This document shows positions 1 to 64,000 of a stretch of 64,000 bases of DNA, piece after piece; positions within the stretch are counted from its first letter, which is position 1; the number at the start of each line of letters is the position of its first letter. The DNA comes from Saprospiraceae bacterium. GTDB lineage: Bacteria > Bacteroidota > Bacteroidia > Chitinophagales > Saprospiraceae. Under the pieces are notes generated by a model. The model was not told where the DNA came from, ran no database searches, and was given only the letters and a program-made list of their open reading frames with translations. The stretch lies in NCBI GenBank assembly GCA_021299835.1, contig JAJTER010000032.1, positions 1 to 64,000 on the forward strand. Direction: 5' to 3'. The position numbers and the translations under genes were made by a program.

Positions 1-254
1 AGTACCAGGCGTTGACTTTTGATGCTTGTTTTTTGCAAAACATGCACTAATCTTAAATCATTTTCCAAGATAGTTATACCCGCTTCCTCCTTACATTCTC
101 TCACTAAAGCTTCCTTGCTGGTTTCACCCAACTCTACATTACCTCCTACCAGGGTATAATTTCCCCCATTCAATTTGGTTTGTTTAAGCAACAAGATTTT
201 TCCTTGATTAAAAAGAATTAATCTTACTTTTAATGACGATTTAAGTGAATTCAT
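1..254 (-). CDS. NUDIX hydrolase (C-terminus cut by window edge)
   Basis: The first 84 codons of a minus-strand gene that continues beyond base 1. Reading from the ATG at 254 gives a short beta-strand segment and then a complete Nudix box (G-x5-E-x7-RECKEEAGI), which binds the metal used to hydrolyse nucleoside-diphosphate-X substrates. The start is natural because the box begins about 35 residues in, as in small MutT-like proteins. The substrate cannot be told from this part. A TAnnTTTG box lies 22 bases upstream. The family call is firm; any specific activity (8-oxo-dGTP, ADP-ribose and so on) would be a guess. Confidence 0.85.
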   Translation of the reverse strand, partial: MNSLKSSLKVRLILFNQGKILLLKQTKLNGGNYTLVGGNVELGETSKEALVRECKEEAGITILENDLRLVHVLQKTSIKSQRLV

Positions 255-275
255 TGGGTCTTTTTATAGAATGCA

Positions 276-283
276 CAAATGTA
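276..283 (-). promoter_or_regulatory. -7 promoter box of the NUDIX gene
   Basis: The minus strand reads TACATTTG, an exact match to the Bacteroidota TAnnTTTG -7 element, 22 bases before the NUDIX ATG. No clear TTG-type -33 element is seen at the usual distance, so the call rests on one box and its position. Confidence 0.4.
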
Positions 284-311
284 AAACTAAAACCGTTTTA
301 AAACAGATGTT

Positions 312-1193
312 ATGAATATTTTAAGGAAACTTATTTTCAACAGAAAGCAGATAAAAAAAAATCTCATGAATACCTTACATATTATCATTTGTTTTTTGTG
401 CTTTTCCTTAATGGTGCAACGAGTATCTGCACAGAGAGATACTGTTATCGTCTATAAAAAGATAGATACAACGGAATTAAAGGTATGGATACATTATCCT
501 GAAAAAGTTAAAAAAAGACATTCATCCATTATTTTTTTTCATGGAGGTGGCTGGAATAGTGGAACTGCGGAACAATTTTCACCCCAATCTGAATATCTGG
601 CCAGCCAGGGTATGGTAGCTATCAGAGCATCGTACCGTTTAAAAAATGTGCATGGCACGACGCCTAAAGAAGCTTTGGAAGACGCTAAATCTGCCATTCG
701 ATTTTTAAGGCTCAATGCTAAAGAATTACATATTTTACCTAATAAAATAGCTGCTGGTGGCGGATCTGCCGGCGGACATTTGGCTGCGGCCGCTTTCACC
801 TCCCTGAATATTGACGATCCAAAGGATGCCATTGATGTAAGTGCTAAACCTAATTGCCTGGTATTGTTTAATCCGGTGATTGATAACGGCCCGGAAGGCT
901 ATGGTTATGAAAGAATAAAAGCATGGTTTCCCGATATTTCACCTATGCACGGTATCACTAAAAAATTTCCACCGACCGTCCTTTTTTTGGGAACCAAAGA
1001 TGCCTTGATACCTGTTTCTACAGGAGAGATATTTCGGGATAAAATAAAAAAAGCTGGAGGACAATGTACTTTATTTTTATACGAGGGAGCTGGTCATGGA
1101 TTCTTCGGATGGAAAGATGGTAAAAATCCGTACTATGATGAAACCTTAAAACAAACCGAAATTTTTCTTCGTCAGCAAGGGTATTTAAAATGA
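312..1193 (+). CDS. secreted alpha/beta-hydrolase (acetyl esterase/lipase family)
   Basis: A 293-residue protein with an alpha/beta-hydrolase fold of the esterase/lipase type. It has an HGGGW oxyanion motif at residues 77-81, a nucleophile elbow GGGSAGG with Ser152, and likely Asp230 (GTKDALIP) and His262 (GAGHGFF) completing the triad. A signal peptide ends at about VSAQ (residues 38-41), so it acts outside the cytoplasm. An in-frame ATG at 366 (MNTLHIII) would give a more standard signal peptide and may be the real start; from 312 there is an 18-residue basic extension. It is probably a carboxylesterase that deacetylates or de-esterifies sugars or small esters; the substrate is unknown. It lies next to, but is not obviously functionally linked with, the divergent NUDIX gene. 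Confidence 0.8.
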   Translation: MNILRKLIFNRKQIKKNLMNTLHIIICFLCFSLMVQRVSAQRDTVIVYKKIDTTELKVWIHYPEKVKKRHSSIIFFHGGGWNSGTAEQFSPQSEYLASQGMVAIRASYRLKNVHGTTPKEALEDAKSAIRFLRLNAKELHILPNKIAAGGGSAGGHLAAAAFTSLNIDDPKDAIDVSAKPNCLVLFNPVIDNGPEGYGYERIKAWFPDISPMHGITKKFPPTVLFLGTKDALIPVSTGEIFRDKIKKAGGQCTLFLYEGAGHGFFGWKDGKNPYYDETLKQTEIFLRQQGYLK

Positions 1194-1234
1194 TTTAAGG
1201 ATATTAATTAACACAAAAATGTATTTATTTACCG

Positions 1235-1242
1235 TATATTTG
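1235..1242 (+). promoter_or_regulatory. -7 promoter box of the PLP enzyme/hydroxylase pair
   Basis: TATATTTG matches TAnnTTTG exactly. Transcription would start near 1248, leaving a leader of about 65 bases if translation begins at the ATG at 1315 but only about 10 bases for the GTG at 1258. This is one reason for preferring the ATG. No good -33 element was found. Confidence 0.5.
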
Positions 1243-1314
1243 CGACACTAAAGTACCGTGAATGAATATACCACTAAAAGCATTAACAGTTTAATTAATT
1301 GGAATAGAAAGGTT

Positions 1315-2454
1315 ATGGTTTATGAAAATTTAAGTGGTACCATTGGCAATACACCTTTGGTTAGGTTAAATAAGATAACAGCGGGTTTAACTGGAACATA
1401 TTATGCTAAGGTAGAGGCTTTTAATCCTGGACAAAGTGCCAAAGACAGAATTGCTTTTTACATGGTCGAGCAAGCTGAAAAAAAAGGCTTAATCAAACCA
1501 GGGGGAACCATTGTAGAAGCAACGTCGGGAAATACGGGATTTAGTATTGCTATGTTATCAGCGATAAAAGGCTACAAGTGCATTCTCACGCTCACCAGTA
1601 AGGCCTCCACTGAAAAAATATCCCTGTTAAAATCACTCGGCGCAGAGGTAGTTATTTGTCCTGTTGATGTAAGTCCAGAAGATCCAAGATCTTACTATTC
1701 CAGAGCGGAACAAATAGCTAAAGAAACACCTAATGCTTTTTATTTGGCTCAGAACTTTAATACAGATAATGCGGCAGCACATTATCATTCTACAGGACCT
1801 GAAATATGGAAACAGACGGAGGGTAAAATTACGCATTATGTTTGTTGTGCAGGGACAGGAGGCACACTTTCCGGTGTAGCAAAATATCTCAAAGAACAGA
1901 ATCCTGCCATTCGTATTATTGGTATTGATGCATACGGATCTGTTTTAAAGAAATTCTGGGAGACAGGAATTTATGATCCAAATGAAATAAAACCCTATAA
2001 AGTCGAAGGTTTGGGTAAAAATATCATCCCTTCCAATATAGATTTTTCTTTAATCGACGAATTTATAAAGGTAAGCGATAGAGACAGCGCGATAAGAGCA
2101 CGGGAACTGGCTTCAAAAGAAGGACTGTTGATGGGTTATTCCAGTGGTTCTGCCATGCATGGTATTTTTCAAATTCAACATGAATTAGATGAAAATAGCG
2201 TAGTTGTAGCTCTTTTTTCTGACCATGGTTCAAGATACTTAGGAAAAATTTATAATGACGGATGGATGACTGAGCAAGGTTATCTTTTGGGAAATGAGTC
2301 AGAAACCAAAGTTCCTTCTATTAATGAATGGGAAGACCACGAACACTATTATAGCTATGAATCTGTTAAAAGGAGGTACAGAACTTATTACCGAATTTAC
2401 CGTTTGATGTATAGAAAATATATTAGCCAGACTAAAAAATCATTAGGTTTATAA
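1315..2454 (+). CDS. cysteine-synthase/CBS-like PLP-dependent enzyme
   Basis: A fold-type II PLP enzyme, 379 residues from the ATG at 1315. The N-terminus (ENLSGTIGNTPLVRLN) is where cysteine synthases normally begin, and AAAGG lies just upstream, so the frame-extending GTG at 1258 is less likely. PLP lysine is Lys43 in SAKDR; the substrate loop is EATSGNTG and the phosphate-binding loop is GTGGT. A Tyr/Arg-rich tail of about 60 residues follows the catalytic domain, longer than CysK. The family does beta-replacement on O-acetylserine, phosphoserine or serine. It is 16 bases upstream of a membrane hydroxylase, so sulfur supply to a lipid (cysteate for sulfonolipids) is possible. Plain cysteine or cystathionine synthase remains the alternative. 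Confidence 0.8.
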   Translation: MVYENLSGTIGNTPLVRLNKITAGLTGTYYAKVEAFNPGQSAKDRIAFYMVEQAEKKGLIKPGGTIVEATSGNTGFSIAMLSAIKGYKCILTLTSKASTEKISLLKSLGAEVVICPVDVSPEDPRSYYSRAEQIAKETPNAFYLAQNFNTDNAAAHYHSTGPEIWKQTEGKITHYVCCAGTGGTLSGVAKYLKEQNPAIRIIGIDAYGSVLKKFWETGIYDPNEIKPYKVEGLGKNIIPSNIDFSLIDEFIKVSDRDSAIRARELASKEGLLMGYSSGSAMHGIFQIQHELDENSVVVALFSDHGSRYLGKIYNDGWMTEQGYLLGNESETKVPSINEWEDHEHYYSYESVKRRYRTYYRIYRLMYRKYISQTKKSLGL

Positions 2455-2470
2455 CAAAAATTTTCAATAA

Positions 2471-3136
2471 ATGAGAACTGAAAAAAAACAGGCTTACCTC
2501 TCTAATGAGAATATATCCGTTCCTTTATTTAAAAATAAATGGTTGGATAGTTTAACAAGAACCCACATTGCCATTCCTGTCACTATGTTTTTCTTGTATG
2601 CTATAGCTTTGTTATATTATACAAAAGTTGCTACTGATTTAACAACATTACAAGTAACATCCCTTTATTTAACTGGATTTTTATTTTTCACTCTTGCAGA
2701 ATATATGGTTCATCGCCATGTTTATCATTTACCGGGCACTACTGAAAAGAGAGCGAAATTTGCCTACACCATGCATGGAGTACACCATGATTACCCGAAA
2801 GATAAACAAAGATTAGCGATGCCCCCTGCCATGAGTGTGGCTGTAGGAACCATTCTCTTTTTTCTATTTGAACTCATTCTGGATAAATTTTCCTTCTCGT
2901 TTCTTGCCGGCTTCTTGAGCGGCTACGCATTCTATTTATTAGTACACTACTCTATTCACATATTTTTACCACCAAATAATATGTTAAAAGCATTATGGGT
3001 TAACCATGCTTTACATCATTATGGAAAATCTGATACGATGTTTGGTGTTTCATCTCCTCTTTGGGACTATATTTTTGGGACCACTCACGCAAAATTAAAA
3101 GGAAGTATTCCAACTGATCTTGCTCATGATCATTAA
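2471..3136 (+). CDS. membrane fatty acid hydroxylase / sterol desaturase family protein
   Basis: A 221-residue integral membrane protein with about four hydrophobic segments and the full set of di-iron histidine motifs: HRHVYH (81-86), HGVHH (102-106), HYSIH (159-163) and HALHH (179-183). This is the fatty acid hydroxylase superfamily, close in size and layout to FA2H-type 2-hydroxylases that act on the acyl chain of sphingolipids. It probably hydroxylates a lipid acyl chain at the inner membrane using O2. Its 16-base distance from the PLP enzyme suggests a shared transcript. In this phylum, sphingolipids and sulfonolipids with hydroxylated acyl chains are plausible products; carotenoid hydroxylation is an alternative. 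Confidence 0.82.
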   Translation: MRTEKKQAYLSNENISVPLFKNKWLDSLTRTHIAIPVTMFFLYAIALLYYTKVATDLTTLQVTSLYLTGFLFFTLAEYMVHRHVYHLPGTTEKRAKFAYTMHGVHHDYPKDKQRLAMPPAMSVAVGTILFFLFELILDKFSFSFLAGFLSGYAFYLLVHYSIHIFLPPNNMLKALWVNHALHHYGKSDTMFGVSSPLWDYIFGTTHAKLKGSIPTDLAHDH

Positions 3137-3336
3137 AAAAGGATATAAGATAATCGAGTAGGAAGGTAGTTTAAAACTTAACAGCCTTTATAAAGATATC
3201 GGGGATCTGCCCCTTTAATTTATTATCCACTTGGCGGAACAATTTCGCTGGATTCCATTAACCCTCTTTGATACAATTTTACACTTTTTATAGCTGACCC
3301 TTTTGGGGTCACATGTCTATTGACCAAGTAGCACAC

Positions 3337-3365
3337 AAAAAGAGGCTATCTGAAAAGATAGCCTC
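3337..3365 (-). terminator. intrinsic terminator of sdhCAB
   Basis: A perfect 10-bp stem, GAGGCTATCT / AGATAGCCTC, with a 4-base loop. On the minus strand it is followed by five T. It lies 37 bases past the sdhB stop codon. A near-copy of the same arms ends the gene at 52521. Confidence 0.9.
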
Positions 3366-3401
3366 GGAAATCTATTAAACAAAGGAGCAATAATTTCGAA
3401 A

Positions 3402-4157
3402 TTAGTTGGCGTCATTTGAAGAAAACGACGCAGAAAGAAATTCTCTATTCATCAAAGCGATATTAGAAACGGAAATACCTTTTGGACATTCTGCCTCACA
3501 GGCTGTAATATTAGAACAATTTCCGAAATTTTCCAAATCCATTTGACGGACCATATTTAAAACTCTTTTTTGAGCTTCCACCTTACCTTGAGGTAACAAC
3601 GCTAGATGCGCCACCTTAGCCGAGGTAAAGAGCATGGCGGAAGAATTTGGGCAGGCAGCCACACAAGCACCACAACCTATGCAAGTAGCGGCATCGAATG
3701 CGTGAGAAGCCACATCCTTTTCTATTGGAACGGCATTAGCATCTTGCGCCTGACCAGTACTCACTGATATAAATCCACCTGCCTGAATAATTCTATCTAA
3801 AGCACCTCTATCTACTGAAAGATCTTTCAATACAGGGAAAGCAGAGGCACGATAAGGTTCTATTACTATGGTCTCCCCGTCTTTAAAATTACGCATGTGT
3901 AACTGACAGGTGGTAGTGCCTTGTAATGGACCATGAGGTTGACCATTAATGACTAAACTACAAGTACCACAAATTCCTTCCCTACAATCGTGTTCAAAAG
4001 CAATAGGAATTTTTTGCTCGAAACTCAGTTTTTCATTTAAAACATCCAGCATTTCGAGAAATGACATGTGTTCACTTACATTATCCAGGTTATAGGTTTC
4101 GAATTTTCCTTTTACATTTTGGCTTGGTTGGCGCCATATTTTAAGTGTCAATTTCAT
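3402..4157 (-). CDS. sdhB: succinate dehydrogenase/fumarate reductase iron-sulfur subunit
   Basis: 251 residues from the ATG at 4157; a TTG nine bases upstream would add three residues and is less likely. The N-terminal ferredoxin domain holds the 2Fe-2S ligands (CREGICGTC, then a later Cys in TTTCQLH). The C-terminal domain has [12 protein letters not shown] for 4Fe-4S and 3Fe-4S binding and CEAECPKG for the closing ligands. It passes electrons from the flavoprotein to the quinone site and haems in SdhC. It is the last gene of sdhCAB, 42 bases after sdhA, followed by a strong terminator. The arrangement with one large cytochrome subunit is the type B enzyme usual in Bacteroidota, which can run as succinate dehydrogenase or fumarate reductase. 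Confidence 0.95.
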
Positions 4158-4199
4158 AATAATCAATTTAAAGCCAAAAGGCCAGCAATTAAGATAAGA

Positions 4200-6215
4200 T
4201 TATTTGTAAGAACGGGTTTTTAATTCAACATTGTCGAAATGTAGCATTTCCTTGTGCAAAACAGGATCTTGATCAGCCCCTTTGAACTCCCAGGCAGAAA
4301 CGTAAGCATATTCGTCGTCTCTTCTCAATGCTTCACCGTCTGGCGTTTGATATTCTTCTCTAAAGTGACCTCCACAAGATTCATTTCTATCGAGCGCATC
4401 GACCACCATGATTTCACCTAAATCTATGAAATCAGCTACCCTAAGTGCTTTTTCAAGTTCAGGATTCAAGTCATTGGCAACACCCGGCAGATAAAGATCA
4501 GCATAAAATTCATCTCTCAATGCGCGCACCTGCTGTCTTGCTGATGTTAGTCCTTCAGCGGATCGCGACATACCGCAATATTCCCATATAATCTTACCCA
4601 ATCTTCTGTGAAAACTTTCAGCAGATTGTTTTCCTTTTATAGCGAATAACTTATCAATTCTTTGTTTTGCCAAATCTGCCGCGGCGGTAAATTCAGGTGC
4701 ATTAACATCTAATTTAGGGGTACTAATATCCTCACTTAAGAAAGTACCTATAGTATAAGGAAGCACAAAATAACCGTCGGCCAGACCCTGCATTAAAGCG
4801 GATGCACCTAAACGATTGGCACCATGGTCAGAAAAATTTGATTCACCGATAGAGAATAACCCTGGAACATTAGTCATAAGATTATAATCGACCCAGAGAC
4901 CACCCATTGTGTAATGGACTGCGGGATAAATTTTCATAGGAAACTTGTAAGGATTCTCTCCTGAAATTTTCTCATACATTTCAAATAAATTCCCATACTT
5001 TTCTTCGATTACCTTTTCACCCAGTTCAATTACCTTAGCATGCGAAGGGTTTGACAGACCAAGAATATTAGCTTTTGACTTACCATATCTTTCTATAGCT
5101 GCCGAAAAATCGAGGAACACGCCCAAACCTGTTGGTACTATTCCATTACCTTCATCACAAGCCGTTTTAGCTGCGCGGGAAGCAACATCTCGTGGCACTA
5201 AATTTCCAAAGGCAGGATATCTTCTTTCGAGGAAATAATCACGATCAGCTTCGGGAATATCCAATGCTGTCTTTACTCCGTCGCGAATAGCTTTGGCGTC
5301 TTCTTTTTTTGCCGGAACCCAGACGCGGCCGTCATTTCTCAAAGACTCCGACATAAGGGTAAGCTTCGACTGGTATTCCCCCATCTGAGGAATGCAAGTT
5401 GGGTGAATCTGTGTAAAGCAAGGATTGGCCATGAAGGCACCTTTTGCCACTGCACGCATAGCGGCGGTAACGTTACAATTCATTGCATTGGTAGAAAGAT
5501 AAAAAACGTTACCATAACCACCGGTCGCCAAAACAACAGCATGGGCGCCATGTTTTTCTAATTCTCCCGTTAATAAATTTCTTGCAATAATACCTCTTGC
5601 CTTACCATCTTTTAATACCAGTTCAATCATTTCATGTCTGGTAAACATCTTCACATTACCCAGAGCAATCTGACGTGACAGCGATTGGTAAGCACCCAAT
5701 AAAAGTTGCTGACCTGTTTGCCCTCTGGCATAAAAAGTTCTGGAAACCTGAACCCCTCCGAACGATCTGTTATCAAGAAGCCCTCCATATTCTCTGGCAA
5801 AGGGAACCCCCTGCGCCACTGCCTGGTCGATAATAGAGGTACTCACTTCGGCTAATCTATAAACGTTAGCTTCTCTTGATCTGTAATCACCTCCTTTTAT
5901 GGTGTCATAAAATAAACGGAAAACACTATCCCCGTCATTTCTGTAATTTTTTGCGGCATTTATTCCTCCTTGCGCGGCGATGCTGTGCGCCCTTCTCGGA
6001 CTATCATGAAAAGTATAACATTTTACAAGATAGCCTAACTCACCCAACGTGGCTGCTGCCGAGGCACCGGCAAGACCTGTACCTACGACAATAATTTCAA
6101 TTTTAAGTTTATTATTTGGTGCAACCAAAGGCAGGGTTGAACGATATTTTGTCCATTTATCGGCTAAGTCCCCAGAGGGTACATTTCCATTTAAATTTAA
6201 GTTATCCATGTGCAT
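4200..6215 (-). CDS. sdhA: succinate dehydrogenase/fumarate reductase flavoprotein subunit
   Basis: About 671 residues. Three starts are close together: TTG 6221, ATG 6215 and ATG 6209; the ATG at 6215 is used here. The N-terminal FAD site [10 protein letters not shown] follows a short lead. [11 protein letters not shown] carries the histidine that covalently binds FAD. Downstream are the substrate and catalytic segments FTQIHPTC, the Arg in [17 protein letters not shown] and [10 protein letters not shown]. The length matches type B SdhA (longer than the E. coli protein). It oxidises succinate to fumarate on the cytoplasmic face. It is 21-27 bases after sdhC and co-transcribed with it and sdhB. 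Confidence 0.95.
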
Positions 6216-6242
6216 TAACAATTAAAGTCAAAAATAAAACAA

Positions 6243-6980
6243 TTACCACCATAAGTTATTTCGTCCGTAAACGATTATGGGAATGATAGCAAACCCAAAT
6301 GGGACGATAAAAGAATAAACTCTGCCGATGTATTGAATAAATGGGGTATATTTTTTATGATTAAGGCCCAGCGTTTGAAATGAGCTTTGAAATCCATGAT
6401 TTAAGTGAATACCAATAATAACCATAGAAACTACATAAAATACCACAAAGCCTGGATTTGAAAAAGCCAACACTACGGGCTCATAAAGATTCTTATACTC
6501 AGTCCCTTCAATTATCACCAAAGGTACTTTGCCCAACTTCATCTGAAGCCAGAATTGATACATGTGAACGGCTATGAAGACAAAAATGATAATTCCCAAC
6601 CAAGCCATATTAGCCGCAGCCTTTACATTAGTTCCATCCCCCCTCAACGCATTTACCGCATAGCCAATCTTTCCTTTGGCCTTTTTATTTTTTCTCCACA
6701 ATAATAATCCTTGAATGGTGTGGAGAATAATAGAAAAATAAAGAAGATACGAAACCGTTTTAATCAACGGATTGTGCGTCATGAAGTAGGAGTATAGGTT
6801 AAAAGAAACCCCTGCGTCCTTTGTCAATAACTGTAAATTTCCAATTAAGTGAACAGGAAGAAATAAGATAAGGAACAAACCTGAAAGGCTCATCAACAGC
6901 TTTTTACCTATTGATGATGTTAAAAAATTAGCAAACCAAACTAATCCGATTGGTTTAAGTGCATTAGTCATCCAACTCAT
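6243..6980 (-). CDS. sdhC: succinate dehydrogenase cytochrome b subunit
   Basis: A 245-residue membrane protein with five hydrophobic segments, as in the Bacillus/Wolinella-type diheme cytochrome b558. Candidate haem-ligand histidines lie in LPVHLIG, HTIQGLLLW, IAVHMYQFW and IHLNHGFQSSF. It anchors SdhAB and carries the quinone site. It is the first gene of sdhCAB, and its ATG at 6980 is 42 bases downstream of a good promoter. There is no SdhD gene, in keeping with the single-subunit anchor of type B enzymes. Confidence 0.93.
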   Translation of the reverse strand: MSWMTNALKPIGLVWFANFLTSSIGKKLLMSLSGLFLILFLPVHLIGNLQLLTKDAGVSFNLYSYFMTHNPLIKTVSYLLYFSIILHTIQGLLLWRKNKKAKGKIGYAVNALRGDGTNVKAAANMAWLGIIIFVFIAVHMYQFWLQMKLGKVPLVIIEGTEYKNLYEPVVLAFSNPGFVVFYVVSMVIIGIHLNHGFQSSFQTLGLNHKKYTPFIQYIGRVYSFIVPFGFAIIPIIVYGRNNLWW

Positions 6981-7021
6981 TGTATTATTTTTTCATTAAC
7001 GGCATTTTGAAAAATGTTACG

Positions 7022-7050
7022 CAAATCTATATCTTTAAGGCAATTTACAA
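7022..7050 (-). promoter_or_regulatory. sdhCAB promoter
   Basis: On the minus strand TTG (7048-7050), an 18-base spacer and TAGATTTG (7022-7029) form a complete Bacteroidota housekeeping promoter. The same spacing and the same -7 sequence occur at 60814-60842. The expected transcript start is near 7015, about 35 bases before the sdhC ATG. Confidence 0.65.
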
Positions 7051-7109
7051 CTCTATTCACAGGGTTTAGTTTATTATTTTAAATTAATTTAGAATCATTT
7101 CAAATAACA

Positions 7110-7643
7110 TTGTTAACAAAATCAACCATAGTGTCTTTAAAAGAAGCAACCTTTTCCGAATTCATTCAATTTTTTCCTGTGATGCCGTTACCCATTGTTT
7201 TGGCTGAGGAGAATATCAAGATATTCAGCCAGGACAATATTCCTCTTCCCGACGCCATTATACAACAATTTATTTATCCATTGGAAGAGACTGAACCTGA
7301 CGAATTCACGGAATTCATGGCCTGTTTTCGTATTGGAGAGACAGAAGCATTTGAAGCCCTGGTTTATTGGAAAGCTGCTTTATTGAATTACCATTACATC
7401 ATTGCAACCTTTACTAAAAAAGGAGTACTTATTGATAAAAGAACGCTTTCAGGTACCAGCGTAATACAGGAAACCATATTACAGTCTATTGCCGTGATGG
7501 ATGAGGACTGGCGCATAAGAATTTTGTCCGGAATATCACATATTGATGAAACGTATGAACCAGGAAGTAGTACAACGTTGTTATTAGAATTATTGCCGGA
7601 AGGTCGCATCGTTGAAATTGAAGATGAACTTATTCCGGAGTAA
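7110..7643 (+). CDS. conserved-looking protein of unknown function
   Basis: A 177-residue soluble acidic protein that I do not recognise. There is no signal peptide or membrane segment. It is rich in Glu, Ile and Leu with an N-terminal helix-like FSEFIQFFPVMPLP. A later stretch (KKGVLIDKRTLSG, then VIQETILQSIAVMDEDWRIRI) looks like an alternating alpha/beta fold. Translation would start at TTG 7110 or GTG 7131; no ATG lies early in the frame, so the start is unsure. It stops only nine bases before rnr and is probably co-transcribed with it, which hints at an RNA- or translation-related role, but this is only context. Confidence 0.6.
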   Translation: MLTKSTIVSLKEATFSEFIQFFPVMPLPIVLAEENIKIFSQDNIPLPDAIIQQFIYPLEETEPDEFTEFMACFRIGETEAFEALVYWKAALLNYHYIIATFTKKGVLIDKRTLSGTSVIQETILQSIAVMDEDWRIRILSGISHIDETYEPGSSTTLLLELLPEGRIVEIEDELIPE

Positions 7644-7652
7644 AAAATAGAC

Positions 7653-9827
7653 ATGTCAAAAAAGAAAAAAACCATATCGTCCAATGATTCTCAGCCAAAA
7701 TATAATGCTAAAGATCTAAGGCTGGCCATTTTGGATTTACTGAAAAATGCCCCGAAAAAAAGATATAACCCCCGTCAAATAGCCCAAACGCTTGGTATTG
7801 CAAATACTAAAGACTCCATATTACATGCCTTGGAACTATTAGTAACAGAAAAAGTAGTGCTTGCCCTGGAAGATTATAAATTTCAATTCAACCGAAGTGT
7901 ACCTGTTGAAAAGCAGGAAAAAGGGGATATTGGTATTGTTGATATGACTCGATCCGGCGCTGCATTTATAAAGGTGGAAGGTAGACCCATAGACGTTTAC
8001 ATTTCCATGCGAAATTTGAATACGGCGATGAATGGTGATACAGTAAGGATACAAACCTGGACTCCCCGAGGAAAACGTCGCCCTGAAGGTGAGGTTGTCG
8101 ATGTAATAACAAGGGCTAAAGAGTCCTTTCTGGGCGTTTTATATTTAAATAATAAATTTGGCCTCGTGGTTACGGATACCATTTTACCTTACGATATAAA
8201 AGTTGATTTAAATGAAATTTCAGGTGGTAAAGACGGTGACAAGGTCGTAGTTAAAATCATTGGCTGGACAGGTCAATCTACCCCACTACCCATTGGAAAA
8301 ATCACCTACGTTTTGGGTGCTGCCGGTAGCCATGACATTGAAATGCAAAGCATTTTGCTAAATGCAGGTTTCGACTTAGGATTTGGTGAAGCTGCGTTAA
8401 ATGAGGCAAAAAATATAGATACCTCTATTTCATTAGAAGAGATAGCTTTGCGCAGAGATTTTCGCGATATTTTAACCTTTACCATAGATCCATGGAACGC
8501 CAAAGATTTTGATGATGCCATTTCCTATCGATTATTACCCAATGATGAAGTCGAAGTTGGGGTGCATATTGCCGATGTTACACATTACCTGAGAGAAGGA
8601 TCTTCTTTAGATAAAGAAGCATATACTCGTTCAACCTCCGTTTATCTGGTAGATCGCGTACTCCCGATGCTACCTGAAAAGTTAAGTAATGAATTATGTT
8701 CGTTAAGACCGAACGAGGACAAACTTACCTTTTCAGCTATTTTCAATATCGATGGAAAGGGAAAAGTCACGGATAAATGGTTTGGGCGAACGATTATTCA
8801 TTCCGACCGACGATTCACCTATGAAGAAGCACAAGAGATTCTGGACACGTCGGAGGGACTTTATGCTGCAGAACTGATACATCTGAACAAAATAGCTCAT
8901 CAGTTAAGAAAGAGGAGATTTGCCTCCGGAGCTATCCAATTTGAGTCTGATGAAGTCCAATTTAAACTCGATGAATCAGGGGCACCCGTAGAAATTTTTA
9001 TTAAAGAGCGAAAGGATGCGCATAAGTTAATTGAAGATTTCATGCTTTTGGCAAATCAGGAGGTTGCGCTATTTTTGCAACATAAAATGGATGCCACAGG
9101 TTATGAAATTCCATTTATTTACAGGGTACATGACGAACCAAATGAGGATAAAGTATTTGAACTTGCCAGGTTTGCCAAAGAATTTGGAGTAAAAATGAGG
9201 GTAGATTCCCCTAAGGAAATAGCTAATTCCTATAATTTACTGGCAGAGCAATCCCTTCGGGACCCTGCGCTTAAATTTTTAGCACCTATTGCCATCAGAA
9301 CTATGGCAAAAGCCATTTATTCTCCAGAAAATATTGGTCATTACGGACTGGCCTTCAGTCATTACACTCATTTCACATCGCCTATCAGACGGTATTCCGA
9401 TGTCATTGCCCATCGTTTGCTGGCTAAAAATCTGGAAACGGTATGGCTTACCAACAAAGTTTATTTAAAAGAACAATGCCGTCATATTTCCAGCATGGAG
9501 AGGAAAGCTATGGAAGCCGAAAGGGAATCTATTAAATACAAGCAAGTAGAATTTTTAGAAAGCCATGTTGGCGAAGTTTTTGAAGGGATAGTTACCGGGA
9601 TGATGGACAGAGGTCTGTTTGTTGAACTGTTAACCACCCATTGTGAAGGATTTCTCTCCTTTAACCGTTTTTCCGAACCCTATGAGATGGATCCTTCCCG
9701 ACTTTTTGCGCGCGGTATTTATACTGGGCAAACGATAAAAATGGGTGGCAAACTAAAAGTCAGACTTATAGATACCAATCTCCAAAAAAGACAAGTGGAA
9801 CTTGGGGTGTATGAAGAACCAAAGTAA
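7653..9827 (+). CDS. rnr: ribonuclease R
   Basis: A 724-residue RNB-family 3'-5' exoribonuclease. Order of parts: an N-terminal winged-helix-like segment (about 20-75, with RYNPRQIAQTLGI), cold-shock OB domains (about 85-230), the RNB catalytic domain from about 270 with DPWNAKDFDDA holding the metal-binding aspartates, a second signature at SHYTHFTSPIRRYSD, and a C-terminal S1 domain from about 640. The usual long basic tail of E. coli RNase R is missing, which is common in this phylum. It degrades structured RNA in the cytoplasm. It is tightly linked to the upstream unknown gene and convergent with the oxidoreductase at 9836. Confidence 0.93.
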   Translation: MSKKKKTISSNDSQPKYNAKDLRLAILDLLKNAPKKRYNPRQIAQTLGIANTKDSILHALELLVTEKVVLALEDYKFQFNRSVPVEKQEKGDIGIVDMTRSGAAFIKVEGRPIDVYISMRNLNTAMNGDTVRIQTWTPRGKRRPEGEVVDVITRAKESFLGVLYLNNKFGLVVTDTILPYDIKVDLNEISGGKDGDKVVVKIIGWTGQSTPLPIGKITYVLGAAGSHDIEMQSILLNAGFDLGFGEAALNEAKNIDTSISLEEIALRRDFRDILTFTIDPWNAKDFDDAISYRLLPNDEVEVGVHIADVTHYLREGSSLDKEAYTRSTSVYLVDRVLPMLPEKLSNELCSLRPNEDKLTFSAIFNIDGKGKVTDKWFGRTIIHSDRRFTYEEAQEILDTSEGLYAAELIHLNKIAHQLRKRRFASGAIQFESDEVQFKLDESGAPVEIFIKERKDAHKLIEDFMLLANQEVALFLQHKMDATGYEIPFIYRVHDEPNEDKVFELARFAKEFGVKMRVDSPKEIANSYNLLAEQSLRDPALKFLAPIAIRTMAKAIYSPENIGHYGLAFSHYTHFTSPIRRYSDVIAHRLLAKNLETVWLTNKVYLKEQCRHISSMERKAMEAERESIKYKQVEFLESHVGEVFEGIVTGMMDRGLFVELLTTHCEGFLSFNRFSEPYEMDPSRLFARGIYTGQTIKMGGKLKVRLIDTNLQKRQVELGVYEEPK

Positions 9828-9835
9828 TCTGCTGA

Positions 9836-11221
9836 TTATTTTGACTTTTTAATGGCCATATTTAATGCTTCTGTGGTTAATTTATATTTAACCAACATAT
9901 TTGGAACCTCCCATTCCGGCATTTTACCTTTGGAGAGAAAGTCAAGATACTTTTCAGTAACTCTGGCGAAATGGGCCTCATGACCTTCTTTATAAACGTT
10001 GGGAATGTCGAAAACAGCAGTATTGCCTATTAAAATATAACTAATGCCGGGAAATGACTTCGCTACTTCGCGAAATACTCTTTCAAAGGAATTCCGATAG
10101 GCCACCTCCTTAAATCTATTGGTTTCAACGGAGAAAACGGGTTGATACCCTTGTTCAGCACCTTGCCGAATCACCAGACTGGCGTTGGTTCCTCTCATTA
10201 TTGAATAATGGGTGTCACCTGCACCTGGTTCAGCCTGCCATGCCCAGGTTACTTTTACACGCGCGAAATGTCCTCTTATTTGGTAGTCAATCTGTCCATT
10301 AGAAAAAACAGCCAGTTGACCCTCAGGATTCAAGGTGTTTTTAAGATATTCGGGAACCTGAGTGAGTTTAGTACTCGTTTGAAATTGAGCCGGTGTTATT
10401 AGGGTTGCCCAACGTTTTGCATCCCACAGTTTGATATCCTTTTCATAATTCAGTATTTGGTCAGGAAAACAACTCCATTGAATAAGATCTACCAAATGGG
10501 TGGTAACATCAACAATCCCCTCCCCTTCTTGTGTAACATCGTAGAACCACCCCGGACGTTGCAGAGGTGATCCAGAAACTTCCTTGTAGAAATGATGAAC
10601 ACTCTCTTTAATCACGGCAGGATTGTCAACTGAACCATCTTGTAATACGCCAAACACCTCTTCAAATTCAGAAAATGCCTTTTGAAGCATAGAAGTAATT
10701 TCATACCGCTCTGTCATGACATCGTAAATAAAGACCTTTTTCTGATCAGCCAGTTTGAAGGCCTTTTCCAGTAAATTAAATCCCGCAGCATTTATAGCCA
10801 TCGGTTTGTCGGCAAAAACATGAAATCCAGCAGCTACTGCATCGGAAATATATTTTGTTTTCAGTTTATTATTACCGGCCAGCATGACCACATTCCCTTT
10901 TTTTTCAGCTAACATTCTGGCCAAATAATCCTTTCCGATATAAACCTTTTCATCCCACTGGGTAGGCTTATCAGTTCTTTTATTGTATGCATTAATTCTG
11001 GCCAGATGCAGTTCTACATCGGTACCTGCCGGCGCATAAACCTGTACAATAGGAGACAACTGTGGGTACATTGATTTTTGAATCAATGCGGCATGAAAAT
11101 GACCAGGATTCAAGGTAATTAGTCTGATTTCTTTATTGTCAACCACATTTTGCCCAATAAGCGCATTTAGCATAAGAACAGAAGCTAGTAAAAATATTGA
11201 TATTTTCCAAAACATACCCAT
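9836..11221 (-). CDS. secreted Gfo/Idh/MocA-family oxidoreductase
   Basis: 461 residues with an N-terminal signal peptide ending near ALIGQ. A Rossmann-type NAD-binding domain follows (ITLNPGHFHAALIQ, then NVVMLAGNN and FADKPMAIN, the last matching the EKP motif of the family). The C-terminal half fits the longer putative oxidoreductase C-terminal domain seen in secreted Bacteroidota/Planctomycetota members. The expected role is NAD(P)-dependent oxidation or reduction of a sugar derivative. An export signal on a nucleotide-dependent enzyme is typical of this subgroup, which may bring its cofactor along folded. It lies 50 bases downstream of yraN on the same strand and ends 8 bases from the convergent rnr. 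Confidence 0.8.
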   Translation of the reverse strand: MGMFWKISIFLLASVLMLNALIGQNVVDNKEIRLITLNPGHFHAALIQKSMYPQLSPIVQVYAPAGTDVELHLARINAYNKRTDKPTQWDEKVYIGKDYLARMLAEKKGNVVMLAGNNKLKTKYISDAVAAGFHVFADKPMAINAAGFNLLEKAFKLADQKKVFIYDVMTERYEITSMLQKAFSEFEEVFGVLQDGSVDNPAVIKESVHHFYKEVSGSPLQRPGWFYDVTQEGEGIVDVTTHLVDLIQWSCFPDQILNYEKDIKLWDAKRWATLITPAQFQTSTKLTQVPEYLKNTLNPEGQLAVFSNGQIDYQIRGHFARVKVTWAWQAEPGAGDTHYSIMRGTNASLVIRQGAEQGYQPVFSVETNRFKEVAYRNSFERVFREVAKSFPGISYILIGNTAVFDIPNVYKEGHEAHFARVTEKYLDFLSKGKMPEWEVPNMLVKYKLTTEALNMAIKKSK

Positions 11222-11271
11222 TACAATTTTATATAAAATTAGCTTTAAAGTAGTTTAAAAACAAATTGAAT

Positions 11272-11640
11272 TTAGAATAGGCCTGGAAAAAAGGCATCAG
11301 GGAAATGGCGAATTTCATGGTTATGTTGACCATCGTATACAATTCCGATGATATCAAATCGAATATCTCCCTGATAATGTTTACTTTCTGTGAAAGCAGC
11401 GGCAGCTGAAGCTATTTTCTTTCTTTTCAAACCACTCACTGTATTTTCAGGTAAATGGGCATTATTTCTATGTAGCAGCCTTACCTCTATAAAAACTAAA
11501 ACAGGAGCATGCCAGGCGATGATATCAATTTCTGCATGCCCATAAAACCAGTTTCTGTCGATAATTTGAAAATCGTGTTGAGTGAGCCAGTTTAGCGCCA
11601 GCGTTTCTCCCCACTTTCCCTTTTGGAATGTAGAAGCCAT
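11272..11640 (-). CDS. yraN: YraN/UPF0102 family nuclease-like protein
   Basis: A 122-residue protein with the UPF0102 signature of a small restriction-endonuclease-like fold: KWGETLALNWL near the N-terminus, then NWFYGHAEIDIIA and VLVFIEVR, giving the E...D...ExK-type core with Arg where Lys is usual. The start is set at ATG 11640 (MASTFQKG). An upstream TTG at 11667 would lie inside a strong terminator hairpin. The family is widespread and its function is still unclear; DNA repair or Holliday-junction work has been suggested. The Lys-to-Arg change at the ExK position is worth noting. Confidence 0.85.
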   Translation of the reverse strand: MASTFQKGKWGETLALNWLTQHDFQIIDRNWFYGHAEIDIIAWHAPVLVFIEVRLLHRNNAHLPENTVSGLKRKKIASAAAAFTESKHYQGDIRFDIIGIVYDGQHNHEIRHFPDAFFPGLF

Positions 11641-11649
11641 ATAAAAAAT

Positions 11650-11686
11650 TTCAGGATAAAGTGGCAAATAGGCACTTTATCCTGAA
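11650..11686 (-). terminator. intrinsic terminator of the 11703-15527 gene
   Basis: Arms at 11650-11663 and 11673-11686 form a 14-bp perfect stem with a 9-base loop. On the minus strand it is followed by a T-rich run. It lies between the large HYR gene and yraN, ending only about 10 bases before the yraN ATG. Confidence 0.85.
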
Positions 11687-11702
11687 AAAACATAATCTTG
11701 AA

Positions 11703-14700
11703 TTATTTCTGTAAAATCAGATTTCCTGTATATTGTCCAAAACCATCGGTATATTTATAGATATAGACTCCTGCATGAGGCAATTCATTAGCCTGAAGGG
11801 TAAAAAGTGGAGAATCCCCTTTATTTAACTGCCAGGATTTTGTCCAGATTTTTCTTCCTTGTACATCATAAATATCTAAAACACCTTGTAGACCAGAAGC
11901 TGGAGGCAATTGAAAAGTCACCCAATCTTTAAAAGGATTCGGCCAAAGCCGCAACCCACTATTGGTTGCGGCATTTGGTGAAGCATACTGAATGGTCAGG
12001 GGGGCGACCACCACTGAATCAATGTTCTGTGTTGATAAGTAAGCCTCTGAATCAAAAGAATTATTATTTAATGCTATGGCATCAGATAGATTAGTCTGCC
12101 GAAGTGCTTCCACCTCAATAAATCCTAATACCTCACCAGCCTCGCTCTTTTTCAAATCGTCCGCATACCAGGACATAGCCCAGGTATTATTATTCAATGA
12201 TTTACTGCTGATATTAAATTCATCAGAACCAGAGAAGCCGTGTATTTTAATCAGTTCCGGATTCACTTGCAGGGCAAATTGTCCACCCCACCAAAGGTCA
12301 CTGCTTTCAAAATGTATAGGTAACCAGACCCGTTCCCCTGGTTTAAGCTTCCATTGTGGGAGTAAAAAAGCTCTGGAGGATTCCTGGGAACGGGGGCTGA
12401 TACCATTTTCAGGGATTATACTATTATTAACATCTCCAATTTTTATAGCCACAAAATCACCATCGGTCATATCTTTGAAAAGATTGGAAACCGCTTTGGA
12501 TTCAGGGAAAGGCGTTGAAAATGGATCTTTTGAATTAGGGAACTGGAAGCTTTTAGGAATGAAGCGCCAAGGCTTATTCTCAGGAAAGGTATTGGTTACG
12601 TTCAAAATCAATCTTTGCAATTGAATGACATCCCTTACAGAAATCCTTCCGTTTCCATCTACATCTGCAGCTATTATTTTATAAGGAGATTCAAGCGCTC
12701 TGGAGCCCGTTAAATGCCTGTTGACTAATATTAGATCGAGGGTAGTAACACCATCTGTATAATTACCGGTTTTACCAGGCATGAATTCATAAGTACCACC
12801 TGGTACCAGATTCCCTAAGGAATAAGATCCTTTGTTATCAGTCATGGATTCCCCGGAATAATTTTTCATTTCCTCTACTTTTACCGATGGGACACCGGAA
12901 CCATTTTCCAATTTAATGGCTCCCGCCACAGTAACACCGGCTCCACAAACAGCTAATGGATCATTTATTCTCACAATAACATCGCATCGTTCATAATTTC
13001 CTGCAATATCAACTGCCCATACCGTCAATAGATTATCGCCAATATCGTCGCAGTCGCATGCAAAAGTTAAAGAAGCATTAGGAGGTGGACCCGTGAAACC
13101 TGGTGTAGGACGGGCACCAATTCTATAACGAATAGAGTCTTGGGCTGTACAATTATCAGTTGTTCTCACAGTATCAATAAATTCAAGTGCATTTACAATA
13201 GCCTGACCATTTGCGGCCAAAGACCTGCTGACAATATTATTACAAAACAAGTCAGGCGGCGTATTCTCGATGATGGCAAAAGTAGCATCGCAGGTTCCAA
13301 AATTCCCACATACATCAGCTACACGATAAGTTACATTATAAATACCTGCTGGAATTCGGGAAATGTCTAAAGAATTTCCAAAATCACCGCTTACTGAAAT
13401 CGTAACCTGATCAGGCAGACATTCCTGGATATTGGTAGGAACCGGAAGTCTGATCGTCGTATTACATGAATCTGGATCCAGATAAATAACAAGTCCTTCA
13501 GAAGGGCATAAAAAACTTGGAGGCGTGTTATCAAATACCCGTATGAGTTGGGTGCCAACGATTCTTCCATTTAAAGGTCCGATGGGGTCACCAGTTTCAT
13601 AAACACAGGTATCGGTAATCGTCCAGGTTCTTGAAATCTGAATACAGGCACCGGAAACGTTATAATTTACTGTATCAATATGGGTAACCACAATACCCTT
13701 ATAAGCAGCATTATTAACCGTTGGCCTTCGGAAGAGTGTGGGTAGGCTATCCGGCCTTAACGAAGCTAAATTCGTACAATTTGTCTGAGAATAATCAGCT
13801 GGAAAAGTAGCTCTTAATTGCGTGGTATCATTCAAAATGATAATCTGCGTTGGACAATTGAATGTATCAATACCGCCGTAATATACCGTCCAGTCTCTTC
13901 TGACGAATCCTGTTCCACCGCCACAACCAAGGTTTCTGTCATCCTCATATTCCAGTTGAAATAAATTACAGGTACCATTTACTCGTGGAGCACCCACTCT
14001 GCTGGTATCTGCAAGAAAAGATGGGTTCCCAATTCTGGCCGTATCGGGACAAATAATTGTTCTGGGAAGTTTATCGACTACATCGACCTCTACCATACAG
14101 AAATTTGAATTTCCGTAACAATCGGTCACTTGAAGGGTAGCCATATTGTTAGTCAAAATTTCTGCACAAAAATATTTTAAGGAATCAGAAAAAGGTAAGG
14201 GGGACGCTGTCATTTTCTGAAGTTTAAAGGTCAGATTGGTACAACATAAATCGGTTGCCTGTAGATAGAAGGAACTTGGTTCTATTTGAGCTTCACCCGT
14301 GAGCGTTAATGAAACCTGAATACTTGAGGGACAGACCAAAACAGGCGGTGTATTATCTATTACCCGAACTATACGTGTACATTGGGAGGTATTTCCACAA
14401 GGATCTGATACCATGTACATGATACTATGTAAGCCAGGGGGAACACCTGTTAATTGGCCACCATTTCCATTTATCACACCATAATTGGACATGATAACCA
14501 CTCTGATCTGATTATTTGGCGCACAGGAATCTATAAAAACAATGGGTGGAACGATAACGGTAGCACCACATTGCGTTGCAGAAGAAGTAAAAGCAACCAA
14601 AGTATCAGAAATACAAGTTAAGCGAGGTTTTATGGTATCAATAACTTGAATAACTTGTTGAAAAGTACGAATAGCATTGGTACAGCCATCGACGGCTGTC

Positions 14701-15527
14701 CAGTTTCTAATCACGGTAAAAGTAGGAGCACAACCATTGATTATTTGATCATTATAGGCAAGGGAAAGGCCACAAATGTTTGTAGGCGTTATATTAAATC
14801 CGTTTAATTGAGGCCAACCTGTGCTATCGGGGGTTACATTGGGAGTTACGCAAGAGACTCCCCTTCTACCAGCTACATTATCACGGTTTGCCGGAAAAAC
14901 TAAATTTCCTACTACTGGTCTTCTTATTTTTATTTTTTGAACACAAGTATTTTTCTGTCCATTTAAAAGGGTAATAGTCCAGGTTCTGTTTATTATACCA
15001 ACGAGAGTATCGGTGCATGCATTAATTCTATTTTCGTATTTATCTTCATAGGTAATACTATAGGAGTTACACTCTAACGAAGTAGCTTTTCCTAATCTTG
15101 CTGTATCTGTAGGTGTTCCACACAGAACGGTGGTATCTCTTGGACAGATAATAAGCGGCGATCCAAGTGAAACCACTCTAAAGGAACCTACACAGATATT
15201 TCCACTTGGAATGTGACGGACTCTTGCATAGAGCAATTGATTTAGATAGGTACGACCAACGAAAGGCGTTGTAGGTAAAAGCTGGCCATTGGGGCCGAGC
15301 ATAACCGTAATTTCGTAGTCTGTTGGCGCTGATGGAGTACAAATAGCTGGATTTGTTTCGCTAAGGATCATTGCGGCCGTAATTCTCAGATTACAGGTAG
15401 AATCTGCACTAATCGAAACATTATTATTACAAATCAGCGTACACTGGCTGTGTAATAAAACAGGAGAATTTAAAAAGAAAGCAATTATAGCTATGATAAT
15501 CCAATCTAATTTTTTGAACCCACGCAT
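11703..15527 (-). CDS. giant secreted HYR protein with dockerin, cohesin-like domain and T9SS sorting domain
   Basis: 1274 residues. A signal peptide ends near LLHSQ. The body is built of HYR-type beta-sandwich repeats with the DNTPPVLVCP-like linker between units and many cysteines. From about 890 comes a carboxypeptidase-regulatory-like beta domain, then a dockerin (about 920-975): a first degenerate EF-hand (GVTTLDLILVNRHL) and a second canonical one (DVDGNGRISVRDVIQLQRLIL split over DVDGNG and RDVIQLQ). A WRF/PFPE/IKIGDVN segment follows, then a cohesin-like beta domain (about 1053-1189) and a type-A T9SS sorting domain starting at LRLWPNPF. The protein is exported through T9SS and probably stays on the surface or in the matrix. 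HYR repeats suggest adhesion. It has its own upstream box and terminator. The domain calls are confident; the binding partner is not known. Confidence 0.82.
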   Translation of the reverse strand: MRGFKKLDWIIIAIIAFFLNSPVLLHSQCTLICNNNVSISADSTCNLRITAAMILSETNPAICTPSAPTDYEITVMLGPNGQLLPTTPFVGRTYLNQLLYARVRHIPSGNICVGSFRVVSLGSPLIICPRDTTVLCGTPTDTARLGKATSLECNSYSITYEDKYENRINACTDTLVGIINRTWTITLLNGQKNTCVQKIKIRRPVVGNLVFPANRDNVAGRRGVSCVTPNVTPDSTGWPQLNGFNITPTNICGLSLAYNDQIINGCAPTFTVIRNWTAVDGCTNAIRTFQQVIQVIDTIKPRLTCISDTLVAFTSSATQCGATVIVPPIVFIDSCAPNNQIRVVIMSNYGVINGNGGQLTGVPPGLHSIMYMVSDPCGNTSQCTRIVRVIDNTPPVLVCPSSIQVSLTLTGEAQIEPSSFYLQATDLCCTNLTFKLQKMTASPLPFSDSLKYFCAEILTNNMATLQVTDCYGNSNFCMVEVDVVDKLPRTIICPDTARIGNPSFLADTSRVGAPRVNGTCNLFQLEYEDDRNLGCGGGTGFVRRDWTVYYGGIDTFNCPTQIIILNDTTQLRATFPADYSQTNCTNLASLRPDSLPTLFRRPTVNNAAYKGIVVTHIDTVNYNVSGACIQISRTWTITDTCVYETGDPIGPLNGRIVGTQLIRVFDNTPPSFLCPSEGLVIYLDPDSCNTTIRLPVPTNIQECLPDQVTISVSGDFGNSLDISRIPAGIYNVTYRVADVCGNFGTCDATFAIIENTPPDLFCNNIVSRSLAANGQAIVNALEFIDTVRTTDNCTAQDSIRYRIGARPTPGFTGPPPNASLTFACDCDDIGDNLLTVWAVDIAGNYERCDVIVRINDPLAVCGAGVTVAGAIKLENGSGVPSVKVEEMKNYSGESMTDNKGSYSLGNLVPGGTYEFMPGKTGNYTDGVTTLDLILVNRHLTGSRALESPYKIIAADVDGNGRISVRDVIQLQRLILNVTNTFPENKPWRFIPKSFQFPNSKDPFSTPFPESKAVSNLFKDMTDGDFVAIKIGDVNNSIIPENGISPRSQESSRAFLLPQWKLKPGERVWLPIHFESSDLWWGGQFALQVNPELIKIHGFSGSDEFNISSKSLNNNTWAMSWYADDLKKSEAGEVLGFIEVEALRQTNLSDAIALNNNSFDSEAYLSTQNIDSVVVAPLTIQYASPNAATNSGLRLWPNPFKDWVTFQLPPASGLQGVLDIYDVQGRKIWTKSWQLNKGDSPLFTLQANELPHAGVYIYKYTDGFGQYTGNLILQK

Positions 15528-15557
15528 AATAAATTTTTTTAATAGTTACAAGAGAGG

Positions 15558-15578
15558 CAATACCAAATTCATGCCAAA
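15558..15578 (-). promoter_or_regulatory. shared upstream box, copy 1
   Basis: On the minus strand the box begins TTTGGCATGAATTTGGTATT, 31 bases before the ATG at 15527. Near-identical boxes precede the genes starting at about 19.7 kb and 31875, with a weaker one before 27170. It may be a promoter or an activator site for this family of secreted proteins. Confidence 0.5.
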
Positions 15579-15591
15579 CTGAAAGATTTTA

Positions 15592-15620
15592 TAAAAAAGC
15601 GACATCTAAAAAGATGCCGC
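15592..15620 (-). terminator. intrinsic terminator of the 15654 gene
   Basis: On the minus strand, GCGGCATCT / AGATGTCGC form a 9-bp stem (one G-U) with a 4-base loop, followed by six T. It is 33 bases past the stop of the 1.35-kilo-residue HYR gene and just upstream of the shared box of the next gene. Confidence 0.8.
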
Positions 15621-15653
15621 CTTATATAAACTATGGAAAAGCTTTTAATTAAT

Positions 15654-18600
15654 TTATTTATTACCCGAGCTTAGGATCATTCTTTTTACATCGGTAAAAG
15701 AACTGGTTTCCAACTTATACAGGTAAGCTCCATCACTCCAAAAACCATCTCTTTGGAAAGGAATTTCGTTAAAACCCTTTTGAAAAATTCCTTTAGTTTC
15801 CCAAACCGACCTTCCGATCATATCAGTAATAGAGATTTTAACCTCTTGTGATTGAGGTATAGTGAATCCTATAGTTGTATTTTGATAAAAAGGATTCGGA
15901 TAATTTTGAAACAATTGGTATCCACCTTTATCTATATCTTTTGCACCGTCTTTGAAAATAAGATTAAGGTCGAGCATACCACCTTCATGAGTATAGGCCT
16001 CGGGGACGGTAGGATAAGGAGCAACATTTAGCGCATAAATTAACTCTGACGATTTTTTTGCTCTGAAGGTCAGTCTAAGCACAGGAGTTGCCGTGGTAGG
16101 CCAGGTTTTCTCGCGCATAACATTCCAACTCGCCGTTAGAATACCTTTTTCTTTATTAATTAGCGCAAAATTTTCATCTGATATGCCAGGAACATCTCCT
16201 GCTGCATAATCTATAATTTCCAATATTCTTTCATCAAAATCTAACGTAAACTGAAAACCAGCGACATCTTCCTGAGAAGCTGCTTTTACGTCGATGGTAA
16301 ATTCCTCACCGTAATTAAATTTCAAGTTGGGAATCTGTAATTGTAGTTCACCAAAAGTACTTCTTGGATTTTGTACAATGAGGCTATTTGGCGTTGCAGA
16401 GCTATTTAGATCACCCACTTTAATACCTATGAAATTGGCCTGGGCAAATTTTGTTTTAAAATCGTCTAAGGTTTTAGCTTCAGGAAATGGTACCTTAAGA
16501 GGATTTACACCAGCGGGAAAGACATAATCTGCGTCAATAAAGCGCCATGAATTATTCTGTGATCCTAAATCGGTATCTTTACCTAAGATTAACTTCCTTA
16601 ATTTTATCAAATCAAGCGTAGAAACATTACCAGAACGATCAATATCAGCGGCGATTTGTTGGTAGGGCGATTTCAGGGAAATAATGCCGAGAATAAATTT
16701 TTGGATTAGTACCAAATCCATGGTTGACAAGCCATTAAGCAAATCATCGTTCTTGTAAGGTTGTAATTTATAGTTTTTGCCAAATGCCAGATTTGCCAAT
16801 TCAAACTTACCAGTAGCTGTTGTTAAAACGTTCATCGCAGGGTCATTTACCTCTTTGATAAGTACTTTTTCAACGTCTTCCCCTTTTTCAGTTTTGATAA
16901 CGCCTGCTATTTTTCCGATAGGATTGGTTAGACAAAGGCCATCATTATCCTGAACATCAACGGTAACGGTGCAAAAATCGCTGTTTCCTTTAGTATCTGT
17001 CACCCAAAGTTCCACGGGTTGAAGACCAAAATCGGCACAAGTGAACGTTAACATGGTGTCGAGAGGATGAGGAGGGATACTGTTCCCTGAATTACCTCTT
17101 TTTATACTAATTTTTATAGGGCCACCACAAAAGTCACGGCTGGCAAGATTTATATCTTTAGCATCGACCATGGCCATAATAGCTGGCATTTTGGATAGAT
17201 TTACTGCAATATTTTTACAAATTGGAGTGGGTGGTTTTTTATCAATAACGGTCACCGACGTTTGTCCGGTCACTTTATTACCACAACCATCAGCTACAGA
17301 ATAGGTGAAAGTAGTAGTACCTAAAGGATAGGTTCCACTTGCATTTGCTCCATTTTGGTTTGCAAAAGGTGAATTATTGGAAATGATAAGATTCTGGTTA
17401 CAGTTATCGGTAGCCGTTGCTAAAGGAACAGTAACCTGCGCTACATTACAGTCAGTATACAAATTGATAACCTGATTAGCTGGAACGGTCAAAACCGGTG
17501 GAGTCTTATCCTCAACGATAATTAACTGGGCGTAAGTAAATCGATGTCCAGGAGAACCAGGCACATATTTACACAAATCGACTACCTCCCAGGTGCGGTA
17601 AACTTTGAAACAACCCGGAGAAGTCATATTAAACACATTATCGGTGTAGGCAAAAGCAATTTGAGCACAAAGGGGTTCATTTACTACTGGCCTTCTACTA
17701 ATTATCGGAAGATCATTTACACCCACCTGTGCGTTGCAAGAATTGATTGTTATATCTTTAGGCCAAGTGATATGTTGAGCTAATAAAATAGAATTATTAA
17801 CAATATTTACATTTTGGGTACAAGTAGCTTTTAATCCACGGGCATCCGTAGCTGTAAAAGTACGGGTTAGAAGACCTGTATTACACTCTTCCATTTTAAC
17901 ATTGTGGGTAGAATCCAGCGTATAGCTACAAGCTTCCAAAACGATAGGACTTCCAAAGCGCCCTAAGTTAATGAGTTCGTCATTACACTCAGTGGAAGTA
18001 TTTGCCGGACAAATAATAACGGGGGGAAGTTTATCTTCAACCGTCATTTTAACTTCACAAGTATTATAGAAATTACCCCAAAGATTACCCCCTGGTGCTT
18101 CCCTGGCAGGATCAACTGGACCATCTCCAGGATTTGAGATATACACGCGCATTTCAACGGTAATTTTACCTTTATCGACATCATCACAACAAAAGGAAAC
18201 ATAATCATCAAACCATTCCTGATAACCGGGAGCGGTAGAATCATCACCATTAGCGCCACTGCAACTATTGGTATCTTTTCTGCGCACTTTATAATAAACG
18301 GGCAGCCCACAATTATCTCTGGAACCACTATCAAAAGCTTTGGCAGAGGCGTAAGCTGTACCCTCATTGGTCAGCGTAATGTTTCCAGGACCAGTACATA
18401 TAGCGACCGGTGGCGTAGTATCAAAAACCTCCACGGTAGAAGTACAGACGGCGGTATTCCCACATTTATCGATGGCCATATAGGATATGGTATGGGTCCC
18501 TAAAGGCATACTTATTAGATTGGGATAAGTTCCAGAAAATGGGGTTGTTACCATTAAATTTGGTGCGGCGTCACAGTTATCTGAAATCAATTGAGGAGCA

Positions 18601-19655
18601 CTTAAAGGTACCAAAGCCATACAGATAGACGGTTGAGTTGAAACTCTTAATGGTAAAGGACAAACGATAACAGGCTTGGTAGTATCTTTAACCTGAATAA
18701 TCTGAGTATGCAAGGTATCCTGACTGGTACAAAGGTCGATGGCTGTCCAACGACGAATTACCGCAAAACTAAGTCCTGCACAGGTGCGAGTAGTATCATC
18801 TGTATAAGAATAATTAATTTTACACAATCCAGCTGAGTTTATTACACTTCCGTTAATGGTAGGAAAACCTGTTATACCTGGACTCACATTGGGCGTATTG
18901 CAACTGAGTAAGGTATCTCGTGGAAAAACGATTCTTCGAAGCGGTGTTAATGAATCTAGGCTAGGCTTTAGCAAGCTAATTTTCTGAATACAAGTATCGG
19001 CATTACCATAAATATCAGCAACAATCCATCGTCTGAATATTTTTTGAAGGGTATCAAGCGAACAATCGGATACCGAGACACTATCTTTATAATTATAGGA
19101 CAGGGTCCCATTACAATTATTACTCACGATAGTAGGTCTTCCCAGATTAATCCCTGAGGTATCAACACTGCAGCTAACAATAGTATCACGGCAGGTAATT
19201 ACGGGTGGCATTTTATCCACAATACGGGCAAAACCGTTACAAGAAAAAGCGGTACCAAAAACCAAAATTTCGATCCTTACAATAGAACCGATATAAGGAT
19301 TTAAGTTTACGGTAAGACTACCAGTATCCCTCTTAATGAGCGTCCCGCTTTGTGTAAATAGCGCGATAGACATATTTGCCGTAGCATAGGTCGTTGAAGC
19401 GGTATCGACGATAATAGCGGGATGAATAACCCCTTCACAATTTTGATTCACCGCAATTTCTTTGGGTGCATTTATTGGTGCAGGGTTACAAGTCAAGGTT
19501 TGGGCACCCAAATTTTCCGATAGGAAAATTAGGAGAGAGAGAACCAATAAAGGTCCGAACCTTAACACATTGTTTAAAAAGGGGTTCCCCAATCTAAGTG
19601 AATTAGTGAGGATAGAGGGTACATTTTTTTTTGCTTTTCCATTCATGATTTCCAT
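15654..19655 (-). CDS. giant secreted HYR protein with dockerin, cohesin-like domain and T9SS sorting domain
   Basis: About 1333 residues from ATG 19655; ATG 19646 is also possible. The frame is open back to a GTG at 19712, where the distance to the upstream box would match that of two sister genes, so the start is unsettled. A long signal region ends at SENLGAQ. Several HYR-type repeats with KxPPVIICP-like joints follow, including a unit with the FCCDDV motif shared with the 27253 protein. Near the C-terminus are a carboxypeptidase-regulatory-like domain, a dockerin with two EF-hand-like repeats (NGLSTMDLVLIQKFIL and DIDRSGNVSTLDLIKL), the WRF/PFPE/IKVGDLN segment, a cohesin-like domain (GFQFTLDFDERILEI) and a type-A T9SS tail from LFQNYPNPF. 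Architecture and neighbours match the 11703 protein, so the two look like tandem paralogues. Confidence 0.82.
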   Translation of the reverse strand: MEIMNGKAKKNVPSILTNSLRLGNPFLNNVLRFGPLLVLSLLIFLSENLGAQTLTCNPAPINAPKEIAVNQNCEGVIHPAIIVDTASTTYATANMSIALFTQSGTLIKRDTGSLTVNLNPYIGSIVRIEILVFGTAFSCNGFARIVDKMPPVITCRDTIVSCSVDTSGINLGRPTIVSNNCNGTLSYNYKDSVSVSDCSLDTLQKIFRRWIVADIYGNADTCIQKISLLKPSLDSLTPLRRIVFPRDTLLSCNTPNVSPGITGFPTINGSVINSAGLCKINYSYTDDTTRTCAGLSFAVIRRWTAIDLCTSQDTLHTQIIQVKDTTKPVIVCPLPLRVSTQPSICMALVPLSAPQLISDNCDAAPNLMVTTPFSGTYPNLISMPLGTHTISYMAIDKCGNTAVCTSTVEVFDTTPPVAICTGPGNITLTNEGTAYASAKAFDSGSRDNCGLPVYYKVRRKDTNSCSGANGDDSTAPGYQEWFDDYVSFCCDDVDKGKITVEMRVYISNPGDGPVDPAREAPGGNLWGNFYNTCEVKMTVEDKLPPVIICPANTSTECNDELINLGRFGSPIVLEACSYTLDSTHNVKMEECNTGLLTRTFTATDARGLKATCTQNVNIVNNSILLAQHITWPKDITINSCNAQVGVNDLPIISRRPVVNEPLCAQIAFAYTDNVFNMTSPGCFKVYRTWEVVDLCKYVPGSPGHRFTYAQLIIVEDKTPPVLTVPANQVINLYTDCNVAQVTVPLATATDNCNQNLIISNNSPFANQNGANASGTYPLGTTTFTYSVADGCGNKVTGQTSVTVIDKKPPTPICKNIAVNLSKMPAIMAMVDAKDINLASRDFCGGPIKISIKRGNSGNSIPPHPLDTMLTFTCADFGLQPVELWVTDTKGNSDFCTVTVDVQDNDGLCLTNPIGKIAGVIKTEKGEDVEKVLIKEVNDPAMNVLTTATGKFELANLAFGKNYKLQPYKNDDLLNGLSTMDLVLIQKFILGIISLKSPYQQIAADIDRSGNVSTLDLIKLRKLILGKDTDLGSQNNSWRFIDADYVFPAGVNPLKVPFPEAKTLDDFKTKFAQANFIGIKVGDLNSSATPNSLIVQNPRSTFGELQLQIPNLKFNYGEEFTIDVKAASQEDVAGFQFTLDFDERILEIIDYAAGDVPGISDENFALINKEKGILTASWNVMREKTWPTTATPVLRLTFRAKKSSELIYALNVAPYPTVPEAYTHEGGMLDLNLIFKDGAKDIDKGGYQLFQNYPNPFYQNTTIGFTIPQSQEVKISITDMIGRSVWETKGIFQKGFNEIPFQRDGFWSDGAYLYKLETSSFTDVKRMILSSGNK

Positions 19656-19747
19656 AATTGCCGGATTTGAGATACGAGATAAAACCGTCCACATAAAAAA
19701 CCAGCGAAACACCTTAATAAAGTATTTCTGTTTTCAATAATATGTTA

Positions 19748-19767
19748 CAATACAAAATCATGCCAAA
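19748..19767 (-). promoter_or_regulatory. shared upstream box, copy 2
   Basis: On the minus strand the sequence is TTTGGCATGATTTTGTATTG. It differs from copy 1 by one substitution and one missing base. It lies 36 bases before the GTG at 19712 and 93 before the ATG at 19655. A TATTATTG, one mismatch from TAnnTTTG, follows 21 bases after the leading TTTG. Confidence 0.5.
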
Positions 19768-19810
19768 TTACATATATGGATAATATTTAATTTAAAAAAT
19801 ATATTTATAC

Positions 19811-19850
19811 AAAAAAGGCCTTTATCCAGATTAGGATAAAGGCCTTTTTT
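19811..19850 (-). terminator. strong bidirectional-type terminator after the scaffold/SprF operon
   Basis: A perfect 17-bp stem (arms 19811-19827 and 19834-19850, core GGCCTTTATCC) with a 6-base loop and A/T tails on both sides. It follows the PorP/SprF-like gene and would end the transcript that includes the scaffold protein. Confidence 0.92.
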
Positions 19851-19877
19851 GTAAGCAAAAATTTGTTGTCTTATTAA

Positions 19878-20849
19878 TTATTTTTTACTCCCGTATTTTT
19901 GGGGATCAAAAGCGATGGCAAAAGTAACTTCATGGGTACCTGTTCCACTAGCATAGCTGCTAATTTCCTGTAGGGATAAATCGAAGGAATAGAAAAATTG
20001 AATATTAGCTGCTTTAGCACCAAGGAGAAAACCTAAAGCGCCTAAGGAGCGATAGGAAATTCCGGTAATAAACTGGTCGTTTAACAGACCAACATTTAGA
20101 TTCAGGTCAGCTTGAAAAGGCGCGTTTTTAATTCTCCTTAAAAAAACAGAAGGTTCTATAGAAACATTACTGGAAGACGATTTGATTTTATGACCAGCCA
20201 ATACCATATAGTAGTCGAAAGGAGAAGATTTATTTACATCTACTATAGCGATATTATCGAGACGATTCCCAACAATATTAGAAAAGGTCACTCCTAAATA
20301 GGTAGGTCTTTCGTGACTTCCCTCAATTACGGGATTACCAAAACCAGCCATAACAGAAAGAGCCACATCGAAACGACCAATCCCTGCAACGGCATTTTCC
20401 GCTATGGGATCATTTAAATCATAGTATTTATTTCCATTAGTAATATCAGCAAAGATGGCGGAACTTCTCAAACGCAGTTGTTGAAATTCTGTTGAGAAAC
20501 CAGCAGAAAGGAAAAAATCTTCTTTAATATCAAAAAAGAAAGAGTAATTCACCATAGCCTTTGTTCTGGAGAGAAGGCCTGCATTTTCTGAAAGAACACC
20601 AACGCCCAGACCAAATTTATTTCCTAATGGCCCGTTATAGAGCGCATTTAACGATTTGGGACTATCTGAAATACCGGACCATTGATAACGGCCATTTACT
20701 TGCAGTTGATGAAAGCCGCGTAAGCCTGAAGCGGCTGGGTTCACCAACACCGGATTTACGGTATAGTGGGAGAAATTAGCTTCATCTTGAGCGAGTAAAG
20801 ACCCTGAACAAAAAAGAAGGAGCAAAAGGGGGAGAAATAAATTTTTCAT
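19878..20849 (-). CDS. PorP/SprF-family outer-membrane protein
   Basis: 323 residues with a signal peptide (LLLFCSGSLLAQ) and the family opening FSHYTVNPVLVNPAASG. The rest is amphipathic beta-strand sequence ending in a strand (HEVTFAIAF), consistent with a beta-barrel. In T9SS bacteria, SprF-like proteins are typically encoded next to large adhesins with type-B sorting domains and are needed for their export or surface attachment. Here it follows the 1809-residue multi-cohesin protein by 37 bases, ends in a strong terminator, and so is very likely the dedicated partner of that protein. It is not the core PorP of the secretion machine, since no other T9SS machinery genes are near. Confidence 0.88.
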   Translation of the reverse strand: MKNLFLPLLLLLFCSGSLLAQDEANFSHYTVNPVLVNPAASGLRGFHQLQVNGRYQWSGISDSPKSLNALYNGPLGNKFGLGVGVLSENAGLLSRTKAMVNYSFFFDIKEDFFLSAGFSTEFQQLRLRSSAIFADITNGNKYYDLNDPIAENAVAGIGRFDVALSVMAGFGNPVIEGSHERPTYLGVTFSNIVGNRLDNIAIVDVNKSSPFDYYMVLAGHKIKSSSSNVSIEPSVFLRRIKNAPFQADLNLNVGLLNDQFITGISYRSLGALGFLLGAKAANIQFFYSFDLSLQEISSYASGTGTHEVTFAIAFDPQKYGSKK

Positions 20850-20886
20850 GAATCTCAGATTAATATTTTAGCACTTTGGCGATAAA

Positions 20887-23800
20887 TTAGTTTTCCCTTA
20901 ACAGGGTAATAGAACCTTCCAATGGTTTATCGCCATTAAAGTCCAGAGTAAAATAATACACTCCTTGAGGTAAAAGCTCACCATTTATGGTCGTACCTTT
21001 CCAATCATTCCTGTAGTTTTTCTGGTCGAGAACAAGTTGTCCCCAACGGTTAAAAATACGAAGTTGATTTTGCTGGTATGCTGGATCAAAGGTTACACAA
21101 TTGATAATAAACTCCTCATTTAAGCCATCTCCATCGGGGGTAATCAATTTACGGTATTCTAAACATTCGAATCTTTCATCATTAACTTCAACTACAGAGA
21201 TGGCAGGATTAGGTGCGCAACCGCGGGAATCAGTTAATTGTAGGCCATAAATACCCGGACATAGATTCAATAAAAACGAATCTCTTTTTCCGGCAACCTG
21301 TGGCCAGGAGTAATAGTATGGGGGAAATCCACCAGTTGCGGAAGCGGTAATCTTTCCATCACAATTTCTATCGTCGAGGGTAGGCGTCGCTTTAAGGGTA
21401 ACCACAATAGGCGTTGGATCCTTAAGGGTATAGGTTTGAGTATATTTACAATTATTCCTATCCTCAACTTCTATGGAATAGATACCCTGGGGAATTAAAT
21501 TAAGGGAAGGTCCACGTACACCGTTATTCCAAGCATACACATACGTTGAACCAGGAACTCCGCCAGAAGCAGAAACCACAATAGAACCATTTCTTGCTGC
21601 AGGACAACCAATATCAATGACAGAGGCGTTCAAATCTACTTTTGTGGGAGCAGTAGCATTGATTTCTCTTGTTATGGTGCAACCAAGTGGATCTGAAATT
21701 TTAACCTGATACATTCCCGCAGCAGCATTTTGAAATAAGGAAGCACTGCTTGCCAAATTACCATTTAGCAACCATTCATAAACAAAGGATGTACTTCCGC
21801 TATTATTCTTTGCTGTTACCTCAAGAATTCCATCTTTATTAGAAAGGCAGCTAACAACAAATCCATTATAGTTAGAATTTGCTTTTACGTTGGCCGTTAA
21901 TATGTTTTTAGCTTCTACATTATATACTCTAACCACCTCGTTACCAGAAGCTTCTCCGATAATTACGGTATAAACACCAGACATGACGTCAATTAAGTCT
22001 TTTGAACTACTAATAGTGTCCCCCTTACTGTTCACCCATCTAAATTTGTAAGGTGTTTTTCCACCTTGAACATCCAGAATAACTGAACCATTGAGATCTT
22101 CCGGACAATCACTTTTTGTGATAGCAGGTTTAGCTGAAAAGGTATTAACAAAGATAGGTGCTCCCACAAAAGTACAACCGTTAGCATCTCTGATTGAAGG
22201 AGTATAACTACCTTCACAAAGACTTATCAATTGCAGCCCTGTATTATTTGTGTTCCAATTAACAGTGTAAGCGGCGGTGCCACCTGAAATGGATAATACA
22301 ATTCTGCCTGTACATCCACTTTCCTCACTATCGTGTTTTACAGTAGCTTCTACGGTAAAAGGAGTAGGCGTTGAAATAGTGAACGAGCCTTCTTTTTTTG
22401 TATTAATAGCGTCCTCTACAACATAATTGATAACACCTCCTCTAAGATTTTCCAGATTAAGAATACCATTTGTAGTGTTAAAAACCCGGCCATTCAAGGA
22501 AAGAGTTAGTTTATAAGGGCTTGTTCCGCCACTTATCATCACTTTTGCTTTACCTGTAGTATCTCTTGGACAAAGTACCCCCGTGGTGGTAACGTCAACA
22601 GCCAGCGGCACCAGTTTGTATTCTACATTAAAACAAGTATCTACCGGACAAGAAGAATTATCACTAACCTTCACGCAATACTTACCTGTGACCAATGTTT
22701 CAATGGTAGAGGTAGTTGCTCCATTATCCCATAAAAACGCATAGGGTGCTGAACCACCTATCACAGAAAGGGATATTTGACCATTATTATTTGAAGGAGC
22801 CCCCGTAACATGGGTTATGGTTGGCGTTACTCTTGGTTTACTTTGTTCTGTTAAGGTTACAGACAATGATAACGTTGCATTTTGTGCATCGGTAACCGTC
22901 ACTGAATAATTTCCTGGACCTAATTTACTTAAATTCTGAACGGTTTCTCCGTTACTCCATTTGTAAGAAAAGGGAGCAACACCTCCAGAAAGTGATAAGG
23001 TTACTGAACCCGTACTTGATCCCTCGCAGGGATTAACGACTACAGCGGGAGCAAATTGAAGTTTACGAACCATTTTGACGCAAATTTCTGCTCTACAAGC
23101 TGTTGTATCACGAACTATCAGGCAATAATTACCTGTATCAAGATTTGATATATTCTTAGTATTTGCTGTATATGTGCCAGGTCCTGTCCAATTATAGGTT
23201 ACCAAGCCTTTTGTTCCCTGCACTGTCAAATCTATTCCTCCGTCATTTCCATTATTTATATAGGTAGGTTGAACGGCTGAAATAGTTATTCCATCCGTTT
23301 GACCTATGGTGATAGAACGAAATAGCTGACAACCTGTAGCGTCTGTTAACGTTACGTTATAATTATCAGGCGCAAGATTTGTTTGATTTGCCTGGGAAGG
23401 AAGACCTTTATTCCAAAGATAGGAATAGGCTGTTTCACCTCCTGTAACAGTAAGAGCAATAGACCCTGTATTTCTTCCTAAACAAATGGCATCCACCTTT
23501 TGAATTGAAAGACTAAGATTAGACTGTTTAATAACCTGTGGCGTTGACACAATGGCGCATCCCAATGCGTCAGTAAGCGTTAATTGATAGGTACCCAGAG
23601 GTACGTTTTTAAGTTCTGGCAGAGCAGATAGCCCGCTACTCCAGGCATAAGTATAAGGTTTTTGTCCTCCGGTAACCACTGCATTCAATGTACCTAATTC
23701 TTGATTTGCACAACCTGCATCCGTTTTGGATACCTGAGAAATCAGTGCAGAATCAGGACCTGGCACAACAAAAGTAGCGACAGCATTCAGAGGATTGCCA

Positions 23801-26316
23801 ACATTGGTTACGGTAACTGTGTAAGTACCCTTTGCCACATTTTGTAAATCTTTTGATGTTGCCTGATTACTCCAAAGATAAGTAAAGGCGCCTGTACCTT
23901 GTGAAACCGAAATACTAATACCTCCTGTGTTGGAACCAAAACAAGAAACTGCTTTAATGGTAGCAACGGGTGCTATAACTGGTGGTACTAAGTTACCGGA
24001 ACGAACGGTTCCCGGAATAAACTGATAAGGAATGGACGTTTCGTTTTTATCTAAAATTTCTGTCGTAACCGATGGGTCGTGAGTTACTCTGGATGAACCA
24101 TTTTCACTTAACACAAGAAAGCATAATTTAAATATCACCGTATTGTTTGGCACTGAGACCCCTGCTACATTAGGATCTAACCAGGAAAGTTTGATTTTTC
24201 CTGGAAGATTTGATCCAGTTCCCGGTAAACCAAACTGAGATTCATTTAATCCAGCAAGATTAAAATCAGATACAGAATCAAATTTTAGTCTTATTGGATC
24301 ATAAGCCAAGCTAAATTCAAGACCTAGAATATCCTTGAAATTTAACACAGAAACAGGCATACAAACTTTATCGCCAACACCCCCTGTTGCATCGCCGACT
24401 TTAACGGTGAAATCCGTCGTGTTTACTAATCCTTCTATGAAAACTTCGCCGTCTGTAAATCCAGGAGTAAGTTTATTTTGTACACTATCCAGGACCTCAA
24501 AATTACTCTTATTAAAGCGAATGGGCACTGGACCAGCACCTTGTGCTGTAAAACAAGCTTTAAAAAGAACTGTATTATTAGTGACCGAAATACCTTTTGT
24601 ATCTGAACTGGTCCATGACATCCTTATGTTTCCTGCTACGTTGGATCCTTGTCCGGGTAAGCCAAAAGAATTAATACTTAAACCTTGCAGTCCGAAGCGG
24701 GTTACAGAATCAAAGCGTAATTGAGCGGCGTCATAAGTTAATGTAAATTGAGTCGCAGAAATTTTATTGAAACCTGTTGCGCTAATATCAATACAAATGG
24801 GTTCATTTGCTTCAACCGCCCCACCAGTAACCTTAAAGGTAGGCCCGTTTAATGAAGCGCCACCACTACCTGGTTTACCCAGGGTAATTGTACCCGATTG
24901 CGTGGTATATGGAAGAAGTACATCTGAAGAATTGATAATTTCACCTGTTGTAGGTATTGAAATGGATGTATTTCCTGAAGAATCTCTCGCTGTGAAACAT
25001 AGTTCAAATAGCATGGCTCCATCGGCCAGTGTCGTCTTTTGACCTCTGCTATCAAACCAACCTAAAATAAGTGAGCCTGGTTTGTTTAAGCCATCTCCTG
25101 GTTTTCCAACGGCTGATTCCTCAAAACCTCCGGGAGACAAAATACTATTAAAATTCCGTACTGATTTGAACAGTAATTTAGTTGAATCATAATTCATTTT
25201 AAATTGTAATCCAATAATATCTTTAAATCCCTCTATAGTAATGGGTACACAAACTTCGGAACCAAACCCAACCGAGGCATTTCCCACTAAAACCTTAAAA
25301 TTATCAGAAGTAGTTGCCCCACCGGCACCTACTGTAATCTGACCTTGTCGCCCTTCAAAAACAACTTCTTTGTTGCTTGAATCAATAATTTCTGCAATAG
25401 CATCAAAAGTAATATTGGTTGTTCCATCCGTTTGTTTAGCTGAGAAACAAACCTGAAAGATAGAAAGATTATCTGCCAGGGTTACTCCTTTTGCTTCATT
25501 ATCGAACCAGGAACATTTAATTTTTCCCAATGGATTTGTACCCCGTCCAGGCATTCCAAATTGTGCGGTATCAAGCCCTGGAACCTGAAAATTTCTCAAT
25601 GATGTGAAGGTTAACAAGCTGGAGTTGTAGTTCATAGTGAATTCCATACCAGCTATTTTAGTAAAGTTTTGGGTATTCACATTCAAACAAAAACTTTCCC
25701 CTTTTGCTACCGTTTTGTCTTCAATGTCGAGTATTAAGTTGCCCACATTACCCGTACTTCCGCCGCCTGTGCTACCTCCACCGGTACTTCCGCCTCCACC
25801 AGTGCTTCCGCCACCGGTGCTTGTGCCACCTGCCCCAATAATGATAACTGGAGTATTTACGGTACTGGGAACAACAGCCTCTGAAAGATTTATAATTTCA
25901 ATATTATTTACTCTGATAGTATCTTGCGCATCAGCATTAACCGCGGTAAAGCAAACTTGAAACAAGGTACTTGCAGCGGGTATGGTAATCCCCTTTAACT
26001 GGTCATCAAACCAAGCCATATTTAACTTGGCAGATTTACCATCAGATGCCACAACATTGTTAAAAGCACCTGATAAACCTGAGACTCCCGGATTAAATCC
26101 TTGCACCTTACTATAGGTTAATTTTTGAGGATTATAATTCAATGCTAATTGAAAGCCAATTAAATTGGTAAAATTTGTTACCGTCACATTGGAGCAAAAA
26201 GCAGCCCCTTTTGCCACTGTGGTATCTTTAATAGCTATGTTTAACGTTTGCGCGTTTAAGAACTGACTGAAAATTAAAAGCCCAAAAATAAGAACCCGGC
26301 TAATTGTTAACTTCAT
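20887..26316 (-). CDS. scaffold-like surface protein: five cohesin-like domains, SprB-like repeats, type-B T9SS sorting domain
   Basis: 1809 residues. The signal peptide ends at FLNAQ. Five cohesin-like domains of about 140 residues lie at about 23-160, 193-330, 337-480, 492-629 and 635-773. Each has the pattern GxEFTMNYxxxLLxF, an F.LPG-type loop in most units, xxSWFD and IFQVCFxA. Domains 1 and 2 are joined by a GGGSTG linker (161-192). Each cohesin carries the same two cysteines (for example C41/C122 and C210/C290). About 12 SprB-like repeats follow (about 780-1700; GGxxPYxYxWSNG, GxYxVTVTD). The last 90 residues are a type-B gliding-associated sorting domain (ITPDGDGLNEEF, RIFNRWGQLV). 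It is preceded by a lone-cohesin gene and followed by an SprF partner. The likely role is to display cohesins on the cell surface; a cellulosome-style scaffold is the closest analogy, but no partner is proven. Confidence 0.85.
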   Translation of the reverse strand: MKLTISRVLIFGLLIFSQFLNAQTLNIAIKDTTVAKGAAFCSNVTVTNFTNLIGFQLALNYNPQKLTYSKVQGFNPGVSGLSGAFNNVVASDGKSAKLNMAWFDDQLKGITIPAASTLFQVCFTAVNADAQDTIRVNNIEIINLSEAVVPSTVNTPVIIIGAGGTSTGGGSTGGGGSTGGGSTGGGSTGNVGNLILDIEDKTVAKGESFCLNVNTQNFTKIAGMEFTMNYNSSLLTFTSLRNFQVPGLDTAQFGMPGRGTNPLGKIKCSWFDNEAKGVTLADNLSIFQVCFSAKQTDGTTNITFDAIAEIIDSSNKEVVFEGRQGQITVGAGGATTSDNFKVLVGNASVGFGSEVCVPITIEGFKDIIGLQFKMNYDSTKLLFKSVRNFNSILSPGGFEESAVGKPGDGLNKPGSLILGWFDSRGQKTTLADGAMLFELCFTARDSSGNTSISIPTTGEIINSSDVLLPYTTQSGTITLGKPGSGGASLNGPTFKVTGGAVEANEPICIDISATGFNKISATQFTLTYDAAQLRFDSVTRFGLQGLSINSFGLPGQGSNVAGNIRMSWTSSDTKGISVTNNTVLFKACFTAQGAGPVPIRFNKSNFEVLDSVQNKLTPGFTDGEVFIEGLVNTTDFTVKVGDATGGVGDKVCMPVSVLNFKDILGLEFSLAYDPIRLKFDSVSDFNLAGLNESQFGLPGTGSNLPGKIKLSWLDPNVAGVSVPNNTVIFKLCFLVLSENGSSRVTHDPSVTTEILDKNETSIPYQFIPGTVRSGNLVPPVIAPVATIKAVSCFGSNTGGISISVSQGTGAFTYLWSNQATSKDLQNVAKGTYTVTVTNVGNPLNAVATFVVPGPDSALISQVSKTDAGCANQELGTLNAVVTGGQKPYTYAWSSGLSALPELKNVPLGTYQLTLTDALGCAIVSTPQVIKQSNLSLSIQKVDAICLGRNTGSIALTVTGGETAYSYLWNKGLPSQANQTNLAPDNYNVTLTDATGCQLFRSITIGQTDGITISAVQPTYINNGNDGGIDLTVQGTKGLVTYNWTGPGTYTANTKNISNLDTGNYCLIVRDTTACRAEICVKMVRKLQFAPAVVVNPCEGSSTGSVTLSLSGGVAPFSYKWSNGETVQNLSKLGPGNYSVTVTDAQNATLSLSVTLTEQSKPRVTPTITHVTGAPSNNNGQISLSVIGGSAPYAFLWDNGATTSTIETLVTGKYCVKVSDNSSCPVDTCFNVEYKLVPLAVDVTTTGVLCPRDTTGKAKVMISGGTSPYKLTLSLNGRVFNTTNGILNLENLRGGVINYVVEDAINTKKEGSFTISTPTPFTVEATVKHDSEESGCTGRIVLSISGGTAAYTVNWNTNNTGLQLISLCEGSYTPSIRDANGCTFVGAPIFVNTFSAKPAITKSDCPEDLNGSVILDVQGGKTPYKFRWVNSKGDTISSSKDLIDVMSGVYTVIIGEASGNEVVRVYNVEAKNILTANVKANSNYNGFVVSCLSNKDGILEVTAKNNSGSTSFVYEWLLNGNLASSASLFQNAAAGMYQVKISDPLGCTITREINATAPTKVDLNASVIDIGCPAARNGSIVVSASGGVPGSTYVYAWNNGVRGPSLNLIPQGIYSIEVEDRNNCKYTQTYTLKDPTPIVVTLKATPTLDDRNCDGKITASATGGFPPYYYSWPQVAGKRDSFLLNLCPGIYGLQLTDSRGCAPNPAISVVEVNDERFECLEYRKLITPDGDGLNEEFIINCVTFDPAYQQNQLRIFNRWGQLVLDQKNYRNDWKGTTINGELLPQGVYYFTLDFNGDKPLEGSITLLREN
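25741..25836 (-). repeat. GGGSTG-coding tandem repeat (inter-cohesin linker)
   Basis: Four to five imperfect 15-18-base units rich in CCACC/ACTTCC on the plus strand encode a Gly/Ser/Thr linker at residues 161-192 between cohesin-like domains 1 and 2. Such tracts can change length by slippage. No other inter-cohesin junction in the protein has one. Confidence 0.85.
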
Positions 26317-26366
26317 AAAAATCGGTTTTGGAATGAATGCTTAAATAAAAATGCAGCAAAAAAGCA

Positions 26367-27170
26367 TCAATTTGCAGGCATATATATGATTTGTTGATTT
26401 GACTGAAAATTACCTTGTTTAATTTGCAAATTATAGTAACCTCTTGCTGGAAAATCAGAAACAGGCATTTGCAAAAATTGGACCCCAGAGCCAATTTTAT
26501 TTAACCATCTTTTTATTACACTCCCTTTAACGTCCGTTAGGGTGTATTCTACTGTACCTGGAACAGACGAAAACCAATTTACGGAAACATCCCCAGTAGA
26601 AACTGGATTTGGGTAAACTTTATCTATTCTTAACTGCTCTGAATCAATACCTTGTGCCGAAGATGTTGCCCCCATTTTTAGAACCACGAAACCGTCAACA
26701 TAGAATGCAGTGATCGCTTTATATGAGCTATCAGCCGTTTCCCTGATATTAGTAGGCGTGTCAATGAAAGTTATAGGAGATTTGAGACCTCTCAGACCTT
26801 TTACTTTAAAATAAAGAGAAAAAATAGATTTTTTATCGGGCAGCGTCACTCCTTTCAACGACTCGTCAAACCATTGGAAGCTAAGAACTCCTTTTGATTT
26901 TGAAACCAAGCCAAAATGATCGTCCAACTTCAAAGGCAAACCAAAATTTCCTACGCTATCTAAAACAAGTAGGGTTGAATCCCAGGCAACATTGAATTGT
27001 GTACCCACTATAAATTTGAAATTACTTACTTGAATATCTGCTTTATACACATCAACATTCGACATAATGGAATCTTTGGGTGCCCAATAAGAAACATTCT
27101 GGGCCACCATGTGATTCAGAAAAACAAAACTCAATAATAAACCAACATAAAGAGATAAAAACTTACTCAT
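26367..27170 (-). CDS. single cohesin-like domain protein with T9SS sorting domain
   Basis: 267 residues. The signal peptide ends at HMVAQ. One cohesin-like domain spans about 30-165 (FIVGTQFNVAWDSTLLVL, VLSFQWFDE, GVTLPDKKSIFSLYF), clearly homologous to the five repeats of the next gene but without their cysteine pair. A type-A T9SS tail begins at IDKVYPNPV. It lies 50 bases upstream of the scaffold gene and 82 bases after the 1540-residue dockerin protein, in the same direction. A free or surface-bound single cohesin could act as a monovalent receptor or capping piece for dockerins, or it could be a decayed copy of a scaffold module. The domain calls are good; the role is inferred. Confidence 0.78.
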   Translation of the reverse strand: MSKFLSLYVGLLLSFVFLNHMVAQNVSYWAPKDSIMSNVDVYKADIQVSNFKFIVGTQFNVAWDSTLLVLDSVGNFGLPLKLDDHFGLVSKSKGVLSFQWFDESLKGVTLPDKKSIFSLYFKVKGLRGLKSPITFIDTPTNIRETADSSYKAITAFYVDGFVVLKMGATSSAQGIDSEQLRIDKVYPNPVSTGDVSVNWFSSVPGTVEYTLTDVKGSVIKRWLNKIGSGVQFLQMPVSDFPARGYYNLQIKQGNFQSNQQIIYMPAN

Positions 27171-27191
27171 TTTCTAAATTTTAATTTAACA

Positions 27192-27214
27192 CAATGAACC
27201 AAAACCATTACAAA
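27192..27214 (-). promoter_or_regulatory. possible shared upstream box, weaker copy
   Basis: On the minus strand TTTGTAATGGTTTTGG then TTCATTG keeps the TTTGnnATGnTTTTG...ATTG layout of the other boxes with a short insertion. It lies 22 bases before the ATG at 27170. A TAATTTTG (27211-27218), matching TAnnTTTG, overlaps its upstream edge. Either element could drive the cohesin genes separately from the upstream gene. Confidence 0.3.
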
Positions 27215-27252
27215 ATTAAGGAAATAAGTTAAAAAATATGACCATTTGTGCG

Positions 27253-30200
27253 TCATTCAAATTTGACCATTTTTAGCGTCCTTTTATACTCTGCAGATTC
27301 TATGGTAAAATAATAAATACCTGGGGAATGAAAGGTATTTTTTTCAAAATCCAGCACATGTTCCCCTGCACTAAACCATTGATTTGACTGCTTGATTAAT
27401 CTTCCGGTAACATCAGTAATACTCCATTTCACTAAACTTTGAGTAGGAATTTGAAACCAAACATTGGTAGTTTCCGTAAAAGGATTCGGGAAATTTTGTT
27501 TTACTTCCGTAAAATAAATCGATTTACTTTTTTCTATCCAACCTAACTCTAAACGCAATAAATCATTATTTATATATGCCTCAGGGGACATAAATCTGGA
27601 ATTTAGAGAAATGGCGTCTTTAATAAAGCCATCCATTTTAGCTTTAATCACAATGGTAGTCAGCGCTGTATCGGTAGTGCTTCCATTCCAGCTGGCCGTT
27701 AGCAGACCATCCTGAGGGAAAAATCCAAAAAATTCTTTGGACGCCAGACCTTGTTTCATTTCAACCAAATCAAACACCTTTTCATCGAATTGCAATGCAA
27801 ATTGGAATCCTTCCAGACCCTTTGTATTTTTTAATAAAATTGGAATTTCAACTAACTGACCTGCCTCAAAAAATTCATTTTCTAAAAACAAATTCCAGGT
27901 TCCCTTTTCCTCACCACTTCTTATTCCCGGAGCAACCGGACCATTAATTTGTGCTGAACCATTTACATCTCCGATTTTAATACCTATAAAATCAGCCCTT
28001 TTGTGCCCATCAATGGGATTATAAGAAACCTCTTCAGGGAAAGGTGTTTTCCATGGGTTATTTGGATCCGGGAAAACAAAAGAGGAGCTAACAAACCGCC
28101 AGCTTTCATTAAACTGGAAAGCTAAATCAATACCAAGAATCAACTTCCTTAACTGAATCAAATCGATGGTACTCAGTGTTTTTGAATTATTTACATCGGC
28201 CGCTATAATTTTATAGGGCGAATTAAAAGGCTCTACATTTAAAATATGCTTGCTTATCAGCACTAAATCGAAAGTAGTTATCCCATTTAAAAAACCTCTG
28301 TTAAGCGAGGGCTTAACAGTATAATTTCTATTTAAAGTCAGGGACGGAATAGAATATCTTCCATCGATGGCAGTATTCACTGTCGATGTAGAGGTACCTG
28401 ACAGTCTTACTGAAACACCCTCGAGTCTTGCTTGATTTTCATTAGTAATAACTCCTGAAATAGATGCAGAACCACTACCTTTACAAATATTAATGTTATC
28501 TTCCACATTGATATAAGTGGTACAAAAACTGTGATTTCCTTTGTTATCCCAGGCATGAATTTCAACAAAAACCAAGCCTACTGTGTCCGAACACATTAAG
28601 GTTATAGAAGTGGAATCTTTATTAAATGGGACACCTACTCTATTGATTGAATAATGGGTAATTTGATTCTGCCTGTTATTCTGGGCATTAACTGCTCCCT
28701 GACCATTACAATCAAATACAGCAGCGCTAATAAAATCTGAAGCCCAGACGACCATCATCCCCTCTCCATCCAGTCCAGGCATCAATCCAGTAACCACGCC
28801 ATTTAAACAAAGCGGGGTTGTGGCTATTTTATCTGCAACAATGAAAGGAATCCTATTTATGGCAACATTACCACAACCATCTCTTACTGACACCAAAAGA
28901 TCATGCTTTCCTTCAGGTAAATTCTTCAATTTCACACTCCCAGTTGCTAAAGAATCTGTAGTCATACTGGTGCTTGCCGCTAAGGTCCAATCAGATTGGA
29001 AGGTGATAGGTGCAGCCACTGCGGTACCCTGATTTAATGCCACACTTACAGCGGTTATCGTTAGATTACTTTTACAGAGATCAGCTGCTTTGAAACGTAC
29101 ATCAATATTTGCTAAACAAGTATTGGGAAAAGTAGGAAAAGTATCTGGCGTCGGTATTGTTACGATAGGTGGGGTTGAATCAAATATTTTAACTACCTGG
29201 GTATATTGGTAAGAAAATGCCGGCGTGGAGTCCCTGGTAAAAGTTGGCCAGATTGGATTTGGCAAAAAGCAAGATTTGTTATCATTATTGAAAACAAAAG
29301 GCGTTCCCAATGGTTTGGGCGCGTTGTCCTGAGCTGCTGGAAAAACTCTTTCCCTATAATTAAAAGAGGAATAATTAGTTGGTACTCTGTCCTTTGAAAT
29401 AAAGAACTCTTCAACCCCATTTGTTCCAGGGGTTGTTCCTCTGGTAAAGGTCGTATTATTAAGTTCTCTGTCACGTACAAGTACAAAAAAACCTGACCCC
29501 TCCGCTACATCATAAGTATCGTTAAAGTCGCCATCCCCATTTTGATCCCATTTGCGGGGAACAACCTGAGTGAATTTTGCTGGATCAAGCGTATTTGGGC
29601 AAGAACTTGCCCACTCCCCAAGTTCGCACCAATTAATAACGGTGTAAGTCCTATTTTCTTTTGAACAAATATTTGTTTCAGAGCTATCAGGTGTAACTTT
29701 TGTAACAGACATACTTACAGCAAGGATATCACATGCCACCTCATAAGTCTCCATTACAGGAATTGATGAACCAATTTGGCAATTGAGATTAATATCGGCA
29801 GGAAATAAAATATCGTATTCGTGAACTGGAAGTACTCTTACCCTTTGGGTACATAAATTGATTCTGGTTACCACACCTCTAATCGTTTTAATAGCCACCC
29901 ATTTACGTGTATAAAAGCCAGCGCCACATGTCAAGCTAGAATCGAGAGAATATTCAACGGTTCCAGTACATTCCAGCGCCGAAATTTGTGGTGTACCAAA
30001 TCTGGTATTTGCAGTATTTGTATCATAAATAAGAAAACGGTCTTCTGGTTTATTGCAATACATGTAGGTATCAGCAGGCGCAGAACAAATTGGGTCTGAT
30101 CTGTCTTCAACACTAAGAGAAAGCCAACAAAAGGAGGTATTTCCTTGCACATCGGTTCCATGAAGTTCCACGATTACTGGAGCGGATACGTCACAACAAT

Positions 30201-31875
30201 AAAACTCGGCAAAATCGACCAAAGGGGTATAAAAACTTCCTGAGTTAGGCCCTCCGTTAATTTGTATAAAATGCTCTCTAATATCCCCGTCCAAGTCAAG
30301 GTCGTAAGCTGTATTCGTTAAAAACCGTTCTAAGCAATCCGCTTTTACCAATCTTCTTACTTTTAACGTTAGCAAAGTACAATTATCACGAGAGCCTTCA
30401 TTGATTTCATTTATTCCAATTCTTGCGTAAGATAAACCAGCATTAATTCCCAAATAATAATCTCCGCCTGGGGGATTTGTCAATACTATATTAAGTTGAT
30501 CATCGCAAATCATTGTGGGAGGAACATTGTCAACCATAGTAAAAAGAAGCGTATCTATCGTTCTGTTGAAACAATTATCAATTACCTCAATGATGAGTCT
30601 ATGTCTTCCATAAGGAATTTCAGTGAAAATCTTTTTCCCGTTCCGCGTTACGGCTGGATAAATTCCATCAAACCAAGTAGTACCCCTCTGTGGAATGCCA
30701 TTCACTAATCGATCCAGCGATTGTATTTTATGGCTTACCGTTAAACTTGTCGCACAATTATCCCGAATTTTCAATCCATATAAAAAGGCAAGGTTACTCG
30801 TATCCACGTTTAGTTCTCCTAAACAGGACGAAGTACCTGTTGATACAGCCACAGAATCAAAAATAGTGGTAATTAATGGTTTTTCTAAATCCAATACACG
30901 TATCACCATGGTATCTTTAAAACGATTCCCTGTACACCAATCCCAAATTTCTACAACCGCATCAACTTTAAATCCTGAACCACAAGATGCTGTAGTATTC
31001 TTGACAACAGAAGTGGTATAAGCACAAGTCATATCAAAAAGACTAATATTTTGACCCGTTTTAGGGTGCACAGCCCTATAATTATCTCGAATTAAACTAT
31101 CTACCCAAGGTTGCCCATTGGTACACAGGTTGAAAGTAAGGGTATCTCTCGACGGAGGTGGTAAAAATAAAGCAGAAGAAGGTCTCTTAAACCTTATAAT
31201 TTGATTAATTGTCGTATCATTTGAACGGGAGTCTATAGCTTGAAAAGATCTTCTTATAGTAGCAAAAATACTATCTGTCGAACAATTCGTTTGAGATAAA
31301 AAATCAGTTACTTTAATTTGAATTTGTCCGCCGCAAAGATCTGTAAAAGTGGGCGTACCAGTGAAATACCTATAGCCAGCTACCCGCCAGCTACCATCGA
31401 CATTATTCACAAAACTAACATCATTACACCATAGGTCAATAGTATCAATTAAAGCAAAAGCAGCCGTATTTAATACCGGAGGCGCTTCATCAGTAGCCGT
31501 TATAATACCTTGACAGACAACGAGGGATCCTTTAAAAACACCATAAGTCCAACCAACTGCCTGTGGACTAATACCATCAATAATGTTATTATTATTAGCA
31601 TTTAAGTCGGCAATTTTCAGAACCATTCCAGTAGTGTCGCAGGACCCCGGGGTATTCCCAGCGTTCGGAAATATATTTTTAAGAAACAAGGTACGTTGAC
31701 AATTATCATCTAGAATGACATTTAGATCAGTACAACCACAAGGATTGCTTTGTCCCTTTAAAGCATTTAGACTAATCAATATTAATCCTAAAAGCATCAT
31801 TAAAGAAGGAACCCCTAAGGAAACCTTTTTTATGAATTGCTGGATGGTTACAATGGCGTTAAAATTTGTCTTCAT
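27253..31875 (-). CDS. giant secreted Cys-rich HYR-like protein with dockerin, cohesin-like domain and T9SS sorting domain
   Basis: 1540 residues. A long basic-then-hydrophobic signal region ends near ALKGQ. The body has many cysteines and HYR-like units; one holds an FYCCDVS motif matching FCCDDV in the 15654 protein. A carboxypeptidase-regulatory-like domain (GVSVRLSGTSTST) precedes a dockerin at about 1196-1250 with two EF-hand-like repeats (NGITTFDLVLISKHIL; DVNNSKTLSTIDLIQLRKL). The WRF/PFPE/IKIGDVNGS segment, a cohesin-like domain (GFQFALQFDEKVFDL) and a type-A T9SS tail (VKQNFPNPF) complete it. It is the first gene of a probable operon running through the lone cohesin, the scaffold and the SprF partner. 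The long 400-base leader region suggests regulation. Confidence 0.82.
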   Translation of the reverse strand: MKTNFNAIVTIQQFIKKVSLGVPSLMMLLGLILISLNALKGQSNPCGCTDLNVILDDNCQRTLFLKNIFPNAGNTPGSCDTTGMVLKIADLNANNNNIIDGISPQAVGWTYGVFKGSLVVCQGIITATDEAPPVLNTAAFALIDTIDLWCNDVSFVNNVDGSWRVAGYRYFTGTPTFTDLCGGQIQIKVTDFLSQTNCSTDSIFATIRRSFQAIDSRSNDTTINQIIRFKRPSSALFLPPPSRDTLTFNLCTNGQPWVDSLIRDNYRAVHPKTGQNISLFDMTCAYTTSVVKNTTASCGSGFKVDAVVEIWDWCTGNRFKDTMVIRVLDLEKPLITTIFDSVAVSTGTSSCLGELNVDTSNLAFLYGLKIRDNCATSLTVSHKIQSLDRLVNGIPQRGTTWFDGIYPAVTRNGKKIFTEIPYGRHRLIIEVIDNCFNRTIDTLLFTMVDNVPPTMICDDQLNIVLTNPPGGDYYLGINAGLSYARIGINEINEGSRDNCTLLTLKVRRLVKADCLERFLTNTAYDLDLDGDIREHFIQINGGPNSGSFYTPLVDFAEFYCCDVSAPVIVELHGTDVQGNTSFCWLSLSVEDRSDPICSAPADTYMYCNKPEDRFLIYDTNTANTRFGTPQISALECTGTVEYSLDSSLTCGAGFYTRKWVAIKTIRGVVTRINLCTQRVRVLPVHEYDILFPADINLNCQIGSSIPVMETYEVACDILAVSMSVTKVTPDSSETNICSKENRTYTVINWCELGEWASSCPNTLDPAKFTQVVPRKWDQNGDGDFNDTYDVAEGSGFFVLVRDRELNNTTFTRGTTPGTNGVEEFFISKDRVPTNYSSFNYRERVFPAAQDNAPKPLGTPFVFNNDNKSCFLPNPIWPTFTRDSTPAFSYQYTQVVKIFDSTPPIVTIPTPDTFPTFPNTCLANIDVRFKAADLCKSNLTITAVSVALNQGTAVAAPITFQSDWTLAASTSMTTDSLATGSVKLKNLPEGKHDLLVSVRDGCGNVAINRIPFIVADKIATTPLCLNGVVTGLMPGLDGEGMMVVWASDFISAAVFDCNGQGAVNAQNNRQNQITHYSINRVGVPFNKDSTSITLMCSDTVGLVFVEIHAWDNKGNHSFCTTYINVEDNINICKGSGSASISGVITNENQARLEGVSVRLSGTSTSTVNTAIDGRYSIPSLTLNRNYTVKPSLNRGFLNGITTFDLVLISKHILNVEPFNSPYKIIAADVNNSKTLSTIDLIQLRKLILGIDLAFQFNESWRFVSSSFVFPDPNNPWKTPFPEEVSYNPIDGHKRADFIGIKIGDVNGSAQINGPVAPGIRSGEEKGTWNLFLENEFFEAGQLVEIPILLKNTKGLEGFQFALQFDEKVFDLVEMKQGLASKEFFGFFPQDGLLTASWNGSTTDTALTTIVIKAKMDGFIKDAISLNSRFMSPEAYINNDLLRLELGWIEKSKSIYFTEVKQNFPNPFTETTNVWFQIPTQSLVKWSITDVTGRLIKQSNQWFSAGEHVLDFEKNTFHSPGIYYFTIESAEYKRTLKMVKFE

Positions 31876-31907
31876 TTCGTATCATATATATTATCAGGTC
31901 TGACTGT

Positions 31908-31927
31908 CAATTCAAAAAGCATACCAT
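31908..31927 (-). promoter_or_regulatory. shared upstream box, copy 3
   Basis: On the minus strand the core is ATGGTATGCTTTTTGAATTG, 33 bases before the ATG at 31875. It keeps TGGnATGnTTTTTGnATTG. In this copy the GG-to-TTG distance equals that of a sigma-54 promoter, but in the other two strong copies it is one base shorter. Confidence 0.45.
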
Positions 31928-32163
31928 TTTTTTATTATACATAGTATTTTAAGAAATAAACTATCAGCGTGTTTAAACACGTATCACCGATATATGCACA
32001 TACCAAGACTAGAAACTGGTTAATTAACTAACCAGGATACCTAAAAAGTAGGTTTTTTTTTGAGAGAGACTATAATATATCGGCAAAACGCCGTTAAAGT
32101 ATTCCTTGAAAAACGCACAAAAAAATTTAAAATTATAAGCTTGTCGAAAAAAAATACTTCATG

Positions 32164-32191
32164 CAAATATATAAATAGAAATAATATACAA
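32164..32191 (-). promoter_or_regulatory. candidate distal promoter of the dockerin/cohesin operon
   Basis: On the minus strand TTG (32189-32191), 17 bases, then TATATTTG (32164-32171), an exact TAnnTTTG. It faces the gene that starts at 31875. The region is very AT-rich, so a chance match is possible. Confidence 0.4.
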
Positions 32192-32279
32192 CTACATTAA
32201 AATGTATTTTTTACAAATTTATTTTTATCATACTTTGAATATCAAATAAATAAAAGGATTTTAACAGCAAAGAGGATCA

Positions 32280-34325
<2,046 letters not shown>

Positions 34326-34337
34326 TTAAAATACATG

Positions 34338-37208
34338 TTATTTTTGCAGCATCCAAATTTTGCCCGCACTTTTATGTCCCGAATCTGTAACAATATTATA
34401 AAAATAAAGGCCACTATGAGAAAGTCTGTCACCGGAAACAAGCCAGTTTCCCCTTCCCGATGCCATTAATCTTCTTTCTTGCAAAACTACTTTTCCCGTT
34501 AAGTCAAATACATTTAACATTCCAAAGGTAGATGCATCAAGCGTGTAGGGAATATTAGTTTCCTCTACAAATGGATTAGGATAAGGTGAATAGGTAGTAA
34601 AATCATTAATTTGATTTGGCAAAATAGTCATATTTATCTTTCCTGACGTTGCATCAGGCTGATAAATTTCCGGGGAAAGACCATCTTTTGAAAAGGATAC
34701 CGCTTCACTAAAATAGCCTTGTTTTTTTGCTTTCAATTTAAGGTTAAATAACAACTGTTTTTTTTCAAAAAAGGGAACATTTGTTCCAGAATAATTCCAG
34801 GAAACGTGAACTACATTTTTTTCTTTATTCCAATTAAGATTTGCCTCAAAAAAATCAGGTAAATTTGAACGTTGAATATCTTCAAGTTCAACCAAATCTG
34901 AATTTATTGCTAAGGAAAATTGAAAACCTCCCCAACGTCCTCCGTCTAAAAATTGAATAGGATAATTTACCTCCTGACCAGCGATAAAATCATTTTCACC
35001 GATAACAATAGAAGCCGCAACGGACGCTGCAGGAACTTCATTGTACCAATCACCATCGACATCCCCCTTTTTAACCAGGTAAAAATCTTGACGAGTACCA
35101 TAAGGATTACTCTCTAAAAACTTTACCTTATTTGGAAAAACCCCCATGTCAGAGGCTAGTGAAGAGACGTATTGCCAGCTATTTTCTACCACGAAATTTG
35201 AAGAATAACCAAGGATTAATTTTCGCAGCAAAATAATATCCAAGGAAGAAATTCCACCAGAATTATCAACATCTGCTGCTACCAATGAAGGTATAGATTT
35301 AATTCTATTATTACCGAGAATATGATTTTGGATGAAAAGAATATCCTTTGTGGATATGCCAGCTAATGGATCGGCTACATCGGTGGCGAGAACAAATTCG
35401 TAAGTTTTACAGGCCGATAATTTTTTTACTGAAAATTCCCCTAACGAATTAGTCGAACGAATCACCTGATTTGAAAAATACACGCCCATATTAGAAATAG
35501 GCTCTTCGTTCACATTTTTAAAACTAAAAGAAGCTTCCATATCCATTTTTTCACAAACCTCAGGATAGTTTACCTGATTAAAAACCAGCGACTGCATTTT
35601 TTTTATGGCTGTATTAGTTAAGATCAAATGGCTAAACCTTACTTCACGAATTAAGTTTTTATCAGCGACACTTAGGACAGGATCTACTTCATAATAGAAT
35701 CTGTCACCGTCTCTTAAATTTGTAAAAGTAACGATTAAAAAATGCTTCATCGTTTCTCCAAAAATAGTACCTTCTAACTTCCTTTCCGAGAGCAAAGCCA
35801 CCCATAAGTCGATAGATTCTATATCTCTAAAAAGAGACTCCAGCTTTCTGGTCAGGGTTACATTATCTGGATTAATATCGGCGATAGATTTATAAAGAGG
35901 TAATTGTAGCCCTTTTCTCAATTCATTTATGGAAGGCAGCCCCCTTTCCCGTCCTCTTTGAATATTAATAGCAGCCAGATCAAAACCTCCCTGTCCTGGT
36001 TTACCAAACAAAAAATTACGAATATCGTCCACTATTTTTGAATCAAAACGCTGTTGAATCTGTGATCCCATGCCTTGAAGGAAGGGCTCAATACCGCCAC
36101 TTTCTCTAATCGCTGACACTTTAAAGAATACATCCCTCAATTTAAGGTCAAGCATACTTTGAAACGGTGTACCATCTGGATTCAATCTTATTATTTTGCT
36201 ACTTAACAGAGTGTGACCCAATCGAAATCCAGCGCCAGTAAACTCGTTACTTACTGTCGCGTTAATATTATTTTTGTAACCTGAATAAGCAGGCAATTGA
36301 ACACCTACCGACGGCAACCATTCATTAAAAAGTATTTGCTGAATAAAGCCTCCTATTATTTTCCTTGCATATTGATAAATTTCTTCATCGGACCAGGCAG
36401 GATTTTTTAATTTGATTAAATCACATTGTCTGTTATGTTCCCGAACAAAAAGGGTATGAACGGAGGCTAGCAGTGGATTTTCATTGGCACGGACATCACC
36501 TGCAACGAACAATTTAGACTCTTCCCCGGTATCATTTACCATCTCCGGAGCCAGTGGGTCAATGGGAGAATCTAATTCACCGCTTAATGTATTGTAAGGC
36601 ATTAAATTACCTTCGGACATCTTAAGTTTTCCATTTTTAAATGACCTCAACCAATTTGCCCTCTTAATATCTGAGCCATAAACAGCCGAACCGTCAATAA
36701 AGGAAGTAACCATATTGACATGTTGCCTGGGATTAGATAAGGAATTGCCAGATTTTTTATCGAAAAGGTTGCGTTTCATTTGAATAACCACATTACCCTC
36801 ATCATTTGGATCAAACCAAATATCTCCCGGTGGTACGGCAATATCAAATCTTTCTGAATTATTTGGTGTTAATCCAAATTCATGATCTATAAACTGTCCA
36901 AAAACCCAACAAAAATCACTTAAATTTGATGGATCTTTTATATCAACTTCATCTTGAGCAAAAATTTCATTACTAATAACCCTGCCACTGATTCTACCTG
37001 TGAAAGGTTGAAAAATACCATCCTGGTAGGCAGCCTTTCCGAGTCTGACCAGATTTGTACCTGTTGAGCCCCAGGAAGGATTTGAGAGGTTATTAAAAGT
37101 ACCGTCAATAGTTCTACATTTGTTATCTAAGGATGTTTGTGAAAACCCTAGCTCAAAAAACAAACCATTCACTAAAATTAATAGTAGTAATTTTGGGTAC
37201 ATGGTCAT
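34338..37208 (-). CDS. secreted animal-type haem peroxidase with dockerin, cohesin-like domain and T9SS sorting domain
   Basis: About 957 residues. The frame is open to a TTG at 37244, but ATG 37208 (or 37202) gives a normal signal peptide ending at LGFSQ. The peroxidase domain (about 25-540) has the distal histidine motif QFIDHEFGLTP, VHTLFVREHNRQCD, the proximal histidine in FRLGHTLLSS and the family signature NIQRGRERGLPS. It should oxidise halides or phenols with H2O2 using covalently bound haem. A dockerin follows (about 620-673; GISTKDILFIQNHIL and DVDNSGGISSLDIILL), then the KKGDVDGD segment, a cohesin-like domain and a type-A T9SS tail (YSPYPNPF). It ends 30 bases before fadH. This is the only clear enzyme among the dockerin proteins and the most likely catalytic cargo. 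Confidence 0.88.
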   Translation of the reverse strand: MTMYPKLLLLILVNGLFFELGFSQTSLDNKCRTIDGTFNNLSNPSWGSTGTNLVRLGKAAYQDGIFQPFTGRISGRVISNEIFAQDEVDIKDPSNLSDFCWVFGQFIDHEFGLTPNNSERFDIAVPPGDIWFDPNDEGNVVIQMKRNLFDKKSGNSLSNPRQHVNMVTSFIDGSAVYGSDIKRANWLRSFKNGKLKMSEGNLMPYNTLSGELDSPIDPLAPEMVNDTGEESKLFVAGDVRANENPLLASVHTLFVREHNRQCDLIKLKNPAWSDEEIYQYARKIIGGFIQQILFNEWLPSVGVQLPAYSGYKNNINATVSNEFTGAGFRLGHTLLSSKIIRLNPDGTPFQSMLDLKLRDVFFKVSAIRESGGIEPFLQGMGSQIQQRFDSKIVDDIRNFLFGKPGQGGFDLAAINIQRGRERGLPSINELRKGLQLPLYKSIADINPDNVTLTRKLESLFRDIESIDLWVALLSERKLEGTIFGETMKHFLIVTFTNLRDGDRFYYEVDPVLSVADKNLIREVRFSHLILTNTAIKKMQSLVFNQVNYPEVCEKMDMEASFSFKNVNEEPISNMGVYFSNQVIRSTNSLGEFSVKKLSACKTYEFVLATDVADPLAGISTKDILFIQNHILGNNRIKSIPSLVAADVDNSGGISSLDIILLRKLILGYSSNFVVENSWQYVSSLASDMGVFPNKVKFLESNPYGTRQDFYLVKKGDVDGDWYNEVPAASVAASIVIGENDFIAGQEVNYPIQFLDGGRWGGFQFSLAINSDLVELEDIQRSNLPDFFEANLNWNKEKNVVHVSWNYSGTNVPFFEKKQLLFNLKLKAKKQGYFSEAVSFSKDGLSPEIYQPDATSGKINMTILPNQINDFTTYSPYPNPFVEETNIPYTLDASTFGMLNVFDLTGKVVLQERRLMASGRGNWLVSGDRLSHSGLYFYNIVTDSGHKSAGKIWMLQK

Positions 37209-37241
37209 ATTGATTAACTGATATTGAAAATAATAAGAGAA

Positions 37242-37249
37242 CAAAAATA
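37242..37249 (-). promoter_or_regulatory. -7 promoter box of the peroxidase gene
   Basis: The minus strand reads TATTTTTG (TAnnTTTG), 34 bases before the ATG at 37208. This supports the inner start, because the TTG at 37244 would overlap the box. No good -33 element at standard distance. Confidence 0.4.
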
Positions 37250-37366
37250 GGTTTTTTTTTCGACAAAATGTTTGAAAAACAAGTTAAAATAATGCGGAGA
37301 ACTATTGAAATATAAAGTTTTCAACCAACAAGCTCCACGTCAAAAAGTTTGAAAATAAAAACAGGT

Positions 37367-40300
37367 ATGCCTAAATGGTATTTTGTAATGTGTTTATTCC
37401 TTTCATTCAATGTTATGTCACAAAACATATCAGATTGGGGAAACATGCATGAAAAAAAAATCATTTTCCAGGAGGATGGCATATTATTGGACAGTTTACC
37501 TATATTTTCATCCTCTGTTAGTATTTTTCAAATTAACCCACTTATCCCAGTGCCTGACAGCCTGTATTTTATGGTTTCCGGCATTTTAAAATGGCGAAAC
37601 GGTCAATTATTTAAAAAAGGTACTCCCCTACTCATCCGATACAGAACTTTTCCTAAGGAATGGATCAACAACAAATCCTCTGATTTTCTGCTTATTCCCG
37701 ACACCCTTGAAACCTTTTTTTTGATGGGGAAATCTGAATTAGCGTCTTTTTCTATGGCCGACGAATTTCGACGAATTGACTACAGCGGTGGCTTTATGAG
37801 AGGGATATCTATTGGTAACAGGCAAGATCTTGTGCTTAACTCCCAATTAAATCTTCAGCTTACGGGTGAAATTGCTCCCGGCTTCACCATCAGAGCTGCT
37901 ATAACAGATGAAAATTTACCTATTCAAGCCTTTGGAAATACCCTGCAATTACAAGAATTTGATAAAGTATTTATTGCCCTCGAAAAAGATCAATTTCATT
38001 TTACCGCGGGGGATTTTGAAATTCAAAGAGATCAAAGCCATTTCAATAACTTTTATAAGAAAGTGCAGGGTCTTAAATTACATTTTTATGATAAAGAAAA
38101 CAAATGGGAAACGACAGGTAGTGCCTCCTTTTCAAGAGGACAATTTCAACGGATTACCTTAGATGTGTCGGAGGGAAACCAAGGGCCATACAGAATTTCA
38201 ACGCCAGCAACAGGAGCCATAACCGTTATCCTGGCCGGTACTGAAAAAATCTTTATCAATGGAAAAAAAGCAATCAGGGGTACTTCCGGAGATTATATCA
38301 TTGACTATAACCGGGGTGAAATCATTTTTACCCCCAACCAATTGATGCTAAGAGAAACCAGGGTGGTGGTAGAATTTGAATATGCAAATACCGAGCAAAA
38401 CAGATCTATCCTTGCTTTCAACAGTCAATATCAGCATAAAAATGGCACCTTTTTTATAAACGGACTCACCCAACAAGACAGTAAAACGAGTCATAAGTAC
38501 CGAGATTTAAAGGAGGAGGATGTAAATACTTTAGCGAATTCAACCTCGGTGTTAGAAAAGCTTTATCTTCCTGGTTGGGAATCGTCCGATGATACCGATC
38601 CTACCCGAACCTATTATACCCGGCGAGACACGCTTTTGCCCTGCGGTAAAATAGACACTTTTTTTATATATACTAACCAATCATTGTCAGATAAATATAC
38701 TGTGAAATTTGGCGTTCCCTCTTCAGGAAAGGGAAATTACAGACTGTCTACTCAGCTCATTGGAAACGATAGAATCTACGAATATGTACCTCCTGATCCT
38801 ATCACCTGTGAGCCTCAAGGTCAATATGAGCCCTTCATTCCTATTTTTTTTCCTTTGGCAAACAGCATCTTAACTATTGGGCAAGAAAGTAAAATATTCC
38901 AAAAAATGAGTTGGCGAACTGAAATGGGGCTTTCTCTTCAAGATAATAATCGCTTTTCATCCTATAAAAACACAATGAACACAGGCCTGGCGAGCTGGAA
39001 TGAATGGAAATGGCAATCTCCTTTTGGCGCTTCTGAAAATCTCATTGATATAACCCTAAGTCATGAGTTTGTGAGTAAAAAATACTCCGCATTAGAACCC
39101 ATTCGCCAACCTGATTTTTTAAGAGACTGGGGCCTCACAAACCAGTTAGGAAAAGCTGAGCTCCCTGAAAATAACGAAAACACCCTCCGATTAAAAATAA
39201 GTTATAGCACTCAGCAAGGCAACAAATTAGACTACCAGATAGAACATTATCTCAGACATGGTCTTTTTAATGGCTTACGACAAAATGCGGCTGCCACCTG
39301 GGCCAATAAAAATTCTTCTTTTACCGGCGCCTTTAATCAGGTAACAGCAAATTATTCTAGCGAAAACACCTCCTTCTCCAGACCCAATATTCAATTTATA
39401 CATACCTTGCCAGGCAAAAATAATTGGCAATTTATTGGTCAAATGGAAGGTGAGAGAAAAGTACAACAGAACCCTGTAACTTCCCTGATTCACTCCAGTA
39501 GCTTTGCTTATCATCAGGTACAATTTTCCGTAAAATCGCCTGAGAAAAAGGCAAATACCTTCGCATTACGACTCCAGGACAGAACAGATTTTTTACCTGT
39601 TAAAGAAAAACTTCAGATGAGTTACAAAGCGCGCTTTGTCAAGTTGGAAGCAACGCATACTTTGAGTAATCATTTTAAAATGAAACAAATATGGCAATAC
39701 AGACATTTGTCCATTATGGACAGATTAACAAATGATATATCGTCAAAAGGCGTTTTACTTGGACAAGTTCAGGGAGATGGCTCGTTTTTAAAAGGTTTAA
39801 TTCGGGGAAATACGGTGTATGAGAGAGGAAGTGGTCAGGAACCAAGACTGGAATATACTTACATAAAAGTTGCTCCGGGAGAGGGGACGCATATTTGGCT
39901 GGACTCGTTGTTTAACCAGGACGGCATTTTACAACAACAAGAAATGATGATTGCCCCCTTCCAAGACCTGGCAGATTTCATCAGAGTGAATACCCTAAGT
40001 AATCAATATTTACCAACCAGGTTTTTGCATTTCACCCAATCTGTTACCGTTGACCCCAGCAGATATAAAGGTAAATTATTTAAAAAATATGCCCGATGGC
40101 AATGGAACTCAACCTGGCGAATGGATAAAAAAACCACGGCTGACCAGGGATTAATATCCTTAAATCCTTTTTCCGTCAGCATAGATGACCCTAATGTAGT
40201 ATCTTTAATTTACCAGCAAAGGAATGTTTTGATTGTAAACAAGGGTCATAAATTATGGGATATACAGCTTGGAAATAATCAACAACTTCAAAAATGGCTA

Positions 40301-40855
40301 CAAACTATCGGCTCAGAAATGCGGCTACAACAAGAGACCTTTTTAAAATTACGTTGGAATATGTCGAACAAATGGTTGCTCCGAACAGAGCTGGGTAAAG
40401 GCGGCAATGCACAGAAAGCGGAAAGATTTCCAGAAAAGAATTTCGATATGAACACTCAAAAAAGTAGTGCATCCCTTCAGTTTTTACCGTCCAACTCATT
40501 TCGTTCCCTTTTAACGTTCACGAATGATCAGAGTACGCCGCGGGAATGGAGCGAAAACACTGGAACCCTGAATAAAAGGGAAGTAAGTTTTTCTACTACC
40601 TGGAATACAAAGGCTGGTCAATCTGTCCAGGGGCAAATGTCAAATATTTTTATTCAGTACAGTGGTTTGAAAAACAGTCCTGCCTCATTTGCGCTTTTAC
40701 AGGGTTTGCAAATAGGAAATAATTGGCAGTGGACCCTTCAATTTGAAAAAATAATAGGAAGAAATATTCGTCTTTTATTCAAATATCAAGGACGAAAATC
40801 AGCCACCGGACCCATTTTTCATATAGGTAATATTCAGCTAGGCGCTACTTTTTAA
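37367..40855 (+). CDS. large exported protein, probable outer-membrane beta-structure, unknown function
   Basis: About 1162 residues. ATG 37367 (MPKWYFVM) gives a signal peptide ending at VMSQ; an upstream TTG at 37349 would add six residues. The N-terminal quarter holds segments typical of a Bacteroidota family I recognise but cannot name: LNSQLNLQLTGEIAPGF, AAITDENLPIQ, LQEFDKVFI and AGDFEIQRDQ. The rest is alternating polar/hydrophobic strands rich in Gln, Asn, Trp and aromatic residues, ending in GNIQLGATF, a terminal strand as in outer-membrane barrels. It is the first of five closely spaced plus-strand genes (next gene 6 bases away by its longest frame). No catalytic motif is visible. 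Confidence 0.7.
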   Translation: MPKWYFVMCLFLSFNVMSQNISDWGNMHEKKIIFQEDGILLDSLPIFSSSVSIFQINPLIPVPDSLYFMVSGILKWRNGQLFKKGTPLLIRYRTFPKEWINNKSSDFLLIPDTLETFFLMGKSELASFSMADEFRRIDYSGGFMRGISIGNRQDLVLNSQLNLQLTGEIAPGFTIRAAITDENLPIQAFGNTLQLQEFDKVFIALEKDQFHFTAGDFEIQRDQSHFNNFYKKVQGLKLHFYDKENKWETTGSASFSRGQFQRITLDVSEGNQGPYRISTPATGAITVILAGTEKIFINGKKAIRGTSGDYIIDYNRGEIIFTPNQLMLRETRVVVEFEYANTEQNRSILAFNSQYQHKNGTFFINGLTQQDSKTSHKYRDLKEEDVNTLANSTSVLEKLYLPGWESSDDTDPTRTYYTRRDTLLPCGKIDTFFIYTNQSLSDKYTVKFGVPSSGKGNYRLSTQLIGNDRIYEYVPPDPITCEPQGQYEPFIPIFFPLANSILTIGQESKIFQKMSWRTEMGLSLQDNNRFSSYKNTMNTGLASWNEWKWQSPFGASENLIDITLSHEFVSKKYSALEPIRQPDFLRDWGLTNQLGKAELPENNENTLRLKISYSTQQGNKLDYQIEHYLRHGLFNGLRQNAAATWANKNSSFTGAFNQVTANYSSENTSFSRPNIQFIHTLPGKNNWQFIGQMEGERKVQQNPVTSLIHSSSFAYHQVQFSVKSPEKKANTFALRLQDRTDFLPVKEKLQMSYKARFVKLEATHTLSNHFKMKQIWQYRHLSIMDRLTNDISSKGVLLGQVQGDGSFLKGLIRGNTVYERGSGQEPRLEYTYIKVAPGEGTHIWLDSLFNQDGILQQQEMMIAPFQDLADFIRVNTLSNQYLPTRFLHFTQSVTVDPSRYKGKLFKKYARWQWNSTWRMDKKTTADQGLISLNPFSVSIDDPNVVSLIYQQRNVLIVNKGHKLWDIQLGNNQQLQKWLQTIGSEMRLQQETFLKLRWNMSNKWLLRTELGKGGNAQKAERFPEKNFDMNTQKSSASLQFLPSNSFRSLLTFTNDQSTPREWSENTGTLNKREVSFSTTWNTKAGQSVQGQMSNIFIQYSGLKNSPASFALLQGLQIGNNWQWTLQFEKIIGRNIRLLFKYQGRKSATGPIFHIGNIQLGATF

Positions 40856-40875
40856 AATCTTATGAATAAGGTTCT

Positions 40876-40883
40876 TATTTTTG
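40876..40883 (+). promoter_or_regulatory. possible -7 box before the metalloprotease
   Basis: TATTTTTG matches TAnnTTTG and lies 30 bases before the ATG at 40913, inside the longer reading frame that opens at 40862. If used, it supports 40913 as the translation start. Confidence 0.3.
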
Positions 40884-40912
40884 TATTATTAAACCCCAAT
40901 GAAAAAATATCT

Positions 40913-42445
40913 ATGTTCTATTCACGCGCTCCCCTTTTCGTTTTGTTTTTATTCTTTTTCAGTTTTACCTCGGCTCAATCCTATTGGAAAAGTCAATGGA
41001 TTACCATGCAGGCCAATGTTAAAACATTAAAAACAGATGAGGGAAGACGGTGGAGCGTGGACATAGATCTATTTAAAAAAGCGTTATCCCCAAAAGAAAA
41101 AACGACTATTTTTCTACCCCATCCCAATGGGGAATTAATTTCCTTTGATCTAAAGGAAGAAAAGGTAATGGCAAAGGAGCTTGCTGATAAATACCCAAAT
41201 ATTAGAGCGTTCTCGGGACAGGCATCCTCAAATAAACAGGTATCTATACGTTTGGAATTGAATTCCCAACAAATATTCGCCGTAGTTAAAAAAGACGGAG
41301 AAGAATGGTATGTCGAACCTGACCCTAATCATAACTCATTTATAATAAGTTATGATGCTCAAAACAGGGTGATACCCGAAGCCTCCTCGGTACAATGTGA
41401 GACAAAAGAAAAGAGCATCGAGGACGTCATAAGAGCCCAGGAAAATGCCCTTTCATTTGGTAGTAGTTTAAGAAATGCCAAAGTAACCTTAAAAAAATAT
41501 CGATTTGCTCTTTCATGTACGGCTGAATACGCCAAATCCAAAGGGGGTACTATCGAATCGGTATTGACCAGTTTTGTCACATCGGTGAACCGTATGAATC
41601 AAATTTTATTGCGGGAAGCAGCGGTACAACTGGAGTTGATTGCAAAAAATGATTCCTTAATATTTTTAGATGCCGAAAAGGATCCGTTTCCAGAACCCAG
41701 CAATCTTACCCAGCTGTTAAATCAGAATGGCGCGGTTATAAACAGCATGGTTGGGGCAAATAACTATGACATTGGCCACATATTTACCTCGGGCTGTAGT
41801 GGTGGCGTAGTAGGTATTGCTACATTGGGGAATGTATGTAGCAGTGGCAAGGCCCGTGGCGTTACCTGTCATTATTCATCCAATCTACTGAGCATCACGC
41901 TAAATGTATTTGCCCATGAATTGGGGCATCAATTTTCCTGCTCTCACTCATTTAACAGTTGCGCTGGAAATCAGGATAATGTGGCTCCGGCAGACGGTTT
42001 TGAACCAGGAGGAGGTTCTACCATCATGTCTTATGCAAGTGCTTGTGGTGCTGATAATTATCAATTCAGCGTAGATGACTATTTTCATGGAGGAAGTTTG
42101 GACGACTTCATTCCCTTTGTCCAGACGGGTTCCGGTGCTGGTTGCGGTATAAATATACCAACCCCGAATGATGTACCCGAATTAACCTTGGCTTATAAGA
42201 ATGGGTTTTCGATTCCTATTTCCACACCCTTCAAACTGGAGGCGGCGGCAAAGGATGCCGATAATGATAAATTGACTTATAATTGGGAACAGATAGATTC
42301 CGGACCTACGACCCCCCTTGGAGAGCCCAAAAATAATTCACCCCTTTTTCGCTCATTCCCAGCCAGGGAAGAGTCCTTTCGTGTTTTCCCTCAAATGCCA
42401 AAATTATGCCAGAAACTTATCTTTTCGTTGTACCGTAAGGGATAA
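40913..42445 (+). CDS. reprolysin-like secreted zinc metalloprotease, N-terminal part (frameshifted)
   Basis: About 510 residues ending out of frame. From ATG 40913 (MFYSRAPL) there is a clean signal peptide ending at FTSAQ; an ATG at 40862 would add 17 unlikely residues. A propeptide-like region is followed by the metzincin catalytic site HELGHQFSCSH and the Met-turn TIMSYAS, which place it with reprolysin-like (M12B-type) proteases of Bacteroidota. After NSPLFRSFPAREES the frame is lost: the last about 14 residues before the stop do not fit the family, while the +1 frame continues it. The full protein runs to 44459. It is likely secreted by T9SS and processed by removal of the propeptide. 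Confidence 0.85.
   Translation: MFYSRAPLFVLFLFFFSFTSAQSYWKSQWITMQANVKTLKTDEGRRWSVDIDLFKKALSPKEKTTIFLPHPNGELISFDLKEEKVMAKELADKYPNIRAFSGQASSNKQVSIRLELNSQQIFAVVKKDGEEWYVEPDPNHNSFIISYDAQNRVIPEASSVQCETKEKSIEDVIRAQENALSFGSSLRNAKVTLKKYRFALSCTAEYAKSKGGTIESVLTSFVTSVNRMNQILLREAAVQLELIAKNDSLIFLDAEKDPFPEPSNLTQLLNQNGAVINSMVGANNYDIGHIFTSGCSGGVVGIATLGNVCSSGKARGVTCHYSSNLLSITLNVFAHELGHQFSCSHSFNSCAGNQDNVAPADGFEPGGGSTIMSYASACGADNYQFSVDDYFHGGSLDDFIPFVQTGSGAGCGINIPTPNDVPELTLAYKNGFSIPISTPFKLEAAAKDADNDKLTYNWEQIDSGPTTPLGEPKNNSPLFRSFPAREESFRVFPQMPKLCQKLIFSLYRKG
42400..42403 (+). other. single-base frameshift site in the metalloprotease gene
   Basis: A run of four A in CCAAAATTATGCC. With three A the sequence reads on from FPQMP into NYARNLSFRCTVRD and the whole 3.5-kb gene is one frame. 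The extra base is either a true mutation or a homopolymer sequencing error. Confidence 0.8.
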
Positions 42446-44459
42446 TAACCCTCAAGGTGGAGCTGTCATCTGGAAAGATGTACAATTTAAAGTGACCGAT
42501 CAGGCTGGTCCATTTATAGTAAATTCGCCTGAATCAAAAGCAGTGGCAGGGGGAACCCTCAACGTTTCGTGGCAAGTTGCCGGAACCAATAAATTACCCG
42601 TTAATTGCCAGTTTGTCCATATAAAATTATCGGTAGATAAGGGATTAACCTTCCCATTTACACTGGCTTTGAATACACCAAATGATGGGAATGCCCTCGT
42701 AACCCTTCCTCAGGTAAGCTCGGGAAATGCCAGACTTTTAATCGAAGCGGCTGATAATATATTTTTCCAGGTTTCTGAAAAAGAATTTGTCATTGAAAAT
42801 CCGACCGCGCCTCTTTTTTCCTGGAAATTAGAACCGGCAGGTATTCCCTTACATTGTTTACCAAATAATGCCGTCTTTAATATTACCACCAATAGTGCCC
42901 TGGGATTTGATTCCACCCTAACCCTCGGTGTTCAAAGTGGCCTACCTGCTGATGCTACCTTTTCATTCAGCAAAAACCCTGTAAAACCTGGTGATTCTGT
43001 TCAATTGACTCTCTTTTTTAAAGGCATTCGCAGAGATACCTTACCATTGATGCTTACAGCGAAAACAACAGCGGGAACGGTCTATCTCCAGGAAGCATTT
43101 ATCCAAACTTTATCGACCGATTTTAGTGGATTGAAAACTACCAAGCCATTTAACGGTCAGTCAGGAATTATACTTTCCACCCCTTTTGAATGGGCGGCTT
43201 TACCGAATGCCGAAACGTACGATTTTCAACTATCAACCTCACCCCGCTTCGGTCAGGACGATTTGGTGAGTAGTTCCCAAGGGCTTAAAACGGGAACATT
43301 CACACCCACCGCATTTCTAGCTGACAATCAACTATTTTATTGGAGAGTTCGTGCAAATAACGCGTGTATTGTCGGCGAATGGTCCCCGGTTTCAACTTTT
43401 CATACTGCTGTAACTAAATGTGAAGCAAGCAGAAATACTAATCTTCTCACTATTCCCGGACAGGGAACGCCTACCGTTGAGAGTTCAATCGTTATAAATG
43501 AAGATGGAAACATAAAAGATATTAATATCCCTCTCATAAAAGCAACATTCGAATATGTGAGAAATTTAAGAGTCTCCCTCGTTAGCCCTAAAGGTACTGA
43601 GGTAATCCTTTTCGACCAAAGATGTGCATTGACCAATAAATTCATCCTGGGATTTGATGATGAATCACCCAAAGATCTAATTTGTCCTCCCGATGATGCT
43701 ATTGTTTTTAAACCCAATCAACCTCTTTCTGCTTTTAAAGGAGAACCCTTGAGAGGCACCTGGATTCTTCGCTTCCGGGTGGTTAAACGAGAAAGTATTA
43801 CCGCTGGATCCATTGAAAGCTGGAACATTGAATTTTGTTCCACTTCCTCGCCCCAAATGCCAACTTTAGCAAAATCAGATACCTTGTTGGTTAAATCAGG
43901 GGGTAAAAACTTCATCACTCCACTAAATCTGACGGTCAATAGTCCTGGAATTGCCGATACCGCTTTGAAATTTATAATTACCTCATTACCAAAAAACGGG
44001 GCGATCCTAAGAAAAACAGACACCTTAAAAATAGGTCAATTTTTTACGCAGGCTGAAATAAAAGCCAGCTTAATCAATTATGTGCACACGAATACAAATA
44101 GTATTCAGGATGTTTTTGGATACATACTTTCAAATGGGGCGGGTGGTTTTATTCCACTAAATTTCTTATATGTTAAAATTGATAATTCCGTTAATACGAC
44201 ATCTTTACCCCCGGCGCTTACCTGCACCATTTTTCCAAATCCAAGTACCGGGATTATTCAGGTAGAATGGGATTTTAAGGTTAAAAATGACGCACTACTC
44301 GAAATCCATGATCTTTCTGGTAAACTTATTTTCAAACAATTATATCCTTCCATTCAGGAAAAAATACAGCTTGATGGTACCCTTTGGGAAAAAGGAACGT
44401 ATATGTTAACATTGCAAGGCAAACAGCAACGTATCTCAACATTGTTTATAATCCAATAA
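42402..44459 (+). CDS. reprolysin-like metalloprotease, C-terminal part (P-domain, T9SS sorting domain)
   Basis: This part is in the +1 frame relative to the catalytic half and open from 42318, but homology-like continuity begins at about 42402 (NYARNLSFRC). It holds an Ig/PKD-like stretch (VTDQAGPFIV, VAGGTLNVSWQVAG), a fibronectin-III-like unit (FEWAALPNAETYDFQLS...FYWRVRANN), and a proprotein-convertase P-domain (about 43440-43850; LVSPKGTEVILFDQRC, GTWILRFRV). A cadherin/CSPG-like segment and a type-A T9SS tail (CTIFPNPSTG) follow. There is no start of its own that looks real; it should be read as one gene with the preceding part. It stops 3 bases before the next gene. Confidence 0.85.
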   Translation, partial: NYARNLSFRCTVRDNNPQGGAVIWKDVQFKVTDQAGPFIVNSPESKAVAGGTLNVSWQVAGTNKLPVNCQFVHIKLSVDKGLTFPFTLALNTPNDGNALVTLPQVSSGNARLLIEAADNIFFQVSEKEFVIENPTAPLFSWKLEPAGIPLHCLPNNAVFNITTNSALGFDSTLTLGVQSGLPADATFSFSKNPVKPGDSVQLTLFFKGIRRDTLPLMLTAKTTAGTVYLQEAFIQTLSTDFSGLKTTKPFNGQSGIILSTPFEWAALPNAETYDFQLSTSPRFGQDDLVSSSQGLKTGTFTPTAFLADNQLFYWRVRANNACIVGEWSPVSTFHTAVTKCEASRNTNLLTIPGQGTPTVESSIVINEDGNIKDINIPLIKATFEYVRNLRVSLVSPKGTEVILFDQRCALTNKFILGFDDESPKDLICPPDDAIVFKPNQPLSAFKGEPLRGTWILRFRVVKRESITAGSIESWNIEFCSTSSPQMPTLAKSDTLLVKSGGKNFITPLNLTVNSPGIADTALKFIITSLPKNGAILRKTDTLKIGQFFTQAEIKASLINYVHTNTNSIQDVFGYILSNGAGGFIPLNFLYVKIDNSVNTTSLPPALTCTIFPNPSTGIIQVEWDFKVKNDALLEIHDLSGKLIFKQLYPSIQEKIQLDGTLWEKGTYMLTLQGKQQRISTLFIIQ

Positions 44460-44462
44460 TTA

Positions 44463-47400
44463 ATGAAGATAAAAACAGGCATTTTATTTGGAGGCAGCTC
44501 CAGACATAGAGAAAAATCGTTCCTGGGTGCTCAGTTTATAAACTTGCATTTACCAGGTTATTCTATTGAAAAAGTACTCATTTGGATAGACAAAGAAGGA
44601 AAACTTTTTCATATAAAGGAATCTTGTTTTGTCTCAGGGGATTTACCAGGAAACATAATAAAAGAAATAGACCCTTCCACTTTAGGTCAATACATTAACA
44701 TTGCTATCATTACCCTTTCCGCCGATGATAAAAAGGTGAGCTCATTATTTGAAATTTTAGGCCAGCTAAATATTCCAAATAATTTAAATCTTCCTTCCAT
44801 AACCTTTGCTCAGGACGTTGAAAACTGGTGGAATGCGCTTAAAACATTTAACTTCAGGAGTCCCTCTTCCAAACAACTTAGTTTAACGGATTGGGATAAT
44901 AGCTCTCCTGAAATCATTTCATCAGTATTGAAAAAGGAGTTAGGTGAGTTTATACAGATTATTCCTATACCGCATTCTTCCAAAAATGGAGGAAGTTTTA
45001 TTGTGCCAAACACGAAAATTGATATCTTCCAGGAAAGGATAAACCGGGCATTTTTCAGGGACTGGATAAGTAAAATGGACTGGCAGAACAGATCGGAATA
45101 TGAAAAAGAGGCATGGAAGGAATGGCTTTCAGATCCATTGGAGGGCCCTGATTTTCCTCTGTTTTTGGTGACTCAGGGAACAAAAAAGGTAAAAATAGAG
45201 CATCCGGAAGAATTTATCAGTCATTTAGATAAGTTATTTGCCCATGATTCATCTGACGAATTTATTATAGGCATAGAGCCAGCTATGGAAGAAGCTCATA
45301 TCCAACTGGCTAGTATTCCCAATGGAACCCCTTTCCAGGCAATCATCTGGCACCACGACGATCATTGGCATTGTTTACCACCAATGGCGAACAAAGACCT
45401 ACTTTTAGGTAAAAAAAATGAATCTGTAACGCTCACGGAACTACAGACAACGGAAATTTCTTTACAAATGATCCAGTTGGGTCAAAACTTTCAATTTAAT
45501 TCCCCACAGTTAGTTTCAGGATTTGTCACCACATCAGGAAAATCCTATCCAATTGAAATTCAACCATTTATTGAAGTAATTGATGAGAAGGAGTGGTTTG
45601 AGCATTTAGGCACTATCGATCAGACACCCCCTTCGTTTTTAGAAATTATAGTAAAACAAATATTACATTTTCAGACGTTAACGGGGGGCATTTCGGGTAA
45701 AATTGCATCCCAACTGACGCAGGTTTTAACAGAAAAAATTCAAACAGATTATCCTGTTTTCCCTCAGGCTATCATGCTTGATTCCATGGAGAGTGTGAAC
45801 AAAAATCATCTGTCGGAAGCGATTGCTTGGTATGAAAAACTAGCTATGGTAGGTACGATAGAAAACATACTTGTTTTTTCTGAAAATAGTAGTTTGGGGG
45901 TTATTCTATATAGGGTTCCAGCACGATGGATATACCTTACCATTCAAAATAATTTGGAAATACATGAATTATTTAACAAAATAAGAAATCATTGCCCTAA
46001 AATAAGTGTCGCTGAGTTAAAGGAAAAAGAGTATCTAATGATACCCATTACCTCAGGAAAAATAGCTGCGACAGGAACGCTTTTCCAATGGTTTGAAAAA
46101 GAACAGCTTCCTTATTGGGGGGTGGCCTCAGCCTTTTCAAAGGTAAATTATAAGAGAAGTGCACAGATACAAAGCTTGAATAAAAATGGCATAAAAACCG
46201 TTCCGTTCTGGCAAATTTCAATGTGGTTAAACGAAAAAAGCCCATCTGATAATGCATATTTTATAACTACCGACGAATACCATTATGATAAAAAAAGAAT
46301 TGAAATCTATGGGGAACATGAAATAAATGCTTTCAAGGATTTTGTAAGAAATACGCCCCGCCTTCCTGAAACACAAAGGAATCGGAAAATCTGGCAACTT
46401 TTTTTTGAAGAAATACAAGAATCTAATCCCTCCAACGCCTATATACTGCAGGCATTGGAAGAAGATGAATTAATCATTAGTTTTTTTCATTTGGAAAATT
46501 CAGAAGATTCATTTGAACGATTTTACCTTACCCCCATTCATGCCAAAAAGGGGAAGGATGATCAAATAAAATTCATTTATCATCAGCATGAAAGTCCCTT
46601 ACTCGAAAAAATTTCATCTATATGGCCTGAATTCATTGAGCAAATAGAAAAAGGACTTCAATCTTTAGGGTTTAATGGTCCAGGCTATGTTACTTTGAAT
46701 GCTACTGTTTTTGAAGATAAAAGTTTTCAAATTTTTATTAAGGAAGTTAACCCCATATTTTCTATCCAAGAGAAATGGATAGAAAAAATAATGTTACATA
46801 ATCAGATTACCTGGCATCAGTTTATTTATAATCAAAATGAATTTGCAAAACATAAAATGCCTTTAGACAAAGAATTAGAGGAAACTGAAGAAAGTATTAT
46901 TCTATTTGAAGAAAAAAAATTACCATTTCAACATGTAAATTCGGACATTGTGTTCGTAAAGGAAGAAACAGTGGAAGAAGCGGTGGTTGAAGAAGTGGAG
47001 GATGAAAGAGAAAAAAGAATAAATGAAGCTATGAATAATTTAGCCCCAACCCGATTTTCAAAAAACTTTAAGGATTACGCCTCCGAAGCTTATCAATTTT
47101 TCACCTCCTGGTTTTTTTTAAAAAATCTGTTGGCTTTCATTATCAGTATTTTTATTATCATCAATCTGGTAAAAGGGGTCCTTTTTCTTTACACCAGGCA
47201 TGGATCTGCTAAGGAAGTAATTGATTATTCAGGTATGCGTTTTGATTCTGCTTTAGAAAAAGCTGATGACCAGGGTTTCAAACTTGTAGCCAGTGATGAA
47301 GTGTATGTTTTAAACAGACCAGCGGGAATCATTATAAGCCAGGTTCCGGAAAAGGGCGCTAAAATCAAGTCGGGAAGAACTATATATTGTGTAATTACAG

Positions 47401-47891
47401 GTGGAGATGCTCCATCGGTTACTTTACCAAAACTTTCTAATAACGATGAATATGAGGCTTATCAAAAACAATTGCTTCGTTTGGGCATATATTCAAGAAT
47501 ACGGGAGGAGCGATTTGAATCAGAATATGAAGAAAAGACCATTTTAGAGGTTTATTTTGAAGGAAAAAGGCTTTCAAATAGTAGAATAAATGCCAGTTTG
47601 GTAAAACTTCCGAAAGGCAGTTATTTAGATTTTGTAATCTCTGTGAGAAATACAGACCGTGCACCCGTTCCCAATCTTATTTGTAATACCTACGAAGAAG
47701 CGGCTACCAATATCATTGCCAATGATTTAACCATTGGCACTATCATGGGGCCTGAAAATAATGTTTCGTTTTCTGGCATGTATGTTTATAAACAGGAACC
47801 TATGCCCGGCGAGGGTGTCTTTTTACCAAAAGGTAGCCCTGTTATTCTTTATTTGCAACCAGAAAGACCGGCGGAGTGTCCGGAATATTAA
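44463..47891 (+). CDS. membrane protein with two degenerate D-Ala-D-Ala-ligase-like halves and C-terminal PASTA repeats
   Basis: 1142 residues, and an unusual fusion. The N-terminus (KTGILFGGSSRHREKSFLGA) resembles the start of D-Ala-D-Ala ligase. A first ATP-grasp-like unit follows (FPLFLVTQGTKKVKIEHPEE, FIIGIEPAMEEAHI), then a second one at about 510-830 (GTLFQWFEKEQLPYWGVASA, LGFNGPGYVTLNATV, KEVNPIFS), both lacking the usual GSS loop and clear catalytic residues. An acidic stretch (about 830-860) precedes one membrane segment (about 885-905, FIISIFIIINLV) and three PASTA-like repeats (about 919-1142; PAGIIISQVPEKGAKIKSG, MPGEGVFLPKGSPV). The predicted layout is a cytoplasmic pseudo-ligase and a periplasmic peptidoglycan- or muropeptide-binding tail. 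A signalling or scaffolding role in wall synthesis is inferred. It is tightly linked to the metalloprotease and the PepSY gene. Confidence 0.75.
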   Translation: MKIKTGILFGGSSRHREKSFLGAQFINLHLPGYSIEKVLIWIDKEGKLFHIKESCFVSGDLPGNIIKEIDPSTLGQYINIAIITLSADDKKVSSLFEILGQLNIPNNLNLPSITFAQDVENWWNALKTFNFRSPSSKQLSLTDWDNSSPEIISSVLKKELGEFIQIIPIPHSSKNGGSFIVPNTKIDIFQERINRAFFRDWISKMDWQNRSEYEKEAWKEWLSDPLEGPDFPLFLVTQGTKKVKIEHPEEFISHLDKLFAHDSSDEFIIGIEPAMEEAHIQLASIPNGTPFQAIIWHHDDHWHCLPPMANKDLLLGKKNESVTLTELQTTEISLQMIQLGQNFQFNSPQLVSGFVTTSGKSYPIEIQPFIEVIDEKEWFEHLGTIDQTPPSFLEIIVKQILHFQTLTGGISGKIASQLTQVLTEKIQTDYPVFPQAIMLDSMESVNKNHLSEAIAWYEKLAMVGTIENILVFSENSSLGVILYRVPARWIYLTIQNNLEIHELFNKIRNHCPKISVAELKEKEYLMIPITSGKIAATGTLFQWFEKEQLPYWGVASAFSKVNYKRSAQIQSLNKNGIKTVPFWQISMWLNEKSPSDNAYFITTDEYHYDKKRIEIYGEHEINAFKDFVRNTPRLPETQRNRKIWQLFFEEIQESNPSNAYILQALEEDELIISFFHLENSEDSFERFYLTPIHAKKGKDDQIKFIYHQHESPLLEKISSIWPEFIEQIEKGLQSLGFNGPGYVTLNATVFEDKSFQIFIKEVNPIFSIQEKWIEKIMLHNQITWHQFIYNQNEFAKHKMPLDKELEETEESIILFEEKKLPFQHVNSDIVFVKEETVEEAVVEEVEDEREKRINEAMNNLAPTRFSKNFKDYASEAYQFFTSWFFLKNLLAFIISIFIIINLVKGVLFLYTRHGSAKEVIDYSGMRFDSALEKADDQGFKLVASDEVYVLNRPAGIIISQVPEKGAKIKSGRTIYCVITGGDAPSVTLPKLSNNDEYEAYQKQLLRLGIYSRIREERFESEYEEKTILEVYFEGKRLSNSRINASLVKLPKGSYLDFVISVRNTDRAPVPNLICNTYEEAATNIIANDLTIGTIMGPENNVSFSGMYVYKQEPMPGEGVFLPKGSPVILYLQPERPAECPEY

Positions 47892-47902
47892 TATAAAACA
47901 CC

Positions 47903-48418
47903 ATGAAAAAATCTATACTATCTTCCCTAAGTATGAGAGAATTACATAGATATCTCGGGTTCTTTTTAGTCGGAATCATGTCAGTTTATGCCATAAGTGG
48001 CGTAGTGCTCATCTTCCGGGATACTGATTTCCTAAAAAAGGAAAAAGATATTTCCAAGGAAATCGTCCTGAATGCCAATCCTCAGGAACTTGGCACATTA
48101 TTGGGTATAAAAGGATTTAAATTAATAAAGACGGAGGGAAATATCAGTTATTTTGAAAACGGACAGTACGATGCAAGCAATGGGTTAGCCCGTTATAAAG
48201 TAAAGGAACTGCCATTTATCATGGATAAAATGACGCATTTGCACAAGGCAAAATCAGCAGATCCCCTTTACTTTTTAAATATATTTTTCGGTTTTTCTCT
48301 GCTGTTTTTTGTCATATCCTCATTCTGGATGTTTTTACCTTCTACCAGCATTTTCAAAAAAGGAATGTATTTTTCGCTTGCCGGCATCATACTTACCTTA
48401 ATTCTTCTTTTTATTTGA
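47903..48418 (+). CDS. PepSY-associated membrane protein
   Basis: 171 residues with an N-terminal membrane helix (YLGFFLVGIMSVYAISGVVL), an extracytoplasmic stretch of about 90 residues and two C-terminal helices. The RELHRYLGFF opening and the ISGVVLIFRD segment are those of PepSY_TM-type proteins. It lies 11 bases after the Ddl/PASTA-like gene and is last in the plus-strand run. A second protein of the same type is encoded at 49749-50306 on the other strand. Related proteins often go with iron or redox functions, but nothing here fixes a role. Confidence 0.7.
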   Translation: MKKSILSSLSMRELHRYLGFFLVGIMSVYAISGVVLIFRDTDFLKKEKDISKEIVLNANPQELGTLLGIKGFKLIKTEGNISYFENGQYDASNGLARYKVKELPFIMDKMTHLHKAKSADPLYFLNIFFGFSLLFFVISSFWMFLPSTSIFKKGMYFSLAGIILTLILLFI

Positions 48419-48435
48419 GAGAAAATATCAGCTGT

Positions 48436-49704
48436 TTATTTTAAAGCCTGATAAATAGCTACATTAAATTTGTTTTGTAATTCGCCCCATTCCGGACCAG
48501 CGCCTAATTGCTGCGTCAAAAGAACAGCTACTATATTTTCTTTAGGGTCGGCCCAATAAGTAGTAGCAAAAGCACCTCCCCATGAAAAAGTACCTACATT
48601 TCTAATATCATCGGTATTAGCGGAGGTGACTATTGAAAATCCCAATCCAAAATGAGTATCACCCATTAGCCGTCCGGAATGATTACTAAGTATCATTTCC
48701 ACGGTTCGGGGAGAAAGTATTTGTTTGCCATTATAGGATCCTTTATTCAGTAACATTTGAAGAAAAATTCCATAATCCTTTGCGGTGGATGACAGACCCG
48801 CTCCCCCTGAGAAGTAGCTTTTATTCAAATTTGGGAAATTGGGTGATATCGGACTTTTACCATCTTCCATTTTAGTGAAGAAGCGGAGGCTATCTCTTGT
48901 GTAAATACTGGTCAATCGCGGTTGTATGGCCAACGGAAGGTTAAACCAAGTGTCTCGCATACCTAAAGGTTCGCAGATCATTTTTTGAAAAAACGATTCC
49001 AATGATAATCCGGATACTAATTCAATAATATGGCCTAACACATCAGTATTTAGCCCATAATTCCATCTTTCACCGGGCTGATATTCTAATGGAAGCTCTC
49101 CAAGCCTAAGCATTGTAGTATGAATATTGGCATCTGTTTCTCCAATACCCGCAGAAATTTTATTCTTGGCATAAATGGCCTTCATGGCAGGACTACCAAT
49201 ACCTGCATAGCCCAAACCTGAGGTATGGGTCAATAAATCTTTTATGGTGATATCTCTTTTTGCGGGAACCGTGGTGAAAGTAGAGTCCTTTTCAGAAAAA
49301 GTATTCAGAACCTTAAGATTTTTAAAGGTAGGGATGAATTTGTGCACAGGATCAGATAATAATAAATCCCCCGATTCCATGAGCATCATTATACCAATAG
49401 AGGTTAATGCTTTAGTTTGTGAGGCAATTCTAAAAATGGCATCCTTTTCCATCTTCTTCCCTGTACTCCTGTCATCTACGCCATAACCCCTATGAATTAA
49501 CAGTTTGCCATCTTTTGAAACCAAAGCGACCGCACCAACTATCTTATTATCTGACACGAAATTCTGAATGACTTTATTAACTCTTTCCAAGCGCTCCGGA
49601 TGAACCTCCGGATGAGGTAAAACCACTGAGGAAAGTAATTGCTGGCCTAAAAGAACCAAAGAAAAGTTCAAGGTAAAAAAAGAGAAAACAAAAAACTTTT
49701 TCAT
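48436..49704 (-). CDS. secreted serine beta-lactamase-like hydrolase (esterase type)
   Basis: 422 residues. The signal peptide ends at LLGQ. It has the class C beta-lactamase/DD-peptidase fold with the SxxK motif Ser95-Gln-Thr-Lys98, the Tyr motif in WNYGLNTDVLG, and a FSWGGAF segment where KTG or HxG would lie, the variant seen in EstB-like esterases. It is therefore more likely an esterase or peptidase than a true beta-lactamase. A TAnnTTTG box lies 20 bases upstream. It ends convergently 17 bases from the PepSY-type gene. Confidence 0.85.
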   Translation of the reverse strand: MKKFFVFSFFTLNFSLVLLGQQLLSSVVLPHPEVHPERLERVNKVIQNFVSDNKIVGAVALVSKDGKLLIHRGYGVDDRSTGKKMEKDAIFRIASQTKALTSIGIMMLMESGDLLLSDPVHKFIPTFKNLKVLNTFSEKDSTFTTVPAKRDITIKDLLTHTSGLGYAGIGSPAMKAIYAKNKISAGIGETDANIHTTMLRLGELPLEYQPGERWNYGLNTDVLGHIIELVSGLSLESFFQKMICEPLGMRDTWFNLPLAIQPRLTSIYTRDSLRFFTKMEDGKSPISPNFPNLNKSYFSGGAGLSSTAKDYGIFLQMLLNKGSYNGKQILSPRTVEMILSNHSGRLMGDTHFGLGFSIVTSANTDDIRNVGTFSWGGAFATTYWADPKENIVAVLLTQQLGAGPEWGELQNKFNVAIYQALK

Positions 49705-49723
49705 AACCGTTATATTAGAAATT

Positions 49724-49731
49724 CAAAAATA
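49724..49731 (-). promoter_or_regulatory. -7 promoter box of the serine hydrolase gene
   Basis: The minus strand reads TATTTTTG, 20 bases before the ATG at 49704. No -33 element of standard form is seen. Confidence 0.4.
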
Positions 49732-49748
49732 AGGTAGTTATATTAAAA

Positions 49749-50306
49749 TTAGACACTTCTTTTCTTTTGATTCCGAATGGCAATAGGACCATACCAAAGC
49801 CAAAAACCAGTGACGGTAAAGACAAATAGGGCTAAGCCAGTGACAGAAGTGTAAAATAATTTAAAAGGCTCTCCCTCTGTTTTAAAATAAAAATCAAGAA
49901 AAGAACCGTCGTGCACATCCTCAATAAAATCGGATCTTCTGGTGTGAATTTGCAATAATTCGCCAGTGGCGCCATCCAATTGAATTTCCTGATAGTGATT
50001 TGTAAATACAAATTTAACGATACCTTTATCTGGTCTGATATCTATTCTGTCAAGCTCGTTAGAAAAAGCAGGCCCCATGGAGTCTTTTAATACGAGGAAA
50101 GCATTTTTCTTTAACGAATCAAGGGAGATCCATTCATTTAAAACGGTAGAAGACCCCTTGGCCGATTTGGGCAAAATGATACCCCCACTATTCTTTTTCC
50201 ACCCTAATAAGAGTCCTGAAATAGAAATAACAAAGAAAAAGATAAACAAAAAGGCACCGGTGGTTCGATGAATCTTTCTAAAGACACGTAATAATTTAAC
50301 TTGCAT
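49749..50306 (-). CDS. PepSY-associated membrane protein
   Basis: 185 residues with RKIHRTTGAFLFIFFFVISISGLLLG as the first membrane helix, an extracytoplasmic PepSY-like stretch (IQLDGATGELLQIH, FIEDVHDGSFLD) and a C-terminal helix (TSVTGLALFVFTVTGFWLWYGP). This is the PepSY_TM-like family. It shares its type, but not close sequence, with the 47903 protein. The serine hydrolase follows 44 bases downstream. The family is often linked with iron uptake or periplasmic redox functions; the role here is unknown. Confidence 0.78.
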   Translation of the reverse strand: MQVKLLRVFRKIHRTTGAFLFIFFFVISISGLLLGWKKNSGGIILPKSAKGSSTVLNEWISLDSLKKNAFLVLKDSMGPAFSNELDRIDIRPDKGIVKFVFTNHYQEIQLDGATGELLQIHTRRSDFIEDVHDGSFLDFYFKTEGEPFKLFYTSVTGLALFVFTVTGFWLWYGPIAIRNQKKRSV

Positions 50307-50333
50307 ACCAGTGGAAAACTAACGTTGAATAAT

Positions 50334-50567
50334 TCAAAGATAATCATTCATTCCCATCGAATGACTAAGTAAATAGAGAATTAACTTAATCTTTTCAAGG
50401 TAATGAATTTTTAAGGACACTATCATCCATTTATATTTATAAAAAACCCTGTCAATTAAGGCGTTTTTTAACTCATGTACTTCTTCCAGTTCGTATAATT
50501 TCTTTATCGTAAATATTGAAATTAAAGGTCCCGGGCTTTTAATTTCAATTATTTGACGGTGAATCAT
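50334..50567 (-). CDS. small hypothetical ORF, doubtful
   Basis: A 77-residue frame from ATG 50567 in the space between the PepSY gene and the helicase gene. It is Lys/Ile/Leu-rich (LISIFTIKKLYELEEV, KNALIDRVFYKYKW), which is what AT-rich non-coding DNA also yields. It overlaps the helicase promoter at its start and the PepSY promoter box at its end. I recognise no family. Listed because nothing else occupies the 300-base gap. Confidence 0.2.
   Translation of the reverse strand: MIHRQIIEIKSPGPLISIFTIKKLYELEEVHELKNALIDRVFYKYKWMIVSLKIHYLEKIKLILYLLSHSMGMNDYL
50335..50342 (-). promoter_or_regulatory. -7 promoter box of the PepSY gene
   Basis: The minus strand reads TATCTTTG (TAnnTTTG), 29 bases before the ATG at 50306. 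The same octamer is the -7 box of the helicase gene on the opposite strand. Confidence 0.45.
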
Positions 50568-50585
50568 TAAATGAGTGTATCTTTG
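50552..50585 (+). promoter_or_regulatory. promoter of the DEAD-box helicase gene
   Basis: TTTG at 50552-50555, a 22-base spacer and TATCTTTG at 50578-50585. Transcription would start near 50592, a leader of about 18 bases. Confidence 0.6.
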
Positions 50586-50609
50586 CGGTTTTGAAGGTAA
50601 AACCAAATC

Positions 50610-51887
50610 ATGGTATTTGAAGACTTAGGCATAATGCCTGCCATTCTCGAGGCATTAAAAGGAGAAGGATACATTAATCCAACCCCAATCCAGGAAAAAG
50701 CGATTCCTATATTAATAAAAGGTAAAGATTTACAGGGTTGCGCCCAAACGGGCACAGGTAAAACGGCCGCTTTTGCGATACCCATTTTACAACGGTTATC
50801 GCAGAATCCTTTACAGAAAAACGGACCTAAACCAATCCGTACCTTAATACTCACACCAACGCGGGAACTTGCCATTCAAATTGGTGAGAGCTTCGCCAGT
50901 TATGGAAAAAATGTAAATATTAATCATACGGTTATTTTTGGCGGTGTATCTCAAGGTGCACAAGTTGATGCGCTGCGCCGTGGCGTTGATATTGTTATTG
51001 CTACCCCTGGAAGATTGATAGATTTGAATAATCAAGGTCTTGTGGCCCTGAATAAAATCGAAATTTTCGTTTTAGACGAAGCAGACAGGATGCTTGACAT
51101 GGGATTTGTAAATGATGTTAAGAAAATCATAAAATTGATACCTAAGCACAGGCAATCGATCTTTTTTTCCGCTACTATGCCTGATTCTATCACTCAGTTG
51201 GCATCTTCTATTTTAACCCAGCCTCAATATGTAGAAGTAACACCCGTTTCTTCTACTGCTGAGACCATAGCACAAGAACTTTATTTTGTGGACATGGTAA
51301 ATAAGCGTGATTTACTCCTTCATATTTTAAAAGATAAGGAGTTAAAATCTATCCTGGTGTTTACCCGTACCAAGCATGGTGCTGACAAGGTGGTTAAACT
51401 ACTAGAACGCGAAAGTATTAAAGCTGCTGCAATACATGGAAATAAGTCACAAAATGCAAGACAAAAAGCATTAAACGATTTTAAGGACAAAAAACTAAGG
51501 GTTTTAGTTGCCACCGATATTGCAGCGAGGGGCATTGATATTGATGAATTGGAATTGGTCATCAATTATGAAATCCCAAATATCCCTGAAACTTACGTTC
51601 ACAGAATTGGAAGGACGGGACGTGCAGGACAAGTAGGAAAAGCCATTTCTTTCTGTGACAGTGATGAAAGGATTTATATGAGGGACATCCTGAAACTAAC
51701 TAAAATTAATATTCCTGTCGCCACTGAACACCCTTTTTTACCAGCTGACGGAAATACAGATTTAAGTAATGCTGTAAAACCAAAAGCCAAGGCACCGCTA
51801 CCTCGTGAAAACAGGCCACGCAACCATGCGTATGGATCTACTTCAAAGGGTGGTAACGGCCAAAGGAAAAGAGAAAATAGTTTTTAA
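50610..51887 (+). CDS. DEAD-box RNA helicase (RhlE-like)
   Basis: 425 residues with all helicase motifs: the Q motif (PTPIQEKAIP), motif I AQTGTGKT (45-52), PTRELA, TPGRLID, DEAD (about 156-159), SAT, VFTRTKHGADK, DIAARGIDI and HRIGRTGRAG. A short basic tail (about 375-425) rich in Lys/Arg/Pro/Asn probably contacts RNA. It is an ATP-dependent RNA unwinding protein of the RhlE type, acting in ribosome assembly or RNA decay, possibly at low temperature. It is a single-gene unit with its own promoter and terminator. Confidence 0.93.
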   Translation: MVFEDLGIMPAILEALKGEGYINPTPIQEKAIPILIKGKDLQGCAQTGTGKTAAFAIPILQRLSQNPLQKNGPKPIRTLILTPTRELAIQIGESFASYGKNVNINHTVIFGGVSQGAQVDALRRGVDIVIATPGRLIDLNNQGLVALNKIEIFVLDEADRMLDMGFVNDVKKIIKLIPKHRQSIFFSATMPDSITQLASSILTQPQYVEVTPVSSTAETIAQELYFVDMVNKRDLLLHILKDKELKSILVFTRTKHGADKVVKLLERESIKAAAIHGNKSQNARQKALNDFKDKKLRVLVATDIAARGIDIDELELVINYEIPNIPETYVHRIGRTGRAGQVGKAISFCDSDERIYMRDILKLTKINIPVATEHPFLPADGNTDLSNAVKPKAKAPLPRENRPRNHAYGSTSKGGNGQRKRENSF

Positions 51888-51916
51888 CTATTTATTTTTA
51901 TACGACTGATATTGTA

Positions 51917-51950
51917 AAAAATCCCCAATACGATTGTGTTGGGGATTTTT
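51917..51950 (+). terminator. intrinsic terminator of the helicase gene
   Basis: A 15-bp stem (one G-U) around CCCCAA/TTGGGG with a GATT loop, five A before and five T after. It is 29 bases past the stop codon. Confidence 0.92.
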
Positions 51951-52480
51951 ACTAAGATGGCGGGGCGATGCCCCTGTTAGTATTCGGAAGATTATCCATG
52001 AAATCCAGTAATCCTTAAAATCCGTGATTCAGAATTATTTACAGGAAATATTCCCTAAAACAAGTAACGACCCATTCTTCGGTGGAAATTATGCGTACAG
52101 CAGCTGGATGTTTGAATCAGGATTTCCAGGATTTCGAGGATTGACCATAACGTCGTTGGTATGAGTGGGAAGGTTATTATTACATATTGCTTTCAATGCC
52201 AGGCCTTTCGCCGATGTGTTACACATCGGCGAAAAGAAGGGTAAAAAGTAATCTTCTACGAATGACCATTATACCCAAACCGAAGACGTCCTCTGTAATC
52301 CTATAAATTCTGTAAATCCTGATTCAGAACCGAGCGAAAGGGGGTAAATTTATAATATTTACCTATCGGGGAGAAGACGCGAGGCATCGCGTCTATACTT
52401 TGCAAAAACTTCACTGTAAACCGTGTAAATCCGTGATTCAAAACTGGGTGTTAAGGGTAAATTTTAGCAATATATAACCA
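51951..52480. repeat. extragenic repeat and palindrome cluster
   Basis: 530 bases without a gene. Four related units of about 33-40 bases carry the theme AATCC..TAAATCCTGATTCA at 51994-52033, 52291-52330 and 52412-52444, plus one inverted at 52111-52145. Between them stand three perfect hairpins: GGGGC/GCCCC (51962-51974), a 13-bp stem (52206-52234) and GACGCGA/TCGCGTC (52376-52393). Such units resemble dispersed extragenic repeats known from many Bacteroidota and cyanobacteria. The base mix (GC-rich hairpins in AT-rich DNA) differs from the flanks. No transposase or open frame is present. Confidence 0.7.
52206..52234. repeat. 13-bp perfect palindrome within the repeat cluster
   Basis: TTTCGCCGATGTG and its exact complement flank a TTA loop. 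There is no T-run, so it is not a standard terminator. It is the longest hairpin of the cluster. Confidence 0.8.
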
Positions 52481-52511
52481 AAAAAAAGAGGCTACCTTTT
52501 AAGATAACCTC
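52480..52511 (-). terminator. intrinsic terminator of the 52521 oxidoreductase gene
   Basis: On the minus strand GAGGTTATCT / AGGTAGCCTC pair over 10 bp (two G-U), with a 4-base loop and eight T after. The arms are nearly those of the sdhCAB terminator at 3342. Confidence 0.88.
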
Positions 52512-52520
52512 TTTAATGTG

Positions 52521-53978
52521 TTAATCTAGAGTAAGTTTTTGATATGGTTCTCTGTATTCTCTTTGAACATACTGATTTGCGGGTTCAAAGTTCGTAACCT
52601 TCATATCTGCGGCATCCCACAGTAATTTTATATATCTGCCCGGATAGTCGAAACGACCTGGACGGGTAGGAGAAGGAGCTCTGTAATCATAGCTTCTAAT
52701 GGCCAGATTCCCAATTAAAACCATTTCGGTAAGGAAACCTGCTATTTCGAAAGGTGAACTCAATTCTTTATTACCATAACCGGCCATGCAACCATCGACC
52801 CATTGCTGATAATGGCCTTCCGGTACTCTCGCATATTTTTCAGGCACTTGCACCTCCTTTGTTTTAGCAACGGGAATCAAGCGAGGATTAATACCGTAAG
52901 TATTTGCCATCATTTTACCTTTATCACCGGTAAAAATGATACCATTCCCACCATCACCCATCATTTCAGAAATCTCCAGTTCTTCAGGACGTTGAGGGAT
53001 AATACCTCCGTCCATCCAATGTAATTTAAGATCAGGCTTACCTGGTCTTGGAAATTTGAAATGGATCGTAGAAGAAGCGGGACAACTTTCCGGATAGTGA
53101 GCCATGGTAAAATTATCGGAATAAATAGTGGTTTGGCTACATTCCACCTCTGATGGATAACCAATTTTAAGTACGGAGAAAGCAGATTCTACAATATGGC
53201 AGGCCATATCACCGAGGGCACCTGTTCCGTAGTCCCACCAACCTCTCCAATTGAAAGGCACTAATTTTTGCACATATTCTCTATATGGAGCGGACCCTAA
53301 CCAAAGATCCCAGTCTAATTCTGCGGGAACGGCGGCTGAGGTCGTTGGCCAGGAAATCCCCTGAGGCCAAACAGGTCTATTGGTCCAGCAATGCACCTCA
53401 TTTACCTCTCCAATAACCCCAGCTTCATACCATTCCTTAAGTTTACGAACACCGTCACCTGAAGCACCCTGATTTCCCATTTGAGTCACCACTTTGTACT
53501 TTTTGGCTGCTTCGGTAAGCATTCTTGCCTCATAAATATCATGAGTAAGAGGTTTCTGGACATAAACATGTTTGCCCATTTTCATAGCCATTAAAGCTTG
53601 AATGGCATGCATGTGGTCAGGTGTTGAAACGGAAACGGCATCAATTCTGCTACCCTCCTTTTCCAACATAACTCTAAAATCCTTGTATTTAGGTGCATTA
53701 GGATGTAATGCATAAGTTTTAGCGGCCTCGCGATCATCAACGTCGCAAAGCGCCACCATATTTACCTTTCCTCCCTTGACAAATTCGGCGATATCACTGG
53801 CACCTTTTCCACCTGAGCCGATGGCAGCAACGTTTAGTTTATCACTTGGCGCTACATAGCCTTTACCACCAAGAACATAGCGAGGCACAATCATGAATCC
53901 TGCGGCGGCCAATGTTCCTGTTTTGATAAAATCCCGACGCTTCAGCGAAAGGTCCTTCTTTTTATTTTCAGTTGACAT
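52521..53978 (-). CDS. Tat-exported Gfo/Idh/MocA-family oxidoreductase
   Basis: 485 residues. The twin-arginine signal KRRDFIK (13-19) with TLAAAGFMIVP marks export of a folded, cofactor-loaded enzyme. The NAD(P)-binding Rossmann domain has VAAIGSGGKGASDI, and the family motif appears as VQKPLTHDIYEA (K of EKP-type). The C-terminal domain (CWTNRPVWPQG, FNWRGWWDYGTGALGDMACH) is that of secreted Bacteroidota/Planctomycetota members acting on sugars or glycosides. It follows the lipoprotein gene by 36 bases on the same strand and ends in a strong terminator. Substrate unknown; nucleoside-like or N-acetyl sugar substrates are possible. Confidence 0.85.
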   Translation of the reverse strand: MSTENKKKDLSLKRRDFIKTGTLAAAGFMIVPRYVLGGKGYVAPSDKLNVAAIGSGGKGASDIAEFVKGGKVNMVALCDVDDREAAKTYALHPNAPKYKDFRVMLEKEGSRIDAVSVSTPDHMHAIQALMAMKMGKHVYVQKPLTHDIYEARMLTEAAKKYKVVTQMGNQGASGDGVRKLKEWYEAGVIGEVNEVHCWTNRPVWPQGISWPTTSAAVPAELDWDLWLGSAPYREYVQKLVPFNWRGWWDYGTGALGDMACHIVESAFSVLKIGYPSEVECSQTTIYSDNFTMAHYPESCPASSTIHFKFPRPGKPDLKLHWMDGGIIPQRPEELEISEMMGDGGNGIIFTGDKGKMMANTYGINPRLIPVAKTKEVQVPEKYARVPEGHYQQWVDGCMAGYGNKELSSPFEIAGFLTEMVLIGNLAIRSYDYRAPSPTRPGRFDYPGRYIKLLWDAADMKVTNFEPANQYVQREYREPYQKLTLD

Positions 53979-54014
53979 ATCTTAGGTTAATAGGGTTAAT
54001 AGGGTTTTTTAGGA

Positions 54015-54431
54015 TTAATTTTCCTTTGTTCCTGTTAGAACTACAGCTCCACCACCAACAGATATTTTAATGTTTGATACATTACCAGCTGTTCTCATGA
54101 AACTTACTTCGGCATCATAGCCCTGAATATTTGCTGTAAACACATCAGCCTTTCCAGAAGCTTTTAAAGGAGCAGAATCACCCGTATCAGCGATAAGTGC
54201 CAATGAGCCTTCTTTTACCCCTACGCTCACTTTTTGAACGTACTCGTTCGATTCCATTTTAAATGAGCCAGTATAAACCTCCAATGCTGCTGCAGGTGCC
54301 GCTGTCGGCGCTGCTGCAGGTGCTGCTGCCATAGTTGCAGGTGGAGCGACTGCTTCTGTTTTTGAAACCGCTGCCTTTTTAGTACAAGCTAAAGTGGTTA
54401 GTAAAACCAATACATAAACAAACTTTTGCAT
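54015..54431 (-). CDS. small lipoprotein with Ala/Pro linker
   Basis: 138 residues. A lipoprotein signal peptide with lipobox LTTLAC (Cys16) is followed by an Ala/Pro-rich flexible stretch (about 28-50, PAAAPTAAPAAA). A beta-rich domain of about 85 residues (YTGSFKME, VSVGVKEGSLALIA, VSFMRTAGNVSNIKI) resembles DUF3471-type domains. It is anchored to a membrane by its lipidated Cys. It is upstream of the Tat oxidoreductase and probably co-transcribed with it. I do not assign a function. Confidence 0.75.
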   Translation of the reverse strand: MQKFVYVLVLLTTLACTKKAAVSKTEAVAPPATMAAAPAAAPTAAPAAALEVYTGSFKMESNEYVQKVSVGVKEGSLALIADTGDSAPLKASGKADVFTANIQGYDAEVSFMRTAGNVSNIKISVGGGAVVLTGTKEN

Positions 54432-54545
54432 AACTTTCTTTTTTTGATTAAAATATCTTGCTAATTTAATGAAATAAAATAAATAAAGAAAGTCATTTGA
54501 AGACGAAGCTTTACATACATCTAAAATACATCTGGACCCGCGTGT

Positions 54546-55901
54546 TTATATTTTCCAAAACAAACCTCTTTTAGTACAATAATGAATTATTGCTCCCAAT
54601 ATTATGGTAATAATAAAGGCTCTGAATAGCAAAATCAGCGTAGATTGTCCAAAAATATCTCCCAATCCAGAAATATTAAATAATGGCATTAAAAGAAATC
54701 CAGCCATAAAATAAGCCATTAAGGCATTTTTACCAATACTTTGTATAGGATGTAAGAAAAAAGATATTTTACTTGTTTCTATTTTTATGAAGGAATACAC
54801 CCAAATAAAGGCGATACCACTGCTGATGAAAAAGTAGCTCAAAGTAGATGGATCTTTTTTAATACCTCCTTGAAAAGGCTCCATAAAAAGGCCACAAAAA
54901 AGAATGAAAATACCTACATAAAAGATTTTATTTTTATCAGTAGGAACTTTCTTTTTCCATTTTTGACGATAATAAAAAAAGGAAACGGCTAATAAACACG
55001 ATAATAAGGTAAGCTCAAGACTCCTATTAAACAAGCCCATTAATACAAACAAGGTAAGAGCTATAGAAAGAATAAAATAATCCCATTGAAAAGTAATCTT
55101 TTCTACAAGGGTTTCCTTTTTCAACAGCCAATCTCCAGCGAGCGTACCAAGTAAGAAAATGATCAAATATTTTAATAAATAAGGACTTACCAAATGCCAT
55201 GGATCTTGCCATCTCCAAAAATTTTGCATATATCCACCATCCATATCACCTAAATAGGCCGCTAAAACCATAAAAATAAATCCTAGACGAAGTAACTCAT
55301 TTTCTCTACTTATATACCAAAGCAGAGCACCAACAAAATAGACATTAGCCAGTACCCGCAAAATGGAATCATTATTTTTTATATCCAGACCACCCCAGAA
55401 AACCATTTTTATATAAACGAGCCCCAAAAGAAGGAAAATGCCTGAAACTTTGAGGGAAAGCGCACGCCGGGGTAGCCAATCAGGATGTTTAAAAAACACT
55501 AAAAACAAGCTGGCGTAAGCAGCTATTCCAGCTATATCAGCTAAATCACCCGCGCCAAGATTCCTGAGCGGGGCAAAATTAAACGAAAAAACAGCTAAGG
55601 CCAATAACAGAAGAAATCTCTTGAAAAGCTGAAAAAAGGTATTTTTAAGTCCTTGTTTCTCGATATTTTGAGGTAAAACCGCTGGAATAACCGCTCCCAT
55701 AGAGAAAAGAAAGAAGGGAAATACCAAATCTACCCAGGTGAGCCCTGCTATCGTAGGGTCATAAATATGCCTAGGGGGTGGAACCTGCGCGTGATACATC
55801 CAAGAGGGTAAAGCGCCATTGAAGGGAAGTATCCCGGAAAAGACCATACCAATGACGGCAAACCCTCTTAAAAGATCAATCTCGTGTAACCTATTTTGCA
55901 T
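54546..55901 (-). CDS. DUF5009 / heparan-alpha-glucosaminide acetyltransferase-like membrane protein
   Basis: 451 residues and about 10-12 membrane helices. The opening RLHEIDLLRGFAVIGMVFSG is the signature of the acyltransferase family that includes DUF5009 and HGSNAT-type proteins, which move an acetyl group across the membrane onto an amino sugar. The conserved DLVFPFFLFSMGAVIP segment is present. Its start overlaps the end of the S9 peptidase gene by 11 bases, so the two are translationally coupled. It probably acetylates a periplasmic sugar, perhaps in wall turnover. Confidence 0.85.
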   Translation of the reverse strand: MQNRLHEIDLLRGFAVIGMVFSGILPFNGALPSWMYHAQVPPPRHIYDPTIAGLTWVDLVFPFFLFSMGAVIPAVLPQNIEKQGLKNTFFQLFKRFLLLLALAVFSFNFAPLRNLGAGDLADIAGIAAYASLFLVFFKHPDWLPRRALSLKVSGIFLLLGLVYIKMVFWGGLDIKNNDSILRVLANVYFVGALLWYISRENELLRLGFIFMVLAAYLGDMDGGYMQNFWRWQDPWHLVSPYLLKYLIIFLLGTLAGDWLLKKETLVEKITFQWDYFILSIALTLFVLMGLFNRSLELTLLSCLLAVSFFYYRQKWKKKVPTDKNKIFYVGIFILFCGLFMEPFQGGIKKDPSTLSYFFISSGIAFIWVYSFIKIETSKISFFLHPIQSIGKNALMAYFMAGFLLMPLFNISGLGDIFGQSTLILLFRAFIITIILGAIIHYCTKRGLFWKI

Positions 55902-57969
55902 TGGTTCCCTTTTTGCCTGGGGATGTGTATTTATCTATGAAATCGAACGTAGCCTGATAAGCTTTAATCCAATGTTGATGCATCAGAAAAGAGTGTACCT
56001 CATCAGGAAATACCAGTTGCTCTATGGTTATGTTCCGACGGCGCAGTTTCTCAATAAAATAAACAGTCTCATTAAAAGGAACATTTCGGTCATCGTCTCC
56101 GTGTATAAATAGTACAGGAGCTTTCCAACCATCTATAAAATTTTCAGGTGAAGACCTGAAGGCAAGATCCGCGGCATCCGGGTATTTGACTGGGTCATAC
56201 CAGGGGGCAAAGGTGGGAATTTCATCATTCCAGTTATGAACCCCATGAATATCAACTCCAGTAAGAAAAAGTTCACTTCGTTGTGCGAGTCCGTGAGCCG
56301 TAAGATAACCACCATAACTTCCACCCCAAAGGGAAATTTTTGTCGCATCTATATCCTCTACATCCCTTAAAAAATGAGCCGAACCTATTAAATCTTTCAC
56401 TTCACTGGCGCCCGTTGCTCCATAGTCTTTAGCTTCCCGAAAATTCAGACCATATCCAATGCCACTTCTATAATTGAGAGAGAGCACGAAATATCCTTTA
56501 TTTGCAAAATATTGATTTAAGGCGTAAGCATGAGAGTAATATAAACCATGGTGAAACCCTGCAAACATCTGCCTTCGACTACCTCCATGTAAAAAGATAA
56601 TAGCAGGATATTTGGTTCCCTTTTGGTAATTAGCAGGTTTTAACAACTGACCAAATGAGGTGAACCCATCCGTTGCTTCAATGGAAACAGTTTCCGGCTC
56701 AACCAGCGTAGCAGGGAAATTGACAGGAAACAAATCTTCTGCCATTGCCCGTTCCTTACCATTTAAAATAATATGAGGCCAGGCTGGTTTTAGTGCTGTC
56801 GATTTCAGGTAAACCAATCCATCATTCAGCTCCTGACATTTCCACGCGATATTTTTTCCACCCACTTTAACTTCAATGGTATTATTCTCAACATTAATTT
56901 TTCTTATATGTCTCCTATCTACATCACCGTGGTTGGAGGAGATAAACAATGATTTTTCATCTCTTGAAAGTCCCCAATTTTCAACCTCACCTTCACCCGG
57001 GGACAAATCCTTAACATTTCCAGTTGCATCATTTCTCGCATAAATATGTACCCATCCTGTTTTTTCCCATGGAAATAATAAATAGTTATTTTTTGTCCAG
57101 ATAAGCCTGTTTTCTGTTACCGGGAGATCTTCATTAAAAACGGAACCCATTCCATCATCAGCCCTCCAGATTTCTTTGGTTGTCGCATTGGACAAATCAA
57201 TAACTCTGATTTGCCATGGATAAGACTCACGTTTTGGTGAAAAGGGTAAATTAAATCTGATGGGGGCAATTCTTATGAAAGCCAGTTTATTTTCCGTTGG
57301 ATGCCAAACCGGATCTGTATCTCTATCTGCTGAGGGATCGGGAAAAAATATCTTTTTACTCTCTAAATCATAAATCCCTATATAAGCATGCATTCCTTTT
57401 TGTAATCTGAAAGCAAGCCACTTTCCATTTGGGGAAAACCGCAACTGGGACACACTACCCATCACCTTAAAATATGGATTTACAACATAACCCGATGATT
57501 GAAAGGTCGCAAGATGAACCTGATTATTTAGAATGAAAGAAAAATTACTGCTGTTGGGCGCCCATGCCGGGTCACTACCTTTAGCTACCTTCATTTCAGA
57601 TTTATCCTCCAGATTTAGTATATAAATGTGTTTGTCTGTTGGCTCCTGCAATTGTGCAGGATTTGCTGCCAATCCAGATTTATTAACTGGATTACCTCTT
57701 ACAAAGAGCAATTTAGTTCCATCCGGAGAAAAGGAAAGATTACTTATCTCTATGCCATCATCTCCCTTAAAATTTGTTAATTTTATTGATTTGTAAGAAG
57801 GGCTTTCCGCAAAATATACATTTCTGCTACCGGCTTCATTAAACACCCAAGCTGTTTTATTCCCCTGTTTATCAACCGTTAATTCCGTTGGAAAAGGGAC
57901 AGACAGATAATCAGGTATAGACTGAGCCGACAAGTACATCGGTAAAAAAAGGAACAGATAACGAATCAT
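55891..57969 (-). CDS. secreted S9-family prolyl-oligopeptidase-like peptidase
   Basis: 692 residues. A short signal peptide (YLFLFLPMYLSAQ) precedes a seven-bladed-propeller-like N-terminal region with WD40/TolB-like repeats (LSFSPDGTKLLFVRG, LRFSPNGKWLAFR). The C-terminal alpha/beta-hydrolase has the nucleophile GGSYGG (Ser near 550), Asp in HGDDDRNVPF and His in DEVHSFL. This is the acylaminoacyl/dipeptidyl-peptidase branch, which cleaves short peptides in the periplasm. It is 28 bases after the D-aminoacylase-like gene and overlaps the DUF5009 gene, so the three form an operon for handling wall- or diet-derived peptides. Confidence 0.9.
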   Translation of the reverse strand: MIRYLFLFLPMYLSAQSIPDYLSVPFPTELTVDKQGNKTAWVFNEAGSRNVYFAESPSYKSIKLTNFKGDDGIEISNLSFSPDGTKLLFVRGNPVNKSGLAANPAQLQEPTDKHIYILNLEDKSEMKVAKGSDPAWAPNSSNFSFILNNQVHLATFQSSGYVVNPYFKVMGSVSQLRFSPNGKWLAFRLQKGMHAYIGIYDLESKKIFFPDPSADRDTDPVWHPTENKLAFIRIAPIRFNLPFSPKRESYPWQIRVIDLSNATTKEIWRADDGMGSVFNEDLPVTENRLIWTKNNYLLFPWEKTGWVHIYARNDATGNVKDLSPGEGEVENWGLSRDEKSLFISSNHGDVDRRHIRKINVENNTIEVKVGGKNIAWKCQELNDGLVYLKSTALKPAWPHIILNGKERAMAEDLFPVNFPATLVEPETVSIEATDGFTSFGQLLKPANYQKGTKYPAIIFLHGGSRRQMFAGFHHGLYYSHAYALNQYFANKGYFVLSLNYRSGIGYGLNFREAKDYGATGASEVKDLIGSAHFLRDVEDIDATKISLWGGSYGGYLTAHGLAQRSELFLTGVDIHGVHNWNDEIPTFAPWYDPVKYPDAADLAFRSSPENFIDGWKAPVLFIHGDDDRNVPFNETVYFIEKLRRRNITIEQLVFPDEVHSFLMHQHWIKAYQATFDFIDKYTSPGKKGTNAK

Positions 57970-57997
57970 AAAAATAAATTTAAGCGACTTAAAAAAA

Positions 57998-59569
57998 TTA
58001 CGGCTTCCTTAAAATTTTGCCAGCGCGAACATCTTTATACATACCATAATCAACTACTATTCTTCCATTCACCAATACATAGGGGATTCCTACTGGATAC
58101 TGATGTGGATTTTCAAAAGTACTCTGGTCCTTAATGGTTTTAGGATTAAAAATAGTGATATCCGCATAATTTCCAACTTTTAAAATTCCCCTATCTTTCA
58201 ATCCCATGCGTTGAGCGGGTAAAGCCGTCATTTTATAAAGAGCCTGACTTAAGGTAATCACCTTTTCTTCCCGTACATAATGACCTAAAACCCGGGGAAA
58301 TGTACCGTAAGCTCTGGGATGAGGATGCCCCTTACCTGGTACACTTAATCGTCCATCGGAGGCTATCATGGTCATTGGGTGTTTCATAATACGTCGAACG
58401 TCTTCTTCCGAAATAACGTGAAAAATACAGCCTGCACCCTGATGCAATTGGGCCTTAATAACTAAATCAGCGCCATTCTCCATGGTCGGTTCTAAATTTT
58501 CTTGAATTGCCCAATCGAATAAGGTTTTTCCCTCCAATTCCGGCTTCCAGCTAAACTGACCAAATTGAATCCTTTTCAAATCCCCTCCCCCTCGGTCATT
58601 TAACAAATTGAAAATAATGCCCTTTCTTACGGAATCTCTTAAAATGGGATCTGCCATTCTTGATGTAAAATCAATATTTTTATTTTTCTCCATTGCCCAG
58701 GCAGGAATTAAAACACCAAGATTTGTATAACTTGCCGTGTAAGGATATTGATCCATCATAATATCGAGGTTCACTTTCCTGGCTGAATCAACCAAGGCTA
58801 AAGTTAATTTACTGGCTCCCCACATAGGAAAACCAATGGCTTTATGGTGGGTTAAAACCACAGGAATATTGGCTTCCCTAGAAATAAGAATAGCCTCCTG
58901 TACCCCTTCGATCAGACCAAGACCCTCTTCTCGTAGGTGGGAAGTGTAAATACCCCCCAGATTTGACACCACTTTGGACAGCTCAATCACTTCTTCTACT
59001 TTAGAAAATGAGCCAGGCAAGTATTTAAGACCAGTGGAAATACCAAAAGCACCCGCCTTCATGTTCTCTGCCATAAGCCCCTTCATTTTTTCAAGTTCAG
59101 CTGATGTAGGCGCTCTGTTTTCCATGCCCATCACCTCATTTCTAACGGAATTATGACCTACCAGATAGCCAACATTTAAACCTATTCCCAATGATTCCAG
59201 CTCTTTAAAATAATCTAACAACGGAAGAGGACCACCACCATCGGGTCCTCCAAGGGCAGTTGTTACCCCTTGCATCACATGACTTTTTGCCTCCGGATCG
59301 AGCGTCAATGGTTCCAGATGGGCATGAAGGTCTATAAATCCGGGGGAAACAATCAACCCTCTTGCATCAATTATCTTCTTTGCTGAACCTTTAATCCTTG
59401 GAGCAATTTTAACTATTTTACCACCTTTTACACCTATTGAAGCCTCAATAAAGGGTTTAGTAGAGGAAGCCATGTACAGCGTTCCATTTTTTATAATAAT
59501 ATCAAATGTCTGTGAAAAACTCACTTTCGTATAAGATAGAAAGAAGAACAGATATATAATTCGCTTCAT
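57998..59569 (-). CDS. secreted D-aminoacylase / N-acyl-D-amino-acid deacylase-like amidohydrolase
   Basis: About 523 residues. ATG 59569 (MKRIIYLFFF) gives a proper signal peptide ending at VSFSQ; the frame is open to 59641 but that extension would overlap the divergent gene. Amidohydrolase metal site: GFIDLHAHLEP, followed later by VVLTHHKAIG and the Asp of MIASDGRLS. The long loop with GHPHPRAYGTFPRVLGHYV is typical of D-aminoacylases. It should cleave N-acyl-D-amino acids or D-residue dipeptides in the periplasm. First gene of an operon with the S9 peptidase and the DUF5009 acyltransferase. Confidence 0.87.
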   Translation of the reverse strand: MKRIIYLFFFLSYTKVSFSQTFDIIIKNGTLYMASSTKPFIEASIGVKGGKIVKIAPRIKGSAKKIIDARGLIVSPGFIDLHAHLEPLTLDPEAKSHVMQGVTTALGGPDGGGPLPLLDYFKELESLGIGLNVGYLVGHNSVRNEVMGMENRAPTSAELEKMKGLMAENMKAGAFGISTGLKYLPGSFSKVEEVIELSKVVSNLGGIYTSHLREEGLGLIEGVQEAILISREANIPVVLTHHKAIGFPMWGASKLTLALVDSARKVNLDIMMDQYPYTASYTNLGVLIPAWAMEKNKNIDFTSRMADPILRDSVRKGIIFNLLNDRGGGDLKRIQFGQFSWKPELEGKTLFDWAIQENLEPTMENGADLVIKAQLHQGAGCIFHVISEEDVRRIMKHPMTMIASDGRLSVPGKGHPHPRAYGTFPRVLGHYVREEKVITLSQALYKMTALPAQRMGLKDRGILKVGNYADITIFNPKTIKDQSTFENPHQYPVGIPYVLVNGRIVVDYGMYKDVRAGKILRKP

Positions 59570-59628
59570 TTTAAAAATATTTCGTATATTGATTTTGCAA
59601 AATAATCTAAAAAATAAGTATTTCAACC

Positions 59629-59958
59629 ATGAATGAATCAAATTTTACTCTAGACCCCAAAATAGTTGGAATCATCAGCCACTTTAGCATCGTTGGCTGG
59701 TTTATTGCCTTTGTCTCCAAAAAAGACGATCAAGAAAATGTATATTTTTATTTAAGACAAACCCTGGGCATTCATCTCATATCTTTAGCCCTTTATTGGA
59801 TTCCCACTTTTATGTTTTTCGGAGGCACGCTCAGACTTATTGGCGGATTAGGTATTTTCGCCTGTTGGATCATTTCCCTTTTAGGCGCAATAAATGACGA
59901 GCAAAGAAAGATTCCCGTTTTAGGTAATTTTTTTCAGGAACAATTCAGGAATCTTTAA
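59629..59958 (+). CDS. small DUF4870-type membrane protein
   Basis: 109 residues, with the DPKIVGIISHFSIVGWFIAF opening and YLRQTLGIHLISLALYWIP, followed by a second hydrophobic pair (GGLGIFACWIISLLGAI). This is the pattern of DUF4870 proteins, small three- or four-helix membrane proteins of unknown role. It is transcribed away from the D-aminoacylase operon. Its stop overlaps the end of the convergent tcdA-like gene by 4 bases. Confidence 0.82.
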   Translation: MNESNFTLDPKIVGIISHFSIVGWFIAFVSKKDDQENVYFYLRQTLGIHLISLALYWIPTFMFFGGTLRLIGGLGIFACWIISLLGAINDEQRKIPVLGNFFQEQFRNL

Positions 59959-60757
59959 TTTGCTTCTTTTTTTTCGATGAGCGCTTGTATGACGTATGCA
60001 GCGGCATGAAGACCAAAAAGAGCAGGTAAATAGGAAATTGTACCGTAAAATGACTTTTTATACCTATTTCCATCCGTTAATTGAAGGGAGGAGGGTATCA
60101 CTGGAGCATTGGATGCTACGACGGGTATATTCCTTTTCCAACCCATTTTTCTGTATGATTTCCTTATTTGATGTGCAAATGGACAGTTTTTCGATTCAAA
60201 AAGGGAATAAACACCCACTCCAACAGGATTTATTCTACCCCCGGCACCCATAGAACTTATGATTGGTGTGTCAGAATGTTGACAACAAGCCAGTAAATTA
60301 AGTTTCTACCCCCAGCACCCATAGAACTTATGATAGGTGTGTCAGAATGCTGACAACAAGCCAGTAAATTTAGTTTAGGTTGAACACTATCAATGCAGTC
60401 CAAAATGTAATCAAATGGTTCGTTTAACAATTTTTGCATATCCTCCGGCTCCTGAAAATGGGATATTAACGATAGTTTAATATCTCTATTAATATCTAAA
60501 AGTCGTTGAGCCATTACCTCCGTTTTATGTAATCCCAGCGTAGAATCTAAGGCTATCAGCTGCCTGTTTTTATTTGAAACATCCACACAGTCACCATCCA
60601 CCAGGGTCATCGAACCTATACCAGCCCTGCCTAAAAATTCTGCAGCAAAACTTCCAACGCCTCCCAATCCTACGATTAACACCTTAGAAGCTTTCAAGGT
60701 ATTTACTGCCTCTTGTCCAATTAAAAGGGCGGTTCTCTCTAACCATGCATCTACCAT
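59955..60757 (-). pseudogene. tcdA: tcdA-like tRNA threonylcarbamoyladenosine dehydratase, broken by a tandem duplication
   Basis: An E1/ThiF-fold gene. From ATG 60757 the first 150 residues have the nucleotide-binding VLIVGLGGVGSFAAEFL, DGDCVDVSNKNRQ and DCIDSVQPK and run to SSMGAGGR, then turn into nonsense and stop at 60257. In another frame SMGAGGRINPVGV continues through FAHQIRKSYRKMGWK to the end at 59955, exactly the rest of the family. The cause is a 71-nt tandem duplication (60235-60376). Removing one copy restores a normal gene of about 240 residues. TcdA cyclises t6A to ct6A in tRNAs. The break may be an assembly artefact rather than a real mutation. Confidence 0.85.
60235..60376. 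repeat. 71-nt tandem duplication inside the tcdA-like gene
   Basis: Copy 1 is 60235-60305 and copy 2 is 60306-60376, offset 71. They differ at four bases (60243, 60264, 60280 and 60300 against their partners), and each difference is a synonymous third-position change in the tcdA frame. Confidence 0.95.
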
Positions 60758-60813
60758 AATAGACTATTTTTGAAATGATTCCATTGTAAAATTTCAAAGT
60801 TGATAAATTTTAC

Positions 60814-60842
60814 TTGAATTATAATAAAATAATATAGATTTG
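60814..60842 (+). promoter_or_regulatory. promoter of the SGNH/MBOAT operon
   Basis: TTG at 60814-60816, an 18-base spacer and TAGATTTG at 60835-60842, identical in form to the sdhCAB promoter. Transcription would start near 60849, a leader of about 36 bases. Confidence 0.65.
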
Positions 60843-60884
60843 CACGAAAAGAGAAACTACTCAAACTAAACAAGTTACTATTAC

Positions 60885-62306
60885 ATGATGCCACCTAAGG
60901 AAAGCATTCATCAGAACGGCTTTACCAAAGTTCTTTTAAATATTTTGCTTATCGTTCCACTGGTTATAGCAGGTTATTTTTATGGATTAGCTAATATTAA
61001 TGCGAACAAGGGAGCTACTTCAGACGATTTTATTTATGATTATCGGGAAATATACGCTAATCATGTTCAATATCGAAAAGACTGGGGCACAGATTCCTTT
61101 TTACTGTTCAAAGTTAAAAAACACTATTTTGGGGTTTTAAAATACGAAAGACCCAGCCTTACAGACCAAACCTACGCTGGGCTGGATTTATTATCCTCAT
61201 TTTTCAATAAACTTACCGAAAAGAATTCCCAGGTAAGAATCGCTTATTATGGTGATTCAGGCGTGGAAGCCGATTTGGTCACGCAAACATTAAGAGATAG
61301 TTTACAACAAATATTTGGAGGATCAGGCGTTGGATTCATACCTATTGTCTCCCGCGACCCGGGATTCAGGCAATCTATTACCCACTATTTTTCCAATCTA
61401 TGGCGATGGGAATCTCTTGAAAATCCAAGACCCATGAGAAAGAATCCAGGAATTTCAGGAAATTCATTTTACACCCAGCAAATTGATTCCATTTCTGGCC
61501 AAACCGCTTGGATATCCTATCGGGGAAAATCTTTTTCATCGAGAACGGCTACTTTTCCTACCATGAGATTTTTTTATGGTAAAAATGAAATCGACCCATC
61601 TAATGGATTTCTGGAATGGGAAATAAATAAAACTCAAAAATCGAGTCCGTTAGATAAAAATGAGTTGCTCAATGAAATCTCTTTGTTCGACTTTCCAGTT
61701 TCACAAATACGCATAAAAGCTAACCTTCCAAATAGTTTACCTGTTTATGGTTGTAGTATTGAAAGCACACAGGGGGTAATTCTCGATAATTTTGCCTTGA
61801 GGGGCATAGATGGTAGCAGATTAACAAGAATTCCCATTGCCTTATTGAAGAAATTTCAACATACATTGAATTATGATTTGCTCATTTTTTCTTATGGTTT
61901 AAATGTAACAAATCCAGCGAGAAGGGATTATTCAGAATATGAGGAAAAGATACTTCAACTGATAAAGCATTATCGGAAAGCATTTCCCGACGTTCCCATT
62001 TTAATTATCGGTCCGCCGGACAAAGGAATGGGAGGCCCGGGGAATTGGGTATCTGACCCCAGTGTTCCGCGTATCACTAAAGCAATGAGAAAAGCAGCCA
62101 TAAAAAGTGAAACGGCTTTTATCAGTTTATATGAATTGATGGGTGGTCAGGGAAGCATGGTAAGGTGGGTGGAAAAGGAACGCCCCAGATTAGCAAGCAC
62201 CGATTATACTCATTTTAATTATGAGGGCGCAGATAAAATAAGTCAGGAATTGTTGCATGTTTTTCTGTCACAGACCAGTACATCACATCGTAGAGAACCA
62301 AATTAA
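60885..62306 (+). CDS. membrane-anchored SGNH-family hydrolase/acyltransferase partner
   Basis: 473 residues. One N-terminal membrane helix (15-33) anchors a periplasmic domain with the SGNH block I YYGDSGVEAD (Ser125) and a closing DYTHFNYEG with the catalytic Asp and His at about 440-444; LLIFSYGLNVTN fits the Asn block. The lead-in with ATG-ATG leaves two equal starts. It lies 10 bases upstream of an MBOAT gene. This pair recalls the PatA/PatB and AlgI/AlgX-like systems, where MBOAT passes acetyl groups across the membrane and the SGNH protein puts them on peptidoglycan or an exopolysaccharide. Acetylation of a wall or surface glycan is the likely role. Confidence 0.8.
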   Translation: MMPPKESIHQNGFTKVLLNILLIVPLVIAGYFYGLANINANKGATSDDFIYDYREIYANHVQYRKDWGTDSFLLFKVKKHYFGVLKYERPSLTDQTYAGLDLLSSFFNKLTEKNSQVRIAYYGDSGVEADLVTQTLRDSLQQIFGGSGVGFIPIVSRDPGFRQSITHYFSNLWRWESLENPRPMRKNPGISGNSFYTQQIDSISGQTAWISYRGKSFSSRTATFPTMRFFYGKNEIDPSNGFLEWEINKTQKSSPLDKNELLNEISLFDFPVSQIRIKANLPNSLPVYGCSIESTQGVILDNFALRGIDGSRLTRIPIALLKKFQHTLNYDLLIFSYGLNVTNPARRDYSEYEEKILQLIKHYRKAFPDVPILIIGPPDKGMGGPGNWVSDPSVPRITKAMRKAAIKSETAFISLYELMGGQGSMVRWVEKERPRLASTDYTHFNYEGADKISQELLHVFLSQTSTSHRREPN

Positions 62307-62316
62307 TCAGGGTACA

Positions 62317-63675
62317 ATGACCACCATATTTTCAACATTTTTCCATGAACTCTGGAAATATGACCCACATAATCCGCTACAATTTAGTAGTATTACTTTT
62401 TTAATATTATTTGTGGTCGTTTACTTAATATACTACCTGATAAAAAAAAATGTTCCCTTAAGGAATATATACTTACTTGTATTTTCACTTTTTTTCTACT
62501 ACAAAAGCAGTGGCTGGTATTTTTTACTTCTTCTGAGTACAGCCTGGGTCGATTTTACCATTGCGCACTTTTTATTTTACCAAAAGGGAAACACAAAAAA
62601 ACTGCTCATCGCATTAAGTCTGTTCATTAATTTGGGCGTTTTAGCTTATTTTAAATATTCTCATTTCTTTAGTGAGGTATTTAATGAATTTTTTGGAGCC
62701 ACCTTTAAATGGGAAGCCCTTTTCCTGCCCGTTGGTATTTCATTTTTCACCTTTCAATCCCTGAGTTATAGCATCGATGTTTATCGGGGTGATCTGGTTC
62801 CATTAAGCGCCGGAAAAACAAGTCTAAAAGGTATAGTAATGAGTTTTCTAAATTACTGCTTTTATATAAGCTTTTTTCCTCAACTTGTTGCAGGCCCTAT
62901 CGTTAGGGCTTCTCAGTTTTTACCGCAAATAACGATGCCATCACGACTTGGAGTACTGCAAGCCGGACAAGGGTTATTTTTATTTAGCTGTGGATTATTC
63001 AAAAAAATTATCCTTTCCGATACCATCGGCGTATTCTGGGTGGACAGGGTTTTTGAAAATCCTTCTCTTTATTCCGGCATGGGCAATCTTTTAGCCGTTT
63101 ATGGTTACACTTTACAAATATATCTTGATTTTTCAGGATACTCGGATATGGCTATTGGCCTGGCCCTTTTAATGGGTTTCACTTTGACAGAAAATTTTAA
63201 CCGCCCCTATTTATCCACTTCTTTGCAAGAATTTTGGCGAAGGTGGCATATTTCACTATCTACCTGGCTACGCGATTATCTATATATTTCACTGGGAGGA
63301 AACAGGGGAAGCAAGCTAAAAACCTATATAAATCTATTCCTAACCATGTTGCTCGGTGGTTTATGGCATGGAGCGGGCTGGATGTTTATCTTATGGGGTG
63401 GTTTACATGGCCTAGGTTTAGCTCTCGACAGGTTACTTTCCTCTGCGGGTCAATTTTTAAGTAAACCCCTGAGTAAAAGTTTTATACTCATACTTAGCTT
63501 GCTTGGTGGAATAAGCGCTTACTTATTCTTTAAAATGACGGGTGAAACGATGGAAAAATGGCAGGTAATGGAGTGGCAGCTATATGTTCTACACCTTGCT
63601 TTAGGGGCAATTTTATTATTTTCATTAGGTGTTTTGATTGAAAATGGGGTAAAAGCTTTAAAATACCCCTATTAA
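62317..63675 (+). CDS. MBOAT-family O-acyltransferase, main part (frameshifted near the end)
   Basis: 452 residues from ATG 62317 (MTTIFSTFF); the frame is open to 62257 but that overlaps the SGNH gene. It is a many-helix membrane protein with the PatA/AlgI signatures EFWRRWHISLSTWLRDYLYI and LGGLWHGAGWMF, the latter holding the catalytic His. It probably imports acetyl groups for the SGNH partner. At 63675 it stops after VKALKYPY, but the family normally runs on through a TFHFVAFCWIFFRA segment, which is present just downstream in another frame. One missing A in the run at 63660-63663 would join them. Confidence 0.87.
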   Translation: MTTIFSTFFHELWKYDPHNPLQFSSITFLILFVVVYLIYYLIKKNVPLRNIYLLVFSLFFYYKSSGWYFLLLLSTAWVDFTIAHFLFYQKGNTKKLLIALSLFINLGVLAYFKYSHFFSEVFNEFFGATFKWEALFLPVGISFFTFQSLSYSIDVYRGDLVPLSAGKTSLKGIVMSFLNYCFYISFFPQLVAGPIVRASQFLPQITMPSRLGVLQAGQGLFLFSCGLFKKIILSDTIGVFWVDRVFENPSLYSGMGNLLAVYGYTLQIYLDFSGYSDMAIGLALLMGFTLTENFNRPYLSTSLQEFWRRWHISLSTWLRDYLYISLGGNRGSKLKTYINLFLTMLLGGLWHGAGWMFILWGGLHGLGLALDRLLSSAGQFLSKPLSKSFILILSLLGGISAYLFFKMTGETMEKWQVMEWQLYVLHLALGAILLFSLGVLIENGVKALKYPY

Positions 63676-64000
63676 TATCGGGTATTTTTACTTTCCATTT
63701 TGTCGCATTTTGCTGGATATTTTTCAGAGCGGGAGCGATTGGTTCCATTTTACCTTCGGGAGAATTATTAGGAAAAGTTTTATCAAAATTGTCTTCTATT
63801 CATTTTGACCCTTCTTTTATAATGGAAGTTCATGATAAAACGCCTTATGTGTTACCCGCTATTTTATTTGGTTTTATCTTACATTTTTCCCCTATTATTC
63901 TTAAAGAGAAAATAACTCTTTGGTTTAGTAAGCAATCTTTTGTCGTTCAGGCCATTTTGGTATCCCTTGTTATAACTTGTGTTTTAATATTAAACACACA
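63676..64000 (+). CDS. MBOAT-family O-acyltransferase, C-terminal part (other frame, cut by window edge)
   Basis: This frame (codon starts at 63675, 63678 and so on) is open from 63642 to the end of the window. It reads FTFHFVAFCWIFFRAGA and then LPAILFGFILHFSP and VQAILVSLVITCVLIL, the usual final helices of AlgI-type MBOAT proteins. It has no start of its own and is the continuation of the preceding gene after a frameshift at about 63660-63675. Confidence 0.8.

Follow-up and report, generated by a model that had tools for sequence, protein, structure and literature searches.

A tandem-cohesin protein with an SprB-type stalk and a T9SS type B tail as a candidate cell-surface scaffoldin in a Saprospiraceae bacterium

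The window, a 64,000-nucleotide stretch of a contig from a Saprospiraceae bacterium, contains on its minus strand a single open reading frame of 1809 aa (20887..26316) whose product, called the scaffold here, combines a signal peptide, five cohesins, twelve SprB repeats, and a T9SS type B tail. The signal peptide, MKLTISRVLIFGLLIFSQFLNAQ, was assigned by eye (26248..26316). It is followed by cohesin 1 (25840..26241), a flexible linker rich in Gly, Ser, and Thr, read from the sequence and of identical type in genus relatives (25747..25836), and cohesins 2 (25333..25734), 3 (24883..25296), 4 (24439..24840), and 5 (24001..24408), all on the same strand. Pfam finds Cohesin in five stretches of the protein (E 9.9e-43; 146 bits against a cut-off of 24.1), and local profiles recover five cohesins and 12 SprB repeats. 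The repeats, which would form the stalk (21172..23964, minus strand), appear in Pfam as 10 stretches (PF13573, E 5.3e-63) and by eye as 12, in agreement with the earlier note, which had counted about 12. The C-terminal sorting domain (20896..21159, minus strand) matches CHU_C in Pfam (E 3.2e-21) and the T9SS type B family TIGR04131 in NCBIfam (47.1 bits against a cut-off of 35). The union of a multi-cohesin scaffold with SprB repeats and a type B tail, as that note proposed, is thus borne out by Pfam, NCBIfam, and the local profiles. The range it gave, 22302–26250, was too short: it spans only residues 23 to about 1338 and omits 20887–22301, which encodes the final SprB repeats as well as the type B tail that its title names. 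By Pfam the protein has several tandem cohesins and no catalytic domain, and a Pfam scan with E up to 1 found no carbohydrate-binding module on it.

Cohesins 1 to 4 were assigned from sequence only, and cohesin 5, one of the five units, was modelled with AlphaFold2 from an alignment with 38 other scaffold cohesins (pLDDT 94.8, pTM 0.88). The top match of the model by Z is 2vn5_A, a type I cohesin of Clostridium cellulolyticum (Z 16.9, rmsd 1.6, 124 aligned), the best 50 PDB rows are all cohesins or complexes bearing cohesins (Foldseek, VIA-align), and solved type I cohesins are matched along the entire domain. As modelled, cohesin 5 is a type I cohesin, which rules against the idea that the units adopt a beta-sandwich fold unrelated to cohesins. 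The scaffold-cohesin profile matches 14 PDB sequences; those so named are cohesins or scaffoldins, and 5nrk_A and 5nrm_A, labelled 'Endoglucanase', are cohesin chains of Coh-Doc complexes. The other four units of the scaffold are cohesins as judged by their profile matches.

On the same strand, downstream of the scaffold gene, lies a gene for a PorP/SprF-family outer membrane protein (19878..20849; PF11751, E 7.7e-45; TIGR03519, 161 bits). Upstream lies a gene for a single-cohesin protein ('CA') of about 268 aa with a T9SS type A tail (26367..27170, minus strand), whose cohesin is weak in Pfam (19.0 bits, cut-off 24.1) and clear with the family's own profile. In transcription order the cassette reads single-cohesin protein, scaffold, and PorP, often with a dockerin protein in front, the dockerin gene being over-represented in this arrangement because the named relative loci were picked via the dockerin-cohesin module. 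PorP lies directly downstream in 18 of the 19 scaffolds with a complete tail, the exception being L088. At 20 loci, of which 19 are distinct (L077 and L097 being one contig by length), the single-cohesin gene lies upstream of the scaffold; it is missing before the short scaffolds L085 and L087. Both the architecture and the conserved cassette are well supported. The T9SS sortase PorU is encoded in the genome, as is a GldJ-like protein that scores below the curated cut-off.

PorP-like proteins bind type B proteins experimentally in Porphyromonas gingivalis and Flavobacterium johnsoniae (PMC9143113), and on these grounds the PorP next door is the probable cognate anchor of the scaffold. The type B tail, which the earlier note took as the anchor, is present, but it most likely acts as anchor jointly with the product of the adjacent PorP/SprF gene, by analogy with SprB and SprF (PMC9143113). 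The F. johnsoniae pair has SprB repeats, a type B tail, and an adjacent PorP/SprF gene in common with this locus (PMC9143113), whereas the scaffold is far shorter (1809 aa versus 669 kDa) and carries five N-terminal cohesins. Its overall shape, tail, and PorP neighbour would suit a plain SprB-family adhesin, in which the cohesin-fold domains are mere spacers or adhesive tips with no dockerin partner. Stacks of Ig-like domains are frequent in adhesins, a further point for such a protein. We regard this as a serious rival to a scaffold function and a rather unlikely one.

Nine dockerin proteins of one type were located in the genome, and five of them lie on the window's 68.8-kb contig, which makes up 1.7% of the assembly: at 11703, 15654, 27253, and 34338 in the window, all on the minus strand, and at 66.2 kb of the contig. 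Typically such a protein runs from its body through CarboxypepD_reg, dockerin, and cohesin-like domain to a T9SS type A tail, as seen by Pfam and NCBIfam in the protein at 27253..31875, where the dockerin with its C-terminal extension occupies 27952..28287. At 15654..19712 an HYR body precedes the dockerin (16395..16736), the cohesin, and the T9SS type A tail (NCBIfam and module model), while the protein at 11703..15527 has a dockerin (12417..12755), a weak cohesin-like domain (21.9 bits), and a T9SS type A tail. The protein at 34338..37244 would bring an enzyme as cargo, since an animal-type haem peroxidase (PF03098, E 7e-139) is followed by a dockerin (35046..35363), a cohesin, and a T9SS type A tail.

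The dockerins score near the Pfam cut-off, and three helices are predicted for the dockerin in the module model. Across 93 dockerin modules from many genomes the second calcium (F-hand) loop is intact, all 93 having D at positions 1 and 12 and N or D at position 3, and 85/93 having S at position 5; most lack the position-5 ligand of the first loop. In Ruminococcus group 1 dockerins the hydrophobic contact with the cohesin is made chiefly by helix-1 positions 11 and 15 (PMC5429695); the dockerins here mostly have F/Y and L at these sites. We infer that dockerins and cohesins would bind each other in a calcium-dependent manner. The concentration of dockerins with an intact second loop in the cluster that encodes the scaffold argues against a partnerless adhesin, an objection that the earlier note had anticipated and that the dockerin proteins of the same gene cluster answer.

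Which cohesins these dockerins would engage is complicated by the cohesin-like domain that directly follows the dockerin in almost every such protein. In the model of the CarboxypepD_reg-dockerin-cohesin module of 15654–19712 (pLDDT 92.4, pTM 0.88) a cohesin forms the final domain (4dh2_C, Z 13.8) and the module looks rigid, so that the dockerin may be occupied in cis. Under such pairing the dockerin would dock on the following cohesin of its own chain, giving a rigid block ahead of the type A tail, and the scaffold cohesins would bind something else, or the few partnerless dockerins such as that of the lysyl endopeptidase. The adjacency of the two domains in nearly all such proteins and the fixed arrangement implied by the pTM speak for it, as does a tree of 273 cohesin domains in which 123 of 124 dockerin-protein cohesins form a clade apart from the rest. 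Against it, there are dockerins with no cohesin match behind them (L035, L037, and L085). Two of them belong to the nine proteins of the genome: the L037 protein has no cohesin match by local profile and the L035 protein stops after its dockerin. A coevolution analysis of the paired dockerin and cohesin of these proteins gave scattered top pairs at an effective depth of about 80 sequences. We consider cis pairing rather unlikely, and it too is a serious rival to the scaffold reading. The dockerin proteins have their own type A tail, and anchoring without the scaffold is probably possible for them, a point against that reading.

The L035 protein (6295–8220, minus strand) has 642 aa, with a body resembling lysyl endopeptidase (Achromobacter protease I, E 3.8e-30) and a C-terminal dockerin followed by a stop; it is without cohesin and T9SS tail, and genus relatives have dockerin-matching ORFs of 642 or 643 aa.

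In the same tree the domains of the single-cohesin proteins form their own clade (23/24). Scaffold cohesins and dockerin-protein cohesins fall in separate clades, and their partners may therefore differ. A Cys pair marks 92 of 94 inner scaffold units, 14 of 26 first units, and all 5 autonomous cohesins; it was found in 0/24 single-cohesin-protein domains and 0/124 dockerin-protein domains. No cohesin unit carries just one Cys of the pair, which is likely explained by a disulfide. L040:7678–8166 (minus strand) encodes a secreted lone cohesin of the scaffold class of 163 aa with the Cys pair, and frames of similar length occur in genus relatives.

The bodies that the dockerins carry point to the nature of the cargo. 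Among 51 dockerin-bearing bodies, those longer than 1000 aa being scanned only across the 1000 aa adjoining the dockerin module, we found HYR in 18, HYR_4C in 12, other Ig-like families in 9 and 7, and haem peroxidase in 2; the 18 families listed for these bodies include no glycoside hydrolase. At least two enzymes with a dockerin are encoded in the genome, a haem peroxidase and a lysyl endopeptidase. Judged by these family matches, the dockerins carry chiefly HYR/Ig fibre proteins and not polysaccharide-degrading enzymes. A cellulosome or other polysaccharide-degrading complex shares the cohesin and dockerin families with this locus. It is nevertheless highly improbable here, because the scaffold has no carbohydrate-binding domain by Pfam and the bodies, within the stretches scanned, are mostly HYR/Ig and include no glycoside hydrolase family.

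The architecture extends to many relatives. Proteins with at least three cohesins and SprB repeats, which the earlier note had suggested searching for, are found in many of them with the architecture conserved, and the complete ones have 3 to 8 cohesins and 2 to 18 SprB repeats. Of 120 family genomes, 109 match the scaffold profile and 108 the dockerin-module profile; the two profiles overlap and the dockerin module itself contains a cohesin, so these presences and absences are no proof of partnership. A check at the ORF level covered 31 genomes, 20 drawn from the weaker ones and 11 without any cohesin match. A frame with at least three cohesins occurs in 14 of the 20 and is missing from six, and the 11 have no dockerin-module match either. 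The 14 genomes with such a frame hold from 0 to at least 17 dockerin modules (0 in one, 3 in another, and at least 5 in the rest), and the 17 without it hold 0–6. The architecture thus tracks dockerin modules across genomes, which counts against a plain SprB adhesin, and cis pairing leaves unexplained that modules are few in genomes with few or no multi-cohesin frames. In one genome, G090, there is a four-cohesin frame (C464), yet no dockerin-cohesin module was found. Across the phylum, the scaffold-cohesin profile has matches in 15 of 296 sampled genomes; five belong to the family, and the others mostly have one or two weaker matches. Judged from these matches, the architecture is recurrent in Saprospiraceae-type bacteria, including the cultured Phaeodactylibacter xiamenensis, and rare elsewhere in Bacteroidota, and most sampled family members show signs of a cohesin/dockerin kit.

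Taken together, the reading we hold to be somewhat probable is that the scaffold is a PorP-anchored cell-surface scaffoldin gathering dockerin-tagged fibre proteins and a few enzymes. The T9SS would export the scaffold, the neighbouring PorP/SprF barrel would hold its type B tail, and the 12 SprB repeats would serve as a stalk with the five cohesins of the N-terminus at its outer end, where they would bind the dockerins of co-exported proteins. The bound proteins would be mostly large HYR/Ig fibre proteins, with at least two enzymes in the genome, and the outcome would be a surface coat of several components, adhesive or protective. What the kit builds is probably an adhesive coat of protein and not a machine for degrading cellulose, and the scaffold is best read as cellulosome-like in principle and not as a cellulosome. 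An extension that we think improbable is that the gliding machinery tows the scaffold along the cell and that the dockerin of one protein binds the cohesin of the next, so that each PorP-anchored scaffold would seed a mobile, calcium-dependent matrix of HYR fibres.

Comparison with known systems helps to delimit what is new. Clostridial scaffoldins (CipA, CipC, and ScaB; PMC11557425) likewise have tandem type I cohesins without a catalytic domain and dockerin-bearing partners. In contrast, the scaffold here has no CBM and no SLH or sortase anchor, but a type B tail and PorP, as well as a conserved cohesin Cys pair, HYR/Ig cargo, and cargo with its own cohesin and sorting tail. A scaffoldin-like protein of Candidatus Stygibacter (Cloacimonadota), also predicted only, has tandem cohesins, a C-terminal domain cited as T9SS-type that would attach it to the surface, and dockerin proteins in the genome (PMC8542988). 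It differs in bearing CBM2/CBM3 and in dockerin proteins that include glycoside hydrolases and peptidases, and the sections of the paper that deal with it leave SprB repeats and a PorP neighbour unmentioned (PMC8542988). The merging of two architectures that the earlier note saw as a way of building a scaffold on a gram-negative surface is real and conserved; building such a scaffold is not itself new, since a T9SS-anchored multi-cohesin protein was proposed in Cloacimonadota in 2021 (PMC8542988). The 'Planctosome' proposed for freshwater Planctomycetes is also a non-cellulosomal cohesin-dockerin set and includes an adaptor with dockerin, HYR, and cohesin, but its anchor is a lamin-tail protein with one cohesin, and the portion of the paper on the proposal describes no tandem-cohesin SprB scaffold and no T9SS tail (PMC6461901). 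Bacteroidetes genomes have been stated to be without cohesins and dockerins (PMC5831590), a 2024 survey of cellulosome bacteria leaves Bacteroidota untreated in its pertinent parts (PMC11557425), and we found no description of an SprB-stalk cohesin scaffold in the open-access literature.

If the scaffoldin reading is right, an aquatic bacterial family, one common in activated sludge (PMC9304909), would use the cohesin-dockerin plug on a gliding-adhesin platform for a surface coat and not for cellulose. Many HYR/T9SS proteins of so far no known role would gain a function and a testable partner code, and the Cys pair would mark a class of cohesins.

Several further frames were observed. On the plus strand of the window, a 1168-aa protein (37349–40855) has no significant Pfam family, and an M12B reprolysin-like protease frame (40862–42445) overlaps a frame with P-domain, Cadherin_3, and a T9SS tail (42318–44459); no dockerin was seen in this overlapping pair. 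A 1594-aa protein at L038:5294–10075 (minus strand) combines SprB repeats and a type B tail with a single N-terminal cohesin seen by local profile. At L041 a four-cohesin frame (5523–7385, plus strand) overlaps one with a cohesin and an SprB repeat (7366–10485), a second scaffold that is split or frameshifted. In P. xiamenensis, four- and eight-cohesin frames overlap (L116:12091–13638 and 13613–20284, plus strand), giving 12 cohesins if they are one gene, and two adjoining cohesin units there are identical, suggesting recent duplication. Three consecutive cohesins of equal score at G050:C5:1947–3203 likewise suggest a recent tandem duplication.
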